Assembly (NCBI RefSeq): GCF_004798685.1
Contig: NZ_CP039291.1
Span: 1,116,001 to 1,180,000 of the forward strand
Direction: 5' to 3'
Length of the DNA stretch: 64,000 nt
Origin: Cellulomonas shaoxiangyii
GTDB taxonomy: Bacteria; Actinomycetota; Actinomycetes; Actinomycetales; Cellulomonadaceae
Every line of letters starts with the position of its first letter. Position 1 is the first letter of the stretch. Positions 1-64,000 of the stretch are shown piece by piece. A program made the translations under genes and the position numbers. A model generated the notes under the pieces. That model searched no databases, was not told the origin of the DNA, and saw nothing but the letters and a program-made list of their open reading frames with translations.

Positions 1-418
1 CGTCCGCCGCGAACGTCACGCCCTCGTCCAGCAGCGCCATCGGGCTCCCGACCTCGCAGCGTGCCGCCCACCCGGCCGCGCTCACGGTCGCGGCGTCGAG
101 CGCGCCGTGCGCCACGAGGTCGATGTCGATCTCGCCCGGCCGGGTCCCGCGCACCGTGTAGTTGCGCAGCAGCGGGCGCCGCGACTCCGGCATCGTCACG
201 TAGCGCGCGTAGCCCCTGAGGTCCACACCGGGCGGCAGGTGCAGCTCGTCCTGGCCGGGCCGGGGCACGAACAGGCGGAACCACTGGTCGAACCCGCGGG
301 CCGCGAAGCCGTCGGCGAGGTCCCCGCCGCCGACGGTCACCCGCAGCATGTGCGGGCTGACCCGCCACCGGGCGAGCACCTCGCCGCGCAGGAGGCGGTG
401 GGTCTCGGGCGTGAGCAT
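1..418 (-). CDS. Siderophore-interacting protein, 5' part only
   Basis: The reading frame starts at ATG 418 and runs off the left edge, so only about 139 residues are seen. The protein opens with MLTPETHRLLRGEV and contains LRVTVGGGDL, WFRLFVPRPG, LRNYTVRGTRPGEIDID and LVAHG, the order seen in the FAD-binding half of siderophore-interacting (SIP/ViuB) ferric-siderophore reductases. The family uses a flavin and NAD(P)H to release iron from imported siderophores in the cytoplasm. The NAD-binding half would lie outside the window. An iron-box-like palindrome lies about 135 bp upstream (553-571), which fits iron repression. Family assignment is good; the substrate is unknown. Confidence 0.85.
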   Translation of the reverse strand, partial: MLTPETHRLLRGEVLARWRVSPHMLRVTVGGGDLADGFAARGFDQWFRLFVPRPGQDELHLPPGVDLRGYARYVTMPESRRPLLRNYTVRGTRPGEIDIDLVAHGALDAATVSAAGWAARCEVGSPMALLDEGVTFAAD

Positions 419-552
419 CGTGCTGGAGCGGGTCACGGAGGTCCTCGTCGTCGGCCGACGCCGGCGGGGTCGGGTGCACGGGCGTCCTGGTGCGCGGGCG
501 TCCTGGTGCGGGTCCTGCGGTCGGTCCCGACGCGGTGCCGGCCCGGCAAGTG

Positions 553-571
553 TGAGGTGAGCCTCACCTGA
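553..571. promoter_or_regulatory. IdeR/DmdR-type iron box (candidate)
   Basis: The 19-mer TGAGGTGAGCCTCACCTGA is a near-perfect inverted repeat. It matches 15 of 19 positions of the actinobacterial iron-box consensus TTAGGTTAGSCTAACCTAA (established knowledge of IdeR/DmdR operators); the four differences are A/T to G/C changes expected in such GC-rich DNA. It lies in the divergent gap between the siderophore-interacting protein gene and the gene at 637. The former is the likely target. Confidence 0.6.
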
Positions 572-636
572 GCGTCAACGGCCGGCCCGTGCCCCACCCC
601 CTGGCGGGGGCTGCGCACCTGCGGGAGTATCGGCCC

Positions 637-1263
637 ATGGCCTTCTCGCAGTCCGGTCGCATCCCGAGCACGCCGACGCTGCCCACGGGTGAGCCGGTGG
701 CGTCGTACCAGACGTACCTCGAGGCCCAGAAGGCCGTCGACGTCCTCGCCGACAAGGCGTTCCCGGTGCAGCACGTGACGATCGTCGGCACCGACCTGCG
801 CATGGTCGAGCGCGTGATCCGGCGTCTGTCGTACCCGAGCGCCGCGCTCGGCGGGTTCGCGTCCGGCGCGTGGTTCGGCCTGTTCGTCGGCCTGCTGCTC
901 ACGCTGTTCTCGCCGCCGAACAGCGCGAGCGTCCTGCTGCCCGCGATCCTCTTCGGCGGGGCGTTCGGGCTGCTGTTCTCCGTCATCACGTACGCGATGA
1001 CGCGCAACCGGCGCGACTTCGCCTCGGCCAGCCAGATCGTCGCGACGTCGTACTCGGTGCTGTGCCACGCCGAGCACGCGCACCAGGCCCGCGCGATCCT
1101 GCAGGAGGTCGGCGGCGTCGTCTCCGGCTGGCCCGCCGCGCCGCCCCAGCCCGTCGGCCCGCGGCCGTCGGACCCCGCGGCGTCGTACCCCACGCAGCCC
1201 CCGGCGCCCCCGCATCCCGGCACGGCGCCGCCGACGGGCCCGCAGCCGCCGCCCCAGGCCTGA
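637..1263 (+). CDS. General stress protein 17M-like membrane protein
   Basis: 208 residues. The start is ATG 637, preceded by GGGAG at 622-626; an in-frame ATG at 589 has no ribosome site. Residues about 20-70 (SYQTYLEAQKAVDVLADKAF, then VTIVGTDL) resemble the YflT/GSP17M fold found in actinobacterial stress proteins. Two hydrophobic segments follow (AALGGFASGAWFGLFVGLLL and LLPAILFGGAFGLLFSVITY) with a positive NRRDF just after, then a conserved-looking block and a proline-rich tail of about 45 residues. It is probably an inner-membrane protein with a disordered cytoplasmic tail. Its biochemical role is not known. It stands alone, divergent from the iron-uptake gene. Confidence 0.75.
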   Translation: MAFSQSGRIPSTPTLPTGEPVASYQTYLEAQKAVDVLADKAFPVQHVTIVGTDLRMVERVIRRLSYPSAALGGFASGAWFGLFVGLLLTLFSPPNSASVLLPAILFGGAFGLLFSVITYAMTRNRRDFASASQIVATSYSVLCHAEHAHQARAILQEVGGVVSGWPAAPPQPVGPRPSDPAASYPTQPPAPPHPGTAPPTGPQPPPQA

Positions 1264-1282
1264 CGCGTGCCGGGCTGCGGCG

Positions 1283-2857
1283 TCAGCCCCGCCGCACGGA
1301 GGCCATCCACGCCTCCACGGCGTCGGGGTCCCGCGGCAGCGCGGCGCTGAGGTTCTCGTTGCCGTCCGCGGTGATCAGGACGTCGTCCTCGATGCGCACG
1401 CCGATGCCCCGCAGCTCCTGCGGGACGAGCAGGTCGTCGGACTTGAAGTACAGGCCCGGCTCGATCGTGAACACCATGCCCGGCTCGAGCACGCCGTCGA
1501 GGTAGAGCTCCGCGCGCGCCTGCGCGCAGTCGTGCACGTCCAGACCCAGGTGGTGGCTCGTGCCGTGCACCATCCACCGGCGGTGGTGCTGGTTCTCCGG
1601 CAGCAGCGACTCCTCGGCGGTGACGGGCAGCAGGCCCCAGTCGGCGAGGCGGGCCGCGAGCACGCGCATGGCGGCGTCGTGCACGTCCCGGAAGCGGGCA
1701 CCCGGCACGGCCGCCGCGAAACCGGCGTCGGCGGCGTCGAGGACCGCCTGGTACACACGCCGCTGCACGTCCGTGAACGTGCCGTCGACGGGCAGCGTGC
1801 GCGTGACGTCCGCCGTGTACAGGGAGTCCGCCTCCACGCCGGCGTCGATGAGGACGAGCTGTCCGGGCTCGACGCGGCCGTCGTTGTCGGTCCAGTGCAG
1901 GGTCGTCGCGTGCTCGCCCGCGGCGGCGATCGTCGTGTAGCCGACGTCGTTGCCCTCCTGGCGGGCGTGCCCGATGAAGACGCCCTCCAGCACCCGCTCG
2001 CCGCGGCGGTGCGCGACGGCCGCCGGCAGTGCGCGGACCATGTGGGCGAAGCCGTCGATCGTCGCGTCGACCGCCGTGCGCATCTGCTCGACCTCGTGGG
2101 CGTCCTTGACCAGGCGCAGCTCCGAGAGCGCCTCGGCCAGGCGCGCGTCCCGCTCGCCCGACTCCTCCTGGGCGCGGATCTCGGCCACCACGGCCTCCAC
2201 GGTGGCGTCGGCCTCCGGCACCACGAGCAGCTCGACGCCGCCCGCGCCGACGTCCTTGGCCAGGGCGTCGCGCAGGTCGTCCAGGTGCGCGGTGGCGATG
2301 CCCGTCGTCGTCGCGACCTCGTCGAGCGTCGGGCGCGCGCCCACCCAGAACTCGCCGTACCGGGAGTCGGAGAAGAACTCGGGGGTGTCGCGGCCCGCGA
2401 GCGGGTTCATGTACAGGACCGCGCGGTGCGCCGACCCGTCGTCGCCCGTGCCGTCGTCCACGGGGTGCAGCACGAGGACCGCGTCCGGCTCCTGCTCCTG
2501 GCCCAGACCCGTCAGGTGCGTGAACGCCGCGTGCGGGCGGAACCGGAAGTCGGTGTCGTTGGAGCGGACGCGGAACGTGCCGGCCGGCACGACGAGCCGG
2601 GCGCCGGGGAACAGCGCCGACAGCCGCGAGCGGCGCGCGGCCGTGAAGTCCGCAGCCGGCGCGCGCCCGGCGGTGCTGGGTGCACGGTCGCCCCACCCCG
2701 AGCTGATGAACTCGAGGAACCGCTCCGACTGGGGGCGGTGGGACCGGTTCGCGTTGCGCTCGGCCAGGTCCTGGTCCTCCTCGGGCGCGGGGACGTCCGA
2801 CGCGGGCACGGCCGTCTCGGGGGTCAGGGTCTCGGGGATCACGTCGTCGGCACTCAC
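1283..2857 (-). CDS. pepP: Xaa-Pro aminopeptidase (M24B)
   Basis: 524 residues from GTG 2857. The N-terminal creatinase-like domain (about 40-230) includes FRVRSNDTDFRFRPHAAFTHLTG; the pita-bread metallopeptidase domain follows. Metal ligands expected for M24B are visible: the D in VLIDAGVEADSLYTADVTRT (two Asp), the H in VHGTSHHLGLDVHD, and E in FTIEPGLYF and RIEDDVL. The enzyme removes an N-terminal residue that precedes proline, using two Mn ions, in the cytosol. An acidic, probably disordered leader of about 35 residues precedes the fold. It is divergent from the PHP gene with a 75-bp gap. The start could be a little downstream, but the family call is firm. Confidence 0.92.
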   Translation of the reverse strand: MSADDVIPETLTPETAVPASDVPAPEEDQDLAERNANRSHRPQSERFLEFISSGWGDRAPSTAGRAPAADFTAARRSRLSALFPGARLVVPAGTFRVRSNDTDFRFRPHAAFTHLTGLGQEQEPDAVLVLHPVDDGTGDDGSAHRAVLYMNPLAGRDTPEFFSDSRYGEFWVGARPTLDEVATTTGIATAHLDDLRDALAKDVGAGGVELLVVPEADATVEAVVAEIRAQEESGERDARLAEALSELRLVKDAHEVEQMRTAVDATIDGFAHMVRALPAAVAHRRGERVLEGVFIGHARQEGNDVGYTTIAAAGEHATTLHWTDNDGRVEPGQLVLIDAGVEADSLYTADVTRTLPVDGTFTDVQRRVYQAVLDAADAGFAAAVPGARFRDVHDAAMRVLAARLADWGLLPVTAEESLLPENQHHRRWMVHGTSHHLGLDVHDCAQARAELYLDGVLEPGMVFTIEPGLYFKSDDLLVPQELRGIGVRIEDDVLITADGNENLSAALPRDPDAVEAWMASVRRG

Positions 2858-2932
2858 CCGACCAGTCTGCACCGTGGGCGGTGCCGACCGGGAGCGTCCG
2901 GCAGTGCCCGTCCGCAGCGCTACGGTGCCCGG

Positions 2933-3775
2933 GTGCGCATCGACCTCCACACGCACTCGTCCGCGTCCGACGGGACCGAGCGCCCCGCCGACCTCGTCGC
3001 GTCCGCCCGTGCCGCGGGCCTCGACGTCGTCGCCCTGACCGACCACGACACGACGGCCGGCTGGGACGAGGCGGCCGCCGCGGCCCGCGAGCTCGGGATC
3101 GGCCTCGTGCGGGGCACGGAGGTGTCCGCCCGGTCCCGGGGCATCTCCGTGCACCTGCTCAGCTACCTGCAGGACCCCGCCCACCCCGCGCTGGCCGACG
3201 AGCTCGCGCGCGCCCGGGACTCGCGCGTGCACCGGGCCGAGCGGATGGTCGAGCTGCTCGCGCGGGACGTCCCGATCACGTGGGCCGACGTGCTCGACCA
3301 GGCGCGCGACGCGGTCGCCGTCGGCCGCCCGCACATCGCCGACGCCCTCGTCGCACGGGGTGTGGTGCCCGACCGCGACGCCGCCTTCGCGCACCTGCTC
3401 GCGTCGGGCGGGCCCTACCACGTCGACCACTACGCCCCGGAGGCGCCCGACGCCGTCGCGGCGATCCGGGCCGCGGGCGGCGTGCCGGTGTTCGCGCACC
3501 CGGGCGCGGACGCACGCGGACGCGTCGTGCCCGACCGGGTCTTCGACGAGCTCGCCGAGGCCGGCCTGGCGGGTGTCGAGGTGGGGCACCGCGACCACAC
3601 GCCGGCGCAGCGGGAGCGGCTGGCGGGGATCGCCGCCCGCCTCGACCTGCTGGTCACCGGCTCGAGCGACTACCACGGCGCGGGGAAGGCCAACCGCCTG
3701 GGGGAGAACCTGACCGAGCCGCAGGTGCTGGCCGCGATCACGGCGCAGGGCACGACCCCGGTGGTGGGCGCGTGA
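2933..3775 (+). CDS. PHP-domain metal-dependent phosphoesterase
   Basis: 280 residues from GTG 2933. The PHP signature is intact: DLHTHSSASDGT at residues 4-15, ALTDHDTT near 39-46, the conserved E of RGTEVSA, FAHPGA and GSSDYHG near the C-terminus. These His/Asp/Glu residues build the trinuclear metal site. The size and motif order match the single-domain family that includes YciV/RnaAM (5'-3' exonuclease or 3',5'-nucleotide bisphosphatase), so it may trim short RNA or hydrolyse pAp-like nucleotides; the substrate cannot be told from sequence. The stop overlaps the start of the MarC-type gene (GTGA at 3772-3775), so the two are translationally coupled. Confidence 0.85.
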   Translation: MRIDLHTHSSASDGTERPADLVASARAAGLDVVALTDHDTTAGWDEAAAAARELGIGLVRGTEVSARSRGISVHLLSYLQDPAHPALADELARARDSRVHRAERMVELLARDVPITWADVLDQARDAVAVGRPHIADALVARGVVPDRDAAFAHLLASGGPYHVDHYAPEAPDAVAAIRAAGGVPVFAHPGADARGRVVPDRVFDELAEAGLAGVEVGHRDHTPAQRERLAGIAARLDLLVTGSSDYHGAGKANRLGENLTEPQVLAAITAQGTTPVVGA

Positions 3776-4392
3776 GCGGCGTGGTCGACGTGCAGCTGTT
3801 CATCTCGGCCTTCGTGACGCTGTTCGTGATCATGGACCCGCCCGGGACCGTGCCGATCTTCCTCGGGCTCACCGGGTCCATGACGCGCCAGCAGCGGACC
3901 CGCGCCGCCCGGCAGGCGATCCTCGTGGCGTTCGGCGTCATCGTCGGGTTCGCCCTCGTCGGGCAGTCGCTGCTCGACTACCTGCACGTGTCGCTGCCCG
4001 CCCTGCAGGCGGCGGGCGGGCTGCTCCTGCTGCTGGTCGCGATGGAGCTGCTCACCGGCAAGATGGACGGCTCGGACACCCAGGTCGCCACGCAGGGGAA
4101 CGTCGCGCTCGTGCCGCTGGGCACGCCGCTGCTCGCCGGGCCCGGCGCCATCGTCGCGACCATGGTCCTGGTGCAGCAGGCCGAGGACCCGCCGCAGTGG
4201 GGCGCCATCGCGCTCGCGGTCGTGCTCGTGCACCTGTGCCTGTACCTGTCGATGCGGTTCGCGAACGCGATCCACCGGGTCCTGAAGGACTCCGGGACGA
4301 TGCTGGTCAGCCGGATCGCCGGCCTGCTGCTCGCCGCCATCGCGGTGCAGCTGCTCGCCGACGCCGTGCTCGCGTTCGCCCGCGAGCTCTGA
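3772..4392 (+). CDS. MarC/UPF0056 family integral membrane protein
   Basis: 206 residues from GTG 3772, overlapping the upstream PHP gene by four bases. About six hydrophobic segments are visible. The family hallmark is present near the N-terminus (FVTLFVIMDPPGTVPIFLGLT) and in the middle (VPLGTPLLAGPGAIVATMVL). Length is typical of MarC proteins (about 200-220 aa). Despite the name, a role of MarC proteins in multiple antibiotic resistance is not supported, and the true function is unknown. The coupling to a PHP phosphoesterase gene is a common actinobacterial arrangement as far as I recall. The gene ends just before a bidirectional terminator. Confidence 0.85.
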   Translation: MSGVVDVQLFISAFVTLFVIMDPPGTVPIFLGLTGSMTRQQRTRAARQAILVAFGVIVGFALVGQSLLDYLHVSLPALQAAGGLLLLLVAMELLTGKMDGSDTQVATQGNVALVPLGTPLLAGPGAIVATMVLVQQAEDPPQWGAIALAVVLVHLCLYLSMRFANAIHRVLKDSGTMLVSRIAGLLLAAIAVQLLADAVLAFAREL

Positions 4393-4419
4393 CCGGACCC
4401 CGCCCGGCGCCCGGACGCG

Positions 4420-4453
4420 AGCACGGCCCCGCCCTCGTGGGCGGGGCCGTGCT
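4420..4453. terminator. Bidirectional terminator hairpin
   Basis: A perfect 15-bp inverted repeat beginning AGCACGGCC, with a TCGT loop, lies between the convergent MarC-type and DEAD-box helicase genes. It has no strong T-tract, as is common in GC-rich actinobacteria. Confidence 0.75.
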
Positions 4454-4475
4454 GCGTGCGTGTCCTGCGGGGCCG

Positions 4476-6404
<1,929 letters not shown>

Positions 6405-6706
6405 GCGGTGCTCTTCACTGGGCGGGGTGACGGCTCACGTACCGGACGGGGCCGGCCGGGCGCGGGGCGCCCGACGGCCCGGCGGCGGGCACGCCACGCG
6501 GGTTGGCCGGCAGCCGATCGCAGAATTCGCCTCGCGCGCGCCGGATGCGGCAGGAGCCGCTGCGGGCGCGTCGTGCGAGGTGGTCCGTCAGGACCGGGTA
6601 ACAGGACGACCGGGCAACCGATGTACGGGTTGTACCCCGCCACTCTATCCGACGGGCGTGCGGCCGCCGCCGGTGGTGCCGCCGCGGGCGGCACTAGGAT
6701 CCCCGG
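6405..6706. other. 302-bp divergent intergenic region
   Basis: This gap separates the helicase (minus) and MiaE-like (plus) genes and must hold both promoters. The segment 6590-6660 is less GC-rich than its surroundings and contains repeated GGGTAAC/GGGTTGTA-like words and a TATCC/GGATAG element that could be a -10 box on the minus strand. I cannot assign a -35 with confidence. I see no open reading frame with a ribosome site and no RNA gene. Confidence 0.4.
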
Positions 6707-7486
6707 ATGACCTCCGACGCCGGCAACGCCGCCCCCGAGCCGTCCGACACGCCGTCCGCCGAGCGGGCGTCGAACGGCGCCGCCGGCAAGGGCGCCGACC
6801 GGCCCGGGGACGCCGGGGTCGACGCGGCGGAGGCGGTCGGCACGGCCGACGCCGTGGAGGTGCTCGGGCTCGTCGCGGCCCTCGAGCACCAGGCCTTCGC
6901 CCGCCTGGCGGGGGACAGCGCGCAGGCGCCCGGCCTCGAGCAGGCCCTCGCGCTCAGCCGGTTCGCCGCACGGTGCACCGAGCGGCGGGACCGGGTGCTC
7001 GCGCGCATCGCCGAGCTCGGTGGCGACCCCGTGGCGGCGCTCGCGCGGTTCGGCACGGTGCTCGACGACTTCGACGCCCGCACGACGCCGAGCTCGTGGT
7101 CGGAGCGGCTCCTGAAGGCGTACGTCGGCTACGGCGTCGCCGACGACTTCTGCCGGCTCGTCGCGCGCGGGCTCGACGCGCAGTCGCGCGTGCTCGTCGC
7201 GGAGCTGCTCGACGACGCCTCGCACGCCGAGCTCGCGGTGCGCGAGCTCGACGCGGTGTGCGCGCAGGACTCGGTGGTCTCCGCGCGGCTCGCCCTCTGG
7301 GGCCGCCGGCTGGTGGGGGAGGCCCTGGGCGTCGTGCTGCGGCTCGCGCAGCGCCCCGGGGTCGCGCGCGTCCTGGACCGCGCGGACGTCGGGAGCGCCC
7401 CCGCGCAGGAGACCCCGGCCACGGTGTTCAACGAGCTGACGGCGCAGCACACGCGCCGCATGTCGCGCCTGCGGCTGACGGCCTGA
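6707..7486 (+). CDS. Ferritin-like protein, MiaE-related
   Basis: 259 residues from ATG 6707. After a disordered leader of about 45 residues, the helical core begins AVEVLGLVAALEHQAFARLAGD (E60, H61) and continues with RFAARCTERRDRVLARIAELGG and a second ligand-like stretch ELLDDASHAELAVRELD. This pattern and length match the actinobacterial ferritin-like family related to the tRNA hydroxylase MiaE, in which four helices carry a di-iron site. The genuine substrate in actinobacteria is unknown. The order helicase / ferritin-like protein / DUF3107 / TetR is conserved in actinobacteria as I recall. The fold is fairly certain; enzymatic activity is an inference. Confidence 0.8.
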   Translation: MTSDAGNAAPEPSDTPSAERASNGAAGKGADRPGDAGVDAAEAVGTADAVEVLGLVAALEHQAFARLAGDSAQAPGLEQALALSRFAARCTERRDRVLARIAELGGDPVAALARFGTVLDDFDARTTPSSWSERLLKAYVGYGVADDFCRLVARGLDAQSRVLVAELLDDASHAELAVRELDAVCAQDSVVSARLALWGRRLVGEALGVVLRLAQRPGVARVLDRADVGSAPAQETPATVFNELTAQHTRRMSRLRLTA

Positions 7487-7515
7487 GGCGCCGCGCCCGC
7501 GGCTCCGGACGCACG

Positions 7516-7546
7516 GACGCCCCGGCGGACGTGCCGCCGGGGCGTC
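7516..7546. terminator. Terminator between convergent genes
   Basis: A perfect 13-bp stem (GACGCCCCGGCGG and its complement) with loop ACGTG separates the MiaE-like gene from the convergent DUF3107 gene and can serve both. Confidence 0.7.
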
Positions 7547-7560
7547 GGGCGTGCCGGTCG

Positions 7561-7788
7561 TCAGATGGTGCCGAAGCCCACGCGACCCTTCGTCTCCGCG
7601 CCGATGTCCACGAAGCCGAGCGAGGCCGCCGGCACGATGACGCGGCGGCCGCGCGTGTCGGTCAGCTCGAGCGTCGACGTCGTGCCGGAGAGCGCGTCCT
7701 TCACGAGCGCCGCGATCTCGTCCGCGCTCTGGTCCGACTCGAGCGTGATCTCGCGCGGCAGGTTCTGCACGCCGATCGTGATCTCCAC
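7561..7788 (-). CDS. DUF3107 family protein
   Basis: 75 residues from GTG 7788, with a strong ribosome site (GGAGGAGTAC) just upstream. The sequence opens MEITIGVQNLPREITLES and ends with GFVDIGAETKGRVGFGTI; it is a compact alpha/beta protein that I recognise as the actinobacterial DUF3107 family (Rv3208A in M. tuberculosis). No catalytic motif is visible. It is followed upstream on the same strand by the TetR gene, 60 bp away, so the two are probably cotranscribed (TetR first). Function is unknown. Confidence 0.88.
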   Translation of the reverse strand: MEITIGVQNLPREITLESDQSADEIAALVKDALSGTTSTLELTDTRGRRVIVPAASLGFVDIGAETKGRVGFGTI

Positions 7789-7848
7789 GGGTACTCCTCC
7801 GAACGCCGGGGTCCCGCCGCAGGTGGCGGCGGGGTGTCGCGGTCGATC

Positions 7849-8559
7849 CTAGGCGCCCTCGTACGTGAAGTCCGGCCGGACGAGCCCGGCCACCCCGCGC
7901 CACGAGAGGTCGGACACCAGGTCGACCACGCGGTCCGTGCCCTGCCCGTCGCCGTGGCGCAGCCAGTACGTCGCCGCGCCCTGCGCCGTCGCGACGAGCG
8001 CCGCCGCCAGCACGTCGCCGTCCGCGCGGCTGCGGCCGGTGACCTGCACGAGGACCTCGGCGATGCGCCGGGTCGCCTCCGCGGTCGCGTGCTCGACGCG
8101 GCCGCGGACCTGCGCGTCGTGCGTGACGTCCGACTCGAAGAGCAACGTCGACGACTCGCCGGCCACCTGCACGAACGCGAGGTACGCCTGGACGATCGCG
8201 GCGACGACGTCGCGGCCCGCGCCGCGCTCGACCGGTCCGGCCTCGACGGGGGCGACGGCCCGCTCGACGGCGGCCAGCAGGTCGGCGCCCTGCGCGTCCA
8301 CGACGGCGAGGTAGAGGTCGAGCTTGGACGGGAAGTGCCGGTAGAGGACCGGCTTGCTGACCTCCGCGCGCTCCGCGATGTCGTCCATCGACACGTGGTG
8401 GAACCCCTCGGTCGCGAACAGGTCGAGCGCGATCGCGAGCAGCTGCTCGCGGCGCTCGACCCGCGTCATCCGGGGGCCGCGCGGTGCGCGCGCCGCGGCG
8501 GCTCCGGGGGCACCGGAGGGTGCGCCGACGCCGTCCGAGGGGTCCCGCGGGTCCGTCAT
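7849..8559 (-). CDS. TetR-family transcriptional regulator
   Basis: 236 residues from ATG 8559. A disordered Ala/Pro-rich leader of about 30 residues precedes the TetR DNA-binding domain: RREQLLAIALDLFATEGFHHVSMDDIAERAEVSKPVLYRHFPSKLDLYLAVVD, with a helix-turn-helix at VSMDDIAERAEVSKPVLYRHF. The C-terminal helical domain (about 85-236) would bind ligand and dimerise. It is the orthologue by position of mycobacterial Rv3208. The operator is unknown; the 144-bp divergent gap to adnA (8560-8703) is the natural place to look. Confidence 0.9.
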   Translation of the reverse strand: MTDPRDPSDGVGAPSGAPGAAAARAPRGPRMTRVERREQLLAIALDLFATEGFHHVSMDDIAERAEVSKPVLYRHFPSKLDLYLAVVDAQGADLLAAVERAVAPVEAGPVERGAGRDVVAAIVQAYLAFVQVAGESSTLLFESDVTHDAQVRGRVEHATAEATRRIAEVLVQVTGRSRADGDVLAAALVATAQGAATYWLRHGDGQGTDRVVDLVSDLSWRGVAGLVRPDFTYEGA

Positions 8560-8703
8560 GCCGCGATCGTACTGAGGCGTACGTCCCGGTTTCAGGGCCG
8601 TCCACGCCCGCGTGCGCCCCGCGGACGGTGCCGGCCGCGCTGCGCCGGGGGCGCGCGGCGGTGCGGTGCCGGTCGTGTCGGTGGTCCGTGGTGGGATCGG
8701 GCC

Positions 8704-11700
8704 GTGACGACCGCAGCGACCACGCGCCTCGTGCCGCCGCCGACCGTCCGCGCGCACGCGGCGGGGCCTGCCGCGCCCCTCCTGGACCCGGTGCAGCGGG
8801 ACGTCGTCGCGCGCGTCGCGGCCGGGACCGACCCGGTGCTCCTGGTCACGGGCGCACCCGGGACGGGTCGCACGACGGTGGCGCTCGAGGCCGCCGCGGC
8901 TGCCGTCGAGGCCGGGCTCGCCCCCGACGACGTCCTGGTGCTGGCGGCCTCCCGGCGTGCCGCAGGCGACCTGCGCGACCGGCTGGCGGTGCGCCTCGGC
9001 CGCACGTCGGGACGCCCCCTGGTGCAGACCGCGGCCGCCGTGGCCTTCGCGGTGCTGCGCGCCCGCGCCGGTGCGCTCGGCGAGCCGCCGCCCGTGCTGG
9101 TCTCCGGGCCCGAGCAGGACCGGGCCCTGGCCGAGCTGCTCGCCGGGCACGCCGCGGGAGAGGTGCCGGGACCGGTCTGGCCGGCCGGCGTGCCGGCGGA
9201 GGCGCGGACGGCGCGCGCCTTCCGCGACGAGCTGCGGGACCTGCTGATGCGCGCCGCCGAGCGCGGCCTCGCACCGCCCGACCTGGCCGCGCTGGGCCGG
9301 CGGCACGGACGGCCCGCGTGGGTCGCCGCCGCGGCGCTGTACGCGGAGTACCTCGACGTCATGGCGCTCGCCGCCGGGACGCCCGACGCGGGCGAGCGCC
9401 TGGACCCGGCGGTCGTCGTCGACGCGGCCGTCGCGGCGCTGCGCGGGTGGGACGACGAGGTGCCGGGCGTGCCGTGCCCGCAGCGCCGGCTCGTCGTGGT
9501 CGACGACCACCAGGAGAGCACCGCGGCGACCGCCCGGCTGCTGCGCGCGTTCCTCGACCGGGGCGCCCGCCTGCTGCTGCTCGGCGACCCGGACGTCGCC
9601 GTGCAGACGTTCCGCGGTGCGGACCCGTCGCTCGTGGCGCGGGCGACGGCCGACGGCACGGGCACGGGTGAGCTCGGCGCCCGGCAGGTCGTGCTGCCGA
9701 CGGTGTGGCGGCAGACGCCCGCGCTGCGCGCGGTGACGGCGCGGCTCACCGAGCGCATCGGCGCGGTGGGCACGGCGGCGCACCGCCGCGCGACGACCCC
9801 CGCGGGCCGGCCCGACGGGCCCGCTCCGCGCGTCGCCGTGCTGCCGAGCGGTGCGCAGGAGGCGGCGTGGGTGGCGCACGAGCTGCGCACGGCGCACCTG
9901 CGTCGCGGCGTGCCCTGGGACGAGATGGCCGTCGTCGCGCGGTCGGGCGCTCGGGTGACCGTGCTGCGCCGTGCGCTCGCGCAGGCCGGTGTGCCGGTGC
10001 GGGTCGTCGGGTCCGACGTGCCGTTGCGCGAGGAGCCCGCGGTCCGCCCGCTGCTCGACGCCGTGCGGGTCGCCGTGGGCGAGCCGCTCGACGCCGAGAC
10101 CGCCGCGCGCCTCGCGTGCTCGCCGCTCGGCGGGCTCGACAGCGTCGGCCTGCGCCGCGTGCGGCGGGCGCTGCGCGCCGAGGAGCTCGCGGGCGGCGGC
10201 GGCCGGTCGAGCGACGCCCTGCTCGTCGAGGTGCTCGAGGCCCCGGGGCGGGCCGCGACCCTGCCGCCGCACGTCGCGCGGCCCGTGGAGCGCCTGGCCG
10301 CCGTGCTCGACGCGGGCCGGCAGGCCGTCGCCGCGCCCGGCGCGGACGTCGAGGCGGTGCTGTGGGCCGTCTGGCACCGGGCCGGGCTGGCCGACCCGTG
10401 GCGGCGCGTGGCGCTCGCGGGAGGGGCGGCGGGGGAGCGCGTCGACCGGGACCTCGACGCGGTCCTCGCGCTGTTCAAGGCCGCCGAGGTGTTCGTCGAC
10501 CGCAACCCGCAGGCGACGCCCGGGACGTTCGTCGAGTGGGTCCTCGCGCAGGACCTCCCGGCCGACTCGCTCGCGGCCAGCTCCCGCGCGGCGGGCGTCA
10601 GCGTGCTCACGCCCGCCGGCGCGGCGGGTCGCTCGTGGGACGTCGTCGCGGTCGTCGGCGTGCAGGACGGCGCGTGGCCCGACCTGCGGCTGCGCGACTC
10701 GCTGCTCGGTGCGCAGGCGCTCGTCGACGTCGTCACGGGCCGGGCCAGCGCGGTGCCCGCCGGCGCGGGACCGGCGACGGCGGCGGGCGGCGACACGGGA
10801 GCGGCGCGGGCCGCGGTGCTCGCCGACGAGCTGCGCTCGTTCACCGTCGCGGTGTCGCGCGCCCGCACGCACCTGCTGGTCACCGCGGTCGACGATCAGG
10901 ACGCGAGCCCCTCGCCGTTCCTCGACCTGGTGCAGCCGCCCACGGGCGACGGCCCCGACCCGCGTCGCGCGTCCGCACCCGCGCCCCTCGACCTGCGCGG
11001 CCTGGTGGCCCGGCTCCGCGCGACGCTCGAGCGCACGGCCCGGGAGACCGGCACGCCCGATGCCGCCGCCGCGCGGACGCTGGCCCGGCTCGCGCGCGCC
11101 GGTGTACCGGGCGCGCACCCGGACGCGTGGTTCGGCCTCGCCGCCCCGTCCAGCACGGCACCGCTGTGGGCGCCGGAGGACCGCGTACCCGTGTCGCCGT
11201 CGCGGTTGGAGACGGCGCAGCGCTGCACCCTGCGGTGGGCGCTCGAGTCGGCGGGCGGCACGCCGGCGTCCTCCGCGCTGCAGTCGCTCGGCACGCTGGT
11301 GCACGCGATCGCCCAGGAGCACCCGACGGCGGACCGTGCGACCCTCGCGGCCGAGCTCGACCGGCGCTGGCCCGAGCTGGGCCTCGGCGAGGGGTGGCCC
11401 TCCGTGGCCGCCCGGCGGCGGGCCGACGCGATGGTCGACCGGCTCGCGACCTACCTGGGCACGTCCGGCGAGCCGCTGCTCGTCGAGGCGCCGTTCACGC
11501 TCGAGACGGACCGGGCCGTCGTGCGCGGGTCGGTCGACCGGGTGGAGCTCGTCGGCCGGCTCGCGCCGGACGGTGCAGTGCCGGACGGAACGGTCGCGGA
11601 CGGGGCGGTCGCGGACGGTGCCGTGTCGGACGCGGCGGGCGGGGGCGCGGCGGGCGGGGACGCGGCGGCGCGTGAGCGCCCGGTGGTGCGGGTCGTCGAC

Positions 11701-12054
11701 CTCAAGACGGGGTCGCGCGTGCCGACGACCGCGCAGGCCGCCGACCACCCGCAGCTCGGCGCCTACCAGCTCGCGGTGGACGCCGGTGCGGTGCCGGGGC
11801 TGCCGGCGGGCACGGTCAGCACCGGCGCGCACCTGGTCTACCTCTCCCAGGGCTCGCAGAAGCCGACGGAGCGCCGCCAGGCGTCGCTCGGTCCCGAGAC
11901 GGACGGCCCGAGCTGGGCGCGCGCGCTCGTCGACGAGGTCGCCGACCGCATGGCCGCCTCGGCGTTCGAGGCGCGCACCAACGAGCTGTGCGACCGCTGC
12001 CCCGTCCGGCGGGCGTGCCCGCTGCGCGGCGAGGGTGGGCAGGTGGTCGCGTGA
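8704..12054 (+). CDS. adnA: AdnA-like helicase-nuclease subunit
   Basis: 1116 residues from GTG 8704. The N-terminal UvrD-like ATPase has a degenerate motif I, TGAPGTGRTT (50-59), with Arg56 where Lys is usual, and a changed motif II, VVVDDHQ (264-270), in place of DExQ. Motif VI (FTVAVSRARTHLLVTAV) is better preserved. The C-terminal RecB-type nuclease domain has the VVDLKTGS catalytic motif and four cysteines placed to hold an iron-sulfur cluster: C841, then C1096, C1099 and C1105 (CDRCPVRRAC). AdnA pairs with AdnB to resect double-strand DNA ends. It overlaps adnB (12051-12054). The motor lesion suggests it is the non-motor partner; the nuclease looks intact. Confidence 0.9.
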   Translation: MTTAATTRLVPPPTVRAHAAGPAAPLLDPVQRDVVARVAAGTDPVLLVTGAPGTGRTTVALEAAAAAVEAGLAPDDVLVLAASRRAAGDLRDRLAVRLGRTSGRPLVQTAAAVAFAVLRARAGALGEPPPVLVSGPEQDRALAELLAGHAAGEVPGPVWPAGVPAEARTARAFRDELRDLLMRAAERGLAPPDLAALGRRHGRPAWVAAAALYAEYLDVMALAAGTPDAGERLDPAVVVDAAVAALRGWDDEVPGVPCPQRRLVVVDDHQESTAATARLLRAFLDRGARLLLLGDPDVAVQTFRGADPSLVARATADGTGTGELGARQVVLPTVWRQTPALRAVTARLTERIGAVGTAAHRRATTPAGRPDGPAPRVAVLPSGAQEAAWVAHELRTAHLRRGVPWDEMAVVARSGARVTVLRRALAQAGVPVRVVGSDVPLREEPAVRPLLDAVRVAVGEPLDAETAARLACSPLGGLDSVGLRRVRRALRAEELAGGGGRSSDALLVEVLEAPGRAATLPPHVARPVERLAAVLDAGRQAVAAPGADVEAVLWAVWHRAGLADPWRRVALAGGAAGERVDRDLDAVLALFKAAEVFVDRNPQATPGTFVEWVLAQDLPADSLAASSRAAGVSVLTPAGAAGRSWDVVAVVGVQDGAWPDLRLRDSLLGAQALVDVVTGRASAVPAGAGPATAAGGDTGAARAAVLADELRSFTVAVSRARTHLLVTAVDDQDASPSPFLDLVQPPTGDGPDPRRASAPAPLDLRGLVARLRATLERTARETGTPDAAAARTLARLARAGVPGAHPDAWFGLAAPSSTAPLWAPEDRVPVSPSRLETAQRCTLRWALESAGGTPASSALQSLGTLVHAIAQEHPTADRATLAAELDRRWPELGLGEGWPSVAARRRADAMVDRLATYLGTSGEPLLVEAPFTLETDRAVVRGSVDRVELVGRLAPDGAVPDGTVADGAVADGAVSDAAGGGAAGGDAAARERPVVRVVDLKTGSRVPTTAQAADHPQLGAYQLAVDAGAVPGLPAGTVSTGAHLVYLSQGSQKPTERRQASLGPETDGPSWARALVDEVADRMAASAFEARTNELCDRCPVRRACPLRGEGGQVVA

Positions 12055-15000
12055 GTGCCGTCCCGACCGAGGCCCCGGCGGCGCCCGGCGCCGCCCCGCC
12101 CGCGCTCTCGGCGGAGCGGATCGCGCTGCTCGTGGGCCAGCACCCGCCGACCGAGGAGCAGAGGCGCGTCATCGAGGCGCCGCTGCGCCCGTCGCTCGTC
12201 GTCGCCGGCGCGGGCTCCGGCAAGACCGAGACGATGGCCGGCCGCGTGGTGTGGCTGGTCGCGAACGGGCTCGTGGCGCCCGAGCAGGTGCTCGGGCTGA
12301 CGTTCACGCGCAAGGCCGCCGGCGAGCTCGCCGAGCGGGTGCGCCGTCGGCTGCGGGCCCTCGCACGCGCCGCCGCCCGCGAGGGGGTCGCCCTGCCGAC
12401 CGGGGCGGACGTGCTCGACGAGCTCGCGCGCCCGCACGTGTCGACCTACCACGCGTACGCGGCGAGCCTCGTCTCGGACCACGCCCTGCGGCTCGGCGTC
12501 GAGCCGGGCGCCCGGCTGCTGGGGGAGGCCGCGCAGTGGCAGCTCGCGGCGCAGGTCGTCGAGTCGTGGACCGGGGACCTCGAGACGGCGGCGGCGACGT
12601 CGACGGTCGTCGACGCGGTGCTCTCGCTCGCGGGGGCGCTGGACGAGCACCTCCTCGAGCCGGCCGAGGCGCGCGCTCGCATCGAGGCACTCGCCGCCGA
12701 CCTCGCCGCCACGCCCGTGGGCGAGGACCGCCGGGCTCCGCAGGCGCGGGCCCGCGCACTCGTCGCCTCCCTCGGCGAGCGCGCCCGCGTGCTCGACCTC
12801 GTCGCCGACTACCGGGCCCGCAAGCGCGCCTCCGACGCCCTCGACTTCGGGGACCAGGTCGCGCTCGCGGCACGGATCGCGCGCGACGCGCCCGAGGTGG
12901 GCGCCGCCGAGCGCGCCCGGTACCGCGTCGTGCTGCTCGACGAGTACCAGGACACGTCGTACGCGCAGCTCGTGCTGCTGTCGGCGCTCTTCGCCGGCGG
13001 CCACCCCGTCACGGCCGTCGGCGACCCGAACCAGTCGATCTACGGCTGGCGCGGCGCCAGCCCGGCCGGTCTGGCCCGCTTCCCGGAGATGTTCCCCGTC
13101 GTCGAGCGCGAGCCGGGACGCCGTGGTGGTGCGGCGCGCGAGCGCCGGCGTCCGGCCGACGTCGTGCAGCTGTCGACGTCCTGGCGCAACGACGTCGCGG
13201 TGCTCGCCGCGGCGAACCACGTCGCCGCGCCCCTGCGCGCCGCCGGCGCACGCGTCGACGTGCCGGAGCTGCGCGCGCGCCCCGGCGCGGGCGCGGGCAC
13301 GGTGCTCGCGGCGGTGACGGCCACGGTGGAGGAGGAGGCGGCCGCCGTGGCGGCCTTCGTGGCCGGGCAGTGGCGCCCCGCCGGCCACCCCGGGGGGCGT
13401 CGCACGGCCGCGGTGCTCTGCCGCAAGCGCTCGCAGTTCGAGCCGTTGCGCCGAGCGCTGCGCGCCGAGGGGCTGCCGGTCGAGGTCGTCGGACTGGGCG
13501 GACTGCTCGCCGCACCGGAGGTGGTCGACCTCGTCGCGGTGCTGCAGGCGGCCCACGACCCGACGCGCGGTGACGCGCTCGTGCGGCTGCTCACCGGTGC
13601 ACGCACGCGCCTGGGTGCCGCCGACCTGCACGCGCTCGGCGACTGGGCGCGGCAGGGTGCCCGCACGCACGGCGTCCGCGACCCCCGCGGCGGGGGCGTC
13701 CAGGCGGACGTCGTCGACGAGCGCAGCCTCGTCGACGCGCTCGACGACCTGCCGCGGGAGGGCTGGCGGAGCCCCGCGGGCCGGTCCCTCACCCCGGTGG
13801 GGCGGCGCCGCCTGCGCGACCTGGCCGGCGTGCTGCGGGCGGTGCGCACGCACCAGGGCCTGTCGCTGCCCGAGCTCGTGAACGAGGCGGAGCGGCTGAT
13901 CGGCCTCGACATCGAGGTGCAGGCGCGTCCGGATGCGGACGCCGGCCGGGCCCGCGCGAACCTCGACGCCTTCGCGGACGTCGTCGCGGACTTCGCCCGC
14001 GGCGCGGACCGGCCGAGCCTGGGCGCGCTGCTCGCGTGGCTCGAGGCCGCCGACGCCCGCGAGGACGGGCTGGAGCTGCCCGTGACGGAGCCCGACCCGG
14101 ACGCCGTGCAGCTCATGACGGTGCACGCCTCGAAGGGCCTGGAGTGGGACGTCGTCGCGGTCGCGGGGATGGTCGACGGCGGGCTGCCGGCCACGCCGAT
14201 GCTCGGCGCCGACGGGCCCAAGGACTCGGGCTGGCTCACCGGGCTGGGCGTCCTGCCGTACCCGCTGCGCGGCGACGCCGAGGACCTGCCGCGCCTCGAG
14301 TGCGCCGGCGCGGCCGACGCCAAGGACCTGCACGAGCGGATCGTGCGGTTCACCCACGACGCGGGCGAGCACGAGGTCGCGGAGGAGCGGCGGCTCGCGT
14401 ACGTCGCGGTCACGCGGGCGCGCGACCGCCTGCTGCTCACCGCCGCGCGGTGGGCCGACGCCAAGTCGCCGCGCCGCGTCTCCCCGTTCCTGTCCGACCT
14501 CGTCGACGCGGGTCTCGCGCTCGTGCAGGAGTGGGCCGACGAGCCCGCGCCCGACGAGACGAACCCGCGGGCCGCGCTCGTCGAGACGGCCGTGTGGCCG
14601 GCGGACCCGTTCGCGCGGGACGGCGCCGCACCGCGCCGGCCGGCGGTCGAGGCCGCGGCCGCCTCGGTGCTCGCCGCCCTGCAGCAGCAGCCGCCGCACG
14701 ACGCGGGGGACGGGCCGGGCACGCGGGCCGCACCGTCCGGGGCCGCCGCACCGTCCCCGGCGGTGGCGCACGACGGGGACCCCGGCGCGGACCGGCCGGC
14801 CGACGACGACTGGGACGCGCTCGCGGACCGCCTCCTCGCCGAGCAGGCGGAACGGCGCGGAGGGGAGGCCCGCGTCCCGCTCCCGGCGCACCTCTCGGCC
14901 TCCTCGCTCGTCCGCCTCGACGCGGACCCCGCGGACTTCGCGCTCGGCCTGCGTCGTCCGGTCCCGCGCGAGCCGTCCCGCCAGGCGCGGCGCGGCACCG

Positions 15001-15503
15001 CGTTCCACGCCTGGGTCGAGGCCTGGTACGGCAGCGCCACCCTGGTCGACCTCGACGACCTGCCGGGCGCCGACGACGACTCCGCCCCCGTGGACGCCGA
15101 CCAGGCCGAGCTGCGGGCGGCCTTCCTGCGCACGCCCTGGGCGCACCGGACGCCGGTCGCGGTCGAGGTGGACGTCGAGACGACGGTGGGCGGCTACGTG
15201 CTGCGGTCGCGCATCGACGCCGTGTTCGCCGACCCCGACCGCCCGGACGAGCCGGGCGCCGTCGTCGTCGTCGACTGGAAGACCGGCGCGCCGCCGCCGG
15301 ACCGTGCGGAACGCGAGTCGCGTGCGCTGCAGCTCGCCGTGTACCGGCTCGCGTGGGCCCGCTGGACGCGCACCGACCCGGCTCTCGTGCGTGCCGCCTT
15401 CTGCTACGTCGGCGCGGGCGTGACGGTGGCGCCCGACCGGCTGCCCGACGAGGACGAGATCGCCGCCCTGCTGGCGGCGGCCGCGCCGGTGCCGGGCGCG
15501 TGA
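12051..15503 (+). CDS. adnB: AdnB-like lead motor and nuclease subunit
   Basis: 1150 residues from GTG 12051, overlapping the adnA stop. Motifs of superfamily 1A helicases are intact: motif I AGAGSGKTET (52-61, K58), Ia LTFTRKAAGEL, motif II LLDEYQDTS with D297/E298, III VGDPNQSIYGWRGA, IV ATSWRN-like LSTSWRND, V LMTVHASKGLEWD, VI YVAVTRARDRLLL. A C-terminal RecB-like nuclease carries VVVVDWKTG with D1075 and K1077. With AdnA it forms the heterodimeric ATP-driven machine that resects DNA breaks in actinobacteria in place of RecBCD. An acidic, low-complexity linker lies at about 855-930, between the motor and the nuclease. The overlap implies coupled translation and fixed stoichiometry. Confidence 0.94.
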   Translation: MSAVPTEAPAAPGAAPPALSAERIALLVGQHPPTEEQRRVIEAPLRPSLVVAGAGSGKTETMAGRVVWLVANGLVAPEQVLGLTFTRKAAGELAERVRRRLRALARAAAREGVALPTGADVLDELARPHVSTYHAYAASLVSDHALRLGVEPGARLLGEAAQWQLAAQVVESWTGDLETAAATSTVVDAVLSLAGALDEHLLEPAEARARIEALAADLAATPVGEDRRAPQARARALVASLGERARVLDLVADYRARKRASDALDFGDQVALAARIARDAPEVGAAERARYRVVLLDEYQDTSYAQLVLLSALFAGGHPVTAVGDPNQSIYGWRGASPAGLARFPEMFPVVEREPGRRGGAARERRRPADVVQLSTSWRNDVAVLAAANHVAAPLRAAGARVDVPELRARPGAGAGTVLAAVTATVEEEAAAVAAFVAGQWRPAGHPGGRRTAAVLCRKRSQFEPLRRALRAEGLPVEVVGLGGLLAAPEVVDLVAVLQAAHDPTRGDALVRLLTGARTRLGAADLHALGDWARQGARTHGVRDPRGGGVQADVVDERSLVDALDDLPREGWRSPAGRSLTPVGRRRLRDLAGVLRAVRTHQGLSLPELVNEAERLIGLDIEVQARPDADAGRARANLDAFADVVADFARGADRPSLGALLAWLEAADAREDGLELPVTEPDPDAVQLMTVHASKGLEWDVVAVAGMVDGGLPATPMLGADGPKDSGWLTGLGVLPYPLRGDAEDLPRLECAGAADAKDLHERIVRFTHDAGEHEVAEERRLAYVAVTRARDRLLLTAARWADAKSPRRVSPFLSDLVDAGLALVQEWADEPAPDETNPRAALVETAVWPADPFARDGAAPRRPAVEAAAASVLAALQQQPPHDAGDGPGTRAAPSGAAAPSPAVAHDGDPGADRPADDDWDALADRLLAEQAERRGGEARVPLPAHLSASSLVRLDADPADFALGLRRPVPREPSRQARRGTAFHAWVEAWYGSATLVDLDDLPGADDDSAPVDADQAELRAAFLRTPWAHRTPVAVEVDVETTVGGYVLRSRIDAVFADPDRPDEPGAVVVVDWKTGAPPPDRAERESRALQLAVYRLAWARWTRTDPALVRAAFCYVGAGVTVAPDRLPDEDEIAALLAAAAPVPGA

Positions 15504-15525
15504 GCGCCGGGTGGTGCGGTGCGCG

Positions 15526-16464
15526 TCAGAGGGCCGCGGTCGCCTCGTCGTCGACGCGCGTGTGCTCGTCGAGGTCGCGGAGCATCTCCACGGCGTCGTC
15601 GACGACGTCGCGGCGACCGCTGCGCACGCCGTGCAGCAGCCAGCGGGCGAGCGCCAGCTCGCCCGCGAGCATCGCCCGGTCCGCCAGGTGCGGGTCCGTC
15701 AGCTCGGTGCGCCGCAGCAGGTACGACTCGAGGATCGCGTCGACGGCATCCTCCGGCGCCGCCACCAGCAGCGCCGACAGGTCGTCCGCCGGGTCGGCGA
15801 CCATCGCACCGCCCCAGTCCAGGATGCCCGCGACGGCGCCGTCCGCGACCAGCACACGCGCGCTCGTGAGGTCGCCGTGCACGACGGTGGGCCGGAAGCG
15901 CCACAGCGCGACGTCCTCGAGCATCTCCTCCCACCGGCGCAGGAGCGTGGGCGGCACCAGCCCGGTGCGTGCCGCATCGTCGACCTCCGCCTGCCGCCGG
16001 TCGCGGTACCCCGCGGCGTCGTAGACGGGCAGGCCCGCGTCCTCGACCACGGCCGTGGGCAGCTCGTGCACGGCCGCCACGGCGCGGCCGACCGACGCGG
16101 CCAGGCCGGGACCCGAGCGCAACGTCTCGAGCCGCAGCGGCCGGCCGACGACCTCGCGGTGGACGCAGGCGCGACCACCCTCGGGCAGGTGCGCGAAGCC
16201 GACCGGCCGGGGCACGACGAACGGCAGGCGACCCTCGTCGACGTGCGGTGCGAGCGCCTCGAGCAGCGCGACCTCGGCCTCGAGCGCCGCCCCGGCCCCC
16301 GCGTGCTGCGGCGCACGCACGACCCACCGCCGACGGACGGAGTCCACGACGACCGCGACGTCGAAGTCGCTGCCCGTGGTGGCGGGGCGGCGGACGTCGT
16401 ACGCGTCGAGGCCGGGGATCGCGACGGTCGCGAGGGCGGCGAGGGCGAGGGGCGAACGGCTCAC
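15526..16464 (-). CDS. Phosphotransferase, macrolide kinase-like fold
   Basis: 312 residues from GTG 16464. Aminoglycoside/macrolide phosphotransferase features are visible: an N-lobe around GSDFDVAVVVDS and RWVVRAPQHAGAGAALEAEVALLEAL, the catalytic loop VVHGDLTSARVLV and the metal-binding ILDWGGAMVADPADDLSALL. This layout resembles macrolide 2'-phosphotransferases. The usual Asn after the HGD loop is replaced (SAR instead of xxN), a variation also known in Mph-type loops with GH. It could be a resistance enzyme, or a housekeeping small-molecule kinase, since related genes sit between adnB and nudC in other actinomycetes as I recall. The substrate is not determined by sequence. It is convergent with adnB. 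Confidence 0.75.
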   Translation of the reverse strand: MSRSPLALAALATVAIPGLDAYDVRRPATTGSDFDVAVVVDSVRRRWVVRAPQHAGAGAALEAEVALLEALAPHVDEGRLPFVVPRPVGFAHLPEGGRACVHREVVGRPLRLETLRSGPGLAASVGRAVAAVHELPTAVVEDAGLPVYDAAGYRDRRQAEVDDAARTGLVPPTLLRRWEEMLEDVALWRFRPTVVHGDLTSARVLVADGAVAGILDWGGAMVADPADDLSALLVAAPEDAVDAILESYLLRRTELTDPHLADRAMLAGELALARWLLHGVRSGRRDVVDDAVEMLRDLDEHTRVDDEATAAL

Positions 16465-16670
16465 GTCTGCCAGCGTAGGTCGGCGGGGCCCGTCGGCCGT
16501 GGCGGTGCCCGGGCGTGTTGGGCGTCCGATTCGTCCGACGCGGGCCTCGCCGTGGACGCCGGGTGGACGCCGGGTGCGCGGCGGCCGGCGCCGCTCGGGC
16601 ACCGCGAGGGTCGTGGGAGCCGCCCCGGGGCGGCCGGGCGGCCGTCGGGGCCGCCGCGTAGCGTGACCGC

Positions 16671-17678
16671 GTGAACCCCGAGCTCCTCGTCGACCTCCCG
16701 CTCGCGCGCAGCCGCACCGACCGTGCGGCACTCCTGCGTGCGGAGCCCGAGGCGGTGCCGGCCGCGCTCGCCGACCCGCGCACGCGCGTGCTCGTGGTGC
16801 GGGACGGCGGCATCCGCACCGACGGGCCCGCGGGCGTGCGCTGGTACACGGTCGCCGACGTGCGCGCCGAGGCCGAGGCGGTGCTGGGGGTCGACGCCGT
16901 GCCCCTCGACGCCTGGCTGCTGCTGGGGGCGGAGGACGACGGCGCACGCGTCCTCGCGCTGCGCCTGCCGGACCACGCTCCGGTGCCGGCGGGTACGGGG
17001 CCGGCGGACGCAGCGGTGCACGCCCCGGCGGGCGCGACACGCGCCGGCGGCGCGGCGGGCACCGGCGACGGGTGGGCCTCGTTGCGCGTCGTCGGCGCCG
17101 CGCTCGACGCCCGGGACGCGGGCCTGGCCACGACCGCGGTGGCTCTCGACGCGTGGCACGACCGCCACCCGCGGTGCCCGCGCTGCGGGGCGCCGACCCG
17201 CGTCGCGCAGGCCGGCTGGTCCCGGGTCTGCGACGTCGACGGCTCCGAGCACTACCCGCGCACCGACCCCGCCGTGATCATGGCGGTCGTGGACGACGCG
17301 GACCGGCTCCTGCTCGGGCACGCCGCCACGTGGCCGGAGGGCCGCTACTCGACCCTCGCGGGGTTCGTGGAGGCGGGCGAGTCCGCCGAGCAGGCGGTGC
17401 GTCGCGAGGTGCGCGAGGAGACCGACGTCGTCGTGGACCGGGTCGAGTACCGGGGCAGCCAGCCGTGGCCGTTCCCGGGTTCGCTGATGCTCGGGTACCG
17501 CGCGCACGCGGTCCGCACGAACGTCACCGTCGACGGGCAGGAGGTGACCGCGGCGCGCTGGTACACCCGCGCCGAGCTCACCGCGGCGGTCCGCGCGGGG
17601 ACGCTCCTGCTGCCGGGGCGTGCGTCCATCGCGCGTGCGCTCGTCGAGGAGTGGTTCGGCGGGCGCATCGAGGCCTGA
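16671..17678 (+). CDS. nudC: NAD(H) pyrophosphatase NudC
   Basis: 335 residues from GTG 16671. The N-terminal NudC domain is followed by a zinc-ribbon region with C169-x-x-C172 and C187; the fourth Cys of the classical site is not present (VCDVDG). The Nudix box GFVEAGESAEQAVRREVREE begins at residue 231, and the NudC-specific SQPWPFPG array is at 263-270. The enzyme hydrolyses NADH to NMNH and AMP and can remove NAD caps from RNA. The segment at about 103-133 is an Ala/Gly-rich insertion. It is divergent from the phosphotransferase gene and convergent with the mycoredoxin gene, as in the mycobacterial neighbourhood. Confidence 0.93.
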   Translation: MNPELLVDLPLARSRTDRAALLRAEPEAVPAALADPRTRVLVVRDGGIRTDGPAGVRWYTVADVRAEAEAVLGVDAVPLDAWLLLGAEDDGARVLALRLPDHAPVPAGTGPADAAVHAPAGATRAGGAAGTGDGWASLRVVGAALDARDAGLATTAVALDAWHDRHPRCPRCGAPTRVAQAGWSRVCDVDGSEHYPRTDPAVIMAVVDDADRLLLGHAATWPEGRYSTLAGFVEAGESAEQAVRREVREETDVVVDRVEYRGSQPWPFPGSLMLGYRAHAVRTNVTVDGQEVTAARWYTRAELTAAVRAGTLLLPGRASIARALVEEWFGGRIEA

Positions 17679-17727
17679 GGCCGGCGCGGCTCGCCGCAGC
17701 GCGTGCTCCGGCCGCGTCCGGGAGACG

Positions 17728-17988
17728 TCAGGCGGCGAGCCGCGCCTTGACCTCCGCGAGCGACGGGTTCGTGGCGGCGGAGCCGTCGGGGAACACGACG
17801 GTCGGCACGGTCTGGTTGCCGCCGTTCACGGACTCGACGAACGCGGCCGCGTCCGGCTGCTGCTCGATGTCGACGACGTCGTAGGCGATGCCCGCGGCGT
17901 CCATCTGCTTCTTGAGCCGGTGGCAGTAGCCGCACCACGTCGTGGAGTACATCGTCACGGTGCCCGGGGCCGGCGTCGTCTCGCTCAT
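17728..17988 (-). CDS. mrx1: Mycoredoxin-1-type glutaredoxin
   Basis: 86 residues from ATG 17988. The active site WCGYC (C19, C22) sits after the first beta strand, the cis-proline TVP is at 60-62, and the fold ends GSAATNPSLAEVKARLAA. CGYC rather than CPYC is typical of mycoredoxins, which reduce mycothiol mixed disulfides on proteins in the actinobacterial cytoplasm. An upstream in-frame start (18096) would add only an Arg/Ala-rich stretch. The gene lies between nudC and uvrD2, the same order as mycobacterial Rv3199c-Rv3198A-Rv3198c. Confidence 0.92.
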   Translation of the reverse strand: MSETTPAPGTVTMYSTTWCGYCHRLKKQMDAAGIAYDVVDIEQQPDAAAFVESVNGGNQTVPTVVFPDGSAATNPSLAEVKARLAA

Positions 17989-18143
17989 GACGGCAGCGTG
18001 CCACGTGCCGCCGACGTGCGCCGGGCCGGCCGCCGCGCTCGTCCTCGCGCGCGGCGGCCGGCCCGGGCGGCGCCGACGTTCGGCGGTTCTCGTCACCCTG
18101 GGGGCGTCCGTCGCTGTCGGTGGGGGCTGCGAGACTGGGGCCG

Positions 18144-20219
18144 ATGTCCGCCGACTCCCTCCTCGACGCGCTGGACCCCGAGCAGCGGGCGGTCGCCACC
18201 GCCCTCACGGGGCCCGTCTGCGTGCTCGCCGGCGCGGGCACCGGCAAGACGCGGGCCATCACGCACCGCATCGCCTACGGCGTGCGCACCGGCGTGTACC
18301 GGCCCGCCTCCGTGCTCGCCGTGACGTTCACGGCGCGCGCGGCGGGGGAGATGCGGGTGCGTCTGCGCGATCTGGGAGCCGATGGCGTGCAGGCCCGCAC
18401 GTTCCACGCGGCCGCGCTGCGGCAGCTGGGGCACTTCTGGCCGCGGGTCGTCGGCGGTGCGCCGCCACGGCTGCTGGAGCAGAAGGCGCCGATCGTCGCC
18501 GAGGCGGGGCGCCGGGTCGGCGTCGCGGTGGACCGCGTGTCGGTGCGCGACCTGTCGAGCGAGATCGAGTGGGCCAAAGTCTCGCTCGTCACCGCGGACG
18601 ACTACCAGCGTGCCGCCGAGGCCGTGCGCCGGCCGACTCCGGCCGGTCAGGAGCCGCAGGCGGTCGCGCGCCTGCTGACGGCCTACGAGGACGTCAAGGC
18701 GGAGCGCGGTGTCATCGACTTCGAGGACGTGCTGCTGCTGCTCGCGGCGATGCTCGCCCAGCGCGGCGAGGTCGCCGACGAGGTCCGCACGCAGTACCGC
18801 CACCTCGTCGTCGACGAGTACCAGGACGTCAGCCCGCTGCAGCAGCACCTGCTCGACCAGTGGCTCGGCGGTCGGCACGACCTGTGCGTCGTGGGCGACC
18901 CCAGCCAGACCATCTACTCGTTCGCGGGCGCCTCGCCGCACCACCTGCTGACGTTCACGCGGCAGCACCCGCGCGCGACCGTGGTGCGGCTGGTGCGGGA
19001 CTACCGCTCGACGCCGCAGGTGGTGGGCCTCGCGAACCGCGTGCTGACGGCGACCCGCCGTCCCGGCGACCCGCAGCCGCTGCACCTGGTCGCGCAGCAG
19101 CCCGACGGCCCGCCCGTCCGCTTCACGGCGTACGACGACGACGACGCGGAGGCCGCGGGCGTCGCGGCGCGCGCGGCGCGGCTGGTGGCGTCGGGCGTGC
19201 CCGCCAGCGAGATCGCCGTGCTGTACCGCACCAACGTTCAGGCCGAGGCGTTCGAGCAGGCGCTGGCCGCGGCGGGGGTCGGGTACCAGGTGCGCGGCGG
19301 CCAGCGCTTCTTCTCCCGCCGGGACGTGCGGGACGCGCTCGTCCTGCTCCGCGGCGGTGCGCGCTCCGCCGACCCCGGGGTCCCGCTCGGCGAGACGACG
19401 CGGGACGTGCTGACGTCGGCCGGCTGGGCCCCGACGCCGCCGGCGGCTCGTGGTGCGGCGCGCGAGCGGTGGGACGCGATGCAGGCGCTCGTCGGCCTCG
19501 CCGACGACCTGGCCACCACGCACCCCGGGGCGAGGCTGGTGGACCTCGTCGCGGAGCTCGACGAGCGCGCGGCGGCGCAGCACGCCCCGACGGTCGACGG
19601 CGTCACGCTGGCGTCGCTGCACGCCGCGAAGGGCCTGGAGTGGGACGCCGTGTTCCTCGTGGGCCTCAGCGAGGGCCTCATGCCCATCTCGCTCGCCCAG
19701 TCGGACGCCGCCGTCGCGGAGGAGCGCCGCCTGCTGTACGTCGGCGTGACGCGTGCGCGCCGGCACCTGGAGCTGTCGTACGCCGGGGCGCGCACGCCGG
19801 GGTCGCGCGCGAACCGCCGGCGCTCGCGGTTCCTCGACGGCCTGTGGTCGGGCGAGGGCGGACGCGGTGCCCGCGCCACGGTCGCCGGCGTGCGCTCGTG
19901 GGCCGCGGGGGCGACGGGTCGTCCCGCCACGGGGACCGGCGCCGACGCCGGGGCGCCCGGTGCCCCGGACCCCGCCGTGCTCGACCGGCTGCGCGCCTGG
20001 CGCGCGGGGGTGGCCGCCGACCGCGGCGTGCCGGCGTTCCGGGTGCTGCCCGACGTGGCCCTCGAGGCCGTGGCGTCCGCCATGCCGACGGGCCCCGCGG
20101 AGCTGCAGCACGTGCACGGCCTCGGTCAGACGCGCCTGCGCGAGTACGGCCCCGAGCTGCTGCGCGTGGTCGCGGGCGCGGACGTCCTCGCCGGGCGCGG
20201 TCGTCCGCCGCGTCGCTGA
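18144..20219 (+). CDS. uvrD2: ATP-dependent DNA helicase UvrD2
   Basis: 691 residues from ATG 18144. Superfamily 1A motifs: motif I LAGAGTGKTRAI, Ia AVTFTARAAGEMRVRL, motif II VVDEYQDVSPLQQ, III VGDPSQTIYSFAGASP, V LASLHAAKGLEWDAVFL, VI LYVGVTRARRHLELSY. The C-terminus (about 620-690) is an HRDC domain: VLDRLRAWRAGVAADRGVPAFRVLPDVALEAV followed by GLGQTRLREYG. It translocates 3'-5' on single-stranded DNA. The tetracysteine (CxxC...CxxC) block described for mycobacterial UvrD2 between motor and HRDC is absent: this linker is Arg/Gly/Ala-rich and has no Cys. It is upstream of, and in the same direction as, whiB7. Confidence 0.93.
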   Translation: MSADSLLDALDPEQRAVATALTGPVCVLAGAGTGKTRAITHRIAYGVRTGVYRPASVLAVTFTARAAGEMRVRLRDLGADGVQARTFHAAALRQLGHFWPRVVGGAPPRLLEQKAPIVAEAGRRVGVAVDRVSVRDLSSEIEWAKVSLVTADDYQRAAEAVRRPTPAGQEPQAVARLLTAYEDVKAERGVIDFEDVLLLLAAMLAQRGEVADEVRTQYRHLVVDEYQDVSPLQQHLLDQWLGGRHDLCVVGDPSQTIYSFAGASPHHLLTFTRQHPRATVVRLVRDYRSTPQVVGLANRVLTATRRPGDPQPLHLVAQQPDGPPVRFTAYDDDDAEAAGVAARAARLVASGVPASEIAVLYRTNVQAEAFEQALAAAGVGYQVRGGQRFFSRRDVRDALVLLRGGARSADPGVPLGETTRDVLTSAGWAPTPPAARGAARERWDAMQALVGLADDLATTHPGARLVDLVAELDERAAAQHAPTVDGVTLASLHAAKGLEWDAVFLVGLSEGLMPISLAQSDAAVAEERRLLYVGVTRARRHLELSYAGARTPGSRANRRRSRFLDGLWSGEGGRGARATVAGVRSWAAGATGRPATGTGADAGAPGAPDPAVLDRLRAWRAGVAADRGVPAFRVLPDVALEAVASAMPTGPAELQHVHGLGQTRLREYGPELLRVVAGADVLAGRGRPPRR

Positions 20220-20340
20220 GCGCCCGACGGGGTGCCGCCCGGCGGCTGCGACACCGCGCCCGGGGGGGACGACACGGCCGAGGACGGGCATTCCCGGCGC
20301 GCGACGCAGGGTCCTCGGAACTTCTTCCGGCGAACTGCGG

Positions 20341-20377
20341 TAATTCCTTGTGACGTCCGTCGCGGCGCCCCTAGGGT
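20341..20377 (+). promoter_or_regulatory. Putative whiB7 promoter with A/T-rich activator site
   Basis: TTGTGA (20348-20353) and TAGGGT (20372-20377) are separated by 18 bp, and TAATT (20341-20345) lies immediately upstream of the -35 in otherwise GC-rich DNA. WhiB7 activates its own promoter by placing its AT-hook on A/T-rich DNA just upstream of the -35 (established for mycobacteria and Streptomyces). The leader transcript would start near 20384. Confidence 0.6.
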
Positions 20378-20447
20378 GGTCACGTCCTTGTTCGCGAGGT
20401 GCCGCCGAGGAGGCGGGACCCGAGCCCTGAAGGAGGTGGGTGCAGAG

Positions 20448-20618
20448 ATGAAGAGCATGACGATGATCGGCGTCGCCGATGTGCAGCACGCGTACGTGCG
20501 GACTCTCGCGCCCACCGCTGACACCTTCAGCGGCGGCAGCCTGCCCACCGCCGGGACGCCTGCCCGCCGTCGGCGCATCGTGACGTCCGGCATCGATCTG
20601 CGACACAGGACTCTGTAA
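20448..20618 (+). CDS. whiB7 leader peptide (uORF)
   Basis: 56 codons from ATG 20448 with an excellent ribosome site (AAGGAGGTG, 20430-20438) to TAA 20616. The peptide starts MKSMTMIGVADVQHAYVR and contains a run of four Arg (residues 40-43). It sits between the putative promoter and a terminator-like hairpin upstream of whiB7. Leader uORFs of this kind control whiB7 by ribosome-mediated attenuation: antibiotic-slowed translation prevents formation of the terminator (known for mycobacterial and Streptomyces whiB7). The peptide probably has no function of its own; the codons ahead of the hairpin are what matter. Confidence 0.7.
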   Translation: MKSMTMIGVADVQHAYVRTLAPTADTFSGGSLPTAGTPARRRRIVTSGIDLRHRTL

Positions 20619-20638
20619 GCCCACGCGCACGGCGCGAT

Positions 20639-20680
20639 GGCCGCGGAGTCCGAACTCGGATCCCGCGGCCTTCTCCTTTC
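20639..20680 (+). terminator. whiB7 leader attenuator hairpin
   Basis: Arms GGCCGCGGAGTCCGA (20639-20653) and TCGGATCCCGCGGCC (20656-20670) pair over 15 positions with a two-base internal mismatch and an AC loop. A pyrimidine tract TTCTCCTTTC follows. It lies 20 bp after the uORF stop and about 80 bp before whiB7, as expected for a rho-independent attenuator. Confidence 0.65.
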
Positions 20681-20762
20681 TCCGGCTCCTGCCGGGTTGA
20701 GCGGCCCGTCGATCCGACCTCGACGCACCACAGCTCAACCATGAGGACACCAGGAGGACATC

Positions 20763-21107
20763 GTGCGGCTCACGACGCTGCTCGACACCGTGGACCACGG
20801 CGGATCCGGCCCGTGGCCCGCCGGCAGCACCGCGACCACGGACGACACCCGACAGTTCGACCGCATGGTCGCCGATCTCATCCCGTGCCGGTCGAACGAC
20901 CCCGAGCTGTGGTTCGCGGAGCGGCAGGCCGACGTGGAGCGCGCCAAGGCGCTCTGCGGCACGTGCCCCCTGATCGACGGCTGCCTCGCCGGCGCCGTCG
21001 AGCGGGCGGAGCCGTGGGGCGTGTGGGGCGGGCAGGTCTTCGTCGGTGGTGTGGTCGTGCCCACCAAGCGTGGTCGCGGCCGGCCCCGCAAGGACGCCGC
21101 CGCCTGA
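20763..21107 (+). CDS. whiB7: WhiB7 redox-sensing transcription factor
   Basis: 114 residues from GTG 20763, with AGGAGG at 20752-20757. Iron-sulfur ligands C42, C65, C68 and C74 are intact (LCGTCPLIDGC), followed by the Wbl turn GVWGG (86-90) and a C-terminal AT-hook RGRGRPRK (103-110) that defines the WhiB7 subgroup. WhiB7 binds the domain 4 region of the primary sigma factor and activates intrinsic antibiotic-resistance genes (efflux pumps, ribosome-modifying and drug-modifying enzymes). The leader upstream carries a uORF and attenuator. A strong hairpin inside the end of the convergent gene (21130-21174) may end its transcript. Confidence 0.96.
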   Translation: MRLTTLLDTVDHGGSGPWPAGSTATTDDTRQFDRMVADLIPCRSNDPELWFAERQADVERAKALCGTCPLIDGCLAGAVERAEPWGVWGGQVFVGGVVVPTKRGRGRPRKDAAA

Positions 21108-21121
21108 TCGGCCCCGGGGCG

Positions 21122-22231
21122 TCACGCCTCGACGCCGGGTCCCGCGTGCCGTGTGCCCGCGGGTCCCGGCGTCGTCGGACGTCCCGGGACGTCGGGCGGC
21201 TGCGTGCACCCGCAGTCGGGGTGCGGCGCCCACGGGCGCAGCCGCGGCACGACGTCGGGGACGGTGAGCTCGGCGGTCGCGCCGCACAGCAGGGGCACCG
21301 TGCCGGCGAGGAGCGCCAGGACCTGGGCGGCGGCGAGGGCGGCGCACGCGGCGGCGAGCACGCCGACCTCCCCGGGCGGTGCGGCCGGACCGCCCGCCGT
21401 GGAGTCCGGGCGCGCGGTGGCCGCCGCGAGCAGGCGCGGCCAGGCCGGGTCCGCGTCGGTGCGGTGCAGGTCGAGGCACCGCAGGCACGGGTCGGCGCCG
21501 GGGCGCACGCACGGACCGACGAGCGCGTCGGTCGCGCGCACGACCACGGACAGGTGCGGCACGCCGCTCGACGTCAGGAGCGCCGCCCGGGCGGGGTCGG
21601 CCGCGTCGCGCTCCACGACGACCACGACGTCCGGGTCGGCGTCGCCGTCCACCCGCACGCCGGGCGCCGCGTCCCGCAGCGCCCTGCGCAGGGCCGTCGC
21701 GCGCGGCGTGCCGACGTCGCTCCACCGGTGCGCTCCCGCCGCGACGTCGACCGACCGGACGGGTGCGTCGTCGTCGAGGAGCAGGGTGCCGACGCCCGCC
21801 GCGGCCAGCAACCGCGACAGGCCGGCGCCGGTGGGGCCGAGGCCGACGACCCCGACGACGGCCCGCGCCCGTGCCGCCACGACGTCCTCGCCCTCCCCGT
21901 CGCCGCGCAGCACGGACCACGCGGCCGCGTCGGCGGCGGTGGGGCCGCGGACGAGCCGGGACCGGGGCGGGTCGGCGCGCACGAGCCCGGCCGCGTGCAG
22001 CGCGGCCACGGCCGCGCGGGTACGCACGGCGTCGACCCCCGCCCGCGGGGCGGCGGCGGCCAGGGCGGCCAGGTCGGTCGTGTCGTCGACCCGCGACCAG
22101 AGGGCCACCTCGGCCTGGTCGAGCCCGTCGAGGACCACGGCCCAGCGCGGGTCGAGCCCCACCTGGAGGGCGTCCCCGCCCCGGGGCAGCACGCGCAGGC
22201 CGGGGCGCAGGCGGAGGGGGGTGCCGGTCAC
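21122..22231 (-). CDS. E1/ThiF-like protein with N-terminal winged-helix-like region
   Basis: 369 residues from GTG 22231 (a GTG at 22258 is a possible longer start). The N-terminal third (LRPGLRVLPRGGDALQVGLD...AVRTRAAVAALHAAGLV) looks like the leader-binding/winged-helix module found before E1-like domains in cyclodehydratase-type proteins. The E1-like core has the nucleotide-binding GLGPTGAGLSRLL, the acidic strand end LLLDDDAPV, DVGTPRATALRRAL and two zinc-ligand pairs, PCLRC and DCGC. No Cys equivalent to an E1 thioester residue is obvious. No precursor peptide or YcaO gene is seen nearby. It ends 14 bp from whiB7, convergently. Function unknown. Confidence 0.7.
   Translation of the reverse strand: MTGTPLRLRPGLRVLPRGGDALQVGLDPRWAVVLDGLDQAEVALWSRVDDTTDLAALAAAAPRAGVDAVRTRAAVAALHAAGLVRADPPRSRLVRGPTAADAAAWSVLRGDGEGEDVVAARARAVVGVVGLGPTGAGLSRLLAAAGVGTLLLDDDAPVRSVDVAAGAHRWSDVGTPRATALRRALRDAAPGVRVDGDADPDVVVVVERDAADPARAALLTSSGVPHLSVVVRATDALVGPCVRPGADPCLRCLDLHRTDADPAWPRLLAAATARPDSTAGGPAAPPGEVGVLAAACAALAAAQVLALLAGTVPLLCGATAELTVPDVVPRLRPWAPHPDCGCTQPPDVPGRPTTPGPAGTRHAGPGVEA
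21130..21174. terminator. Possible whiB7 terminator within neighbouring gene
   Basis: A 17-bp stem with one mismatch (arms 21130-21146 and 21158-21174) lies 23 bp past the whiB7 stop, inside the 3' end of the convergent E1-like gene. There is no T-tract. Confidence 0.45.
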
Positions 22232-22338
22232 GGCGCCACCCTGGCAGGGGGCTCGCACGAGCGCCGGGCGTCGTCCACAGCCTGCGCAGCGGTGTGCCGG
22301 CCGGCCGGTGACCCCGGCGCCACGGGCCCGGACGCGCC

Positions 22339-22368
22339 GAGGGCACCGTCGCGGCCGACGGTGCCCTC
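22339..22368. terminator. Terminator downstream of the zinc-ribbon gene
   Basis: A perfect 13-bp stem (GAGGGCACCGTCG and its complement) with a CGGC loop lies 36 bp beyond the end of the DUF5679 gene on the minus strand. Confidence 0.7.
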
Positions 22369-22403
22369 GTGAGCGTGTGACGCGGGCAGGTGCCCGCGAT
22401 GCG

Positions 22404-22562
22404 TCAGGCCTTGCCGAGGATGCGGTTCAGCTTCGTACCGCAGACGGGGCACGTGCCCTTCGCCATGCGGCGGCCGGACTCCGAGACGACGACCTCGCCC
22501 TCGGTCTCCCGCTTCTCCTTGCACTTGACGCAGTAGAACTCGCCTGCCCAGGTCTCGGCCAT
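22404..22562 (-). CDS. DUF5679 zinc-ribbon protein
   Basis: 52 residues from ATG 22562, with a strong ribosome site (AGGAGGGACCAC before ATG). Two CxxC knuckles are visible, YCVKCKEK and CPVCGTKL, separated by a basic stretch ending GRRMAKGT. This is a compact zinc ribbon of the small DUF5679 family common in actinobacteria. A nucleic-acid or protein-binding role is likely but unproven. It is a monocistronic unit with its own terminator. Confidence 0.85.
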   Translation of the reverse strand: MAETWAGEFYCVKCKEKRETEGEVVVSESGRRMAKGTCPVCGTKLNRILGKA

Positions 22563-22763
22563 GTGGTCCCTCCTCGTGCTCCCGACACGGGACGGCGGGA
22601 GGCCGCCCGGGCACCGCACCGTCGCCGGCCACCGTGCGTTCTCACAGTAGTGCGCACTCCGCACCCGGATCGTGGCGAACGCGGGTGCCACGCCGTGCCG
22701 GACGGGTGAACGGCCCCGGCCAGTCGCGCCCGCGTGTGCGCACCGGGGCGCTAGCGTGCGTGC

Positions 22764-23606
22764 ATGCCGACGCCGCGCGAGCCGGACCCGCGCGTGGTCG
22801 CCGCGCCCGCGGTCGAGGTACGCCGGTCGCGCCGGCGCGTGCGCACGGTCAGCGCGTGGCGCGAGGGGGAGCGGACGGTCGTCGCGATCCCCGCGCGGTT
22901 CACGCGTGCGCAGGAGCGCGAGTGGGTCGGCCGGATGGTCGAGCGCCTGGTCGCGCAGGAGCGGCGCCGGCGGCCGTCGGACGCGCAGCTGCTGGCGCGG
23001 GCGCAGGACCTCTCCCGGCGCTACCTCGGTGGCCGCGCCGTGCCGTCGACGGTCCGGTGGTCGTCCAACCAGGGGCGCCGCTGGGGGTCGTGCACGCCGT
23101 CCGACGGGACGATCCGCATCAGCGACCGCGTGCGGGGCATGCCGCGGTGGGTGCTGGACTACGTCCTGCTGCACGAGCTGGCGCACCTCCTGCAGCCGGG
23201 CCACGGGCCGACCTTCTGGGCCGAGCTGACCCCCTACCCGCACACCCAGCGCGCCCGGGGCTTCCTCGAGGGCTACGCCTTCCTGCGCGACGGCACCCCG
23301 GGCGACGGCCCCCCGGCCGACGAGCCTGCCGACGACGGGGTGGGGGACGACGCGGTCGGGGACGACGCGGCGGGCGACGACGCCGACGACGCGGTGGGCG
23401 ACGAGGGCGTGGAGGACGTCGCCGTCGACCTCGACCTGGGGGACGACGCGGTCGCCGCCGACGCGCTCGACGTGCCGGTGCACGCCGCAGCCGGCGCCGC
23501 GGTCCCCGGGACGGACGCGGCGGACGACGCCGCCCCGGACGACGTGGCCGCGCCGCGACCCGACGTCCCCGCGGCCCGGCCCGGCACGCGGCGCGCCCTG
23601 CGCTGA
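22764..23606 (+). CDS. YgjP/DUF45-type metallopeptidase
   Basis: 280 residues from ATG 22764. The YgjP-like core is clear: [24 protein letters not shown] (98-120) followed by the zinc motif HELAH (137-141) and [11 protein letters not shown], where H147 would be the third ligand. The family is related to SprT/Wss1-type zincins. From about residue 175 the C-terminal tail is an Asp/Ala-rich, highly acidic low-complexity region with short DDA-type repeats, longer than usual for the family. A peptidase role is inferred from the motif; the substrate is unknown. Confidence 0.85.
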
Positions 23607-23717
23607 CCCGCCGTGCACGGGGCGCCCTGCGCGGACCGGACGGCACCAGTCGCGCCATGACTGCCGGAGCGCAGGCGGCACGGCGCCGCGCGACGCGTCC
23701 GCCGGCCGCCCCGCGCG

Positions 23718-25250
23718 TCAGATGGTGACCGGGCCCCCCGGCCGCTCGTCGTCGGACGGGCCGTCCGACCCGTCGCGCGCCTCGTCGTCGGACGCGTCCG
23801 CGGCGCCCGGGCCGCTGCCCGTCCCGGCGCGAGCGCCGCCGTCCACGGTCCCGTCCGCGTCGCCGAGGATCTCCGCGAGCGCGCGGTCGAGGTCGGCGCT
23901 GCCCTCCACCTCGGCCTGCCGCCGGGCGTCGTAGCCGGCCGGGTCGTCCAGGTCCTGCGACGTCGGCACGAGGTCGGGGTGCGCCCAGACGGCGTCGCGG
24001 CCGTCGATGCCGCGCGTCGTGGCGAGGTGCGCCCACACGGCCGCCGCGTCGCGCAGCCGGCGGGGTCGCAGCTCGAGGCCCACGAGGCTCGCGAACGTCT
24101 GCTCGGCCGGGCCGCCGGCCGCACGGCGCCGGCGGACCATCTCCCGCAGGGCCACCGCGTGCGGCAGGTGGGGCGCGGCGGCGGCGGTCGCGACCTCGTC
24201 GACCCACCCCTCGACGAGCGCGAGCGCGAGCTCGAGGCGTGCGAGCGCGGCCTGCTGCGTGGGTGTCGTGCGCGGCGCGAAGACGCCGCCCGACAGCGCC
24301 TCCTGCAGGGCGGTCTGGTCGGTCGGGTCGATGGACCGCACGGCCTCCTCGAGCTGGTCGACGTCGATCTCGATGCCGCGCGCGTACGCCGCGACCGCGT
24401 CGAGCAGGTGCGCGCGCAGCCACGGGACGTGCGCGAACAGGCGGTTGGCCGCCGCCTCGCGCAGCGCGAGGTAGAGGCGCACCTCCTCGAGCGGCGCGTC
24501 CAGGCCCTCGGCGAACGCGTCGACGTTGGTCGGGACGAGCGCCGGGGCGGGCCGGTCGAGCAGCGGCAGGCCGATGTCGGTGGTGCCGAAGACCTCGCGG
24601 GCGAGCGTGCCGGCGGCCTGGCCGACCTGGAGGCCGAAGACGGCTGACCCGAGCCCGCGCAGCAGCTGCACCGGGTCGCCGAACGGCATGCCGGCGGGCA
24701 GGCCGGGCAGGTCGAGCACGCCGTCGGGACCGTCCCCGAGCGCGGGCCGCAGCGCGTCCGCGAGCGCTGCGGACAACGAGACGGCGACCGGCTCCGTGAG
24801 GGTGCGCCAGGTGGGGAGCGTCGCCTCGACCCACTCGGCCCGGCTCCACGCGCGGGGCCGGCCGGACGACGGCGGGAGGTCGGTCGCGGCGTCGAGCCAG
24901 AGCTCGGCGACGGCGAGGGCGTCGATCACCTCGCGGGCACGACCGGGGGACAGGGACGGGTCACCGCCCTGGGCGGCCTGCTGCCGCGCCAGGTCGTGGG
25001 CCATGCCCCAGTTGACGGGCTCGTCGCCCGAGGTGGCGAGCATGCGCTGCACCTGCGCGATCGCGGCCTGGAGCGCGGCGGGGTCGGCGGGCAGGCCGGA
25101 GGCGGCCGCCATGGCGGACGGGTCGACGCCCATGGCGCGCATCTGCGCGATGGCGTCGTCGGCGGCGGGGCCGAGCATCGCGCGCAGCACCTGCTCCCAC
25201 TGCTCGGGGTCCGGCTGCTGCGGGCCACCCGGGGTGACGTCGGGGCTCAT
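23718..25250 (-). CDS. DUF2342 family protein (zincin-like hydrolase family)
   Basis: 510 residues from ATG 25250. The protein has the DUF2342/TIGR03624 architecture: a helical N-terminal part (EQWEQVLRAMLGPAADDAIAQMRAMGVDPSAM), a core with LGSAVFGLQVGQAAGTLAREVFG and LREAAANRLFAHVPWLRAHL, and the block RRRRAAGGPAEQTFASLVGLELRPRRLRDAAAVWAHL. The family is annotated as a putative zinc-dependent metalloprotease, but no canonical HExxH is present here, so activity is uncertain. It ends in an acidic disordered tail. It is divergent from the Lon-like protease gene, the same pairing as Rv3195/Rv3194c in M. tuberculosis as I recall. Confidence 0.85.
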   Translation of the reverse strand: MSPDVTPGGPQQPDPEQWEQVLRAMLGPAADDAIAQMRAMGVDPSAMAAASGLPADPAALQAAIAQVQRMLATSGDEPVNWGMAHDLARQQAAQGGDPSLSPGRAREVIDALAVAELWLDAATDLPPSSGRPRAWSRAEWVEATLPTWRTLTEPVAVSLSAALADALRPALGDGPDGVLDLPGLPAGMPFGDPVQLLRGLGSAVFGLQVGQAAGTLAREVFGTTDIGLPLLDRPAPALVPTNVDAFAEGLDAPLEEVRLYLALREAAANRLFAHVPWLRAHLLDAVAAYARGIEIDVDQLEEAVRSIDPTDQTALQEALSGGVFAPRTTPTQQAALARLELALALVEGWVDEVATAAAAPHLPHAVALREMVRRRRAAGGPAEQTFASLVGLELRPRRLRDAAAVWAHLATTRGIDGRDAVWAHPDLVPTSQDLDDPAGYDARRQAEVEGSADLDRALAEILGDADGTVDGGARAGTGSGPGAADASDDEARDGSDGPSDDERPGGPVTI

Positions 25251-25382
25251 GCGGGCCTCCTGGCTCGGGGGGACCACCGTAACCACGCCGCGCCCCCGGC
25301 CGGCAGGCCGCGCCCGCCGGTTCGCTGAGGGCGGACCGGCCCGCACGCGGCCGCACCCCGCGGCGTGCGGGATGATCGGTTC

Positions 25383-26513
25383 GTGCTCGACGACCAGCCG
25401 GACCCGTACGGACCCGCCGACCCCGACGCGGATGCGCCGCCCGCCCCGGACGAGCGGCCGCGGGCGACGCCGCGGTCGCTCGTGCTCGCCCTCGGCATGC
25501 TCCTGACGTCCGCGCTCGCGGGGGTCCTCGTCGTGCTGCCCGCGCCGTACGCGGTGACGAGCCCCGGCCCGACGCGCGACGTGCTCGGCGAGGCGGACGG
25601 CACCCCGCTCATCCAGGTCGACGGGGCCGAGACCCACCCGTCGAGCGGTGAGCTGCGGCTGACGACCATCTCCGGCACGGGCGGCCCGGGCTACCCGTCG
25701 TACGTGTCGACGGTGCTGGGCGGGTGGGCCTCGCCGACGTCCGTCGTCCGTCCCGTCGAGGAGGTCTTCCCGCAGGACGTGTCGCAGGAGCAGATCGACG
25801 AGTCGAACACCGAGCTCATGGTGACCTCCCAGGAGACGGCGACCGTCGCGGCACTGACGGAGCTGGGCTACGACGTGCCGGCGACGCTCGTGGTGGCCGG
25901 CACGGTCGAGGGCACGGACGCCGAGGGCAAGCTGGAGGAGGGCGACATCCTCACGGCGATGGACGGTGAGGAGCTCCCCGACTACCAGACGCTCATCGCC
26001 CGGCTCGCGGAGATCGAGCCGGGCGACGTCGTCACGCTCACGGTGACGCGGCACTCGCAGCCGGTCGAGGTCGACGTCACGACGGGGGAGCGGGAGGACG
26101 GCGGCGCGCAGATCGGCGTCTTCGTCAACCCGTCGTTCGACCTGCCCGTCGAGGTGGAGATCAGCATCGACGGCATCGGCGGGCCGAGCGCCGGGACGAT
26201 GTTCGCGCTCGGCATCGTGGACCTGCTGACGCCCGAGGACGAGGCGGACGGCGAGGTCATCGCGGGCACCGGCACGATCGACGTGACGGGCGCGGTGGGG
26301 CCGATCGGCGGGATCCGGCAGAAGATGGCCGGCGCCGAGCGGGACGGTGCCTCGTGGTTCCTCGCGCCGGCCGGCAACTGCGACGAGGTCGTCGGGCACG
26401 TGCCCGACGGGCTGCGCGTGGTGCGCGTCGAGACGCTGCACGAGGCGCGGGAGGCGATGACGGCGATCGGCGCGGGCACCGGCGACGACCTGCCGACCTG
26501 CACCGCCGGCTGA
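25383..26513 (+). CDS. PDZ-containing Lon-like (S16) membrane protease
   Basis: 376 residues from GTG 25383 (an in-frame GTG at 25365 is possible). One N-terminal transmembrane helix (about 32-54) leads to an extracytoplasmic region with the conserved VTSPGPTRDVLG and FPQDVSQEQ, a PDZ domain (about 155-235; GKLEEGDILTAMDGEELPDYQTL) and a Lon-type proteolytic domain. The catalytic dyad is visible as S269 in DGIGGPSAGTMFAL and K314 in GIRQKMAGAERD. It is probably a membrane-anchored serine protease acting outside the membrane, in the manner of Bacillus YlbL. No AAA+ module is present. Substrate unknown. Confidence 0.9.
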   Translation: MLDDQPDPYGPADPDADAPPAPDERPRATPRSLVLALGMLLTSALAGVLVVLPAPYAVTSPGPTRDVLGEADGTPLIQVDGAETHPSSGELRLTTISGTGGPGYPSYVSTVLGGWASPTSVVRPVEEVFPQDVSQEQIDESNTELMVTSQETATVAALTELGYDVPATLVVAGTVEGTDAEGKLEEGDILTAMDGEELPDYQTLIARLAEIEPGDVVTLTVTRHSQPVEVDVTTGEREDGGAQIGVFVNPSFDLPVEVEISIDGIGGPSAGTMFALGIVDLLTPEDEADGEVIAGTGTIDVTGAVGPIGGIRQKMAGAERDGASWFLAPAGNCDEVVGHVPDGLRVVRVETLHEAREAMTAIGAGTGDDLPTCTAG

Positions 26514-26555
26514 CGTCGCCGCCGCCGGGTCCCGTGCTCGGCGCCCGGTGGCGCC

Positions 26556-27170
26556 TCACTCGAGCGTCGCGCGGACCGCCTCCACGAGTCCGGGCACGAG
26601 GTCGGGGCCCTGCCCGACCGCGTCGTCGCTGTCGTTGGCCCGCGTGCGCAGCGCGCACCACGCCGGCCCGCCGCGCAGCACGCCGACGGCGAGCCGGACG
26701 TCCTCGCGCGCCGGGTGGGCGAGGAGCGCCGCGACGGCGGCCTCGGGGTCCTCGGGCAGGTCCGCCTCCGCGCCCGGGGGCAGGACGACGCGCTCGACCG
26801 TGACGGCCGCGCCGTCGACCGCGGGAGGCCACGACAGGCCGGCGAGCAGCCCCTCGAGGTCGCCGGCGGCGGGCAGGCCCTCCTGCTCGACCGACGTCAG
26901 GTGCCAGTCGTCGGCCTGCGCCGCGGCCAGGACGGCCGGGTCGAGCTGGGCGGCCAGGCCGGGCTCCGACGCGAGCGCCGCCTGCGTGCGGACGAGCGCG
27001 AAGACGCGGACGGGCGCGTCCCAGCCGGCGGCGGCCACGTGGTGCTCGATCTCGCGGACCGCGTCGGCGAGGGCGCGTGCCGCGCGGGCGTCGGGACCGG
27101 TGTCGGGGGCCGGCTCCGACGACGGGTCGGGGGTCGGCTCCGGGGCGGGGACGGTGCTCACGCGGGCCAT
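26556..27170 (-). CDS. PPA1309-type conserved protein
   Basis: 204 residues from ATG 27170 (GTG 27161 also possible). A Pro-rich leader precedes RAARALADAVREIEHHVAAAGWDAPVRVFALVRTQAAL, then ERVVLPPGAEADLPEDPEAAV and REDVRLAVGVLRGGPAWCALR. These features match a conserved actinobacterial family often named after PPA1309, which sits next to the PDZ/Lon-like and UPF0182 genes. No catalytic motif is apparent. It is convergent with the protease gene and divergent from UPF0182. Function unknown. Confidence 0.75.
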   Translation of the reverse strand: MARVSTVPAPEPTPDPSSEPAPDTGPDARAARALADAVREIEHHVAAAGWDAPVRVFALVRTQAALASEPGLAAQLDPAVLAAAQADDWHLTSVEQEGLPAAGDLEGLLAGLSWPPAVDGAAVTVERVVLPPGAEADLPEDPEAAVAALLAHPAREDVRLAVGVLRGGPAWCALRTRANDSDDAVGQGPDLVPGLVEAVRATLE

Positions 27171-27334
27171 CGTCGCACCCGCGACGCCCGGGACGCCCCG
27201 CGGGCCGAACCGTGTGGGAACCTGTGGTCGCCGCGGCACGTTCGCCAGGCGACGGGACCTACCGACCCGTCCCCGCACGACGGGCCGCGCGCCGGCCCGA
27301 GGAACTCCCGAGAATCGACGAGGAACGCCACGCC

Positions 27335-30300
27335 GTGACTTTCGCCTCCCCGCCCCGCCCACGACCGGACGCGCCGCGCCGCCGCGGCCCCCTGGTCCCC
27401 ACGCTCATCGTCCTGGCCGCCCTGGTCGTGCTCGTGCTCGTGCTCGCCCAGGTGTGGACCGAGGTGCTGTGGTTCCGCCAGCTCGGCTTCACGGAGGTCA
27501 TCCGCACCGAGTGGGTGACGCGCGCCCTGCTGTTCGTGCTCGGCTTCGCGGTGATGGCCGCGGCCGTCGGCTTCTCCCTCAGGTACGCCTACCGCTCGCG
27601 GCCCGTGTACGCGCCGTCGACGCCGGAGCAGGCGAGCCTCGACCAGTACCGCGAGGCCATCGAGCCGCTGCGCCGGCTCGTCCTGATCGTGGGGCCCGTC
27701 GTGCTGGGCCTCTTCGCCGGCGGCGCCGCGTCCCAGCAGTGGACGACGGTGCAGCTGTGGCTGAACGGCCGCACGGTCGGGGAGACCGACCCGCAGTGGG
27801 GCATGGACATCGGGTTCTACCTGTTCACGCTGCCCGGCCTGCGGTTCGTCGTGTCGTTCCTCATGGCCGTGGTCGTGCTCTCGATCATCGCGGCCCTCGC
27901 GACGCACTACCTCTACGGCGGCCTGCGCATCGGCGGGCAGGGCGGCTCGCGCACCACGCGCGCGGCGCGCGTGCACCTGTCCGTGCTCGGTGCGCTCGTC
28001 CTGCTGCTGATCGCGGCCAACTACTGGCTCGACCGGTACTCGATCCTCACCAAGCAGCAGACCGGCAGCCAGCGCTGGCAGGGCGCCGGGTTCACCGACG
28101 TCAACGCGGTCATCCCCTCCAAGGCGATCCTGGCGGTCGCCGCCGTGGTGGTGGCAGGCGCGTTCATCGCGACCGCGTTCTCCGGCAACTGGCGTCTGCC
28201 CGCGATCGGCGTGGGGCTCATGGTCGTCGCGGCCGTCGTGGTCGGCGGCGTGTACCCCGCGGTCGTGCAGCGCTTCCAGGTGCAGCCGAACCAGCAGGAC
28301 GCGGAGAGCGAGTACATCCAGCGCAACATCGACGCGACGCTGTCGGCGTACGGGCTGCAGGACGTGCAGACGAGCGAGTACGACGCGAAGGTCACGGCCG
28401 AGCCGGGCGCCCTGCGCGAGAACGCCGAGACGACGGCGTCCATCCGCCTGCTCGACCCGAACATCGTCTCCCCGTCGTTCAAGCAGCTGCAGCAGATCCG
28501 CGGCTTCTACGACTTCCCGGAGTCGCTGGCCGTCGACCGGTACACCGTCGAGGGCGAGAGCCGCGACACCGTGATCGCGGTCCGGGAGCTCAACCAGGCC
28601 GGCCTGAGCGACCAGCAGCGCAACTGGACCAACGACACCACCGTGTACACGCACGGCTACGGCGTCGTGGCGGCCTACGGCAACACGCGCGGCGCGCGTG
28701 GCGCGCCGGAGTTCTGGGAGAGCGGCATCCCGTCGTCGGGACCGGTCGGGCAGCTCGGCGAGTACGAGCCGCGCATCTACTTCGGCCAGCTCTCGCCCGA
28801 GTACTCGATCGTCGGCGGCCCCGAGGGCACCGACGGCTGGGAGTTCGACTACCCGGACGACACCACGGGCACCGGCTCCGTGCCGTTCCGCTTCCCGACG
28901 CAGGAGGAGTCCGCCGGCCCGTCCGTCGGCGGCATGTGGCAGAAGCTGCTCTACGCGCTGAAGTTCGGCGACGAGCAGATCCTGTTCTCGGAGCGCGTGA
29001 ACGAGGACTCGCAGATCATCTACGACCGCAGCCCGCGTGACCGCGTGGCCAAGGTCGCGCCGTACCTGGACCTCGACGGGCGCGTGTACCCGGCCGTGGT
29101 CGACGGGCGCGTGAAGTGGATCGTCGACGGGTACACCACGTCGGACCAGTACCCGTACGCGGCGACCCGCTCCCTCGAGGAGGCCACGACGGACTCCCTG
29201 ACGGAGCGCAGCACGACGGTCGAGGCCCTCCTGCCCAAGCAGGTCAACTACATCCGCAACTCCGTGAAGGCGACGGTCGACGCGTACGACGGCTCGGTCG
29301 AGCTGTACGCGTGGGACACCGAGGACCCGGTGCTGCAGGCGTGGTCGGACGTCTTCCCGACGTCGCTCAAGCCGCTGGAGGAGATCAGCGGCGACCTGAT
29401 GAGCCACCTGCGCTACCCGGAGGACCTGTTCAAGGTCCAGCGGGCGCTGCTGAACCAGTACCACGTGACCGACGCCGGCCAGTTCTTCTCCGGCAACGAC
29501 TTCTGGCAGAACCCGGCCGACCCGACGACGTCCAACGCCGCGGAGGTCGCGCAGCCGCCGTACTACCTCACCCTGCAGATGCCGGGCGAGGACGAGGCGA
29601 CGTTCTCCCTGATGTCGACGTTCATCCCCGGCGGTGGCAACGCCCGCAACGTGCTGACCGGGTACCTCGCGGTCGACGCGGACGCCGGGTCGACGCCCGG
29701 CGAGGTGGCGGAGGGCTACGGCACGCTGCGGCTGCTGGAGCTGCCACGCGACTCGACGGTGCCCGGACCGGGCCAGGCGAGCGCGAACTTCACCGCCGAC
29801 CCGACGGTGTCGAACGAGCTCAACATCCTGGCGCGCGGCGACTCGACCGTGCGGCGCGGCAACCTGCTGACGCTCCCCGTCGGCGGCGGGCTGCTCTACG
29901 TCCAGCCCGTCTACGTGCAGGCGTCCAGCGGCACGACGTTCCCGCTGCTGCAGCGCGTGCTCGTGTCGTTCGGCGACCAGATCGGGTTCGCGCAGACGCT
30001 CGACGGCGCGCTCGACCAGGTGTTCGGCGGCGACTCCGGTGCCGACGCCGGTGATGCGGGTGCGTCGCCGGTCGAACCGCCCGACGCCGGTGAGGAACCG
30101 GCGACGGAGGATCCCGGCACGGGCGCCACGCCGGAGCCGACCCCGACGCCGACCGACGGCGCGCAGGCGCCGGCCGGCGACGCCCGCACCGCCCTCGACA
30201 CCGCGCTGCGCGACGCGCAGCAGGCGATCGAGGAGGGCGAGGCGGCGCTCGCGGAGGGCAACTTCGCGGCGTACGGCGAGGCACAGCAGCGGCTCGACGA

Positions 30301-30346
30301 GGCCCTGCAGCGCGCGATCGATGCCGAGGGGCAGCTGGGCGGCTGA
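27335..30346 (+). CDS. UPF0182 family large membrane protein
   Basis: 1003 residues from GTG 27335, with AGGAA nine bases upstream. About seven transmembrane segments fill the first 310 residues (for example PTLIVLAALVVLVLVLAQVW and LVVLSIIAALATHYLYGG). A long conserved extracytoplasmic domain follows (RNIDATLSAYGL, YTHGYGVVAAYGNTRG, PRIYFGQLSPEYSIVG, YIRNSVKATVDAYDG, SHLRYPEDLFKVQRALL). The C-terminus has a Pro/Glu/Thr-rich linker and a final amphipathic helix. UPF0182 is nearly universal in actinobacteria (Rv3193c in M. tuberculosis), but its role is not known. It ends at a strong terminator. Confidence 0.92.
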   Translation: MTFASPPRPRPDAPRRRGPLVPTLIVLAALVVLVLVLAQVWTEVLWFRQLGFTEVIRTEWVTRALLFVLGFAVMAAAVGFSLRYAYRSRPVYAPSTPEQASLDQYREAIEPLRRLVLIVGPVVLGLFAGGAASQQWTTVQLWLNGRTVGETDPQWGMDIGFYLFTLPGLRFVVSFLMAVVVLSIIAALATHYLYGGLRIGGQGGSRTTRAARVHLSVLGALVLLLIAANYWLDRYSILTKQQTGSQRWQGAGFTDVNAVIPSKAILAVAAVVVAGAFIATAFSGNWRLPAIGVGLMVVAAVVVGGVYPAVVQRFQVQPNQQDAESEYIQRNIDATLSAYGLQDVQTSEYDAKVTAEPGALRENAETTASIRLLDPNIVSPSFKQLQQIRGFYDFPESLAVDRYTVEGESRDTVIAVRELNQAGLSDQQRNWTNDTTVYTHGYGVVAAYGNTRGARGAPEFWESGIPSSGPVGQLGEYEPRIYFGQLSPEYSIVGGPEGTDGWEFDYPDDTTGTGSVPFRFPTQEESAGPSVGGMWQKLLYALKFGDEQILFSERVNEDSQIIYDRSPRDRVAKVAPYLDLDGRVYPAVVDGRVKWIVDGYTTSDQYPYAATRSLEEATTDSLTERSTTVEALLPKQVNYIRNSVKATVDAYDGSVELYAWDTEDPVLQAWSDVFPTSLKPLEEISGDLMSHLRYPEDLFKVQRALLNQYHVTDAGQFFSGNDFWQNPADPTTSNAAEVAQPPYYLTLQMPGEDEATFSLMSTFIPGGGNARNVLTGYLAVDADAGSTPGEVAEGYGTLRLLELPRDSTVPGPGQASANFTADPTVSNELNILARGDSTVRRGNLLTLPVGGGLLYVQPVYVQASSGTTFPLLQRVLVSFGDQIGFAQTLDGALDQVFGGDSGADAGDAGASPVEPPDAGEEPATEDPGTGATPEPTPTPTDGAQAPAGDARTALDTALRDAQQAIEEGEAALAEGNFAAYGEAQQRLDEALQRAIDAEGQLGG

Positions 30347-30365
30347 CACCCGGCGAGATCCCGCA

Positions 30366-30403
30366 CGACGAGGCCGGCACCCGCACGGGTGCCGGCCTCG
30401 TCG
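30366..30403 (+). terminator. Strong terminator after UPF0182
   Basis: A perfect 17-bp inverted repeat (CGACGAGGCCGGCACCC and its complement) with a four-base loop begins 20 bp after the UPF0182 stop. Confidence 0.75.
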
Positions 30404-30477
30404 CGTCCGGCGGGCCGGGGAGGGGCGCTCCCGGATCCCGTTCGTCACGTGTCGGTGCTCGGGTGCACCCTGGGCGC

Positions 30478-31464
30478 ATGACCTCGCCCGCGGACCGTCG
30501 CACGGTGCTGCTCTACCTCTGCGCCGCCCTCGTGTGGGGGTCGAGCTTCCTGTTCATGAAGGTCGCGCTCGAGGGGCTCGCCCCCGCGCAGGTCGCCCTC
30601 GGGCGGCTGCTGCTGGGCGCCCTCACGCTGGCCGCGGTGATGACGGTGCTGCGCCGCCGGTGGCCACGGGACCGGCGGACGTGGGGTCACCTCGCCGTCC
30701 TCGGGGTGCTCCTGTGCGTCGTGCCGTTCCAGCTGTTCGCGTGGGCGGGGCAGTACCTGGCGTCCGGGCTGTCGAGCATCCTCAACGCGACGACGCCGCT
30801 CATGACGTCGCTCGCGGTGGTGCTGGTGCTGCCGGCCGAGCGGCTGACGCGCCGGCAGGGGCTGGGGCTCGCCGTCGGCGCGCTGGGCGTGGTCGCCATC
30901 GTCGGGCCGTGGACGTACCTCGGCCAGGGCAGCATCGCGGCGCCCCTGCCCGCGGTGCTCGCCTGCCTCGGCGCGACCGCCTGCTACGGCCTGGGCATGA
31001 CGTACATGCGCCGGTTCGTCACGCCGCTGCGGCTGCCGCCCGAGACGGTGGCCGCCGGGCAGATCGCCGTCGCGGCGCTCATCGTGCTCGCGCTCGCGCC
31101 GGCCGTGGCGCGGGGACCCGTGACGCTCACGTGGCCCGTGGTGCTCTCGATGGTGGGCCTGGGCGCGCTCGGCACGGGCATGGCGTACGTGTGGAACACG
31201 CGCGTCGTCGACGCGTGGGGCGCGCAGCGTGCGTCGACGGTCACGTACCTGACGCCCGTCGTCGGCGTGCTGCTCGGCATCCTCGTGCTCGACGAGCGGC
31301 TGCACTGGTACGAGCCGGTGGGCGGGGTGCTCGTGGTGCTGGGCATCCTCGTGGCGCAGCGGGCACGCGCGCGCACGTCCGCAGCGGTGGGGGAGCAGGC
31401 CGGTGCGGCGGTGCCCCCGGCCGCCGGCGTCGGCGTGCAGGCGCCGGGTGCGCCGCGTCCGTGA
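30478..31464 (+). CDS. EamA-family (DMT) transporter
   Basis: 328 residues from ATG 30478. Ten hydrophobic segments in two five-helix repeats are visible; each half shows the EamA pattern (LCAALVWGSSFLFMKVALEGLAPAQVALGRLLLGA, and in the second half YGLGMTYMRRF...MVGLGALGTGMAYVWNTRVVDAWGAQRASTVTYLTPVVGVLLGILVLDERL). The C-terminal tail of about 45 residues is Ala/Arg-rich and cytoplasmic. Members export small metabolites or drugs; the substrate cannot be inferred. The gene stands alone just before the initiator tRNA. Confidence 0.88.
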   Translation: MTSPADRRTVLLYLCAALVWGSSFLFMKVALEGLAPAQVALGRLLLGALTLAAVMTVLRRRWPRDRRTWGHLAVLGVLLCVVPFQLFAWAGQYLASGLSSILNATTPLMTSLAVVLVLPAERLTRRQGLGLAVGALGVVAIVGPWTYLGQGSIAAPLPAVLACLGATACYGLGMTYMRRFVTPLRLPPETVAAGQIAVAALIVLALAPAVARGPVTLTWPVVLSMVGLGALGTGMAYVWNTRVVDAWGAQRASTVTYLTPVVGVLLGILVLDERLHWYEPVGGVLVVLGILVAQRARARTSAAVGEQAGAAVPPAAGVGVQAPGAPRP

Positions 31465-31581
31465 CGTCGTCGCCGGTGCGGCCCGCCGCCGCCCGCCCCG
31501 CCCGCCGGCAGGGGTGTGACGGGGGGCACGCGGCACCGATTTGGACGTCCCGGCGCACCTGACGTAGAGTAAAGACACCGA

Positions 31582-31655
31582 CGCGGGGTGGAGCAGCTCG
31601 GTAGCTCGCTGGGCTCATAACCCAGAGGTCGCAGGTTCAAATCCTGCCCCCGCTA
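31582..31655 (+). tRNA. Initiator tRNA-fMet (CAT)
   Basis: The cloverleaf reads by eye: acceptor arm from CGCGGGG, D arm GAGCAGCTCGGTAGCTC, anticodon stem-loop CTGGGCTCATAACCCAG with anticodon CAT, T arm GCAGGTTCAAATCCTGC and discriminator A at 31655. Two initiator hallmarks are present: three G-C pairs next to the anticodon loop (GGG/CCC) and an unpaired first position (C1 opposite U72). CCA is not encoded. A perfect terminator follows at once. It is the right-hand limit of the core region before the island. Confidence 0.95.
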
Positions 31656-31659
31656 CAAG

Positions 31660-31699
31660 ATGACGAAGGCCCGGACCTGACGGTCCGGGCCTTCGTCAT
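31660..31699 (+). terminator. Perfect terminator after tRNA-fMet
   Basis: An 18-bp perfect inverted repeat (ATGACGAAGGCCCGGACC, loop TGAC) starts five bases after the tRNA and ends in CATT. It ends tRNA transcription. Confidence 0.85.
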
Positions 31700-32033
31700 T
31701 GGCTTAAGGAGCTGCACGTGTGCGGCATCCCCGGGTGATTCCCCGGGTTCCAGCGCGTCGACGTCGTCGTACCCGGGTGCCCGTCCGCCTCCCCGCGGCG
31801 GCTCCGCGAGTGCGACGAACCACGGCCGCGGATGGCCGAGCTTGCCTCATCCAGGGTCGCCATTCGGCGACGGCGCGGGGCCCTGCACGCGATCGACCTC
31901 GCTCTGATCGTCGACGCAGATGCCTGACACCACGGCAGCGGCCCGCGTGTACTGAGAGCTGGCACCGCTGCGTGTCCGGGTTCGCTCGCCCGTAGCGTTG
32001 TACACCCCGGATGTCCGGGGGCCGGTTCAGGTA
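31700..32033. other. Decayed non-coding stretch at island start
   Basis: No reading frame here has a ribosome site or a recognisable domain. A short inverted repeat (ATCCCCGGGTGATTCCCCGGGT, 31727 onward) and a second (CCCCGGATGTCCGGGG, around 32005-32020) are the only structures I see. It probably represents remnants of earlier insertions. Confidence 0.45.
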
Positions 32034-32090
32034 ACCCTGGGCCGCTACCCGTTGCTCGTCATGGACGAGATCGGCTACATCCCGTTCTAA
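32034..32090 (+). pseudogene. IS21-type istB fragment
   Basis: The frame ending at TAA 32088 reads LGRYPLLVMDEIGYIPF. This is the Walker B region of IstB-type ATP-binding proteins of IS21-family elements (the family has LLxVDExGYxPF). Only about 17 codons remain, and the reading stops where the family normally continues with E/D-rich sequence. No istA and no inverted repeats are visible. It is a relic. Confidence 0.6.
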
Positions 32091-32146
32091 TCGGGGCCGT
32101 CGTCCTGGTTTCACGGCCGCACGAACCCGGCTGTGAATGACCTCAC

Positions 32147-33823
32147 ATGACACGCGAATTCAGGCACGCGTTGTTTCCGTCGACACACATGGCTGACCTA
32201 CGTTCCCGCATCGACGCCCCCGGAGGGCACGTGCTTCCCTCGCCGTCTGTCCATGGGACACCACACCGCGCGCCGTTCGACGTCACTGCCGTCGAGCTCG
32301 ACGGGGTGCTGACGACCCTGGTTCTCCCGCTGCTGCTGGAGGTGCCATCCGACCCGCCTTCGACGCGCAGGGCCGCGACGAGCGTGCACGACGAGATCTT
32401 TGCGCGTGGTCAGCGCCCAGCTCGGCGTCGAGTGCGTCCGCGGTGGATCAGCCGGGTCTCGGCACCGTTGCCCTGGAACGACCGCGCGGGCGCGCCGTGG
32501 AACGACCTCGAAGGGGAGGACGACCTCGGGCTGGGCCTCCCGTACGAGGTCGCCCACCGCGTGTTCTCGCTCGGCGGGGCCGCCGTCCGGTTCGGCGCCT
32601 CCGACCTGACGCTCGGCGAGTGCAGTACCCAGGCCCAGGTCGAGGCGCGCACTTGGCTCGTCGCGCCGGCGGTCGCGGTGACCTTGTGGTGGACTCGCGA
32701 CGCGTTGACGCTCACGATCGAGCGTCTCGGGAAATGCACGCCGGAGGAGCAGCGGGCTCTCCTGACGAGCCCGGAGGTTGCAAGGGACGTCGCCAACGCC
32801 GTCCCGCTCCTGCTCGCGGGCACGGGCCTTCCCCGGAACGCGAGCCTGGCGGACCTGCTCGGGGAGTCACCACTTCGGGTCCGGAGCGGCATGTGGGGTC
32901 GTCGGTTTAGGCGAAGCTTATGGCGCGCCCCCGTCGAGCAGCTGTGCATCCGAGGCATCGAGACGATCCGCGGGACGTCCCTTAGCGAGGCGTTCCTCGC
33001 CATCACTGCCCCGGACGCCAGCAGCACGGCCGCCGCGCTGTGGTCCGAGCCGCCCCCGGAGCGGTCGGGCCGGTTCGCCGACCATCAGATCGACCAGGAA
33101 TCCGGTGCCCCGCGAGGCTGGACCCGGTGGAACGTGACATCCGGCGTCGGGACGTCGGACGATCCGTCCTCGTCAATGCGCGACGATCGCCGGGCCGCGC
33201 TCGTCAACCTCGAGTCGCTGTCGGTCAACCACTGCTACAAGGGTGAGCTCGCCGGTGGTGGGTGGATCGCGGCGGCAATCCCTGTGATCGCCCATCGAGC
33301 GGCCGCCGCACGCGACCACCGGAACCTCGTTCTGGCGTTCCGTGCGCGCCGCCCGGTCGACGAGAAGGTCGACGCAGTCGAGGCCGTTCGCGCCGGGATG
33401 CTCGCCCGGCGCCTCACGTCCGGGCTCGTCGGTGGCGAGCGGTTCGCCGCTTGGACAACCCCGACGCAGCTCGCCACCGCGCTGTGGGACGCAACGACGG
33501 CCACCACAGAGGCCCGGGAGCGTGACGAGGCCGGCGAGCGCATCGCAGAAGCAGTGCGAGACAGTCTCGACCGTCACCAGCTCCGACGACGTCGCTCGGT
33601 CGACCGTTGGATCCGGCGACTCTCACCAGGCGCCGCCGTCACAGCGGTTGTCGGCCTATACGCCACCCTCGCCTCGCTGCCCGACCCGGCAGCCGATCAG
33701 GGGCTCTTCGCTGCGGTTCCCGACGCGGTCCGCGTCACAGTCGGCCTCGTCGTCGTGGGGTGCCTCGCGGGCCTGATCGTCGACTGGGTGCTCGACCGAG
33801 ACTCATCCCGGAACCGACGGTAG
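32147..33823 (+). CDS. Unrecognised protein with C-terminal membrane anchor
   Basis: 558 residues from ATG 32147; the start is uncertain, as no ribosome site precedes it, and in-frame ATG 32189 or GTG 32231 (preceded by GGAGGG) are alternatives. I do not recognise a family. Visible features: a duplicated PWND motif with an acidic stretch (residues about 109-125), a middle region with scattered Trp, SVNHCYKGELAGGGWIAAA near 360-380, a charged helical region rich in Arg/Glu (about 440-490), and two hydrophobic segments at about 493-510 and 530-549 with a basic tail. It is probably a cytosolic domain tethered by two helices. Its third-position composition differs from neighbours, and it lies within the putative island. 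Confidence 0.6.
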   Translation: MTREFRHALFPSTHMADLRSRIDAPGGHVLPSPSVHGTPHRAPFDVTAVELDGVLTTLVLPLLLEVPSDPPSTRRAATSVHDEIFARGQRPARRRVRPRWISRVSAPLPWNDRAGAPWNDLEGEDDLGLGLPYEVAHRVFSLGGAAVRFGASDLTLGECSTQAQVEARTWLVAPAVAVTLWWTRDALTLTIERLGKCTPEEQRALLTSPEVARDVANAVPLLLAGTGLPRNASLADLLGESPLRVRSGMWGRRFRRSLWRAPVEQLCIRGIETIRGTSLSEAFLAITAPDASSTAAALWSEPPPERSGRFADHQIDQESGAPRGWTRWNVTSGVGTSDDPSSSMRDDRRAALVNLESLSVNHCYKGELAGGGWIAAAIPVIAHRAAAARDHRNLVLAFRARRPVDEKVDAVEAVRAGMLARRLTSGLVGGERFAAWTTPTQLATALWDATTATTEARERDEAGERIAEAVRDSLDRHQLRRRRSVDRWIRRLSPGAAVTAVVGLYATLASLPDPAADQGLFAAVPDAVRVTVGLVVVGCLAGLIVDWVLDRDSSRNRR

Positions 33824-33867
33824 ACGTGCCGCCGCACGAACGGCCCCTCACCTTCCTGGAGCACGAT

Positions 33868-34581
33868 GTGACGAACGAATCCGACCTCGAAGCAGTCAAC
33901 TCGCCGGAGTACCGCGCCGCGCTCATGGCGCAGATCGACTACGACTCCACGAGGGAGGGGCAGGCAAAGCTCCACGAGGCGCTGTCGGCCGCTGCTGACC
34001 CGGATGCGCGCCGCGACTTGCGAGCTCGCCAGATCGCGGGTGCCTCCTCCGCCAGATTCCGCAGGGAGCAGGTCGCTCTCATGCCGGCGGGCCGGGCTCC
34101 CGGCCGCCGTGACCCCGCGTTCACGACGCACGGGCGCCTTGCGCAGGCGCGCGAGGACCTCGCACGGCGTCTGGGCATCGCGGCCGCCGAGGCCGACGCC
34201 TTCGGATCCGTCATGCCCGGCACCTTGCAGGAGCTCGTGCGCATCGGCGCCGAGATCATCGAGGCGGACCGCGAACGGCGTGGTGCCGACTTTGTTCCCT
34301 CTATCCACCCAGGCACGATCTCCGAAGACGTCGAGGCATGCGCGCCGTGGGCACTGTCTGACTACGAGATGCCGGTCGAGCCCGGCGATGTCGGCGTCCT
34401 GGGAACACTCGGAGTCGCCGCCCGATGGGATCGGGAGCGACAGCGTGCGATCGTCGATGGGGATGCCGCCGCGGCTGAACGCTGGGGCTATGGCCTCGCA
34501 TCGGATCGCACCGGGTCCTGCGTCATCGCCACCGGACCTGACGTCGTCAAGTTCATCGCTCGGCACCACCCAACCGGATAG
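33868..34581 (+). CDS. Unrecognised protein downstream of the island membrane gene
   Basis: 237 residues from GTG 33868, chosen because GGAG lies seven bases before it; GTG 33826, two bases after the preceding stop, is a longer option. The protein is soluble and charged. Residues 1-70 look helical (TNESDLEAVNSPEYRAALMAQI, REGQAKLHEALSAAADPDARRDL), the middle carries AREDLARRLGIAAAEADAFGSVMPGTLQELVRIGAEIIEADRERRG, and the C-terminal half is mixed, ending GYGLASDRTGSCVIATGPDVVKFIARHH. No family or catalytic motif is recognised. The tight same-strand arrangement suggests an operon with the membrane-anchored gene. Confidence 0.6.
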   Translation: MTNESDLEAVNSPEYRAALMAQIDYDSTREGQAKLHEALSAAADPDARRDLRARQIAGASSARFRREQVALMPAGRAPGRRDPAFTTHGRLAQAREDLARRLGIAAAEADAFGSVMPGTLQELVRIGAEIIEADRERRGADFVPSIHPGTISEDVEACAPWALSDYEMPVEPGDVGVLGTLGVAARWDRERQRAIVDGDAAAAERWGYGLASDRTGSCVIATGPDVVKFIARHHPTG

Positions 34582-34694
34582 AACCGTCGGTCATCGCGGT
34601 CGGATTGAACGCGAAACGCATCGCGCCGGGATCGGCTGCTCGATGAGCCACACCTGAACGCTCAGCATGCCGTCAGGCGCCTCATTCAGCGCGG

Positions 34695-34965
34695 TCAACT
34701 TTGTTCGCCGGCGCCCGCGTGGTGCCGTCGCCGGCGGCGCGGCCGAGCGATCTCGACCTCCTCGGACGAGAACGTGCCGATCTTGTAGTGGGGCCCGTCC
34801 CCTCGTCCCCCGACCTCGCGCGCCCGCCGCCGCTCCTCGCCGATCAGCGAGGAGTACGACCCGTTGCGCCGCAGGCGGTCACCCTCGCACCTGCTTCAGG
34901 CCGCGTCGTAGGCGCCTAGGTACTCGAGCTTGCCGTGCGCGGTCAACGAGCGCGGGAGCCGTCCC
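34695..34965 (-). pseudogene. IS3-type transposase OrfA fragment
   Basis: Read on the minus strand, one frame gives HGKLEYLGAYDAA, a stop at 34898-34896, then GDRLRRNGSYSSLIGEERRRAREVGG and ends at a stop at 34697-34695. This follows the helix-turn-helix protein (OrfA/transposase_8) of actinobacterial IS3-family elements, where the family reads about KLxILxEYDAA...GALLRREGLYSSHIxEWRRARDAGA. The in-frame stop and the missing ends show decay. No inverted repeats or OrfB are seen. Confidence 0.6.
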
Positions 34966-34986
34966 CGCGCCGTCCTGGGTCATCAA

Positions 34987-35042
34987 ACGACCATCGTCGC
35001 GCACCGCCATCAAGACGACCATCGTCGCGCACCGCCATCAAG
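34987..35042. repeat. 28-bp perfect tandem duplication
   Basis: Two identical adjacent 28-bp units (beginning ACGACCATCGTCGCGC, ending CATCAAG) at 34987-35014 and 35015-35042. The preceding CATCAA looks like the end of a third, truncated copy. It has no spacers, so it is not a CRISPR array. Confidence 0.85.
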
Positions 35043-35162
35043 ACGAGCTCATGATCATGTACTCCCGGGTTTACGCCCTACCCCTGACGCGGACTTGCTA
35101 TCAACCACCGGCGACGGTCGTAGTCGTCGACTATCCCCCCGTTACGGCGCAGTTCTTGCCGA

Positions 35163-35190
35163 AAGGCCCCAGCAATCGCCCCGGGGCCTT
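35163..35190 (-). terminator. Terminator of the lipoprotein gene
   Basis: Arms AAGGCCCC and GGGGCCTT enclose a 12-base loop, and the minus strand continues into TTTC. It lies about 65 bp past the stop of the lipoprotein gene and near the right limit of the island. Confidence 0.55.
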
Positions 35191-35253
35191 CAGCGTTCTC
35201 GGGGTCGCGGCGTTCTCGGGGTCGGCGCGATCGCGGCCCGTGCCACGACGAGG

Positions 35254-36051
35254 TCAGTGCGGCGGGCGGAGGCCCGCGAGGGCGGTGCCCGACGTGCACC
35301 CCGCCTCGCCCGGTTGGAGCTGGACGGGTGTGACGTGCACGTCCTGGACCGTCCCGTCGATGCGGGCGACCAGGACGCAGTCGTCCTCGTCACCGCTGGC
35401 GACGCCGACGTCCGTGCCGTCGACGTGGACGAGCACGTCGGCGAGCGGGGGTCCGTCGGCCGCGGGCGGCGCGAGCAGCGCGGTGATGCGGTCGTCGACG
35501 TCGGCGGGATCCGGCTCGCCCGCGACGGGCAGCTCGCCGAGCACCCGCCATGCCGCCTCCCGGACGTCGGGGGCCGCGACCGGGTCGTCCGACGGCGGAG
35601 GCACGACGGGGTCGAGGTCGGCGGGGCAGTCGACGAGGCTGACGCCCTCGGTGCTGCCCCACTCGCCGACCTTGCCGTGCCGGTCGACGAGCACCTCGAA
35701 GCAGTGCGGGCCCGGGTCGGGGTCCGGCGGTCGCGGCACGACCGGGAACCCCCCGACGTCCTCGGGCGGCGGCGGGAGCGTGACGGCGAAGGTCAGCGTG
35801 CCGAGCACGTCGCCCCCGGCGGCGGCGGGGTCGATGCCGACGAGCACGGGCAGCGCGCCGCCGGCGGCGCGGGCGAAGGTCTCGATGTCGGGGGAGTACG
35901 ACGCCATGCGGGTGGTGCTCAGCAGCTCGAGGAGGTGCTCCCGCGCCTGCTCCTGGCCGGGGCTCAGAGCGGGCGCGGCGCAGCCGGCGAGCAGGAGCGC
36001 GGCGGCCGCCGGCAGCGCGGCGGTCGCCCGGCCCGGCCGTCGCGTCCCCAC
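35254..36051 (-). CDS. Putative lipoprotein
   Basis: 265 residues from GTG 36051. The N-terminus has the arginine-rich start MGTRRPGR, a hydrophobic stretch and a lipobox LLLAGC, so the mature protein would be lipidated at C24 and exported. The rest includes EQAREHLLELLSTTRMASYSPDIETFARAAGG, a Pro-rich segment VPRPPDPDPGP, GPHCFEVLVDRHGKVGEWGSTEGVSLVDCP and a second pair of Cys near the end (DEDDCVLVARIDG, EAGCTSG). Two disulfides are likely. I recognise no specific family. Normal high-GC composition shows it belongs to the core chromosome, not to the island. Confidence 0.75.
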   Translation of the reverse strand: MGTRRPGRATAALPAAAALLLAGCAAPALSPGQEQAREHLLELLSTTRMASYSPDIETFARAAGGALPVLVGIDPAAAGGDVLGTLTFAVTLPPPPEDVGGFPVVPRPPDPDPGPHCFEVLVDRHGKVGEWGSTEGVSLVDCPADLDPVVPPPSDDPVAAPDVREAAWRVLGELPVAGEPDPADVDDRITALLAPPAADGPPLADVLVHVDGTDVGVASGDEDDCVLVARIDGTVQDVHVTPVQLQPGEAGCTSGTALAGLRPPH

Positions 36052-36144
36052 CCGGCCACGCTAGCGGAGGCCTCGGTGCGCGTGCGGGTGCTCGCCACCC
36101 CGACCGTCTCGGTCGCGCCGCGCCCCGGTGCCTAGGCTGCGGGG

Positions 36145-36864
36145 ATGGCCACCCTCCTCCTCGTCCGGCACGGGCGCACGACCGCCAACACGGCCGGCGT
36201 CCTGGCGGGCCGCGCCGCCGGTGTGCGGCTCGACGCCGTCGGGCGCACCCAGGCCGAGCGTGCCGGCGAGCGGCTCGCCGGGGTCCCCCTGGTCGCGGTG
36301 GTGACCAGCCCGCTGGAGCGCTGCCGGCAGACCGCGCGCGCCCTCCTCGACCGCCAGGCCGCCGCACCCGTCCTCGCGGTCGACACCGGCCTCACCGAGT
36401 GCGACTACGGGCAGTGGCAGGGGCGCACCCTCGCGGACCTGGCCGGAGAGCCGCTGTGGTCCGTCGTGCAGACGCAGCCCTCGGCGGCCGTCTTCCCGGG
36501 CGGGGAGTCGCTGGCGGCGGTGCAAGCTCGCGCGGTCGCCGCCGTCCGGCGCCACGACGCGGCTGTCGAGGCCGAGCACGGCCCCGGCGCGGTGTGGGCC
36601 GCGGTGAGCCACGGCGACGTCATCAAGGCCGTGCTCGCCGACGCCCTCGGCATGCACCTCGACCTCTTCCAGCGCCTGCACGTCGGCCCCGCGTCGGTGT
36701 CCGTCGTGCGGTACGGGCCGCGCCGGCCGGACGTGATCACGACGAACACGGACAGCGGGGACCTGTCGTGGCTCGCGTCCGCCGCGCCCGCCGCGGACGC
36801 CGCGGTCGGGGGCGGCGCCGGCCACGAGGGCACCACGGGGGCGCACGAGCCGGCCCGCTCGTAG
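36145..36864 (+). CDS. Histidine phosphatase (phosphoglycerate mutase-like)
   Basis: 239 residues from ATG 36145. The catalytic LLVRHGRTTAN motif (R8, H9) is at the start; SPLERCRQTA, the acid ECDYGQWQG and VSHGDVIKAVL supply the remaining pocket residues. This is the branch-1 histidine phosphatase subgroup that precedes DUF3090 in actinobacteria (MSMEG_4193/Rv2135c type). The enzyme forms a phosphohistidine intermediate; its physiological substrate is uncertain. The next gene starts 10 bp after its stop, so it heads a three-gene operon. Confidence 0.9.
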   Translation: MATLLLVRHGRTTANTAGVLAGRAAGVRLDAVGRTQAERAGERLAGVPLVAVVTSPLERCRQTARALLDRQAAAPVLAVDTGLTECDYGQWQGRTLADLAGEPLWSVVQTQPSAAVFPGGESLAAVQARAVAAVRRHDAAVEAEHGPGAVWAAVSHGDVIKAVLADALGMHLDLFQRLHVGPASVSVVRYGPRRPDVITTNTDSGDLSWLASAAPAADAAVGGGAGHEGTTGAHEPARS

Positions 36865-36873
36865 ACTGGGGGC

Positions 36874-37425
36874 ATGCCGCAGGTCGTGCACGAGTTCGAC
36901 TGGCCGGACCGTGTCGTCGTCGGCACCGTCGGCCGGCCCGGGGCCCGCACCTTCTACCTCCAGGTGCGCGCCGGGGCCCGCTCGACCAGCGTCGCGCTGG
37001 AGAAGGAGCAGTCCGCGGTGCTCGCGGAGATGATCGACGAGCTCCTGGGCGAGCTGGTGGCCGACCCGAGCACGGGCGTGACCGTCCCCGCCGAGACCCC
37101 CGCCGAGCTGATCGACGACGACCCGCTGGACCAGCCCGTCGAGGAGCAGTTCCGGGCCGGGGCCGTGCGGCTGGGCTGGGACCCCCGCACCGCGCAGGTC
37201 GTCATCGAGGCCTACCCGCTCCGGCCCGACGACGACGACCTGGCGGGGGCGCCGGACGACGACGAGCCCGACGAGATGCTCCTGCTCCGGATCCCCGTGG
37301 GCACCGCGCGCGCCTTCGTGCAGCGCACCCGCCAGGTGGTGCGCGCCGGGCGACCCGCCTGCCCGCTCTGCGGCCGGCCGGTCGACGAGGACGGCCACGT
37401 CTGCGCGCTGCCCGACGGCGTGTGA
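36874..37425 (+). CDS. DUF3090 family zinc-ribbon protein
   Basis: 183 residues from ATG 36874. It opens VVHEFDWPDRVVVGTVGRPGARTFYLQVR and contains EEQFRAGAVRLGWDPRTAQVVIEAYPL, an acidic loop, LLLRIPVGTARAFVQRTRQVVRAGRPACPLCGRP and a terminal Cys (HVCALPDG), so a zinc site CxxC...C is probable. It is the middle gene of the conserved set phosphatase / DUF3090 / SCO1664-type. The function is unknown; the invariable linkage to a kinase-like partner suggests they act together. It overlaps the next gene by four bases. Confidence 0.9.
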   Translation: MPQVVHEFDWPDRVVVGTVGRPGARTFYLQVRAGARSTSVALEKEQSAVLAEMIDELLGELVADPSTGVTVPAETPAELIDDDPLDQPVEEQFRAGAVRLGWDPRTAQVVIEAYPLRPDDDDLAGAPDDDEPDEMLLLRIPVGTARAFVQRTRQVVRAGRPACPLCGRPVDEDGHVCALPDGV

Positions 37426-38195
37426 CGGCGTCCGAGGTCGACCTCGACGGCGGGGAGCTCGCGCTCGTCGGGCGGGTCACGGTCGCGTCGAACGCGACCT
37501 TCGTCGGCCGGATCGGGGACGTGCCGGTCGTGTACAAGCCCGTCGCCGGGGAGCGGCCGCTGTGGGACTTCCCCGACGGGACCCTCGCGCGCCGGGAGGT
37601 CGCGGCCTACCTGGTCTCCGAGACGCTCGGGTGGCGGGTGGTCCCGCGGACGTGGCTGCGCGACGGACCGCTCGGGCCCGGCATGGTGCAGCTCTGGCAG
37701 GAGCCCGACCCCGGGCAGGACCCCGTCGACCTGGTGCCGGCGTCGCGGGTGCCGACGCCCGGCTGGTGCGCCGTCCTGGAGGGCAGCGACGAGAACGGCC
37801 GCGCCGTGGCGCTCGTCCACGAGGACTCCGCCGCCCTGCGCCGCATGGCCGTGCTCGACGTGGTCGTGAACAACGCCGACCGCAAGGGCGGTCACGTCCT
37901 CCCGCAGGCCGACGGCCACCGGTACGGCGTGGACCACGGCGTGACGTTCCACGTCGAGCCGAGGCTGCGGACGGTGCTCTGGGGCTGGGTGGGGGACCCG
38001 CTGCGGCCGGACGAGCGGGAGGGCGTCGAGCGGGTGCGCGCGGGCCTCGACGGCGAGCTGGGAGACCGCCTGGCGGAGCTGCTGACCGACGCCGAGGTCG
38101 CGGCGGTCGCCGCGCGGTGCGACCGGCTGCTGGCCGACGGCCGGTTCCCCGGGCCGGACGGCGACATGCCGTCGGTCCCGTGGCCGCTGTTCTGA
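37422..38195 (+). CDS. SCO1664-type kinase-like protein
   Basis: 257 residues from GTG 37422, overlapping DUF3090. It has features of the PI3/4-kinase-like fold: VYKPVAGERPLWDFPDGTLARREVAAYLVSETLGW (an ATP-anchoring Lys and Glu), VLDVVVNNADRKGGHVL (catalytic Asp/Asn) and GVDHGVTFHVEPRLRTVLWGW (metal-binding Asp). It could phosphorylate a protein or small molecule. In several actinobacteria the mycothiol gene mshC follows this gene; here it does not. The C-terminus ends DMPSVPWPLF. Confidence 0.88.
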   Translation: MTASEVDLDGGELALVGRVTVASNATFVGRIGDVPVVYKPVAGERPLWDFPDGTLARREVAAYLVSETLGWRVVPRTWLRDGPLGPGMVQLWQEPDPGQDPVDLVPASRVPTPGWCAVLEGSDENGRAVALVHEDSAALRRMAVLDVVVNNADRKGGHVLPQADGHRYGVDHGVTFHVEPRLRTVLWGWVGDPLRPDEREGVERVRAGLDGELGDRLAELLTDAEVAAVAARCDRLLADGRFPGPDGDMPSVPWPLF

Positions 38196-38289
38196 CGGCT
38201 CACGGGTAGTCGGCCTAGGGTCGCGGCCCGCCGGGGCCCGTCCTATGGTCGAAATGTCAGAGCTTGCACCGAACGGCGGGGGCATCACC

Positions 38290-39099
38290 ATGATCGGCAC
38301 CAGCGACATCCAGGGCATCCTGGCAGGCGGCGGCACGGTCGTCGGGACCGACGGCGAGAAGATCGGCAAGGTGGGCCAGATCTTCCTGGACGACCGGACC
38401 GGTGACGCCGAGTGGGTCACGGTCAGCACGGGGCTGTTCGGGAAGGCGGAGTCCTTCGTGCCGCTCGACCGCGCGACGGTGCGCGGCGACGAGATCGTGG
38501 TGCCCTACGACAAGGCGAAGATCAAGGACGCACCGCGCGTCGACGACTCCGACGGGCACCTGTCGGCGTCGGAGGAGGCCGAGCTCTACCGCTACTACGG
38601 CCTCGACTACGGGTCCGACGACGACGCGACGGGGGACGTCGACACCGCCGGCAGCCGCGACGACGACGTGCAGGGCACCGTCGGCCACGACACGTCCGGC
38701 CCGTCCACGGACGACGCCATGACGCGCTCCGAGGAGCGGCTGCACGTCGGCACCGAGCGCGTCACGACGGGACGTGCGCGCCTGCGCAAGTACATCGTCA
38801 CCGAGGAGGAGACCGTCACCGTGCCGGTCACCCGCGAGGAGGTGCGGCTCGAGCGCGAGCCGATCACCGACGGCAACGTGGACGACGCGCTGTCCGGCCC
38901 GGACCTGACCGAGGAGGAGCACGAGGTGGTCCTCACCGAGGAGCGCGCCGTGGTCGAGAAGGAGACCGTCCCGGTCGAGCGCGTCCGGCTGGACACCGAG
39001 GTCGTCTCCGACACCGAGACGGTGGACGAGACGGTGCGCAAGGAGGAGATCGAGCTCGACGGTGACACCGGCACGACGCGGGGCACCGGCGGGCTCTGA
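38290..39099 (+). CDS. PRC-barrel and DUF2382 stress protein
   Basis: 269 residues from ATG 38290; in-frame ATGs at 38245 and 38257 could add up to 15 residues. Residues 1-80 form a PRC-barrel (VVGTDGEKIGKVGQIFLDDRTGDAEWVTVSTGLFGKAESFVPL). After an acidic linker comes a DUF2382 domain (RSEERLHVGTERVTTGRARLRKYIVTEEETVTVPVTREEVRLEREPI...TVPVERVRLDTEVVSDTETV). This combination is widespread in actinobacteria and Deinococcus-type stress proteins; the molecular role is not established. It is followed by a terminator-like hairpin. Confidence 0.88.
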   Translation: MIGTSDIQGILAGGGTVVGTDGEKIGKVGQIFLDDRTGDAEWVTVSTGLFGKAESFVPLDRATVRGDEIVVPYDKAKIKDAPRVDDSDGHLSASEEAELYRYYGLDYGSDDDATGDVDTAGSRDDDVQGTVGHDTSGPSTDDAMTRSEERLHVGTERVTTGRARLRKYIVTEEETVTVPVTREEVRLEREPITDGNVDDALSGPDLTEEEHEVVLTEERAVVEKETVPVERVRLDTEVVSDTETVDETVRKEEIELDGDTGTTRGTGGL

Positions 39100-39106
39100 A
39101 CCCACG

Positions 39107-39146
39107 CCCCGGGGCCCGGACCGTACGGACGGTCCGGCGCCCCGGG
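39107..39146 (+). terminator. Terminator after PRC-barrel gene
   Basis: Arms of about 17 bp (CCCGGGGCC...GGACCGT and ACGGTCC...GCCCCGGG) pair with a one-base bulge around an ACGG loop, eight bases after the stop. Confidence 0.65.
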
Positions 39147-39245
39147 ACCACCACGGCCGTCGCGGCGGCCGTCCCCGGACCCCGGCGTGACCGGGGGACC
39201 CGTCGACCGGCGCCCGGCCCGGCGCCGAGACTGGAGCACATCGCC

Positions 39246-39899
39246 ATGAGCACAGCCAGCACCCCTGAGGGCGCGAGCGCCGCCGACCCGGACGAGCCGT
39301 CCGGCGGTGCGGTCTCCGCCAAGGCGTTCGGACGCGACCGCGAGAGCGTGGTCGCGCGCGAGAAGGACGAGTACGGCGGCATCAAGTTCGGTTCCGCGTT
39401 CTTCGGCTGGCTCACCGCCACCGGGACCGGGGTCCTGCTCACCGCGCTCGTCGCCGCGGCGGGCGCCGCCATCGGCATCGCGAACGACACCGACGTCGCG
39501 GAGGTGGCCGACGAGGCCGCGTCCGACCCCGGGTCGGTCGGCCTGATCGGCGGCATCGCGCTCGCGGTCGTCCTCTTCGTCGCCTACTACTGCGGCGGCT
39601 ACGTCGCGGGCCGGATGGCGCGCTTCAACGGCGCCAAGCAGGGCCTCGCGGTGTGGCTGTGGGCCGTGATCATCGCGATCGTCGTCGCGATCCTCGCCGC
39701 CGTCGCCGGCGACCAGTTCAACGTGCTCGGCCAGCTGAACGCCTTCCCGCGCATCCCGATCGACGAGGGCGACCTCACCACCGCGGGCATCATCACGCTC
39801 GTGGCCGTCGCGCTCGTGACCCTCGCGGGCGCGATCCTCGGCGGCATCGCCGGCATGCGGTTCCACCGCAAGGTCGACCGCGCCGGCCTGGGTCGCTGA
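39246..39899 (+). CDS. Four-helix membrane protein (YrzE-like)
   Basis: 217 residues from ATG 39246. A hydrophilic N-terminus (about 45 residues, EYGGIKFGSAFFGW at its end) precedes four hydrophobic segments: TGVLLTALVAAAGAAIGI, GLIGGIALAVVLFVAYYCGGYVAG, LAVWLWAVIIAIVVAILAAV and GIITLVAVALVTLAGAILGGIAG. The motif YYCGGYVAGRMARFNGAKQG between helices 2 and 3 is typical of a small actinobacterial family labelled YrzE. It is often found beside stress-related PRC/DUF2382 proteins, as here. No transport motif is evident. Confidence 0.8.
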   Translation: MSTASTPEGASAADPDEPSGGAVSAKAFGRDRESVVAREKDEYGGIKFGSAFFGWLTATGTGVLLTALVAAAGAAIGIANDTDVAEVADEAASDPGSVGLIGGIALAVVLFVAYYCGGYVAGRMARFNGAKQGLAVWLWAVIIAIVVAILAAVAGDQFNVLGQLNAFPRIPIDEGDLTTAGIITLVAVALVTLAGAILGGIAGMRFHRKVDRAGLGR

Positions 39900-39923
39900 C
39901 CGCAGGTACGGCAGGCCGCGCCT

Positions 39924-39955
39924 CGACGGCCCGGACCACGAGGTCCGGGCCGTCG
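39924..39955 (+). terminator. Terminator after membrane protein gene
   Basis: A perfect 14-bp stem (CGACGGCCCGGACC, loop ACGA) begins 25 bp after the stop and separates this gene from the SWIM-MoxR-VWA operon. Confidence 0.75.
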
Positions 39956-40028
39956 TCGCGCCCGTGCGGGCGACACGGGCCCTGACAGGACGTCGGGTGT
40001 CGGCGGCGTCCGGCAGGATGGCGCCACC

Positions 40029-41426
40029 ATGGAGCGCTGGACCGTCGAGGACGTGCAGGCCGCTGCGCCGGACGCGTCGTCGCTGGCGGCGGCCCGGCGG
40101 CTGGCGCAGCCGGGTCCGTGGTCGCAGACCGGCGCGAGCGACGCGCTGCTGTGGGGCCGCTGCCAGGGCTCGGGTCGGACGCCGTACCAGGTGAGCGTCG
40201 ACCTGCAGGCCCGGGCGTACCGCTGCTCGTGCCCGAGCCGCAAGTTCCCGTGCAAGCACGCCCTCGCGCTCCTGCTGCTGTGGTCGTCCGGCGCGGTGGG
40301 TGACGGAGCCGACGCCGCGCCGTTCGCCCAGGAGTGGGCCGACGAGCGCGCGTCCCGGGCGGCCGGGCGCGCCGAGCGGGCCGCGCGCCCCGAGGCGCCG
40401 GTCGACCCCGAGGCGGCGGAGCGACGGCGCGCGCAGCGGGTGGCGACCATGTCGGCCGGGCTCGACGACCTCGCCCTGTGGCTCGCCGACCTCGTGCGCG
40501 CCGGGCTCGCGGCGGCGCGCCGGCAGCCGCTGTCGTGGTGGGACGCCACCGCGGCGCGGCTCGTCGACGCGCAGGTGCCCGGCCTGGCGGAGGAGGTGCG
40601 CTCCGTCGGCGGGCGTGTGCAGCACGACGACGACTGGGCGTCGGTCCTGCTCGCGGCGCTCGGGCGGTGGTGGACGGTGGTGCAGGCCTGGCGCCGGCGC
40701 GACGAGCTCGACGAGGCGGTGCTCGGCGACCTGCGGACGCTGCTCGGCTGGGCGCAGCCCGCCGACGAGGTGCGCGCGCGCGACCGGCTGAGCGACACGT
40801 GGCTCGTGCTGGGCGCGTTCCGCACGCAGGACGGGCGCGTCCAGCAGCAGCGGACGTGGCTGCGCGGCGAGGCGAGCGGTGAGGTCGTGCAGGTCCTCGA
40901 CTTCGCGGTCGGCGGCGACCCGCTCCCGGTGGCGCAGTCGGTCGGCGCGCTGCTGCGCGGGGACGTCGCCCGCTACCCCGGCGCGTCCGCGCGGCGTGCG
41001 ACGTTCGTGACGCCGCCCGAGGTCGCGGGCACGGCCGGTCGCCTGCCCGCAGGCGGTGACGTCGCGGCGGCGCACGCCACCCTCGCGCGTGCGCTCGCGG
41101 CGAACCCGTGGACGCGGCGCGTCCCGGTCGTCCTCGCCGGTGCACGCCTCGACGTGGTGCGCACGGCGGCGGACCACGGGGCGGTGGTCGTCCCGGGAGC
41201 GGGCCCCGGAGCGGGCGGTGCGGGGCACGGAGCGGGCGGCGCCGACGTGGTGGTCGTCGACCGCGACGGACGCGGCGTGCCGGTGCGCGGCGACGTGGAA
41301 CCCTGGGGCCTGGTCGCGCGGTCCGGCGGTGCACCCGTCGACCTGTTCGGGGAGCTCGAGGACGGCACGTTCCGGGTGCTGGCGGCGTCCGGTCTGGCCG
41401 ACGCGCCCGGGGTGGTGGGCGCATGA
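40029..41426 (+). CDS. SWIM zinc-finger protein, first gene of MoxR-VWA operon
   Basis: 465 residues from ATG 40029. The SWIM finger is visible as C66-S-C68...C75-K-H77 (YRCSCPSRKFPCKHALAL), preceded by YQVSVDLQ. The rest is mainly helical, with repeated Arg/Ala/Glu-rich segments (about 100-170), a Trp-rich region around LSWWDATAARLVDAQ and a beta-rich end with two Gly/Ala-rich loops (GAGPGAGGAGHGAGG). SWIM domains bind DNA or proteins. It is coupled to the next gene by an ATGA overlap (41423-41426). This family is known to accompany DUF5691 and MoxR genes; its task is not described. Confidence 0.85.
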   Translation: MERWTVEDVQAAAPDASSLAAARRLAQPGPWSQTGASDALLWGRCQGSGRTPYQVSVDLQARAYRCSCPSRKFPCKHALALLLLWSSGAVGDGADAAPFAQEWADERASRAAGRAERAARPEAPVDPEAAERRRAQRVATMSAGLDDLALWLADLVRAGLAAARRQPLSWWDATAARLVDAQVPGLAEEVRSVGGRVQHDDDWASVLLAALGRWWTVVQAWRRRDELDEAVLGDLRTLLGWAQPADEVRARDRLSDTWLVLGAFRTQDGRVQQQRTWLRGEASGEVVQVLDFAVGGDPLPVAQSVGALLRGDVARYPGASARRATFVTPPEVAGTAGRLPAGGDVAAAHATLARALAANPWTRRVPVVLAGARLDVVRTAADHGAVVVPGAGPGAGGAGHGAGGADVVVVDRDGRGVPVRGDVEPWGLVARSGGAPVDLFGELEDGTFRVLAASGLADAPGVVGA

Positions 41427-42988
41427 GGGGGGAGCCCGACGTCGACCGGTGGTGGGGCGCGCTGACCGGGGCCGCGCTCGTCGGGACCGCCCGCGGACGC
41501 GTCCCCGCCGTGCCGGCGGCGCTCGGCGTGCCGGCGCGCACCGACGCCGACGCGCCCACCGCGCTGCTCGACGCCGCCGCCCTCGGTGCGGCGCTGCGCG
41601 CTGCCGGTGCGGAGCCCGCGGCCGGCCGCGCGGTGCCCGAGCCGTGCCCGCCGGACGGCGTACCCGAGGCGCCACCGCGCGCCGCGCAGGTGCTCGCTCT
41701 CGTGCTCACGCAGCCACCGGTGGGACGTGAGCTGCGCGATGCGCTGCTGGAGCGGTGCTGCGCGGCCGTGGCCGCGGGCGGGCGGCGCGTCCCGCACGAG
41801 CTGCTGCCCGCGCTGCTCGCGGAGGGCACACGACGGCCCGCGGTGCGTGCCCGCGTCCTGCCCGTCGTCCACGCCCGCGGCCGCTGGCTGGCCGCTCGCC
41901 GGCCGGAGTGGGCGTGGGCCGTCGGGGGCGGGGAGGAGCCGCAGCCCGACGACGACCCCGCGGTCCTGCGGCTCCCGTCGGGCGCCCTCGTCACCCGGCT
42001 CGCGGAGCTGCGCGGCACGGACCCCGACCGTGCGCGACGCCTGGTCGCGGCGGCCCTGGCGACGACCGGCGCGGAGACCCGCGCGGCGCTGCTGCGCACG
42101 CTGGCCACCGGCCTGGGTCCGGCGGACGAGCCGCTGCTCGAGGCCGCCCTCGACGATCGCGCCGCGGCCGTGCGCGCCGCCGCGGCGGCCGCCCTCGACG
42201 GCCTGCCGACGTCGGCGCGGGCGGCCCGCCTCGCCGCCCGCCTCACGCCGTTGGTGTCGGTGCACGGTCTGCTGCGCAGACGCCTCGAGGTGGCCGCGCC
42301 GGGCCCGCTCGACGACGCGGCCCGCCGGGACGGGATCGGGGTCGGGCCGGGCGCCGCGCGCGACGCCGCGGTGCTCTCGGCGCTCGTGACCGGCGCGCCG
42401 CTGGACGTCCTGCGCCGCGCCACGGGCACGACCCCCGCGGCTCTGCTGCGGCTCGACGGCGAGCGCGTGCTGCGCGCCGCGATCCGGCGCGCGACCGTCG
42501 CGCAGCGGGACGTGGGCTGGGCGCGGGCGCTGCTCGCCGACGAGTGGGACGCCGCCGCGGCGGCGGTCCTCCCGCCCGACGAGGCGCAGGCGGCGGCGCG
42601 GCGCTGGCTCGCGTCGACCCCCGCCGACGCGCTCGGTTCGGTGGCGCACGCCCTGCCCGGGCCGTGGGACGAGCCGCTGAGCGTGGCGGTCGCCGAGGCG
42701 CTCGTGCGCACCGTCGCGGACCCCGCGACCACGCGCGCGCCCGTCCTGCCGGCTGAGCCGTTCGCGCGGTCGCTGCACCCGGCCGCCCGCGAGCCGCTCG
42801 CGCGCGCCCGTGCGGCGGCCGACCGTGCCGCCGCGGACGCGGAGCGCGCCGTCGAGCGCGCGCGTGACCCCCAGGAGTCCGGGCGCCTCGCGCTCGCCGG
42901 CTCCGTGTTCCGGGGCCGGGCCCACGCCCTCCAGGACCTGACCCAGCACCTGTCCCTGCTCGCCACGATCGACGAGGCCCTCGCATGA
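41423..42988 (+). CDS. DUF5691 family helical-repeat protein
   Basis: 521 residues from ATG 41423. The sequence is almost wholly alpha-helical, with HEAT-like spacing: LRGTDPDRARRLVAAALATTGAETRAALLRTLATGLGPADEPLLEAALDDRAAAVRAAAAAALDGLP. A conserved-looking block RWWGALTGAALVGTARG opens the protein and DLTQHLSLLATIDEAL closes it. HEAT-like repeats suggest a scaffold. Both junctions are four-base overlaps (with the SWIM gene and with moxR), so all three are made together. I infer that it is a structural or adaptor subunit of the MoxR-VWA assembly. Confidence 0.82.
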   Translation: MRGEPDVDRWWGALTGAALVGTARGRVPAVPAALGVPARTDADAPTALLDAAALGAALRAAGAEPAAGRAVPEPCPPDGVPEAPPRAAQVLALVLTQPPVGRELRDALLERCCAAVAAGGRRVPHELLPALLAEGTRRPAVRARVLPVVHARGRWLAARRPEWAWAVGGGEEPQPDDDPAVLRLPSGALVTRLAELRGTDPDRARRLVAAALATTGAETRAALLRTLATGLGPADEPLLEAALDDRAAAVRAAAAAALDGLPTSARAARLAARLTPLVSVHGLLRRRLEVAAPGPLDDAARRDGIGVGPGAARDAAVLSALVTGAPLDVLRRATGTTPAALLRLDGERVLRAAIRRATVAQRDVGWARALLADEWDAAAAAVLPPDEAQAAARRWLASTPADALGSVAHALPGPWDEPLSVAVAEALVRTVADPATTRAPVLPAEPFARSLHPAAREPLARARAAADRAAADAERAVERARDPQESGRLALAGSVFRGRAHALQDLTQHLSLLATIDEALA

Positions 42989-44160
42989 CGTCGCAGCACC
43001 CCGAGCCGGGCAGCACCGGCACCCACACCGCCGGCACCGGCCCTGCCGGGACGGGCGCGGCCGGCGCCGGTGCGGCCCCCGACGGGCCCGTCCTGCGCCC
43101 GCACGCCGAGGACGCCTACGCCGGCGAGCTGGCCGCGCTGGCGGCCGCCGACGACCGGCCTCGTCCGCCGGGGTGGCGGCTGTCCCCGTGGGCCGTCACG
43201 ACGTACCTCGTCGGCGGCACGCTCGCCGACGGCACCGAGGTGAGCGTGAAGTACCTCGGCTCGCGCCGGCTCATGGAGATCGCCGTCGCGTCGCTCGCCA
43301 CCGACCGGGCGCTGCTGCTGCTCGGCGTGCCGGGCACGGCCAAGACCTGGGTGGGGGAGCACCTCGCCGCCGCGGTGAGCGGCGACTCGACGCTCGTCGT
43401 GCAGGGCACGGCGGGGACGCCGGAGGAGCAGCTGCGCTACGGGTGGAACTACGCACGTCTGCTCGCGGACGGCCCGACGGCCGAGGCGGTCGTGCCGAGC
43501 CCCGTGATGCGCGCGATGCGGGACGGCACGCTCGTGCGGATCGAGGAGCTGACGCGCATCCCGGCGGACGTCCAGGACGCCCTCATCTCGATCCTGTCGG
43601 AGAAGACCCTGCCCGTGCCCGAGCTGCGCACCGAGGTGCAGGCGCGGCCCGGGTTCAACGTCATCGCCACGGCGAACGACCGCGACAAGGGCGTCAACGA
43701 CCTGTCGTCGGCGCTGCGACGGCGGTTCAACACGGTCGTCCTGCCGCTGCCCGACACGCTCGAGCAGGAGGTCGAGATCGTGCGCACGCGCGTGGCGGCC
43801 GTCGGGCGCTCGCTCGAGCTGCCGCCGGAGCTGGCGGGGCTCGCCCAGATCGAGCGGGTCGTGACGGTGTTCCGCGAGCTGCGGGGCGGCGTCACGCTCG
43901 ACCGCCGCACGACGGTCAAGTCGCCGTCCGCGACGCTGTCCACGGCCGAGGCCATCTCCGTCGTCACGAACGGCACCGCGCTGGCGGCGCACTTCGGCGA
44001 CGGTGTGCTGCGCGCCGAGGACGTCGCGGCCTCGCTCACCGGTGCGGTCGTGCAGGACCCCGTGCAGGACCGGCTGGTGTGGCAGGAGTACCTGGAGACC
44101 GTGCTGCGCGACCGTGCCGGCTGGGAGGACCTGTACCGGGCGTGCCGGGAGCTGGTGTGA
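42985..44160 (+). CDS. MoxR-type AAA+ ATPase
   Basis: 391 residues from ATG 42985. A disordered Gly/Thr/Ala-rich leader (about 40 residues) precedes the ATPase. Walker A is GVPGTAKT (114-121, K120), Walker B is TLVRIEELTR, sensor 1 is VIATAND, and the arginine-finger region is LSSALRRRFNTVVLPLP. The family hallmark is the helix-2 insertion and the ELxR-type Walker B. MoxR ATPases act as chaperones that remodel or activate target proteins together with VWA proteins. Here the VWA is the fifth gene of the operon. The stop overlaps the next start (GTGA). Confidence 0.93.
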   Translation: MTSQHPEPGSTGTHTAGTGPAGTGAAGAGAAPDGPVLRPHAEDAYAGELAALAAADDRPRPPGWRLSPWAVTTYLVGGTLADGTEVSVKYLGSRRLMEIAVASLATDRALLLLGVPGTAKTWVGEHLAAAVSGDSTLVVQGTAGTPEEQLRYGWNYARLLADGPTAEAVVPSPVMRAMRDGTLVRIEELTRIPADVQDALISILSEKTLPVPELRTEVQARPGFNVIATANDRDKGVNDLSSALRRRFNTVVLPLPDTLEQEVEIVRTRVAAVGRSLELPPELAGLAQIERVVTVFRELRGGVTLDRRTTVKSPSATLSTAEAISVVTNGTALAAHFGDGVLRAEDVAASLTGAVVQDPVQDRLVWQEYLETVLRDRAGWEDLYRACRELV

Positions 44161-46406
44161 CGGGCACTGGCGGGGGTGCGCCGGCCGGCGCGGTGCACGT
44201 GCTGGGCGTGCGGCACCATGGCCCGGGCAGCGCGCGGTCCGTCCTCGAGGCGCTCGAGGAGCTCGACCCGGACGTGGTGCTCGTCGAGGGGGCGCCGGAG
44301 CTCGCGCCGCTGGTGCCGTTCGTCGCCGACCCCGGCCTCGTGCCGCCCGTCGCGGGGCTCGTGTACGCCGTCGACGAGCCCGGGCGGGCGTCGTTCTACC
44401 CGATGGCCGAGTTCTCGCCGGAGTGGGTCGCGTTGCGGTGGGCGGTCGCGCGCGGGCGGCGCGTGGAGCTCGCCGACCTGCCGGCGGCGCACCTGCTGGC
44501 CACGCGGGCCGCGGAGGACGCGGAGGCGGGGGTGCCGGTGCTGCGCGACCCGGTGGGCGACCTCGCGCGCGCCGCCGGGTACGACGACCCGGAGCGGTGG
44601 TGGGAGGACGCCGTCGAGCACCGCTCGGGCACCGCCGTCGCCCGGTTCGACGCGCTGCGCGAGGCCATGGCGGCCGTGCGCGCGGCCGGACCCGGCGACG
44701 ACCTCGAGACGCGTCGGCGCGAGGCGGCGATGCGCCGGTCGGTGCGCGCGGCGCTGCGCGCCGGCGCCGCGCGGGTCGCGTTCGTCTGCGGCGCGTACCA
44801 CGCGCCCGCCGTGCACCCGGACGCCCGGGTGCCGGTCAAGGAGGACACCGCGCTGCTGGCGGGCCTGCCCAAGGTCAAGGTCACCGCGACGTGGGCGCCC
44901 TGGACGGCGGGCCGGCTGGCCGTCGCGAGCGGGTACGGCGCGGGCGTCACGGCCCCGGGGTGGTACCAGCACCTGTTCGTGGAGGGTGCGCGTGCCGGTG
45001 CCACGCCCGAGGACGTGACGGCGTCGTGGCTCGTGCGCGTCGGCCGTGCCCTGCGCGACGAGCAGCTGGATGCGCCGCCGGCGTCGATCGTGGAGGCGAC
45101 GCGGCTCGCGCAGACGCTCGCCGTGGTGCGCGGGCGGCCGTCGGTCGGTCTGACCGAGGTCACGGACGCCGCGCAGACCGTGCTGTGCGGCGGGTCGACC
45201 GTCCCGCTCGAGCTCGTGCACCGCACGCTCGTGGTCGGCGAGGCGATGGGTGCCGTCCCCGAGAGCGTGCCGATGGTGCCGCTCGCGGCCGACCTCGCGC
45301 GGCGGCAGCGCGCGCTGCGCATGGCGCCGTCGGCGTCCGTGACCGTGCTGCAGCTCGACCTGCGCAAGGAGCAGCACCGCGAGCGCTCGTTGCTGCTGCA
45401 CCGGCTGCTGCTGCTGGACGTGCCGTGGGGCCGGCCGGCGGCGGTCACGGCGCGCACGACGGGGACGTTCCGCGAGGCGTGGCAGCTCGAGTGGGTGCCG
45501 GAGCTGTCGGTGCGCCTCGTCGAGGCGGGGCTGCGGGGCACGACCGTGCCGGCGGCCACGGAGGGCGTGGTGCGCGAGCGTGCCGCCGCCGCGGCGGACC
45601 TGTCCGCGCTCGCGGACCTCGTCGAGCAGTGCCTGCTCTGCGACCTTCCCGACGCGCTGACCGTAGTCCTCGCCGCCCTCGAGCGGCAGACGGCGCAGCA
45701 GCACGACCCGCTGACGCTGCTGCGGACCGTCGAGCCGCTCGCGCGCACGTGCCGGTACGGCGACGTGCGCGCGGCCGACACCGCGGGGGTGGCGCGGGTC
45801 CTGCGGACGGTCGTGACGCGCGTCGCGGTGGGGCTGCGGGCGGCGTGCACGGCGCTGGACGACGACGCCGGCGCGCTGGTGCGCGAGGCGGTCGAGTCGG
45901 CCCACCGTGGCGTCCGGCTGCTGGACGAGCCCGCGCTCGACGGGCCGTGGCGACGCGGCCTCACCGATCTGGCCCGGGACGAGCGCGTGCACGCCGCCGT
46001 GTCGGGCCGGGTGCACCGGCTGCTGCTCGACGACGGCACGCTGGAGGTCGTCACCGTGGCGGAGCGCATGTCGCGGCGGCTGTCCGTGGGGGCGCCCGCG
46101 CCGGCCGGTGCGGCCTGGCTCGACGGGTTCCTCGAGGGCGACGCGCTCCTGCTGGTGCACGACCCGACGCTGCTGTCGCTCGTCGACGAGTGGGTCGCGG
46201 GCGTGGACGACGCCACGTTCGAGGACCTCCTGCCGCTGCTGCGCCGCGCGTTCGCGCGGTTCTCCGACGCCGAGCGGCGCGAGGTCGGGCACCGCCTGCG
46301 GGCCCCCGGCGTGCTCCGCGCGCAGGTGACCCGCCTCGACGTGGACCGCGCGCTGCCCGCGGTGCACGCGACCGCGCGCCTGCTCGGGCTGGAGCCGGTC
46401 GCGTGA
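44157..46406 (+). CDS. DUF5682 family protein, TraB/EreA-like N-terminus
   Basis: 749 residues from GTG 44157. The N-terminal part reads HVLGVRHHGPGSARSVLEALEELDPDVVLVEGAPE, and later RVAFVCGAYHAPAV and KVTATWAPWTAGRL. The order GxRHxGxGS, hydrophobic strand then VEG, and CGxYH resembles the active-site pattern of TraB/EreA/ChaN-type proteins (putative metal hydrolases or peptidases), an inference from motif spacing. The C-terminal two-thirds is a helical region (VTVLQLDLRKEQHRERSLLLHRLLLLDVPWG, EAWQLEWVPELSVRLVEAGLRGTTVPAAT) with conserved segments of DUF5682. It may be the enzymatic effector of the operon. Confidence 0.82.
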   Translation: MTGTGGGAPAGAVHVLGVRHHGPGSARSVLEALEELDPDVVLVEGAPELAPLVPFVADPGLVPPVAGLVYAVDEPGRASFYPMAEFSPEWVALRWAVARGRRVELADLPAAHLLATRAAEDAEAGVPVLRDPVGDLARAAGYDDPERWWEDAVEHRSGTAVARFDALREAMAAVRAAGPGDDLETRRREAAMRRSVRAALRAGAARVAFVCGAYHAPAVHPDARVPVKEDTALLAGLPKVKVTATWAPWTAGRLAVASGYGAGVTAPGWYQHLFVEGARAGATPEDVTASWLVRVGRALRDEQLDAPPASIVEATRLAQTLAVVRGRPSVGLTEVTDAAQTVLCGGSTVPLELVHRTLVVGEAMGAVPESVPMVPLAADLARRQRALRMAPSASVTVLQLDLRKEQHRERSLLLHRLLLLDVPWGRPAAVTARTTGTFREAWQLEWVPELSVRLVEAGLRGTTVPAATEGVVRERAAAAADLSALADLVEQCLLCDLPDALTVVLAALERQTAQQHDPLTLLRTVEPLARTCRYGDVRAADTAGVARVLRTVVTRVAVGLRAACTALDDDAGALVREAVESAHRGVRLLDEPALDGPWRRGLTDLARDERVHAAVSGRVHRLLLDDGTLEVVTVAERMSRRLSVGAPAPAGAAWLDGFLEGDALLLVHDPTLLSLVDEWVAGVDDATFEDLLPLLRRAFARFSDAERREVGHRLRAPGVLRAQVTRLDVDRALPAVHATARLLGLEPVA

Positions 46407-47653
46407 GCGGCGACGAGGCCGTGCGCGCGGCGCCGGCCGACGACGTGGCGCCCGAGCTGGCTCCCATGGGCGACGTCCGGGGTGGTGGCCCGTCGCGCGA
46501 CCGCGCGACCCGGTGGCGGCTCGTGCTCGGCGACCCCGCGGACGACGCGCTCGGCGGGGTGGCGCTGAGCGGCGACGACGTGCGCCGGGACGAGGTCCTG
46601 CGCGAGCTCTACGGCGACGGTGCCGGCGCGGGCCGCCGCGGTGGGCTCGGCGGCTCGTCGCCGCGCGTGGCGCGCTGGCTCGGTGACATCCGGTCGTACT
46701 TCCCGTCGTCCGTCGTCCAGGTCATGCAGGAGGACGCGATGTCGCGGCTCGGGCTGCGCGAGCTGCTGCTCGAGCCCGAGATGATGGCCGCCGTCCAGCC
46801 GGACCTCGCGCTGGTCACGACGCTGGTCGGGCTCGGGCGTGTCGTGCCGGAGCACTCGCGGGAGACCGCGCGCCGGGTCGTCCGCACGGTCACCGACGAG
46901 CTGGAGGAGCGGCTGCGGCGCCGCACCGTGCAGGCGGTCACCGGGGCGCTCGACCGCTCGGCGCGCACGCACCGGCCGCGACCCGCGGACATCGACTGGG
47001 GCGCGACCATCGCCGCCAACCTCCGGCACTACCTGCCCGAGCACCGCACGGTCGTGCCCGAGCGGCTCGTGGGGCACGCGCGCCGCACGTCGCAGGTCCA
47101 GCGCGACATCGTGCTGTGCATCGACCAGTCGGGGTCCATGGCGGAGTCCGTCGTGTACGCGAGCGTGTTCGGCGCGGTCCTCGCCTCGCTCCGGTCGGTC
47201 GCGACGCGGCTCGTCGTCTTCGACACCGAGGTCGTCGACCTCACGGACGCCATGGACGACCCGGTGGACGTGCTGTTCGGCGTGCAGCTGGGCGGTGGCA
47301 CCGACATCCGGCGGGCGCTCGCGTACGCGCAGGGCCTCGTGGAGCGGCCCACCGAGACGGTCCTCGTGCTGATCAGCGACCTGTACGAGGGCGGCATCGC
47401 GGAGGAGATGGTCGCGCGCGCGGCCGCGCTCGTGCGCTCGGGGGTGACGGTCGTCGCGCTGCTCGCGCTCAGCGACTCCGGCGCGCCGTCGTACGACCGC
47501 CGGCACGCGGCCGCGCTCGCGGAGGTCGGCGTGCCGGCGTTCGCGTGCACGCCGGACCTGTTCCCGGACCTCATGGCCGCGGCCATCGAGCGTCGCGACC
47601 TCGGGCAGTGGGCGTCCGCGCACGGCATCGTCACGGCGCACGCCGACGGCTGA
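46403..47653 (+). CDS. VWA-domain protein, MoxR partner
   Basis: 416 residues from GTG 46403, overlapping DUF5682. The N-terminal 230 residues are helical and charged (RVARWLGDIRSYFPSSVVQVMQEDAMSRLGLRELLLEPEMM). The von Willebrand A domain has a complete metal-ion-dependent adhesion site: D241-Q-S243-G-S245 (IDQSGSMAES), T300 in GGGTDI and D326 in ISDLYEGG. No signal peptide or membrane helix is present, so it acts in the cytosol. With MoxR it probably forms an ATP-dependent remodelling pair. The gene ends seven bases before the convergent GGT gene. Confidence 0.92.
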   Translation: MSGDEAVRAAPADDVAPELAPMGDVRGGGPSRDRATRWRLVLGDPADDALGGVALSGDDVRRDEVLRELYGDGAGAGRRGGLGGSSPRVARWLGDIRSYFPSSVVQVMQEDAMSRLGLRELLLEPEMMAAVQPDLALVTTLVGLGRVVPEHSRETARRVVRTVTDELEERLRRRTVQAVTGALDRSARTHRPRPADIDWGATIAANLRHYLPEHRTVVPERLVGHARRTSQVQRDIVLCIDQSGSMAESVVYASVFGAVLASLRSVATRLVVFDTEVVDLTDAMDDPVDVLFGVQLGGGTDIRRALAYAQGLVERPTETVLVLISDLYEGGIAEEMVARAAALVRSGVTVVALLALSDSGAPSYDRRHAAALAEVGVPAFACTPDLFPDLMAAAIERRDLGQWASAHGIVTAHADG

Positions 47654-47659
47654 CGCGCG

Positions 47660-49684
47660 TCAGCGCCGCGGGCGCACCACCCCCGCGCTGCCGCCGCCGC
47701 GGCGCTCGGGTTCCGCGACCGACAGCAGCGTGCGGTGGTCGAGGAACTCGATCGCGGTCGCGGCGCCGATCTCCGGCGTGTCGGCGAACGTGTGCCCGAG
47801 CGCCTCGAGCTCGGGGCGCGGGAAGCCGGGCTCCGCCTGGACGGCCGCCGTGTTCCGCGGCGTCGCCCGGGGCGCGGCGACGGCCTCGTCCAGCCGCATG
47901 CCGAGATCGAGGCGGTTGACGAGCACCTGCAGGACCGTGGTGATGATCGTCGAGCCGCCGGGGGAGCCGAGCGCGAGCAGCGGGCGACCGTCCTGCAGCA
48001 CGACGGTCGGCGCCATGGAGCTGCGCGGCCGCTTGCCCGGGCCGGGCAGGTTCGGGTCCGCGCCTCCCTGCGTGTCGGTGAAGCTGAAGTCCGTCAGCTC
48101 GTTGTTCAGCAGGAAGCCGCGGTCGGGAACGACGACGCCGTTGCCGCCGGTGGACTCGATGGTGAGCGTGTACGCGACGACGTTGCCCCAGCGGTCGGCG
48201 GTCGTCAGGTGCGTCGTCGACGTGCCCTCGGTGCCCTCCGGGCCCGCCGAGCCGGTGCCCGCGCAGTCCCCGTACCGGCCGTCCGGCGACCCGGGCGCGA
48301 CCGGCTTGGGCAGGGCGGCGTCCGGGTCGATCAGGCACGCACGCTCGGCGGCGAAGCCGTCGGACAGCAGCTCGGCCAGCGGGACGTCGACGAACCCGGG
48401 GTCGCCGACGTACCGGTTGCGGTCCGCGAACGCGAGCGCGCTCGCCTCCAGGTAGTGGTGCAGGGTCTGCGTGCTGCCCAGCGTCGCCACGTCGACCGTC
48501 TCGAGGATGTTCAGCGCCTCGCCCACCGTGGAGCCGCCGGACGACGGCGGCGCCATGCCGTACACGTCGAGCCCGCGGTAGGTCACGCGCGTCGGGTCGC
48601 GGCGGAGCGCCTCGTAGGCGGCGAGGTCGCCGAGCTCGAGCAGGCCGGGCCGCACGACGCGGTCGCTGCCGGGCACGACCGGCGGCCGCTGCGCGGTGTC
48701 GACGATCTCCTGCGCGAGGCGTCCGGTGTACAGGGCGTCGACGCCGCGCAGGGCCAGCAGCGTGTAGGTCCGCGCGAGGTCGCGGTTCCGGAAGACCGAG
48801 CCGACCCGCGGCGGCGCGCCGCCCGGGAGGAACAGCTCGGCGGTGGACGAGAAGTCGTCGAACCGGTCGGCGTTCGCCGCCGTCTGGTCCGCGAACGTCC
48901 GGTCCACCACGAAGCCGTGCTGCGCGACCCGGGTCGCGCCGGCGAGCGCGCGGCGCAGGCCGATCGTGCCCCACGCGTCGAGCGCGGCCTCCCACGTCGC
49001 CGGGGTGCCGGGCACGCCCACCGACAGGCCGGACGTGACGGCCTCGGCGAACGGGATGGGGGCGCCGCCCTCGACGAACGCGTCGGGACCCATCGCCGCG
49101 GGCGCGGTCTCGCGCCCGTCGATCGTGTGCACCCGGCCCGTGCGCGCCTCGTAGAACACGAAGAAGCCGCCGCCGCCGATGCCGGCGGAGTACGGCTCGG
49201 TGACGCCGAGCGTCGCGGCCGCGGCGACCGCCGCGTCGACGGCGTTGCCTCCGCCGCGCAGCACGTCGAGGCCGACCCGCGTGGCGTCGGGGTCGACGGT
49301 CGCGACGGCCCCGCCCGTGCCGACCGCGACGGGCACCTTCGCGGGGGGCCGCCACCCGTGGCCGCCGCCGTGCCACCCGCCGCGGCCGCCGTCGAGGGTC
49401 TCGCCCTCTGGCACCGCACCCTCCGGCACCGCACCCTCCGGCACCGCGCCCTCCGGCCCGGCGCCCTCCGGCCCGGCGCCCTCGGGTGCCGCGCCCCCGG
49501 GCGCCTGGGCGATGAGCGCCTCGACGTCCGACGGCGTCACGTCGCCGGCCCCCACGTCGGCGGTGCCGGCGGCGGGCCCGGGCCCGCCGGGCGGCGCCGC
49601 GGCGACGGGCGTGACGCCGGCGGCGAGGGCGAGGACGGCGGCCGCGAGGACGCCGAGCGGACGGGCGGACGACGGTGTGCGCAT
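47660..49684 (-). CDS. ggt: Secreted gamma-glutamyltransferase
   Basis: 674 residues from ATG 49684. A Sec signal (about 1-29, LGVLAAAVLALAAGVTPVAAA) is followed by a linker of PEGA-type pentapeptide repeats (about 65-95) and a Gly/His patch. The GGT fold includes GTGGAVATVDPDATRVGLDVLRGGGNAVDAAVAAAATLGV and YSAGIGGGGFFVFYEA. The autoprocessing nucleophile is T490 at TTHLTTADRWGN, giving a small subunit of about 185 residues with PGGSTIITTVLQVL. The enzyme cleaves gamma-glutamyl bonds (glutathione, polyglutamate or related). Actinobacteria of this type use mycothiol, so the substrate may be external. Confidence 0.9.
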   Translation of the reverse strand: MRTPSSARPLGVLAAAVLALAAGVTPVAAAPPGGPGPAAGTADVGAGDVTPSDVEALIAQAPGGAAPEGAGPEGAGPEGAVPEGAVPEGAVPEGETLDGGRGGWHGGGHGWRPPAKVPVAVGTGGAVATVDPDATRVGLDVLRGGGNAVDAAVAAAATLGVTEPYSAGIGGGGFFVFYEARTGRVHTIDGRETAPAAMGPDAFVEGGAPIPFAEAVTSGLSVGVPGTPATWEAALDAWGTIGLRRALAGATRVAQHGFVVDRTFADQTAANADRFDDFSSTAELFLPGGAPPRVGSVFRNRDLARTYTLLALRGVDALYTGRLAQEIVDTAQRPPVVPGSDRVVRPGLLELGDLAAYEALRRDPTRVTYRGLDVYGMAPPSSGGSTVGEALNILETVDVATLGSTQTLHHYLEASALAFADRNRYVGDPGFVDVPLAELLSDGFAAERACLIDPDAALPKPVAPGSPDGRYGDCAGTGSAGPEGTEGTSTTHLTTADRWGNVVAYTLTIESTGGNGVVVPDRGFLLNNELTDFSFTDTQGGADPNLPGPGKRPRSSMAPTVVLQDGRPLLALGSPGGSTIITTVLQVLVNRLDLGMRLDEAVAAPRATPRNTAAVQAEPGFPRPELEALGHTFADTPEIGAATAIEFLDHRTLLSVAEPERRGGGSAGVVRPRR
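49411..49485. repeat. 15-bp tandem repeat in GGT linker
   Basis: Five adjacent 15-bp units (GCACCGCACCCTCCG and variants) encode the PEGAV/PEGAG pentapeptides of the secreted gamma-glutamyltransferase linker. Confidence 0.8.
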
Positions 49685-49775
49685 GGCAGCCCCCTGAGCC
49701 GAGAAGTGCGCCGGGAGTCCGGTCTACCACCCCTCTGCGGGCGTGCCCAGCCCCGGCCTGCGACCGGCCCCGCCG

Positions 49776-50348
49776 CTACGGCAGCCGCGCGGGCAGCCGC
49801 CGTACGGCATCCCCGGCGCGCGCCGGGTCGAGCGGGACGGGGCTCACGAGCACGGCGGGCCCCCGGTGCAGCAGGCCGTCGGTGAGCGGCATGCAGCGGA
49901 CGCCGCCGCGTCCTTGCATCGCCGCGTGCGCACCGGGCGCGAGCACGCGGTCCATCCACGCGCAGGGGTGTGCGGGCCGGCCGACGCGCAGCCGCACGGC
50001 GTCGCCGCCCGACTCCAGGACGACCTCCGTGCCCAGCAGGGGCGCGAGCTCGGCGCCGCGGAGCACGACGTTGCGCCGCGTCAGCAGGGGGTCGAGCGGG
50101 TCCGTGCCGAGCTCGGCGGCGATCGCCTCGAGCGCCTCGACGGCGAACAGGGTGACCGCGGCGTCCATGTGGGCGGCCTTGCCGTAGAAGCGGTCGCCGA
50201 CGAGGCCCTTGCCGGCGACCACCTCGACGCGGTCCGCGTCGGTCGTCGGGACGTCGGCGGCACCGTCGCGCGGCCGGCCGAAGTACGCGTGCTCGGGGGA
50301 GACGAGCAGGTGCAGGACCTCCACGTCGTACCGGTAGGGGGCGCTCAC
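49776..50348 (-). CDS. MOSC-domain protein
   Basis: 190 residues from GTG 50348. The MOSC core is recognised by GKGLVGDRFYGKAAHMDAAVTLFAVEAL, LTRRNVVLRGAELAPLLGTEV and LRVGRPAHPCAWMDRVLAPGAH, which contains the conserved Cys that binds the sulfur substrate. MOSC proteins transfer sulfur in molybdenum-cofactor metabolism. A molybdenum-dependent oxidoreductase is encoded about 4 kb away, but a functional link is only suggestive. The gene is separate from its neighbours. Confidence 0.85.
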   Translation of the reverse strand: MSAPYRYDVEVLHLLVSPEHAYFGRPRDGAADVPTTDADRVEVVAGKGLVGDRFYGKAAHMDAAVTLFAVEALEAIAAELGTDPLDPLLTRRNVVLRGAELAPLLGTEVVLESGGDAVRLRVGRPAHPCAWMDRVLAPGAHAAMQGRGGVRCMPLTDGLLHRGPAVLVSPVPLDPARAGDAVRRLPARLP

Positions 50349-50426
50349 GCCGACCAGTCTCCGCCGCTCGGGCAGGGGGCCGTCACGTGGGCGTGCCCGC
50401 CCCGACCCACCGGCGGGGTGGGGTGC

Positions 50427-51251
50427 TCAGCGCGTGAACCGGCCCGTGCGGGGCGGTCCGCCGCTGACGGTGGTCACCACGTCCCGGGCGATGTCGGCGA
50501 GCCGCCGGTTGCGACCCTGGCTCGCCCGCCGCAGGATCGCGAACGCCTCGTCGGCCGTGCAGCGCTGCTGCGCCATGACGATGCCCAGCGCCTGGTCGAT
50601 GACGCTGCGCGACTCCATCGCCGCGTGCAGGTCGTCCACGAGCGACACCTGCTCGGCCTGACGCAGCGCGATCCCGACCACGTTGCCGGCACGGCGGCCG
50701 AAGTCCACGACCGCGTCGCGCAGGGCGCCGACGAAGACGTCGGGCTCGGTGCCGTAGGCGCTCAGGGCCCCGACGGTCGAGCCGGCCGCGCGCAGCGGGA
50801 CGGTGAGGCTGCTGCGCACGCCCCGCGCCACCGCGCGCGGGGTGTAGGTGGGCCACCGGTCCTCGGCGCGGTAGTCGCGCACCACGAGGAGCTCGCCCGT
50901 GGTGAGGCTGTCCAGGCTGGGACCTTCGCGCGCGTCGTACTGGAGCTGGTCACCGGCGGCGCCCAGCGGGTCGCTCGTCGCGACGCTGAACAGCTCGCCG
51001 CCGCGCAGGACCGTGACCCCGGTCGCGCCGATGTCCGGGCTGACGTCGGCAGCCATGCGCGCGACCTCGGCGAGGTGCTCCTCGACGGAGTCGACGCGCA
51101 GGACGAGGTCCAGCATGGCGGCCGTCGCGTCCGCGGCGTCGGAGACCGCCCTGTCGGCGTCTGCGCGGCGGCTGACGGCGCCGCCGTGCGGCGTGCGGTG
51201 GAGGGCCGGCGCGCGTGCACGGGAGGTCGTGGAGGTGTTGTCGATCGCCAT
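50427..51251 (-). CDS. GAF-ANTAR RNA-binding antiterminator
   Basis: 274 residues from ATG 51251. A GAF sensor domain spans about 45-195 (VEEHLAEVARMAADVSPDIGATGVTVLRGGELFSVATSDPLG...VRSSLTVPLRAAGSTVGALSAYG). The C-terminal ANTAR domain (about 205-265) includes LVDDLHAAMESRSVIDQALGIVMAQQRCTADEAFAILRRASQGRNRRLADIARDVV. ANTAR regulators bind paired hairpins in nascent RNA and prevent termination. The GAF part would sense a small ligand or redox state. The target is unknown. It is divergent from the STAS gene. Confidence 0.9.
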   Translation of the reverse strand: MAIDNTSTTSRARAPALHRTPHGGAVSRRADADRAVSDAADATAAMLDLVLRVDSVEEHLAEVARMAADVSPDIGATGVTVLRGGELFSVATSDPLGAAGDQLQYDAREGPSLDSLTTGELLVVRDYRAEDRWPTYTPRAVARGVRSSLTVPLRAAGSTVGALSAYGTEPDVFVGALRDAVVDFGRRAGNVVGIALRQAEQVSLVDDLHAAMESRSVIDQALGIVMAQQRCTADEAFAILRRASQGRNRRLADIARDVVTTVSGGPPRTGRFTR

Positions 51252-51590
51252 GAGAGCTGCTTTCGGGGGCGGCGCCGCAGACACGCGTCGTCGCGTGCAG
51301 ATGGTCTCGTCACAGATGGACGTGCGACCGCAGACGGCGACGGCATGACCCGCGCTCGGGGGATCCCCGGTTGCCTCCAGTCTACGCCGGGGGCCGCCGG
51401 AGGGCGCGGTGGGCCGTGCGTCCGCGGTGCCCGGGCGGCCGCCCGGCGGTCCGGGACGGCGCGTTGCCAGGACCCGCCGCCCCCGCGCTACGCTGGGCCG
51501 CGGTTGGGATCGCAGCCTTCTCGCCGGCGTCCGCCGGCGGCCTCCTCGCGCGGACCTGCACCGGTCCGGCCCCTGGTCCAGGAGCTTGTC
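51252..51590. other. 339-bp divergent regulatory gap
   Basis: The gap lies between the GAF-ANTAR gene (minus) and the STAS gene (plus). A candidate promoter for the STAS gene is TTGCCA (51464-51469) with TACGCT (51489-51494), 19 bp apart. On the minus strand, TAGACT near 51380 could be the -10 for the GAF-ANTAR gene. I see no gene and no paired hairpins that would mark an ANTAR target. Confidence 0.35.
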
Positions 51591-52013
51591 GTGACGATCT
51601 CCCCGTCCCGCGGCACCGGGCGTCAGCACGCCCTCCCCCCGTCGTGCACGGTCGTGGCCGTGCCCGGACCCGTCGCCACCCTCCGGCTGGCGGGCGAGCT
51701 CGACCGCGACGGTTCCCCCGCGGTGGAGGCGGCCCTGCGCTCGGCGCTCCCCGCCGAGGCCCCGGCCGTGCTGCGCGTCGACCTCGGGGACCTGTGGTTC
51801 GTCGACATCGAGGGCGTGCGCATGCTGGCGCGGGTCCACCGCGCCGCCACGGACCTCGGCGGGCAGCTCGAGCTGCTGCGCGCGCGTCCGTTCCTGCGGG
51901 AGATCGCCGCCGACGTCGCGCCCGGCCTGCGCGACGTCATGCGGGAGGCCGACGCGGACGACGGGCGCACCCGGGCCGCGACGCGCGCGTCCGACGGCGC
52001 GTCGCAGGGCTAG
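51591..52013 (+). CDS. STAS-domain protein (anti-sigma-factor antagonist-like)
   Basis: 140 residues from GTG 51591, with AGGAG at 51580-51584. The STAS fold is seen in VVAVPGPVATLRLAGELDRDGSPAVEAALRSAL and LRVDLGDLWFVDIEGVRMLARVHRAATDLGGQLELLRARPFL. The usual phosphorylatable Ser of SpoIIAA-type proteins (DxSGLR) is here VDIEGVR, so phosphorylation control at that site is doubtful. It may act in a partner-switching cascade with a PP2C phosphatase such as the one encoded at the right edge of the window. Its stop overlaps the end of the MFS gene by the four bases CTAG. Confidence 0.85.
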   Translation: MTISPSRGTGRQHALPPSCTVVAVPGPVATLRLAGELDRDGSPAVEAALRSALPAEAPAVLRVDLGDLWFVDIEGVRMLARVHRAATDLGGQLELLRARPFLREIAADVAPGLRDVMREADADDGRTRAATRASDGASQG

Positions 52014-53452
52014 CCGGCCGGCGCCGGCCGCCGGCCTCGCACCAGGTCGGCGACGCCGATGGCGAGCGCCACCGCCAGCAGGGCCACCGTGGCGAGCAGG
52101 CCGTGCGTGACGCCCACCGTCCCGGCCCCCCGGCCGGAACCGGCGAAGTACAGCGCCCCGACGACGGCGATCCCCACCGCGGACCCGAGCCGCTGCCCGG
52201 TCTGCAGCACCCCGCCCGCGGCGCCGGCCTGGTGCACCGGCACGTGCTCGAGGGCGAGCGTCTGGTTGGGGGAGATGACGAGCCCGCTCCCGAGCCCTGC
52301 GAGCAGCAGGGGTGCGGCGATCCACCAGCCCGTCGTCGAGCGGGCGCCCGCGGCGCCGAGCAGGAGCTGGGCGAGCAGCATCCCGGCGATCACGAGCACG
52401 AGACCGAGCACGACGACCGCCCGCCCGCGCGTGCTGACGGCGCGGCCGCCGATCGTCGCGGTCACGGTCGACCCGAGCGCGAACGGCGTGAGCGCGAGGC
52501 CCGCCTGCAGCGGCGAGTACCCGACGCCGTCCTGCAGGTAGAGCGTCAGGACGAAGAAGATGCCGGTGAACCCGCAGAAGTAGGCGAGCCCGAGCAGCAC
52601 CGCGGTCGCGTACCCGGGCACCCGGAACAGCGACAGCGGCACCATCGGCGTCCCACCGCGCGCGTCCAGCCGCCGCTCCCACAGCACGAACACCGCCAGC
52701 AGCAGGAGGCCCGCCAGGCCCAGCACGGCGTGGACGGGATCGCGCCGCTCGCTGACCAGCGGCCACAGCACGCCGACCACGCCGGCCCCCAGCAGCACCG
52801 CGCCGACCGGGTCGAGGTCGCGGGCCGGCTCCTTGTCGTGGCGCGGGGCGATGTACCGCAGCGACAGCAGGATCGCGAGCACGCCCACGGGCAGGTTGAC
52901 GAGGAACACCCACCGCCAGCCGTGGTCCGCCCCGGCGACCGCGAGGATCACGCCGCCCAGCACCGGCCCGATCGCGGTCGAGACCCCGATGGTCGTGCCG
53001 AGCCGGCCGAACGCCCGCCCCCGCTCGGCGCCCCGGAACAGCTGCTGGATCAGGCCCGAGACCTGCGGGTTGATGATGCCGCCGCCGATGCCCTGCACGA
53101 GCCGCGCCACGACCAGCCACGCGGCGGACGGCGCGAGTCCGGCGGCGAGCGAGGCCAGCGTGAACACGACGACGCCCGCCACGAAGAGCGTCCGGCGGCC
53201 CCGCGCGTCGCCCAGCCGGCCCGCGCCGACCAGCACGAGCCCGAACGTCAGCGCGTACCCGGACACGACCCACTGCAGCGCGGACGCGGACGCGTCGAGC
53301 TCCTCGGCGATCGACGGCAGCGCGACGTTGACGATGCTGACGTCGAGCAGCGTCATGAAGCCTGCCGTGAGGCAGACGCTCAGCGCCTTCCAGCGGTTCG
53401 GGTCCGGCTCGGCGGCCGCGCCGGCCGGGGTGCTGGTCCGCGCGTCCGTCAC
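52010..53452 (-). CDS. MFS multidrug exporter, DHA2 (14-helix) type
   Basis: 480 residues from GTG 53452. About 14 hydrophobic segments are visible. The sequence TLLDVSIVNVALPSIAEELDASASALQWVVSGYALTFGLVLVGAGRLGDARGRRTLF is the classic EmrB/QacA start (motifs D1 and A), and VVARLVQGIGGGIINPQVSGLI is motif B; antiporter motif C (LGTTIGVSTAIGPVLGGVI) is well kept. It probably exports drugs or cationic compounds with proton exchange. No regulator gene is adjacent. Its 3' end is convergent with the STAS gene and shares CTAG with it. Confidence 0.9.
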   Translation of the reverse strand: MTDARTSTPAGAAAEPDPNRWKALSVCLTAGFMTLLDVSIVNVALPSIAEELDASASALQWVVSGYALTFGLVLVGAGRLGDARGRRTLFVAGVVVFTLASLAAGLAPSAAWLVVARLVQGIGGGIINPQVSGLIQQLFRGAERGRAFGRLGTTIGVSTAIGPVLGGVILAVAGADHGWRWVFLVNLPVGVLAILLSLRYIAPRHDKEPARDLDPVGAVLLGAGVVGVLWPLVSERRDPVHAVLGLAGLLLLAVFVLWERRLDARGGTPMVPLSLFRVPGYATAVLLGLAYFCGFTGIFFVLTLYLQDGVGYSPLQAGLALTPFALGSTVTATIGGRAVSTRGRAVVVLGLVLVIAGMLLAQLLLGAAGARSTTGWWIAAPLLLAGLGSGLVISPNQTLALEHVPVHQAGAAGGVLQTGQRLGSAVGIAVVGALYFAGSGRGAGTVGVTHGLLATVALLAVALAIGVADLVRGRRPAPAG

Positions 53453-53523
53453 CCGGCGGACACTACGTCGCCGCCCCTGCGGGCGCGCGGCGGCGCCGGC
53501 CGTCCGCCGCTCGGCGAGGGGGG

Positions 53524-54330
53524 CTAGGTCGACGGGCCGAACCGCTCGGCGCGGATCGCCGCGGCGTCGTGGCCCAGGACGAGCAGCATGCGCGAGACCG
53601 CCTCGACGAAGCCCGTGGGCCCGCACACGTACACCAGCGGCCGCAGGTCGGGCGGCCAGCCGTGCCGCGCGAGATCGCGCAGCTGCAGGCGGCCCGGCGG
53701 CCGGCCGTCGGACGCCCCGGGAGGCGCGCCGCGCGTCCAGACGACGTGGGCGTCGACGCCGTCGTCGCGGCGCCCGGCGCCCGTCAGCTCGTCGAGGAAC
53801 AGCGCGTCGCCCGGCATGCGCACCGAGTAGACGAGCCGGAACGGCGTCCGGTCCCCGGCACGCCGGCGCTCGCGGACCATCGCGACGAGCGGCACCACGC
53901 CCGAGCCGCCCCCGAGGAGCAGCACCGGGGCGCCGCCGCCGGCACCGGGCTCCCACACGAACCACCCGCCGACCGGCCCGCGCACCTCGATGCGCTGCCC
54001 GACGGCGAAGTCGTCCACGAGGTACGGCGAGACCTCCCCGCCGGCGACCCGCTGCACGCTCACCTCCACGTGCGTCGGACGGCCCGGGTCCCACGCGCCA
54101 CCGATCGAGTACGCGCGCACCGCGGTGTACCCGTCGGCCGCCGTGAGGCGCAGGTCGACGTGCTGACCGGCCCGGTGCCCGCCCCACCCGGGCACGTCGA
54201 GGACGAGCGTGCGCGCCGACGCGCTCGCGTCCCGGGCGTCGACGGCCGTCGCGACGCGCCACCCGGAGGCGACCGCGAACCGGTCGCCCAAGCGCGCGGC
54301 GCCGGGCGGGGCCGCGCCGACCTCCGTCAC
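53524..54330 (-). CDS. Ferredoxin reductase-type FAD/NAD oxidoreductase
   Basis: 268 residues from GTG 54330. An FAD-binding barrel with VRAYSIGG (the RxYS motif) is followed by the NAD-binding domain: LLLGGGSGVVPLVAMVRER and YVCGPTGFVEAVSRMLL. No ferredoxin domain is attached. It begins 10 bp after the molybdenum oxidoreductase gene ends, so the two form an operon. I infer that it supplies electrons from NAD(P)H to that enzyme or takes them from it. The fold is certain; the pairing is inferred from gene order. Confidence 0.88.
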   Translation of the reverse strand: MTEVGAAPPGAARLGDRFAVASGWRVATAVDARDASASARTLVLDVPGWGGHRAGQHVDLRLTAADGYTAVRAYSIGGAWDPGRPTHVEVSVQRVAGGEVSPYLVDDFAVGQRIEVRGPVGGWFVWEPGAGGGAPVLLLGGGSGVVPLVAMVRERRRAGDRTPFRLVYSVRMPGDALFLDELTGAGRRDDGVDAHVVWTRGAPPGASDGRPPGRLQLRDLARHGWPPDLRPLVYVCGPTGFVEAVSRMLLVLGHDAAAIRAERFGPST

Positions 54331-54340
54331 GCGCGCCTCC

Positions 54341-54967
54341 TCAGTCGCCCTGGTAGCGCTGCTCGCGCCACGGGTCGCCGTAGTCGTGGTACCCGTACCG
54401 CTCCCAGAACCCGCGCTGGTCGTCGCGCACGAGGTGGATCTCCTTCACCCACTTCGCGGACTTCCACAGGTACAGGTGCGGGACGAGCAGGCGCGCCGGG
54501 CCGCCGTGCTCGGGGTGCAGCGGACGGCCGTCGTAGGTGTGCGCCACCCACGCCCGGCCGCCCAGCAGGTCGGCGACCGGCAGGTTCGTCGTGTACCCGC
54601 CGTAGCAGGCGACGAGGGCGTACTGCGCGGACGACCGCACGTCCGCGAGCAGCACGTCGAGGCTGACGCCGCGCCACCGCGTGCCGAACTTCGACCACCG
54701 GGTCACGCAGTGCAGGTCGACGGTCGGCTCGTCCTGCGGCAGCGCCATGAGGTCGGGCCAGGACCAGCGCCACGTGTCCAGGTCCTCGTTGCGGACCGTG
54801 AGCTCCCAGCGGTCCGTGGGGACGTGCGGGGTGGTCCCGGCGGTCAGGACCGGGAAGCCGCGCTCCACGTACTGCCCGGGCGGCAGCGCGACGCCGGCGG
54901 GGCGGGGGCGGCCGCGGAAGCCGGGCGTGAGGCCCGCGGCGCGTCCGTCGGGGGAGTCGGGCGCCAT
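54341..54967 (-). CDS. Molybdopterin-dependent oxidoreductase (sulfite oxidase family)
   Basis: 208 residues from ATG 54967 (GTG 54982 is an alternative). The sulfite-oxidase core is clear: GTTPHVPTDRWELTVRNEDL, VDLHCVTRWSKFGTRWRGV with the Mo-binding C87, and GGYTTNLPVADLLGGRAWVAHTYDGRPLHPEHGGPARLLVPHLYLWKSAKWVKEI. There is no dimerisation domain or signal peptide, so it is a small cytosolic member, similar to those paired with FAD/NAD reductases in actinobacteria. The substrate may be sulfite or an S/N-oxide. Confidence 0.88.
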   Translation of the reverse strand: MAPDSPDGRAAGLTPGFRGRPRPAGVALPPGQYVERGFPVLTAGTTPHVPTDRWELTVRNEDLDTWRWSWPDLMALPQDEPTVDLHCVTRWSKFGTRWRGVSLDVLLADVRSSAQYALVACYGGYTTNLPVADLLGGRAWVAHTYDGRPLHPEHGGPARLLVPHLYLWKSAKWVKEIHLVRDDQRGFWERYGYHDYGDPWREQRYQGD

Positions 54968-55036
54968 GAGGACATCGAACACGCCGGGGGCGCCGCGCGA
55001 CAGACCCTGCGCGCGGCGGGCCGTTCGGGCGGGGCG

Positions 55037-55459
55037 TCAGCCGGTCTCGACCTCGAGGGTGACGGGCACGTTGCCGCGGGTCGCGTTGGAGTACGGGCAC
55101 GTGCGGTGCGCGGCCTCGACGAGCGCGTGCGCGGTGGCGTCGTCCACGCCGCCGACCTCGATGCGCAGCGTCACCTCGAGCCCGTACCCCCCGGCGTCGC
55201 CCGGGCCGATGCCGACCTCGGCGGTGACGGCCGTGTCCCGGACCGTCACCTTCTGCCGGCGCGCGGCGCCCGTGAGGGCGCTGTGGAAGCACGCCGCGTA
55301 GCCGGCGGCGAAGAGCTGCTCGGGGTTGGTCGCCCCGCCGGCGCCGCCCATCTCGCGCGGGACGGCGAGGTCGACGTCGAGGAGGCCGTCGGACGTCCGG
55401 GCGTGACCGTCGCGGCCCCCTCCGGTGGCGGTGGCGACGGCGGTGTAGAGCGCGGGCAC
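55037..55459 (-). CDS. ohr: Organic hydroperoxide resistance protein (Ohr/OsmC)
   Basis: 140 residues from GTG 55459, with GGAGG just upstream. The two redox cysteines are C57 (FAAGYAACFHSAL) and C121 (RTCPYSNATRGN), and the NPEQLFAAGYAACF motif is typical of Ohr rather than OsmC. It reduces organic hydroperoxides, taking electrons from a lipoylated partner or another thiol system. No OhrR gene is next to it. Confidence 0.92.
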   Translation of the reverse strand: MPALYTAVATATGGGRDGHARTSDGLLDVDLAVPREMGGAGGATNPEQLFAAGYAACFHSALTGAARRQKVTVRDTAVTAEVGIGPGDAGGYGLEVTLRIEVGGVDDATAHALVEAAHRTCPYSNATRGNVPVTLEVETG

Positions 55460-55725
55460 GGGGACCTCCGGGTGCGGGTGGGGAACGCCACGACGCTACG
55501 TCCGGGCAGGCGGCAGCGCATCGCGGTCGAGGCGCTGTCGCCCGGGAGTGGCCGCGTACCGCGACCGCAGCGGTGGGACCGGTCGGTGCGACGCCGGCTC
55601 CGGGCGCGCCGTGCGCCGTGCTCCGCCACGCTGGGACCCGGCCGGCCGGTCTGCCGAGCGGGGCGGGACGGCAGGACGACGATGCCAGGACCACGACGGC
55701 AGGACGACGACGGGCGGTGAGGTGC

Positions 55726-57342
55726 GTGGCGCGAGGTGGCGGGGAGCGTCCCGGTGAGCTGGAGACGTACCGGTCGATGCGGCGGTTCGACCGCACGCCC
55801 GAGCCGTCGGGCGCGTCCCCCGAGCCGGCCCCGGAGGGCGTGCGCCGGTTCGTGGTGCAGCGGCACCGCGCGCGCCGCCTGCACTACGACGTGCGGTTCG
55901 AGATCGACGGCGTCCTCGTCAGCTGGGCCGTGCCACGCGGGCCGACGCTCGACCCCGACGTGAAGCGCATGGCGGTGCACGTCGAGGACCACCCGCTCGA
56001 GTACGAGGACTTCGAGGGCGTCATCCCGGCGGGCGAGTACGGCGGCGGCGACGTCATCGTGTGGGACCGCGGCACGTGGGAGCCGTACAAGGGCGACGAC
56101 CCGGCGGCCGACGTGGCGCGCGGTGAGCTGCACGCGGAGCTGCACGGCACGCGGCTGAAGGGCAGGTTCGTGCTGGTCCGGCGCGGGGCGGCGGACGCCG
56201 GCGGCAAGGAGCAGTGGCTGCTGCTGCACAAGCACGACGAGCACGCGGTGGCCGGCTGGGACGCCGAGGACCACCCGACGTCCGTCGTCTCGGGCCGGAC
56301 CAACGACGAGGTGAAGGCCGACCCGGACCGGCTGTGGCGCTCGGACCTGCCGGCCGCCCAGGCGTCGGTCGAGCTGCACCCTCCCGTGCCGCCCGGTCCG
56401 ACCGACGACGAGCTCGCCGCCCTCGACGACCTGGGCCGCGCCGGCACGTGGGACGTCTTCGGCCGCAGCGTGCGCCTGACGAACCTCGACAAGGTGCTGT
56501 TCCCGAGCCGGGACGGCGAGGAGCCGGTGACCAAGCGCGAGCTGGTCCGGTACGCGGCGCGCATCGCCCCCGTCGCCCTGCCGTACCTGCGCGGCCGCCC
56601 GCTCAACATGCACCGCTACCCGGAGGGTGCGGCCACGAAGGGGTTCTGGCACAAGCAGCTGCCCGGCCACGCCCCGGACTGGGTGCCGCGCTGGGACAAC
56701 CCCGAGGCCGACGCGGGGGAGACGACGACGTACCTCGTGGTGGACGAGCCCGCGGCGCTCGTGTGGGCAGCGAACTTCGGCGCGCTCGAGTGGCACGCGT
56801 GGACGTCGCTCGCGGCGGAGCCCCGCCGCCCGACGTACGCGCTCGTGGACCTGGACCCCGGCACGTCGACGCCCTGGGAGGACGTGCTGCTGCTCGCGCG
56901 CCTGCACCGGGACGCGTTCGCGCACCTGGGCGTGACGGCGCAGCCCAAGCTCACGGGCCGGCGCGGCATCCAGATCTGGGTGCCGATCGCCGTCGGCCCC
57001 GACTTCGACGAGACGCGGGCCTGGGTGGAGACCCTGTCACGCACCGTCGGCGCAGTGGTGCCCGAGCTCGTGAGCTGGCGCTGGGAGGTGCGCGAGCGCG
57101 GCGGCCAGGCGCGCCTGGACTACACGCAGAACGCGATCAACAAGACGCTCGTCGCCCCGTACAGCCCGCGGGCCGCGGCCGGGGCGCCGGTGTCCGCGCC
57201 GATCACGTGGGAGGAGCTCGACGAGCCGTGGCTGCGCCCCGACGCGTTCACGGTCCGCACCGTGCTGGACCGCATCGCCGAGCGGGGCGACCCGTTCCGC
57301 ACGGTGCTGACGCACGACCAGACCCTCCCGCGCCTGCGCTGA
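55726..57342 (+). CDS. LigD-like phosphoesterase-polymerase protein without ligase domain
   Basis: 538 residues from GTG 55726; this start keeps the canonical LETYRSMRRFDRTPEP beginning (ATG 55777 would remove part of it). Residues about 15-200 form the 3'-phosphoesterase (PE) domain: RRLHYDVRFEIDGVLVSWAVPRGPT, HVEDHPLEYEDFEGVIPAGEYGGGDV and LKGRFVLVR. Residues about 240-535 are the primase-polymerase (POL) domain: VRLTNLDKVLFP, GFWHKQLPGHAPDWV, the catalytic VDLDPG and KLTGRRGIQIWVPI. There is no ligase domain and no Ku gene in the window. It could fill or trim DNA ends in repair. Confidence 0.88.
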   Translation: MARGGGERPGELETYRSMRRFDRTPEPSGASPEPAPEGVRRFVVQRHRARRLHYDVRFEIDGVLVSWAVPRGPTLDPDVKRMAVHVEDHPLEYEDFEGVIPAGEYGGGDVIVWDRGTWEPYKGDDPAADVARGELHAELHGTRLKGRFVLVRRGAADAGGKEQWLLLHKHDEHAVAGWDAEDHPTSVVSGRTNDEVKADPDRLWRSDLPAAQASVELHPPVPPGPTDDELAALDDLGRAGTWDVFGRSVRLTNLDKVLFPSRDGEEPVTKRELVRYAARIAPVALPYLRGRPLNMHRYPEGAATKGFWHKQLPGHAPDWVPRWDNPEADAGETTTYLVVDEPAALVWAANFGALEWHAWTSLAAEPRRPTYALVDLDPGTSTPWEDVLLLARLHRDAFAHLGVTAQPKLTGRRGIQIWVPIAVGPDFDETRAWVETLSRTVGAVVPELVSWRWEVRERGGQARLDYTQNAINKTLVAPYSPRAAAGAPVSAPITWEELDEPWLRPDAFTVRTVLDRIAERGDPFRTVLTHDQTLPRLR

Positions 57343-57357
57343 GCACGGCGCGGGCCC

Positions 57358-58002
57358 TCACTCGACGACGCCGCAGGCGAGCCGGTCGCCGGCGTCGCCC
57401 GTGTCGAGCGTCTGCTGGTCCGGGCCCGTGGCGGAGTACCGCTCGGGGATGTTCGCGAAGTTGTCGCGGCCCGCGTGCACCATCACCGCGCTGCCGTCGT
57501 CGTCGAGCAGGTCGGCGGCGGTGAGCCCGTCGGTGACGGTCTCGAGGTGCCCGGTGCCGTCCGCCAGCACGTACAGGCTGGGCAGGTCGCCGGCGTGCGC
57601 GGCGTGCGTGCTCTCGTCCGCGCCCAGGTGCCCGCCGGCCGAGAGGAACGCGCCCGTCCGGGTCGGGTCGCCCGGCGGTGAGCTCTCGGGCTCGCACAGC
57701 CCCACCGTGTGCACGTGCATCGCGTAGAAGCCCGGGTCCATGCCCTCGACGTCGACGACGACGCGCAGCGCCTCGTCCGCCGGGACGATCTGCACGTCAC
57801 CGAGCTCCTGCCCGTCGACGTCCGCCAGGACGGCCGTCGCGACCGCCGACTCCGTCGTGGCCGCCGACTCCGTCGCGAGCGGCGTGGACGCGGTGGCACC
57901 GGCGTCCCCCGTGCCCTGCGGATCCGCGCCGCCGGCCGTGCAGCCCGCGAGTGCCAGTGCCGCCAGCGCGGTCACCGTCATGCGTCGTGCCGGTCCCCTC
58001 AT
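57358..58002 (-). CDS. sodC: Cu/Zn superoxide dismutase, lipoprotein
   Basis: 214 residues from ATG 58002, with a G-rich ribosome site (GGGGGCG). A lipobox LALAGC follows the hydrophobic leader, so the mature protein is lipid-anchored outside the membrane. Copper and zinc ligands are seen in YAMHVHTVGLCEP, GGHLGADESTHAAHAGDLP and VMVHAG; a disulfide pairs the Cys of GLCEP with that of RLACGVV. It converts superoxide to peroxide at the cell surface. A low-complexity Ala/Thr/Glu linker (about 25-60) separates anchor and enzyme. It is convergent with the PE-POL gene. Confidence 0.92.
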   Translation of the reverse strand: MRGPARRMTVTALAALALAGCTAGGADPQGTGDAGATASTPLATESAATTESAVATAVLADVDGQELGDVQIVPADEALRVVVDVEGMDPGFYAMHVHTVGLCEPESSPPGDPTRTGAFLSAGGHLGADESTHAAHAGDLPSLYVLADGTGHLETVTDGLTAADLLDDDGSAVMVHAGRDNFANIPERYSATGPDQQTLDTGDAGDRLACGVVE

Positions 58003-58197
58003 GGTCGCCCCCTGCGTGTGTACGTGCCGGCGTGCGCCGGCCGGTCCGGCGCCGACCCGCTCGGCGGGCGGCGCCATGGGCCCAGCGTGTCCCGGTCCGC
58101 CCCGGTGCGCACGCGCACGGGCCGGGCGCCCGACCCCGGGTGCGCCACCGTGACGCCCGGCCCATGCTGGGAGGACCACCGAGACCGGAGGAGAGCG

Positions 58198-58539
58198 ATG
58201 ACCGACGACGTCCCGCGTGACGCGCTGCCCGTCCCGGACCACGTCGACCTGCCCGTGGGGAGTCTCGGGCACCGGATCCGCTCGCTGGAGGCGGACGACC
58301 TCGACCAGCTGCGCCGCTACGAGCAGGCGCACGGCAACCGGCTGCCGGTGCTGCAGGTGCTCGAGCAGCGGCTGGGCGAGCTCGCCGACGGCGCCGAGCC
58401 GTCGACGGCAGACCCCGCCGGGGACGCGCTCGCGCCGCCGCCGCGGGGCGGCAGCGCGGTGTCCCCGGTGACGACCGGCCCGCCGCAGAGCCCGCCGTCG
58501 CACGGCGACCCGACGAACCCGTCCCAGCCGCGCGGCTGA
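58198..58539 (+). CDS. Small conserved protein (DUF8129-like)
   Basis: 113 residues from ATG 58198, with GGAGGAGAG upstream. The N-terminal half, LPVPDHVDLPVGSLGHRIRSLEADDLDQLRRYEQAHGNRLPVLQVLEQRLGEL, matches a short actinobacterial helical module that I know as DUF8129. The second half is Pro/Ser/Gly-rich and disordered. No function is known. It is a single gene. Confidence 0.75.
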   Translation: MTDDVPRDALPVPDHVDLPVGSLGHRIRSLEADDLDQLRRYEQAHGNRLPVLQVLEQRLGELADGAEPSTADPAGDALAPPPRGGSAVSPVTTGPPQSPPSHGDPTNPSQPRG

Positions 58540-58613
58540 CGGACGGGCACGTCGGGCCGGGCGGTCCCGGTGGCGCGGAGGGCGCGAGCAGGCGGCCGTC
58601 CCCGTCGCTGCGG

Positions 58614-59120
58614 TCAGCGGTCGCCCGGCTCGAGCGCGCTCCCGTCGCCGAGCTGCTGCTGCGTGATGACGCTGAGCGTGCCGTCCGTCTCGAGGACGAC
58701 GCGGGCGACCTGGTCGAGGCCACCGGTCCCGGAGGCGCGGACGGCCTGCCGCAGCTCCGTCTCCGTCAGGCGCTGCCCGCGCAGGGCGACGTGGTCGACG
58801 ACACCGTCCCGCACCAACGTCGTCGGGTGTGCGGTGACGACCGACCGGCCCCGCCCGGTGTGCGTGGTCACCCACGACACGACGAGCTGCAGCACGGCCA
58901 GCAGCACGAGCGCGGTGACCCCTTCGGCCCACGACACGTCGGAGCTCAGCAGGATGGTCGCGAGCGTCGAGCCGAGGGCGACGGTGACGACCAGGTCGAA
59001 CGCGTTGAGCTTGACGAGCGTCCGCTTGCCGGTCGTACGCAGCACGACGACCAGCGCCGCGTACGCGGCGGACCCGACGAGCACCACGCGCCCGAGGTCG
59101 CCCCACGCGTCGAACCACAC
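58614..59120 (-). CDS. DUF421 (YetF-like) membrane protein
   Basis: 168 residues from GTG 59120. Three hydrophobic segments (VVLVGSAAYAALVVVLRTTG, FDLVVTVALGSTLATILLSSD, GVTALVLLAVLQLVVSWVTT) precede the small cytosolic YetF domain (LVRDGVVDHVALRGQRLTETELRQAVRASGTGGLDQVARVVLETDGTLSVI). GKRTLVKLNAFDLVVTVALGS is the DUF421 hallmark. The family occurs in membrane stress and spore contexts; its role is unclear. A small orphan gene lies 12 bp upstream on the same strand. Confidence 0.88.
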   Translation of the reverse strand: MWFDAWGDLGRVVLVGSAAYAALVVVLRTTGKRTLVKLNAFDLVVTVALGSTLATILLSSDVSWAEGVTALVLLAVLQLVVSWVTTHTGRGRSVVTAHPTTLVRDGVVDHVALRGQRLTETELRQAVRASGTGGLDQVARVVLETDGTLSVITQQQLGDGSALEPGDR

Positions 59121-59132
59121 GGCGGAGCCCGG

Positions 59133-59411
59133 TCAGCCGGTGGGCGGCGGGGCGTCGTCGGCCGCAGGGCGCCGGACGTCGTCGGGGTGCGGCGTACGGA
59201 ACGGCGGGTCGTCCTGCTCGCGCAGGCGCGCCGGCGCGGTGTCGGCCGCCCGGGTCGTGGGGCCGTCGTGGTCGTCGGTGCGCGCGTCGGGGTCCTCGCC
59301 GCCGACCCCCGTGCCGGGGGCGGTCGCGGGGGAGCCGGTGCCGGGGTCGGCGGCGGCGACCTCCGGCTCGGTCCGGGTCGGGTGCGGCAGCAGGGGCTCG
59401 GCCTGGGACAT
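59133..59411 (-). CDS. Hypothetical disordered protein
   Basis: 92 residues from ATG 59411. The composition is Pro/Ala/Asp/Thr-rich with no predicted fold and no recognised family. The gene lies 12 bp upstream of the DUF421 gene on the same strand, so it may be its operon partner. It could also be a chance frame, because GC-rich DNA gives long open frames easily. There is no strong ribosome site. Confidence 0.4.
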   Translation of the reverse strand: MSQAEPLLPHPTRTEPEVAAADPGTGSPATAPGTGVGGEDPDARTDDHDGPTTRAADTAPARLREQDDPPFRTPHPDDVRRPAADDAPPPTG

Positions 59412-59473
59412 GGGACATGGCTACCCCCGCGGGGGCGACGCCGCGACCCGTGGGGCGTCGCGTCGCCGAGCGT

Positions 59474-60379
59474 TCACCCCGCCGTCGTGCGGCGCGGCGG
59501 GACGGGGACGCGGTCGCCGTCGTGCGCGGCCACGACGGTCGTCGTCGCTCCCGCGGCGCGCACGGCCGCCTCGGCCTCGGCGCGCAGCGGCCCGACGTCC
59601 GGGTAGCGCGACGAGAAGTGGCTGAGCACGAGCGTGCGCGCACCGCCGGCCGCCGCGAGCGCACCCGCCTGGCCGGCGGTCAGGTGCAGGTACGTCTCGG
59701 CCAGCCCGGCGTCCGCGTCCGCGAACGTCGACTCGGCGAGGAGCAGGTCGGCGCCGTCGGCGAGCTCGGCGGCGCCGTCGCACACCGCGGTGTCCATGAC
59801 CACCGCGACGCGCTGCCCGGGCCGGGGCACGCTCACGTCCGCGACGCGCACGGCGCCCAGCCGGCCGTCGCGCGCGAGCCGGCCCACGTCGGGCCCCGCG
59901 ACGCCCGCCGCGGCGAGCCGCTCGGGCAGGAACGTGCGGCCGTCGGGCTCGGTCAGCCGGTAGCCGTACGCCTCGACGCGGTGCCGCAGCGGGACGACGT
60001 CGAGCCCGTCGGCGACCGGGCCGGCCGCGCCGTGCGGGTGCAGGCGCAGGTCGAGGCCGGGCGTGGCGAGGCCGACGAGCGCGCGCACCACCGCCTCGCC
60101 CGACGCGGGGTAGTGCACGTGCACGGGGTGCTGCACGCCGTCGAGCACCATGCGCGACAGGACGCCCGGCAGTCCGTAGCAGTGGTCGCCGTGCACGTGG
60201 GTCAGGCACACGCGCGTGACGGCCGAGGCGGGCACCCCGGCGTGGATCATCTGCCGCTGGGTGCCCTCGCCCGGGTCCACGAGCAGCCCCTGGCCGTCCC
60301 AGCGGAGCAGGTAGCCGTTGTGGTTGCGCGTGCGCGTGGGCACCTGCGAGGACGTGCCGAGCACGACGAGCTCCCGCAC
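59474..60379 (-). CDS. rnz: Ribonuclease Z
   Basis: 301 residues from GTG 60379, with GAGGAGG just upstream. The metallo-beta-lactamase motif LTHVHGDHCYGLPG supplies H61, H63, D65 and H66; further ligands are in VMDTAVCDGAAELADGADLLLAESTF and LVLSHFSSRYPD. PTRTRNHNGYLLRWDGQGLLVDPGEGTQRQ is the RNase Z N-terminal signature. It trims tRNA 3' ends, which matters where CCA is not encoded (as in the tRNA in this window). The start is secure. Confidence 0.92.
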   Translation of the reverse strand: MRELVVLGTSSQVPTRTRNHNGYLLRWDGQGLLVDPGEGTQRQMIHAGVPASAVTRVCLTHVHGDHCYGLPGVLSRMVLDGVQHPVHVHYPASGEAVVRALVGLATPGLDLRLHPHGAAGPVADGLDVVPLRHRVEAYGYRLTEPDGRTFLPERLAAAGVAGPDVGRLARDGRLGAVRVADVSVPRPGQRVAVVMDTAVCDGAAELADGADLLLAESTFADADAGLAETYLHLTAGQAGALAAAGGARTLVLSHFSSRYPDVGPLRAEAEAAVRAAGATTTVVAAHDGDRVPVPPRRTTAG

Positions 60380-60538
60380 CGACCCTCCTCGAGCCCCGCC
60401 CGGCGCGGCTGCCGGGCGCCTCACGCTAGCCGGGCACCCGTCCCCGGCGCCCGGAGGCGGGCCCCCGGGGCCCGTGCAAGTCTGGACGCGGCGTCCAGGA
60501 ACGGGCGCGTCCCGCCGGCTCGAGGGGTGGTGCCGCAC

Positions 60539-61687
60539 GTGCGCGCGATGGTCTACCGAGGTCCGTACAAGATCCGCGTCGAGGAGAAGGACGTCCCGCG
60601 GATCGAGCACCCGAACGACGCGATCGTCCGAGTGACGAGGGCCGCGATCTGCGGATCGGACCTGCACCTCTACCACGGCCTCATGCCGGACACCCGGATC
60701 GGGCACACGTTCGGCCACGAGTTCGTCGGCGTGGTCGACCAGGTCGGGCCGTCCGTGCAGAACCTGCAGGTCGGCGACCGCGTCATGGTGCCGTTCAACA
60801 TCTTCTGCGGCTCGTGCTTCTTCTGCGCGCGGGGCCTGTACTCCAACTGCCACAACGTGAACCCGAACGCGACGGCGGTCGGCGGCATCTACGGCTACTC
60901 GCACACCACCGGCGGCTACGACGGCGGGCAGGCCGAGTACGTGCGCGTGCCGTTCGCCGACGTGGGACCCGCGAAGATCCCGGACTGGATGGACGACGAC
61001 GACGCGGTGCTCCTCACGGACGCGCTGTCGACCGGCTACTTCGGCGCCCAGCTCGGGGACATCTCGGAGGGCGACGTCGTCGTCGTGCTCGGGGCCGGCC
61101 CCGTCGGCCTGTACGCGGCCCGGTCGGCCTGGCTCATGGGTGCCGGCCGCGTCATCGTCGTCGACCACCTGGACTACCGCCTCGAGAAGGCCCGCACGTT
61201 CGCGTACGCGGAGACCATCAACTTCGCGGAGCACGACGACGTCGTCGTGACGCTCAAGAAGGCGACGGACCACCTCGGGGCCGACGTCGTCATCGACGCG
61301 GTCGGTGCGGAGGCGGACGGCAACCTCACGCAGCACATGACGTCCGCGACGTTCAAGCTGCAGGGCGGCTCACCGGTCGCGCTCAACTGGGCGATCGACG
61401 CGGTGCGCAAGGGCGGCGTCGTCTCGGTCCTGGGTGCGTACGGGCCGATCTTCAGCGCCGTGAAGTTCGGCGACGCGGTCAACAAGGGCCTCACGCTGCG
61501 CATGAACCAGGCACCGGTGAAGCGGCAGTGGCCGCGCCTGTTCGAGCACATCCGCGCCGGCTACCTCAAGCCGAGCGACATCGTCACGCACCGCATCCCG
61601 CTCGAGCACATCGCGGAGGGCTACCACATGTTCTCCGCCAAGCTCGACGGCTGCATCAAGACCCTCGTCGTCCCCGGCGACGCCTGA
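60539..61687 (+). CDS. Zinc-dependent alcohol dehydrogenase (MDR family)
   Basis: 382 residues from GTG 60539, chosen because the family usually begins MRAVVYRGPYKVRVEE and AGGGG-like sequence lies upstream; ATG 60548 is an alternative. The catalytic zinc site is C38, H60 and E61 (ICGSDLHLYHG, GHTFGHEFVG) and structural-zinc cysteines occur in FCGSCFFCARGLYSNC. The Rossmann fold has VVLGAGPVGLYAARSAWLMGAGRVIVVDHLDYRLEKA. It oxidises an unknown alcohol, possibly formaldehyde-related, with NAD(P). It is in an operon with the 189-aa membrane-associated protein. Confidence 0.9.
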   Translation: MRAMVYRGPYKIRVEEKDVPRIEHPNDAIVRVTRAAICGSDLHLYHGLMPDTRIGHTFGHEFVGVVDQVGPSVQNLQVGDRVMVPFNIFCGSCFFCARGLYSNCHNVNPNATAVGGIYGYSHTTGGYDGGQAEYVRVPFADVGPAKIPDWMDDDDAVLLTDALSTGYFGAQLGDISEGDVVVVLGAGPVGLYAARSAWLMGAGRVIVVDHLDYRLEKARTFAYAETINFAEHDDVVVTLKKATDHLGADVVIDAVGAEADGNLTQHMTSATFKLQGGSPVALNWAIDAVRKGGVVSVLGAYGPIFSAVKFGDAVNKGLTLRMNQAPVKRQWPRLFEHIRAGYLKPSDIVTHRIPLEHIAEGYHMFSAKLDGCIKTLVVPGDA

Positions 61688-61699
61688 GAGGAGCGGACA

Positions 61700-62269
61700 G
61701 TGCCCTACACGCCCGAGAAGCCCCCGCTGCCCGAGACCCCCGAGCAGCTCCGCGCGCGCATCCCCGGCTGGGGTGCCGACCTCGACCCGGCCGACCGGCC
61801 CTCGGTGCCGCGCGAACGGCGCGACCTCGACAGCGGCGCGCACTGGCACGAGCCCGAGCAGCAGCCCGGCGGCGAGGGCCGCGAGCGCTCGATCGAGCAC
61901 GCGCGCCTGACGCCGGCGTTCGGCACCGCCCAGCCGCTGCACGGCGCGTCCGGTGCGATCCGCCGGTTCGCCTACGCGCGGTACAGCGAGGCGCGCGCCG
62001 CGCACTGGCTCCTGCTCATCGCCGCCGACCGCGTCGACGCGGTGGAGAGCCACCTCGCGTCGTTCGCCACCGCCCGGCCCGACAACCCGGTCACCGAGAC
62101 CGGGGTGCTGTCGGAGGCGCGCCGGCACGGGCTGGCCTCGCGCCGTGACGGCAAGCGCGTCGACCTCGTGCACCAGGCGTTCGACCCCGTGGTCGTCGCC
62201 GGGCCGTGGCTGCTCGCCGGTGCCGCCGCCGTGCTCGGGGTGCGCGCGCTGGTGCGGCGGGTCCGCTGA
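61700..62269 (+). CDS. Membrane-associated conserved protein paired with the dehydrogenase
   Basis: 189 residues from GTG 61700, with AGGAG upstream and a 12-bp gap after the dehydrogenase. The first half is polar (YTPEKPPLPETPEQLRARIPGWGADLDPADRPSVPRER), followed by IRRFAYARYSEARAAHWLLLIAADRVDAVESHL. A single hydrophobic segment at the end (VVVAGPWLLAGAAAVLGVRALV) with a basic tail suggests an anchored protein. I do not recognise a functional domain. Linkage to zinc dehydrogenases of this type recurs in actinobacteria as I recall. Confidence 0.75.
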   Translation: MPYTPEKPPLPETPEQLRARIPGWGADLDPADRPSVPRERRDLDSGAHWHEPEQQPGGEGRERSIEHARLTPAFGTAQPLHGASGAIRRFAYARYSEARAAHWLLLIAADRVDAVESHLASFATARPDNPVTETGVLSEARRHGLASRRDGKRVDLVHQAFDPVVVAGPWLLAGAAAVLGVRALVRRVR

Positions 62270-62273
62270 GCAG

Positions 62274-62314
62274 CCGTCCGCGGCGGCGGTCCGGGAGGAC
62301 GCCGCCGCGGACGG
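62274..62314. terminator. Bidirectional terminator
   Basis: A 15-bp perfect stem (CCGTCCGCGGCGGCG, 62274-62288, and its complement, 62300-62314) with an 11-base loop separates the 189-aa protein gene from the convergent PP2C gene. Confidence 0.7.
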
Positions 62315-62320
62315 ACGTCC

Positions 62321-64000
62321 CTACAGGTGCGCCGGCCCCGCCTCCGGCGGACGCGGCGCGTCCTGCGGGTACAGGTGCACGGCGACCACCGCGACGTCGT
62401 CGTCGGCGCGCCCGTCGAGCATCCGGCGCACGACCTCGTCGACGAGCGCCTCGAGGTCCAGGCCGTCGGGGGAGCGTGCCGCGGCGACGGCATCCGGCGC
62501 GAGCTCGGTGAGCACGGCGTGCAGGCGGTCGAGGCCGTCGCGCACGTGCTCGCCGCGGCGCTCGACGAGGCCGTCCGTGAACATCAGCACGGTCGAGCCG
62601 CTGTCCAGCACCACGTCCGAGTCCGTGCGCCGGCGCCCGGGCGCGACGCCCAGCAGCATCTCCGGGCCGGCCCCGTGCAGGGGGTGGACGGTGGCGTCCG
62701 GGCGCACCAGCAGGGGTGCGAGGTGCCCCGCGTTGGACCAGCGCAGGCGCCGCTGGCCCCGCGCCCGCTGCTCGTCGGTCTGCTCCAGGCGCGCGACGAC
62801 GGCGGTGGCCATGGTGTCGACCTTGAGCGCCCGCATGGCGTCGTCCAGGCTCTCGAGCACCTCGGCGGGCGAGCCGCCCGACGTGTACGCGATGCCGCGC
62901 AGCAGCGTGCGCACCTGGCTCATCGCCGCGGCGGCCTGCGTGTCGTGGCCCATGACGTCGCCGATGGCCAGCACCGTCGCGCCGTCGCGCTGCAGGAACG
63001 CGTCGTACCAGTCGCCACCGACCTCGGCGGCCTGGTCGGCCGGCAGGTACCGCACCACGACGTGCACGTGGTCCGGCTCGACCGGCGCGGACAGCAGCGC
63101 CCGCTGCAGCGTCTCGGAGATGTGCCGCTGCTCCTCGTACAGGCGGGCGTTGTCGAGCGCGAGGCCCGCGCGGTCGGCGAGCTGCACGAGCATCGTCAGG
63201 TCCTCCGGCGGGAGCGTGCCGCGCTCCGCGTCGAGGAAGAGCGTGATCGCGCCGACCGTCCGCCCGCGGGCGCGCATCGGGATCGCGTACGCCATGTGCG
63301 GGGCGAGGCCCCGCAGCACCTCGCGCGCCTCACCGGACAGCGCGGCCGCGATCGTCTCGGTCGCGTCGGGCACCGCGACGAGCTGACCCGTCCGCAGCGC
63401 CTGGAACAGGTAGGAGCGCGGCGAGAGGGCGGTCAGCCGCAGGTCGGCGTAGTGCTCCACGGTCCGGCGCAGACCCGGCTCGGCGTGCCAGCTCGCGATG
63501 TCGCGGAGGTGGCGGTGCTCGTCGGCCATCGTGATGAGGCACCACGTCGCCAGGCCGGGCACGAGGTGCCGGGCCAGCCGGCGGACGGCGTCCTCGGTGT
63601 CGAGGGTCGAGCTGAGGTCGTCGCTCACCGCCGCCAGCAGGTGCAGCCGCGCCGACGCCGCACGCAGGCGCTCCTGCGCCCGGCCGGCCTCCTGCTGCGA
63701 CGTGCGGCGCGTGGTGATGTCGAGGAAGTACACGGAGAGGCCGTCCTGCCCCGGCCAGGCCCGGACCTCGTACCAGGCGTCGAGGGGCGGCGGGTAGTAC
63801 GCCTCGAAGGCGCGGGGCTGCCCCGACTGCACGGCGCCCCGGTAGTTCACCTCGAAGTCGGAGCCGACCGCCGCGGGGTACAGCTCCCAGATGTCGCCGC
63901 CGACGAGCTGCTCGCGGGTGCGCCCCAGCAGGCGCTCGGCCTCCGCGTTGACGTAGGTGAACCGCCACGCGTCGTCGAGCAGGAAGAAGGCGGCCGACAT
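62321..64000 (-). CDS. PAS-GAF-PP2C (SpoIIE-type) phosphatase, possibly 5'-truncated
   Basis: At least 559 residues; the visible frame begins with an ATG at the last three bases, but it may extend beyond the window. A PAS domain (1-95: LLDDAWRFTYVNAEAERLLGRTREQLVG...WYEVRAWP) and a GAF domain (about 110-265) precede a PP2C/SpoIIE phosphatase domain (about 280-545) with GGDWYDAFLQRDGATVLAIGDVMGHDTQAAAAM and MFTDGLVERRGE for the metal site. Such proteins dephosphorylate STAS-type antagonists to free sigma factors or act in other partner-switching routes. The signal is not known. Confidence 0.88.
   Translation of the reverse strand: MSAAFFLLDDAWRFTYVNAEAERLLGRTREQLVGGDIWELYPAAVGSDFEVNYRGAVQSGQPRAFEAYYPPPLDAWYEVRAWPGQDGLSVYFLDITTRRTSQQEAGRAQERLRAASARLHLLAAVSDDLSSTLDTEDAVRRLARHLVPGLATWCLITMADEHRHLRDIASWHAEPGLRRTVEHYADLRLTALSPRSYLFQALRTGQLVAVPDATETIAAALSGEAREVLRGLAPHMAYAIPMRARGRTVGAITLFLDAERGTLPPEDLTMLVQLADRAGLALDNARLYEEQRHISETLQRALLSAPVEPDHVHVVVRYLPADQAAEVGGDWYDAFLQRDGATVLAIGDVMGHDTQAAAAMSQVRTLLRGIAYTSGGSPAEVLESLDDAMRALKVDTMATAVVARLEQTDEQRARGQRRLRWSNAGHLAPLLVRPDATVHPLHGAGPEMLLGVAPGRRRTDSDVVLDSGSTVLMFTDGLVERRGEHVRDGLDRLHAVLTELAPDAVAAARSPDGLDLEALVDEVVRRMLDGRADDDVAVVAVHLYPQDAPRPPEAGPAHL

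Follow-up and report, generated by a model that had tools for sequence, protein, structure and literature searches.

Results

The window, that is, the whole 64,000-nucleotide stretch of Cellulomonas shaoxiangyii DNA analysed here, carries five co-directional forward-strand genes at positions 40029–47653. They encode, in order, a SWIM zinc-finger protein of 465 aa (40029–41426; Pfam SWIM PF04434, 31.8 bits), a DUF5691 protein of 521 aa (41423–42988; PF18944, 310 bits), a YehL-type MoxR AAA+ ATPase of 391 aa (42985–44160; AAA_5, 133 bits), a DUF5682 protein homologous to YehM (44157–46406; PF18934, 766 bits), and a CoxE-type VWA protein of 416 aa homologous to YehP (46403–47653; VWA_CoxE PF05762, 182 bits). 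The coordinates, frames, and domains of this layout all agree with the original prediction. The immediate neighbours of the operon are a DUF2382/PRC gene, one gene without assignment, and a gamma-glutamyltranspeptidase gene. The junctions read, in order, ATGA (SWIM–DUF5691), ATGA, GTGA, and GTGA, so that the sequence allows the four predicted 4-base overlaps, but the one between MoxR and DUF5682 is doubtful. The DUF5682 protein is 749 aa long from the GTG at 44157 and 737 aa long from a second GTG at 44193; since the database records the window protein at 737 aa, which fits the latter start, this junction may instead be a gap of 32 bases. Among co-directional pairs from outside the system (<100 bp), 106 of 342 have such an overlap; relative to this background, 4-base overlaps were enriched at SWIM–DUF5691 (48/76), DUF5691–MoxR (60/65), and DUF5682–VWA (93/108) but not at MoxR–DUF5682 (46/115, p = 0.09), where the overlap was absent in Terrabacter and in most Nocardioides-type loci examined.

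The five genes form a genuine set that many bacteria share and that comes and goes as a single block. The same order of five was seen again in Actinomycetota, Deinococcota, and Pseudomonadota; in Bacteroidota it occurs with SWIM and DUF5691 fused. In the 119 loci where a DUF5682 gene was called, MoxR lay at most three genes away in 118 and VWA within three genes in 112, the other seven being three contig ends and four DUF5682::VWA fusions, of which one (L127) was recognised by Pfam and three align along it. Wide distribution with random gene order had been named as an argument against the proposal; the distribution is wide, but the gene order is not random. A SWIM::DUF5691 fusion that retains the finger was found in Hymenobacter, and such fusions, here lacking the finger, make up six of the seven long DUF5691 proteins that were inspected, which belong to Nocardia wherever a source is named. 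Because there are these two fusion types, DUF5682::VWA and SWIM::DUF5691, their pattern suggests two putative sub-assemblies. Elsewhere, DUF4132 and another SWIM protein take the place of the SWIM/DUF5691 pair. DUF5691 was confined to DUF5682-bearing genomes, both in the genus (8/8) and over the cut-off in the phylum sample (18/18), and DUF5682 itself was present in 13 of 60 genomes of the genus and 21 of 296 in the phylum sample. A TerD gene adjoined one of four type C loci. In E. coli the set is near-universal, 5162 of 5426 genomes holding it at ≥80%, and it is deleted in one genome-reduced E. coli strain.

When window positions 30–51 kb were compared by blastn with a same-genus relative (L142), exactly the operon was missing at the same site: homology ends at 39971 and resumes at 47667, which delimits a presence/absence unit of 39972–47666, and the relative has a 239-aa methyltransferase-like gene there instead. 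The copies of the genus form more than one clade (AU p = 0.00011), and plasmid copies exist, one of them on a conjugative plasmid. Strictly vertical and strictly mobile inheritance were both rejected, since both patterns were seen. The combination of strictly vertical inheritance with a known housekeeping role, held in the original prediction to speak against the machine, does not apply: descent departs from the strictly vertical, and we came across no housekeeping role.

The signature residues of the motor and finger proteins were then compared across loci. MoxR has an intact Walker A motif (GVPGTAKT, 43324–43347), as predicted, but its Walker B motif (VRIEELTR, 43534–43557) departs from the classical DE form; the pattern R-[VIFL]-EE-[LIV]-TR was found in all 114 distinct MoxR proteins, 103 by pattern and 11 by eye. 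The expected complete metal site of the VWA protein was confirmed as a MIDAS DQSGS (47123–47137), and all 116 distinct VWA proteins compared keep DxSxS (DQSGS in 115, DQSAS in one). In the SWIM finger (40224–40259), C66, C68, C75, and H77 are invariant over 24 aligned rows. The C/C/C/H pattern was detected in 70 of 81 distinct SWIM-labelled genes; ten of the 11 without it are short calls (203–343 aa), and in the remaining one, from L073, low-complexity sequence takes the expected place of the finger. An SOS box with at most one mismatch stood upstream of the SWIM gene in 5 of 81 stretches versus 17 of 243 controls. Searches of PDB sequences gave midasin and NorQ as relatives of MoxR and no match for VWA.

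DUF5682 is a TraB/EreA/TIKI-like N-terminal alpha/beta domain (44193–44987) with conserved His and acidic residues, joined to a HEAT-like helical-repeat C-terminal half (45555–46307; model residues 455–705). In the TIKI superfamily, a set of two His and two Glu residues drives activity, and a His-Glu-His arrangement is defining, as stated in PMC6254334. H8–H9 (44214–44219), E32 (44286–44288), and H203 (44799–44801) lie at the ends of model strands 2–6, 28–32, and 195–200, in keeping with this definition. E32, E77, D95, and H203 are kept in 36 of 36 chosen rows from types A–D, and the His/acid residues persist across sequences about 25–35% identical to the window protein. The first Glu of the 2His/2Glu set (RRSP-like) is absent, the window reading G-V-R-H-H-G, in which the position two places ahead of each His is not a Glu. 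Pfam PF01963 and PF05139 matched neither the whole protein nor its first 236 residues at E up to 1. Against PDB sequences, DUF5682 gave no match as a single protein and three chance rows as a profile, and the DUF5691 profile gave two chance rows; a search of PDB with YbaP to identify 7w5z_E gave no result. No EreA or ChaN description occurred among the 50 VIA rows listed for DUF5682, which excludes nothing. Because the phylum samples contain few members of the TraB and haem-binding (ChaN) Pfam families (2/246 and 1/149), relatives of E. coli YbaP served as the TraB yardstick, which is narrow. The predicted TraB/EreA-like pattern of DUF5682 was recovered, and DUF5691 is all-helical and HEAT-like. 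Foldseek gave no match with E under 0.001 for the model of either protein.

The set had been taken for undescribed, and this was rejected: MoxR, DUF5682, and VWA have homologues in yehL, yehM, and yehP of E. coli K-12, which stand in the same order and are followed by the SWIM gene yehQ. The window MoxR is 39.6% identical to YehL over 359 aa (phmmer 1.2e-76), DUF5682 matches YehM (phmmer 4.7e-32), and VWA is 36% identical to YehP over 367 aa. YehL is listed in PMC3893208 as one of seven named MoxR subfamilies; its close VWA cofactor gene is represented by the YehP homologue at 46403–47653, and DUF5682 sits between MoxR and VWA as in the yehLMPQ type. Between the window SWIM protein and the type B SWIM set, which includes YehQ, only the 34-column finger aligns (hhalign 33%, E 4.5e-4), and DUF5691 scored 2.2% against DUF4132-protein profiles. 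The companion claim that no function had been described agreed with our searches of an open-access library, in which we found no paper on DUF5682, no assay of the DUF5682-VWA/YehL-type MoxR set, and no function for yehL/M/P/Q, the best 40 of 847 matches of a yeh-name word sweep being mostly unrelated uses.

Discussion

Our data support the view of a conserved, linked set resembling an ATPase machine. The products of the five genes probably assemble into an ATP-powered machine in control of a hydrolase-like protein, which would act on a putative client. The best explanation, to which we give about even weight, is that the operon encodes one ATP-driven complex with a conditional role. Its motor would be a YehL-type MoxR AAA+ ring with a CoxE-type VWA adaptor, as in NorQ-NorD, an earlier example of a MoxR ring paired with a single VWA adaptor (PMC9976466). 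DUF5682 would be the working subunit, with an N-terminal domain that is probably hydrolytic (peptidase or esterase) and a HEAT-like half that would dock on the VWA protein. The SWIM protein and the DUF5691 scaffold would form a second sub-assembly that brings in the client or responds to a signal, nucleic acid being one possibility. ATP hydrolysis would gate or remodel DUF5682 or its client; we infer, as originally proposed, that DUF5682 is the effector gated by MoxR-VWA, a reading helped by the DUF5682::VWA fusion and the conserved candidate catalytic residues. The role would likely be a stress or quality-control function, dispensable in the laboratory.

Maturation of a client enzyme is a possible but clearly less probable reading, in which MoxR and VWA remodel the client for metal or cofactor insertion, as in CoxD-CoxE or NorQ-NorD, and DUF5682 is the client or a non-catalytic adaptor. 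It fits the CoxE-type VWA (182 bits), the presence of NorQ among the PDB relatives of MoxR, and the derivation of MoxR-vWA pairs from CoxD-CoxE (eLife 2020), and we raised its weight slightly because a sulfite-oxidase-like (molybdoenzyme) gene (54341–54982) with an adjoining FAD/NAD oxidoreductase gene and a MOSC-domain gene (49776–50348) lie nearby. However, 6.7 kb separate the operon from the sulfite-oxidase-like gene, which lies downstream on the opposite strand, Pfam found no metalloenzyme or Rubisco client among the ten flanking genes, the immediate neighbours listed above are of other kinds, the 25 commonest of 146 Pfam families in the flanks of 21 loci are mixed, and DUF5682, with its conserved acid/His residues, is an obligate partner.

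An anti-phage or conflict system, in which SWIM (WGR-DUF4132 in type B) would detect nucleic acid that is foreign or damaged and MoxR-VWA would set the DUF5682 effector free, appears unlikely. Patchy presence in the genus, non-monophyletic genus copies, block gain or loss, plasmid copies including the conjugative one, outer parts swapped between sets, and the related MoxR-vWA conflict systems of PMC7159879 agree with it. In addition, 62 PADLOC families were matched over 133 flank genes, eight of which are type B partner genes themselves, versus three over 109 control genes from seven same-genus loci chosen non-randomly, by homology to one window flank. Yet 16 of the 25 flank families listed are models of one name, PD-T4-6, only mad3 (5), mad2 (4), and AriA (3) among those listed have more than one member, and mad2 and mad3 match control genes too. 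None of the five operon proteins matched PADLOC at E up to 0.01, the core is carried by nearly all E. coli genomes, only one of 50,697 phage records was positive, and two short patterns gave 23 matches in viral contigs and no relative. The conflict reading of the original prediction thus gained no firm link from the PADLOC, phage, or viral searches. Least probable is a conserved but catalytically dead scaffold whose TraB-like N-terminus would do no more than bind a ligand or peptide. One superfamily Glu position is missing, and the catalytic set is also absent from PMT, which is related to TIKI (PMC6254334), but the His/acid residues are kept at such low identity.

Within the ATP-driven complex that we prefer, a bolder and rather doubtful proposal is that DUF5682-VWA with a YehL-type MoxR ring constitutes a new class of ATP-gated hydrolase, a peptidase or esterase of TraB/TIKI type that is under AAA+ control, takes its direction from interchangeable zinc-finger and HEAT modules (SWIM-DUF5691, or SWIM with WGR-DUF4132), and occurs in almost all E. 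coli strains. Should DUF5682 be such a TraB/EreA-type hydrolase controlled by an AAA+ motor, this would be an unrecognised energy-dependent enzyme complex across several phyla, and with the same core in E. coli K-12 and no function found for it in our searches, the question can be tested directly in a laboratory strain.

Compared with the TraB/EreA/ChaN/TIKI superfamily, DUF5682 shares the ordered His, Glu, and G-A-x-H pattern and the R-[E/D/N]-x-x-[M/W] helix motif, whereas it has no Pfam match, is fused to a long helical-repeat half, and is tied to an AAA+ motor. The MoxR-vWA ternary conflict systems described in PMC7159879 likewise combine a MoxR and VWA pair with a further large component, but none of the four third components named there (VMAP, iSTAND, FtsH, or beta-propeller) was found when the five proteins were scanned with Pfam at E up to 1, apart from bpMoxR, which stayed below its cut-off (19.4 of 27 bits), and the main text of that paper contains no "yeh", "swim", "trab", or "duf5". 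With the CoxD-CoxE, NorQ-NorD, and CbbQ-CbbO activases, the set shares a MoxR ring and a VWA adaptor, of CoxE type with a MIDAS in the window, but no metalloenzyme gene adjoins the operon and the set has further obligate or near-obligate partners. E. coli yehLMPQ has no DUF5691 but the upstream yehI (DUF4132) in its stead, which the window lacks, and its SWIM gene is downstream whereas SWIM-DUF5691 is upstream in the window; both have homologous MoxR, DUF5682, and VWA proteins in equal order with an adjoining SWIM protein.

Organization of the five-gene operon

As originally predicted, window translations and Pfam placed five genes on one strand at 40029-47653 (plus), in a window of 70-80% G+C, and Pfam confirmed SWIM, DUF5691, MoxR/AAA_5, DUF5682 and VWA_CoxE in the translated proteins. 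The junction sequences are, in gene order, ATGA, ATGA, GTGA and GTGA. The four-base overlaps predicted to couple all four junctions were in excess at three of them when other co-directional gene pairs less than 100 bp apart in the collected loci were taken as background (overlap in 106 of 342): SWIM to DUF5691 (48/76, Fisher p 3e-7), DUF5691 to MoxR (60/65, p 3e-21) and DUF5682 to VWA (93/108, p 1e-24). At the MoxR to DUF5682 junction, in contrast, overlaps showed no excess over this background (46/115, p 0.09); the overlap in the window requires a GTG start at 44157, and the 737-aa database version of the DUF5682 protein agrees with a start at 44193. All 114 distinct MoxR sequences (103 by pattern, 11 by eye) carry Walker B in a subfamily form, R-x-E-E-x-T-R. 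Upstream of SWIM genes, the 8-mer ACTGACAA, counted together with two shifted versions, was found in 21 of 81 stretches versus 1-2 of 243 controls, which kinship of the loci may explain.

Gene order and a proposed core with a variable outer module

Gene order was counted in 121 loci, namely the window, L002-L081 and L102-L141, with the E. coli locus and a further 20 short loci excluded. A DUF5682 gene was called in 119 of them, all but L021 and L135. MoxR lay within three genes of DUF5682 in 118 of the 119 (the sole exception lies on a 4.4-kb contig). VWA did so in 112, the other seven comprising three contig ends and four VWA-DUF5682 fusions. Pfam detected both domains of this fusion in L127, along which L119, L128 and L129 align. 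All five genes are collinear in 53 loci including the window, and the core (MoxR, DUF5682 and VWA) and the SWIM-DUF5691 pair are divergently transcribed in Streptomyces-like loci. Among named records of other phyla, the order SWIM-DUF5691-MoxR-DUF5682-VWA is complete in a Rhizobium record, has one small unnamed gene separating MoxR and DUF5682 in a Deinococcus record, and ends with a VWA gene in pieces in a Methylosinus record. On the Methylosinus trichosporium plasmid (L152, 9214-10361), the unannotated VWA homologue by DUF5682 matches in three separate pieces and, with insertion-sequence genes near, may be broken.

In Hymenobacter, SWIM and DUF5691 form one 1009-aa protein and one additional gene lies 3' of MoxR. 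Seven long DUF5691 proteins were inspected (Nocardia where named), and six of them carry a SWIM protein body fused to DUF5691 and lack the finger; at the one such locus examined, no finger was found in the ~700 bases upstream. A SWIM-type protein in L073 (7121-8239) has a low-complexity serine/glycine stretch in place of the zinc finger. Fusobacterium gave ordered matches to SWIM, MoxR, DUF5682 and VWA, while DUF5691 was undetected at the locus by tblastn.

E. coli-like loci (type B) carry DUF4132, to which HEAT or WGR domains are sometimes added, in most cases upstream; L103 has it downstream, and L154 places it between DUF5682 and VWA. A SWIM-type gene follows VWA in these loci, and eight of nine such genes checked show the CxC..CxH pattern, which L130 lacks. 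Two large YehI-related tandem genes precede MoxR in L107 (766-7991), and Pfam confirmed DUF4132 in one. The L154 set, MoxR-DUF5682-DUF4132(WGR)-VWA-SWIM, is carried at 5860-14774 by a Sinorhizobium sp. RAC02 plasmid typed as conjugative. The four type D loci combine a DUF4132-like gene, a very large gene, MoxR and the DUF5682::VWA fusion; three have a gene with a CxCx5CxH finger, and in L128 and L119 this finger is in frame immediately upstream of the called start. The four type C loci have VWA, MoxR, DUF5682 and two further genes (a single fused gene in L131), and no significant Pfam family was found in those of the two extra genes that were scanned. A TerD-domain gene (L118, 6134-7270) adjoins DUF5682 in one type C locus and was not seen at the other three. 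One same-genus genome (G299) harbors three different DUF5682 systems (L102, L103 and L104): one has SWIM-DUF5691, and the other two, of which one is on a short contig, group with the E. coli-like type.

Relationship to the yeh genes and distribution of DUF5682

E. coli K-12 has consecutive yehL (MoxR), yehM (DUF5682), yehP (VWA) and yehQ (SWIM), preceded by yehI (DUF4132) and yehK. The window proteins matched yehL (1.2e-76), yehM (4.7e-32) and yehP (7.2e-73) by phmmer, and window SWIM and DUF5691 had no phmmer match in E. coli K-12. The MoxR ATPases fall into seven subfamilies, YehL among them, in a section of a published account (PMC3893208). A yehL-yehQ match was present in 5301 of 5426 E. 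coli genomes, 5162 of which have at least 80% of yehL-yehQ; yehI to yehQ are deleted in the genome-reduced strain DGF-298, according to an excerpt of its description (PMC10652928).

At least 7818 DUF5682 relatives are present in the protein database. DUF5682 matched 27 of 72,556 records of a plasmid collection, some of which run to megabases and may be chromosomes, and 1 of 50,697 phage records. A relative (28.5%) at MT835988.1 10638-12743 lies in a 14-kb faecal record named Bacteriophage sp., which may be a bacterial fragment. In the genus sample (60 genomes), 13 genomes carried DUF5682 and these included all 8 with DUF5691 (P 5e-7, relatedness ignored); in the phylum sample (296 genomes), all 18 genomes with DUF5691 over the cut-off were within the 21 with DUF5682 (P 5e-26, relatedness ignored). 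These counts exclude three weak below-cut-off DUF5691 matches outside DUF5682 genomes. All eight listed phylum-sample genomes of genus code g8 (Streptomyces-like by tree) carry DUF5682.

In a MoxR tree made by a quick method (61 rows), the window and one Cellulomonas relative sit among Nocardioides and Intrasporangiaceae, and six further same-genus copies are placed elsewhere. A single clade of eight same-genus copies, a group chosen after identities were seen and excluding the long-branched L102, was rejected (AU p 0.00011). DUF5682 identity to the window agrees with this tree (~60-63% for Nocardioides/Terrabacter vs 47-50% for the six genus copies). In a same-genus relative without DUF5682 (L142), the flanking genes are present and homology ends at 39971 and restarts at 47667; the operon was gained or lost, the two being indistinguishable from one pair. 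A second variable block absent from L142 (31700-38283), with a lower G+C (0.70-0.72 in parts), begins beside a tRNA-Met (31582-31656), and six ORFs scanned at 31704-36064 gave no Pfam domain.

Genomic context

In a survey for a defence-island context, the flanks of 21 loci (133 genes of 90-900 aa, up to four per side of labelled genes, eight being type B partner genes) exceeded the control (109 genes from seven same-genus loci) in PADLOC families through a few single genes, with no recurrent defence context seen. Flank genes matched 62 PADLOC families at 1e-10 and control genes three, including mad2 and mad3. Among 25 of the 62 listed, 16 were PD-T4-6 models with one member each, and solely mad3 (five), mad2 (four) and AriA (three) had more than one. 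The five operon proteins gave no PADLOC match at E <=0.01. Flank Pfam families, among 25 of 146 listed, were transporters, acetyltransferases and other mixed functions.

A possible mechanism and comparison with known systems

Two fusions, DUF5682 to VWA and SWIM to DUF5691, were observed. MoxR, VWA and DUF5682 would constitute a motor core, and SWIM and DUF5691 may serve as a recruiting arm. Since this arm is swapped for SWIM and DUF4132/WGR in type B, the arrangement points to variable input and constant output. The best cross-family identities, which fall from MoxR (~84%) through VWA (~75%), DUF5682 (~63%) and SWIM (~55%) to DUF5691 (~45%), fit this picture. A sulfite-oxidase-like gene (54341-54982, minus strand; matching a bacterial sulfite oxidase at E 2.9e-6), adjoined by an FAD/NAD-binding oxidoreductase gene (53524-54330, minus), is a possible metalloenzyme client and the sole nearby candidate seen, 6.7 kb off on the opposite strand.

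In NorQ-NorD, a MoxR hexamer is paired with one VWA adaptor, whose MIDAS is thought to touch the client, as stated in part of PMC9976466. As far as our searches reach, the core has already been named, with no function found in the literature searched, and new within that literature are the connection between yehLMPQ and the five-gene set, the gene fusions, the outer-module swap, the presence or absence of the operon as a block, and the TraB/EreA-like reading of DUF5682.
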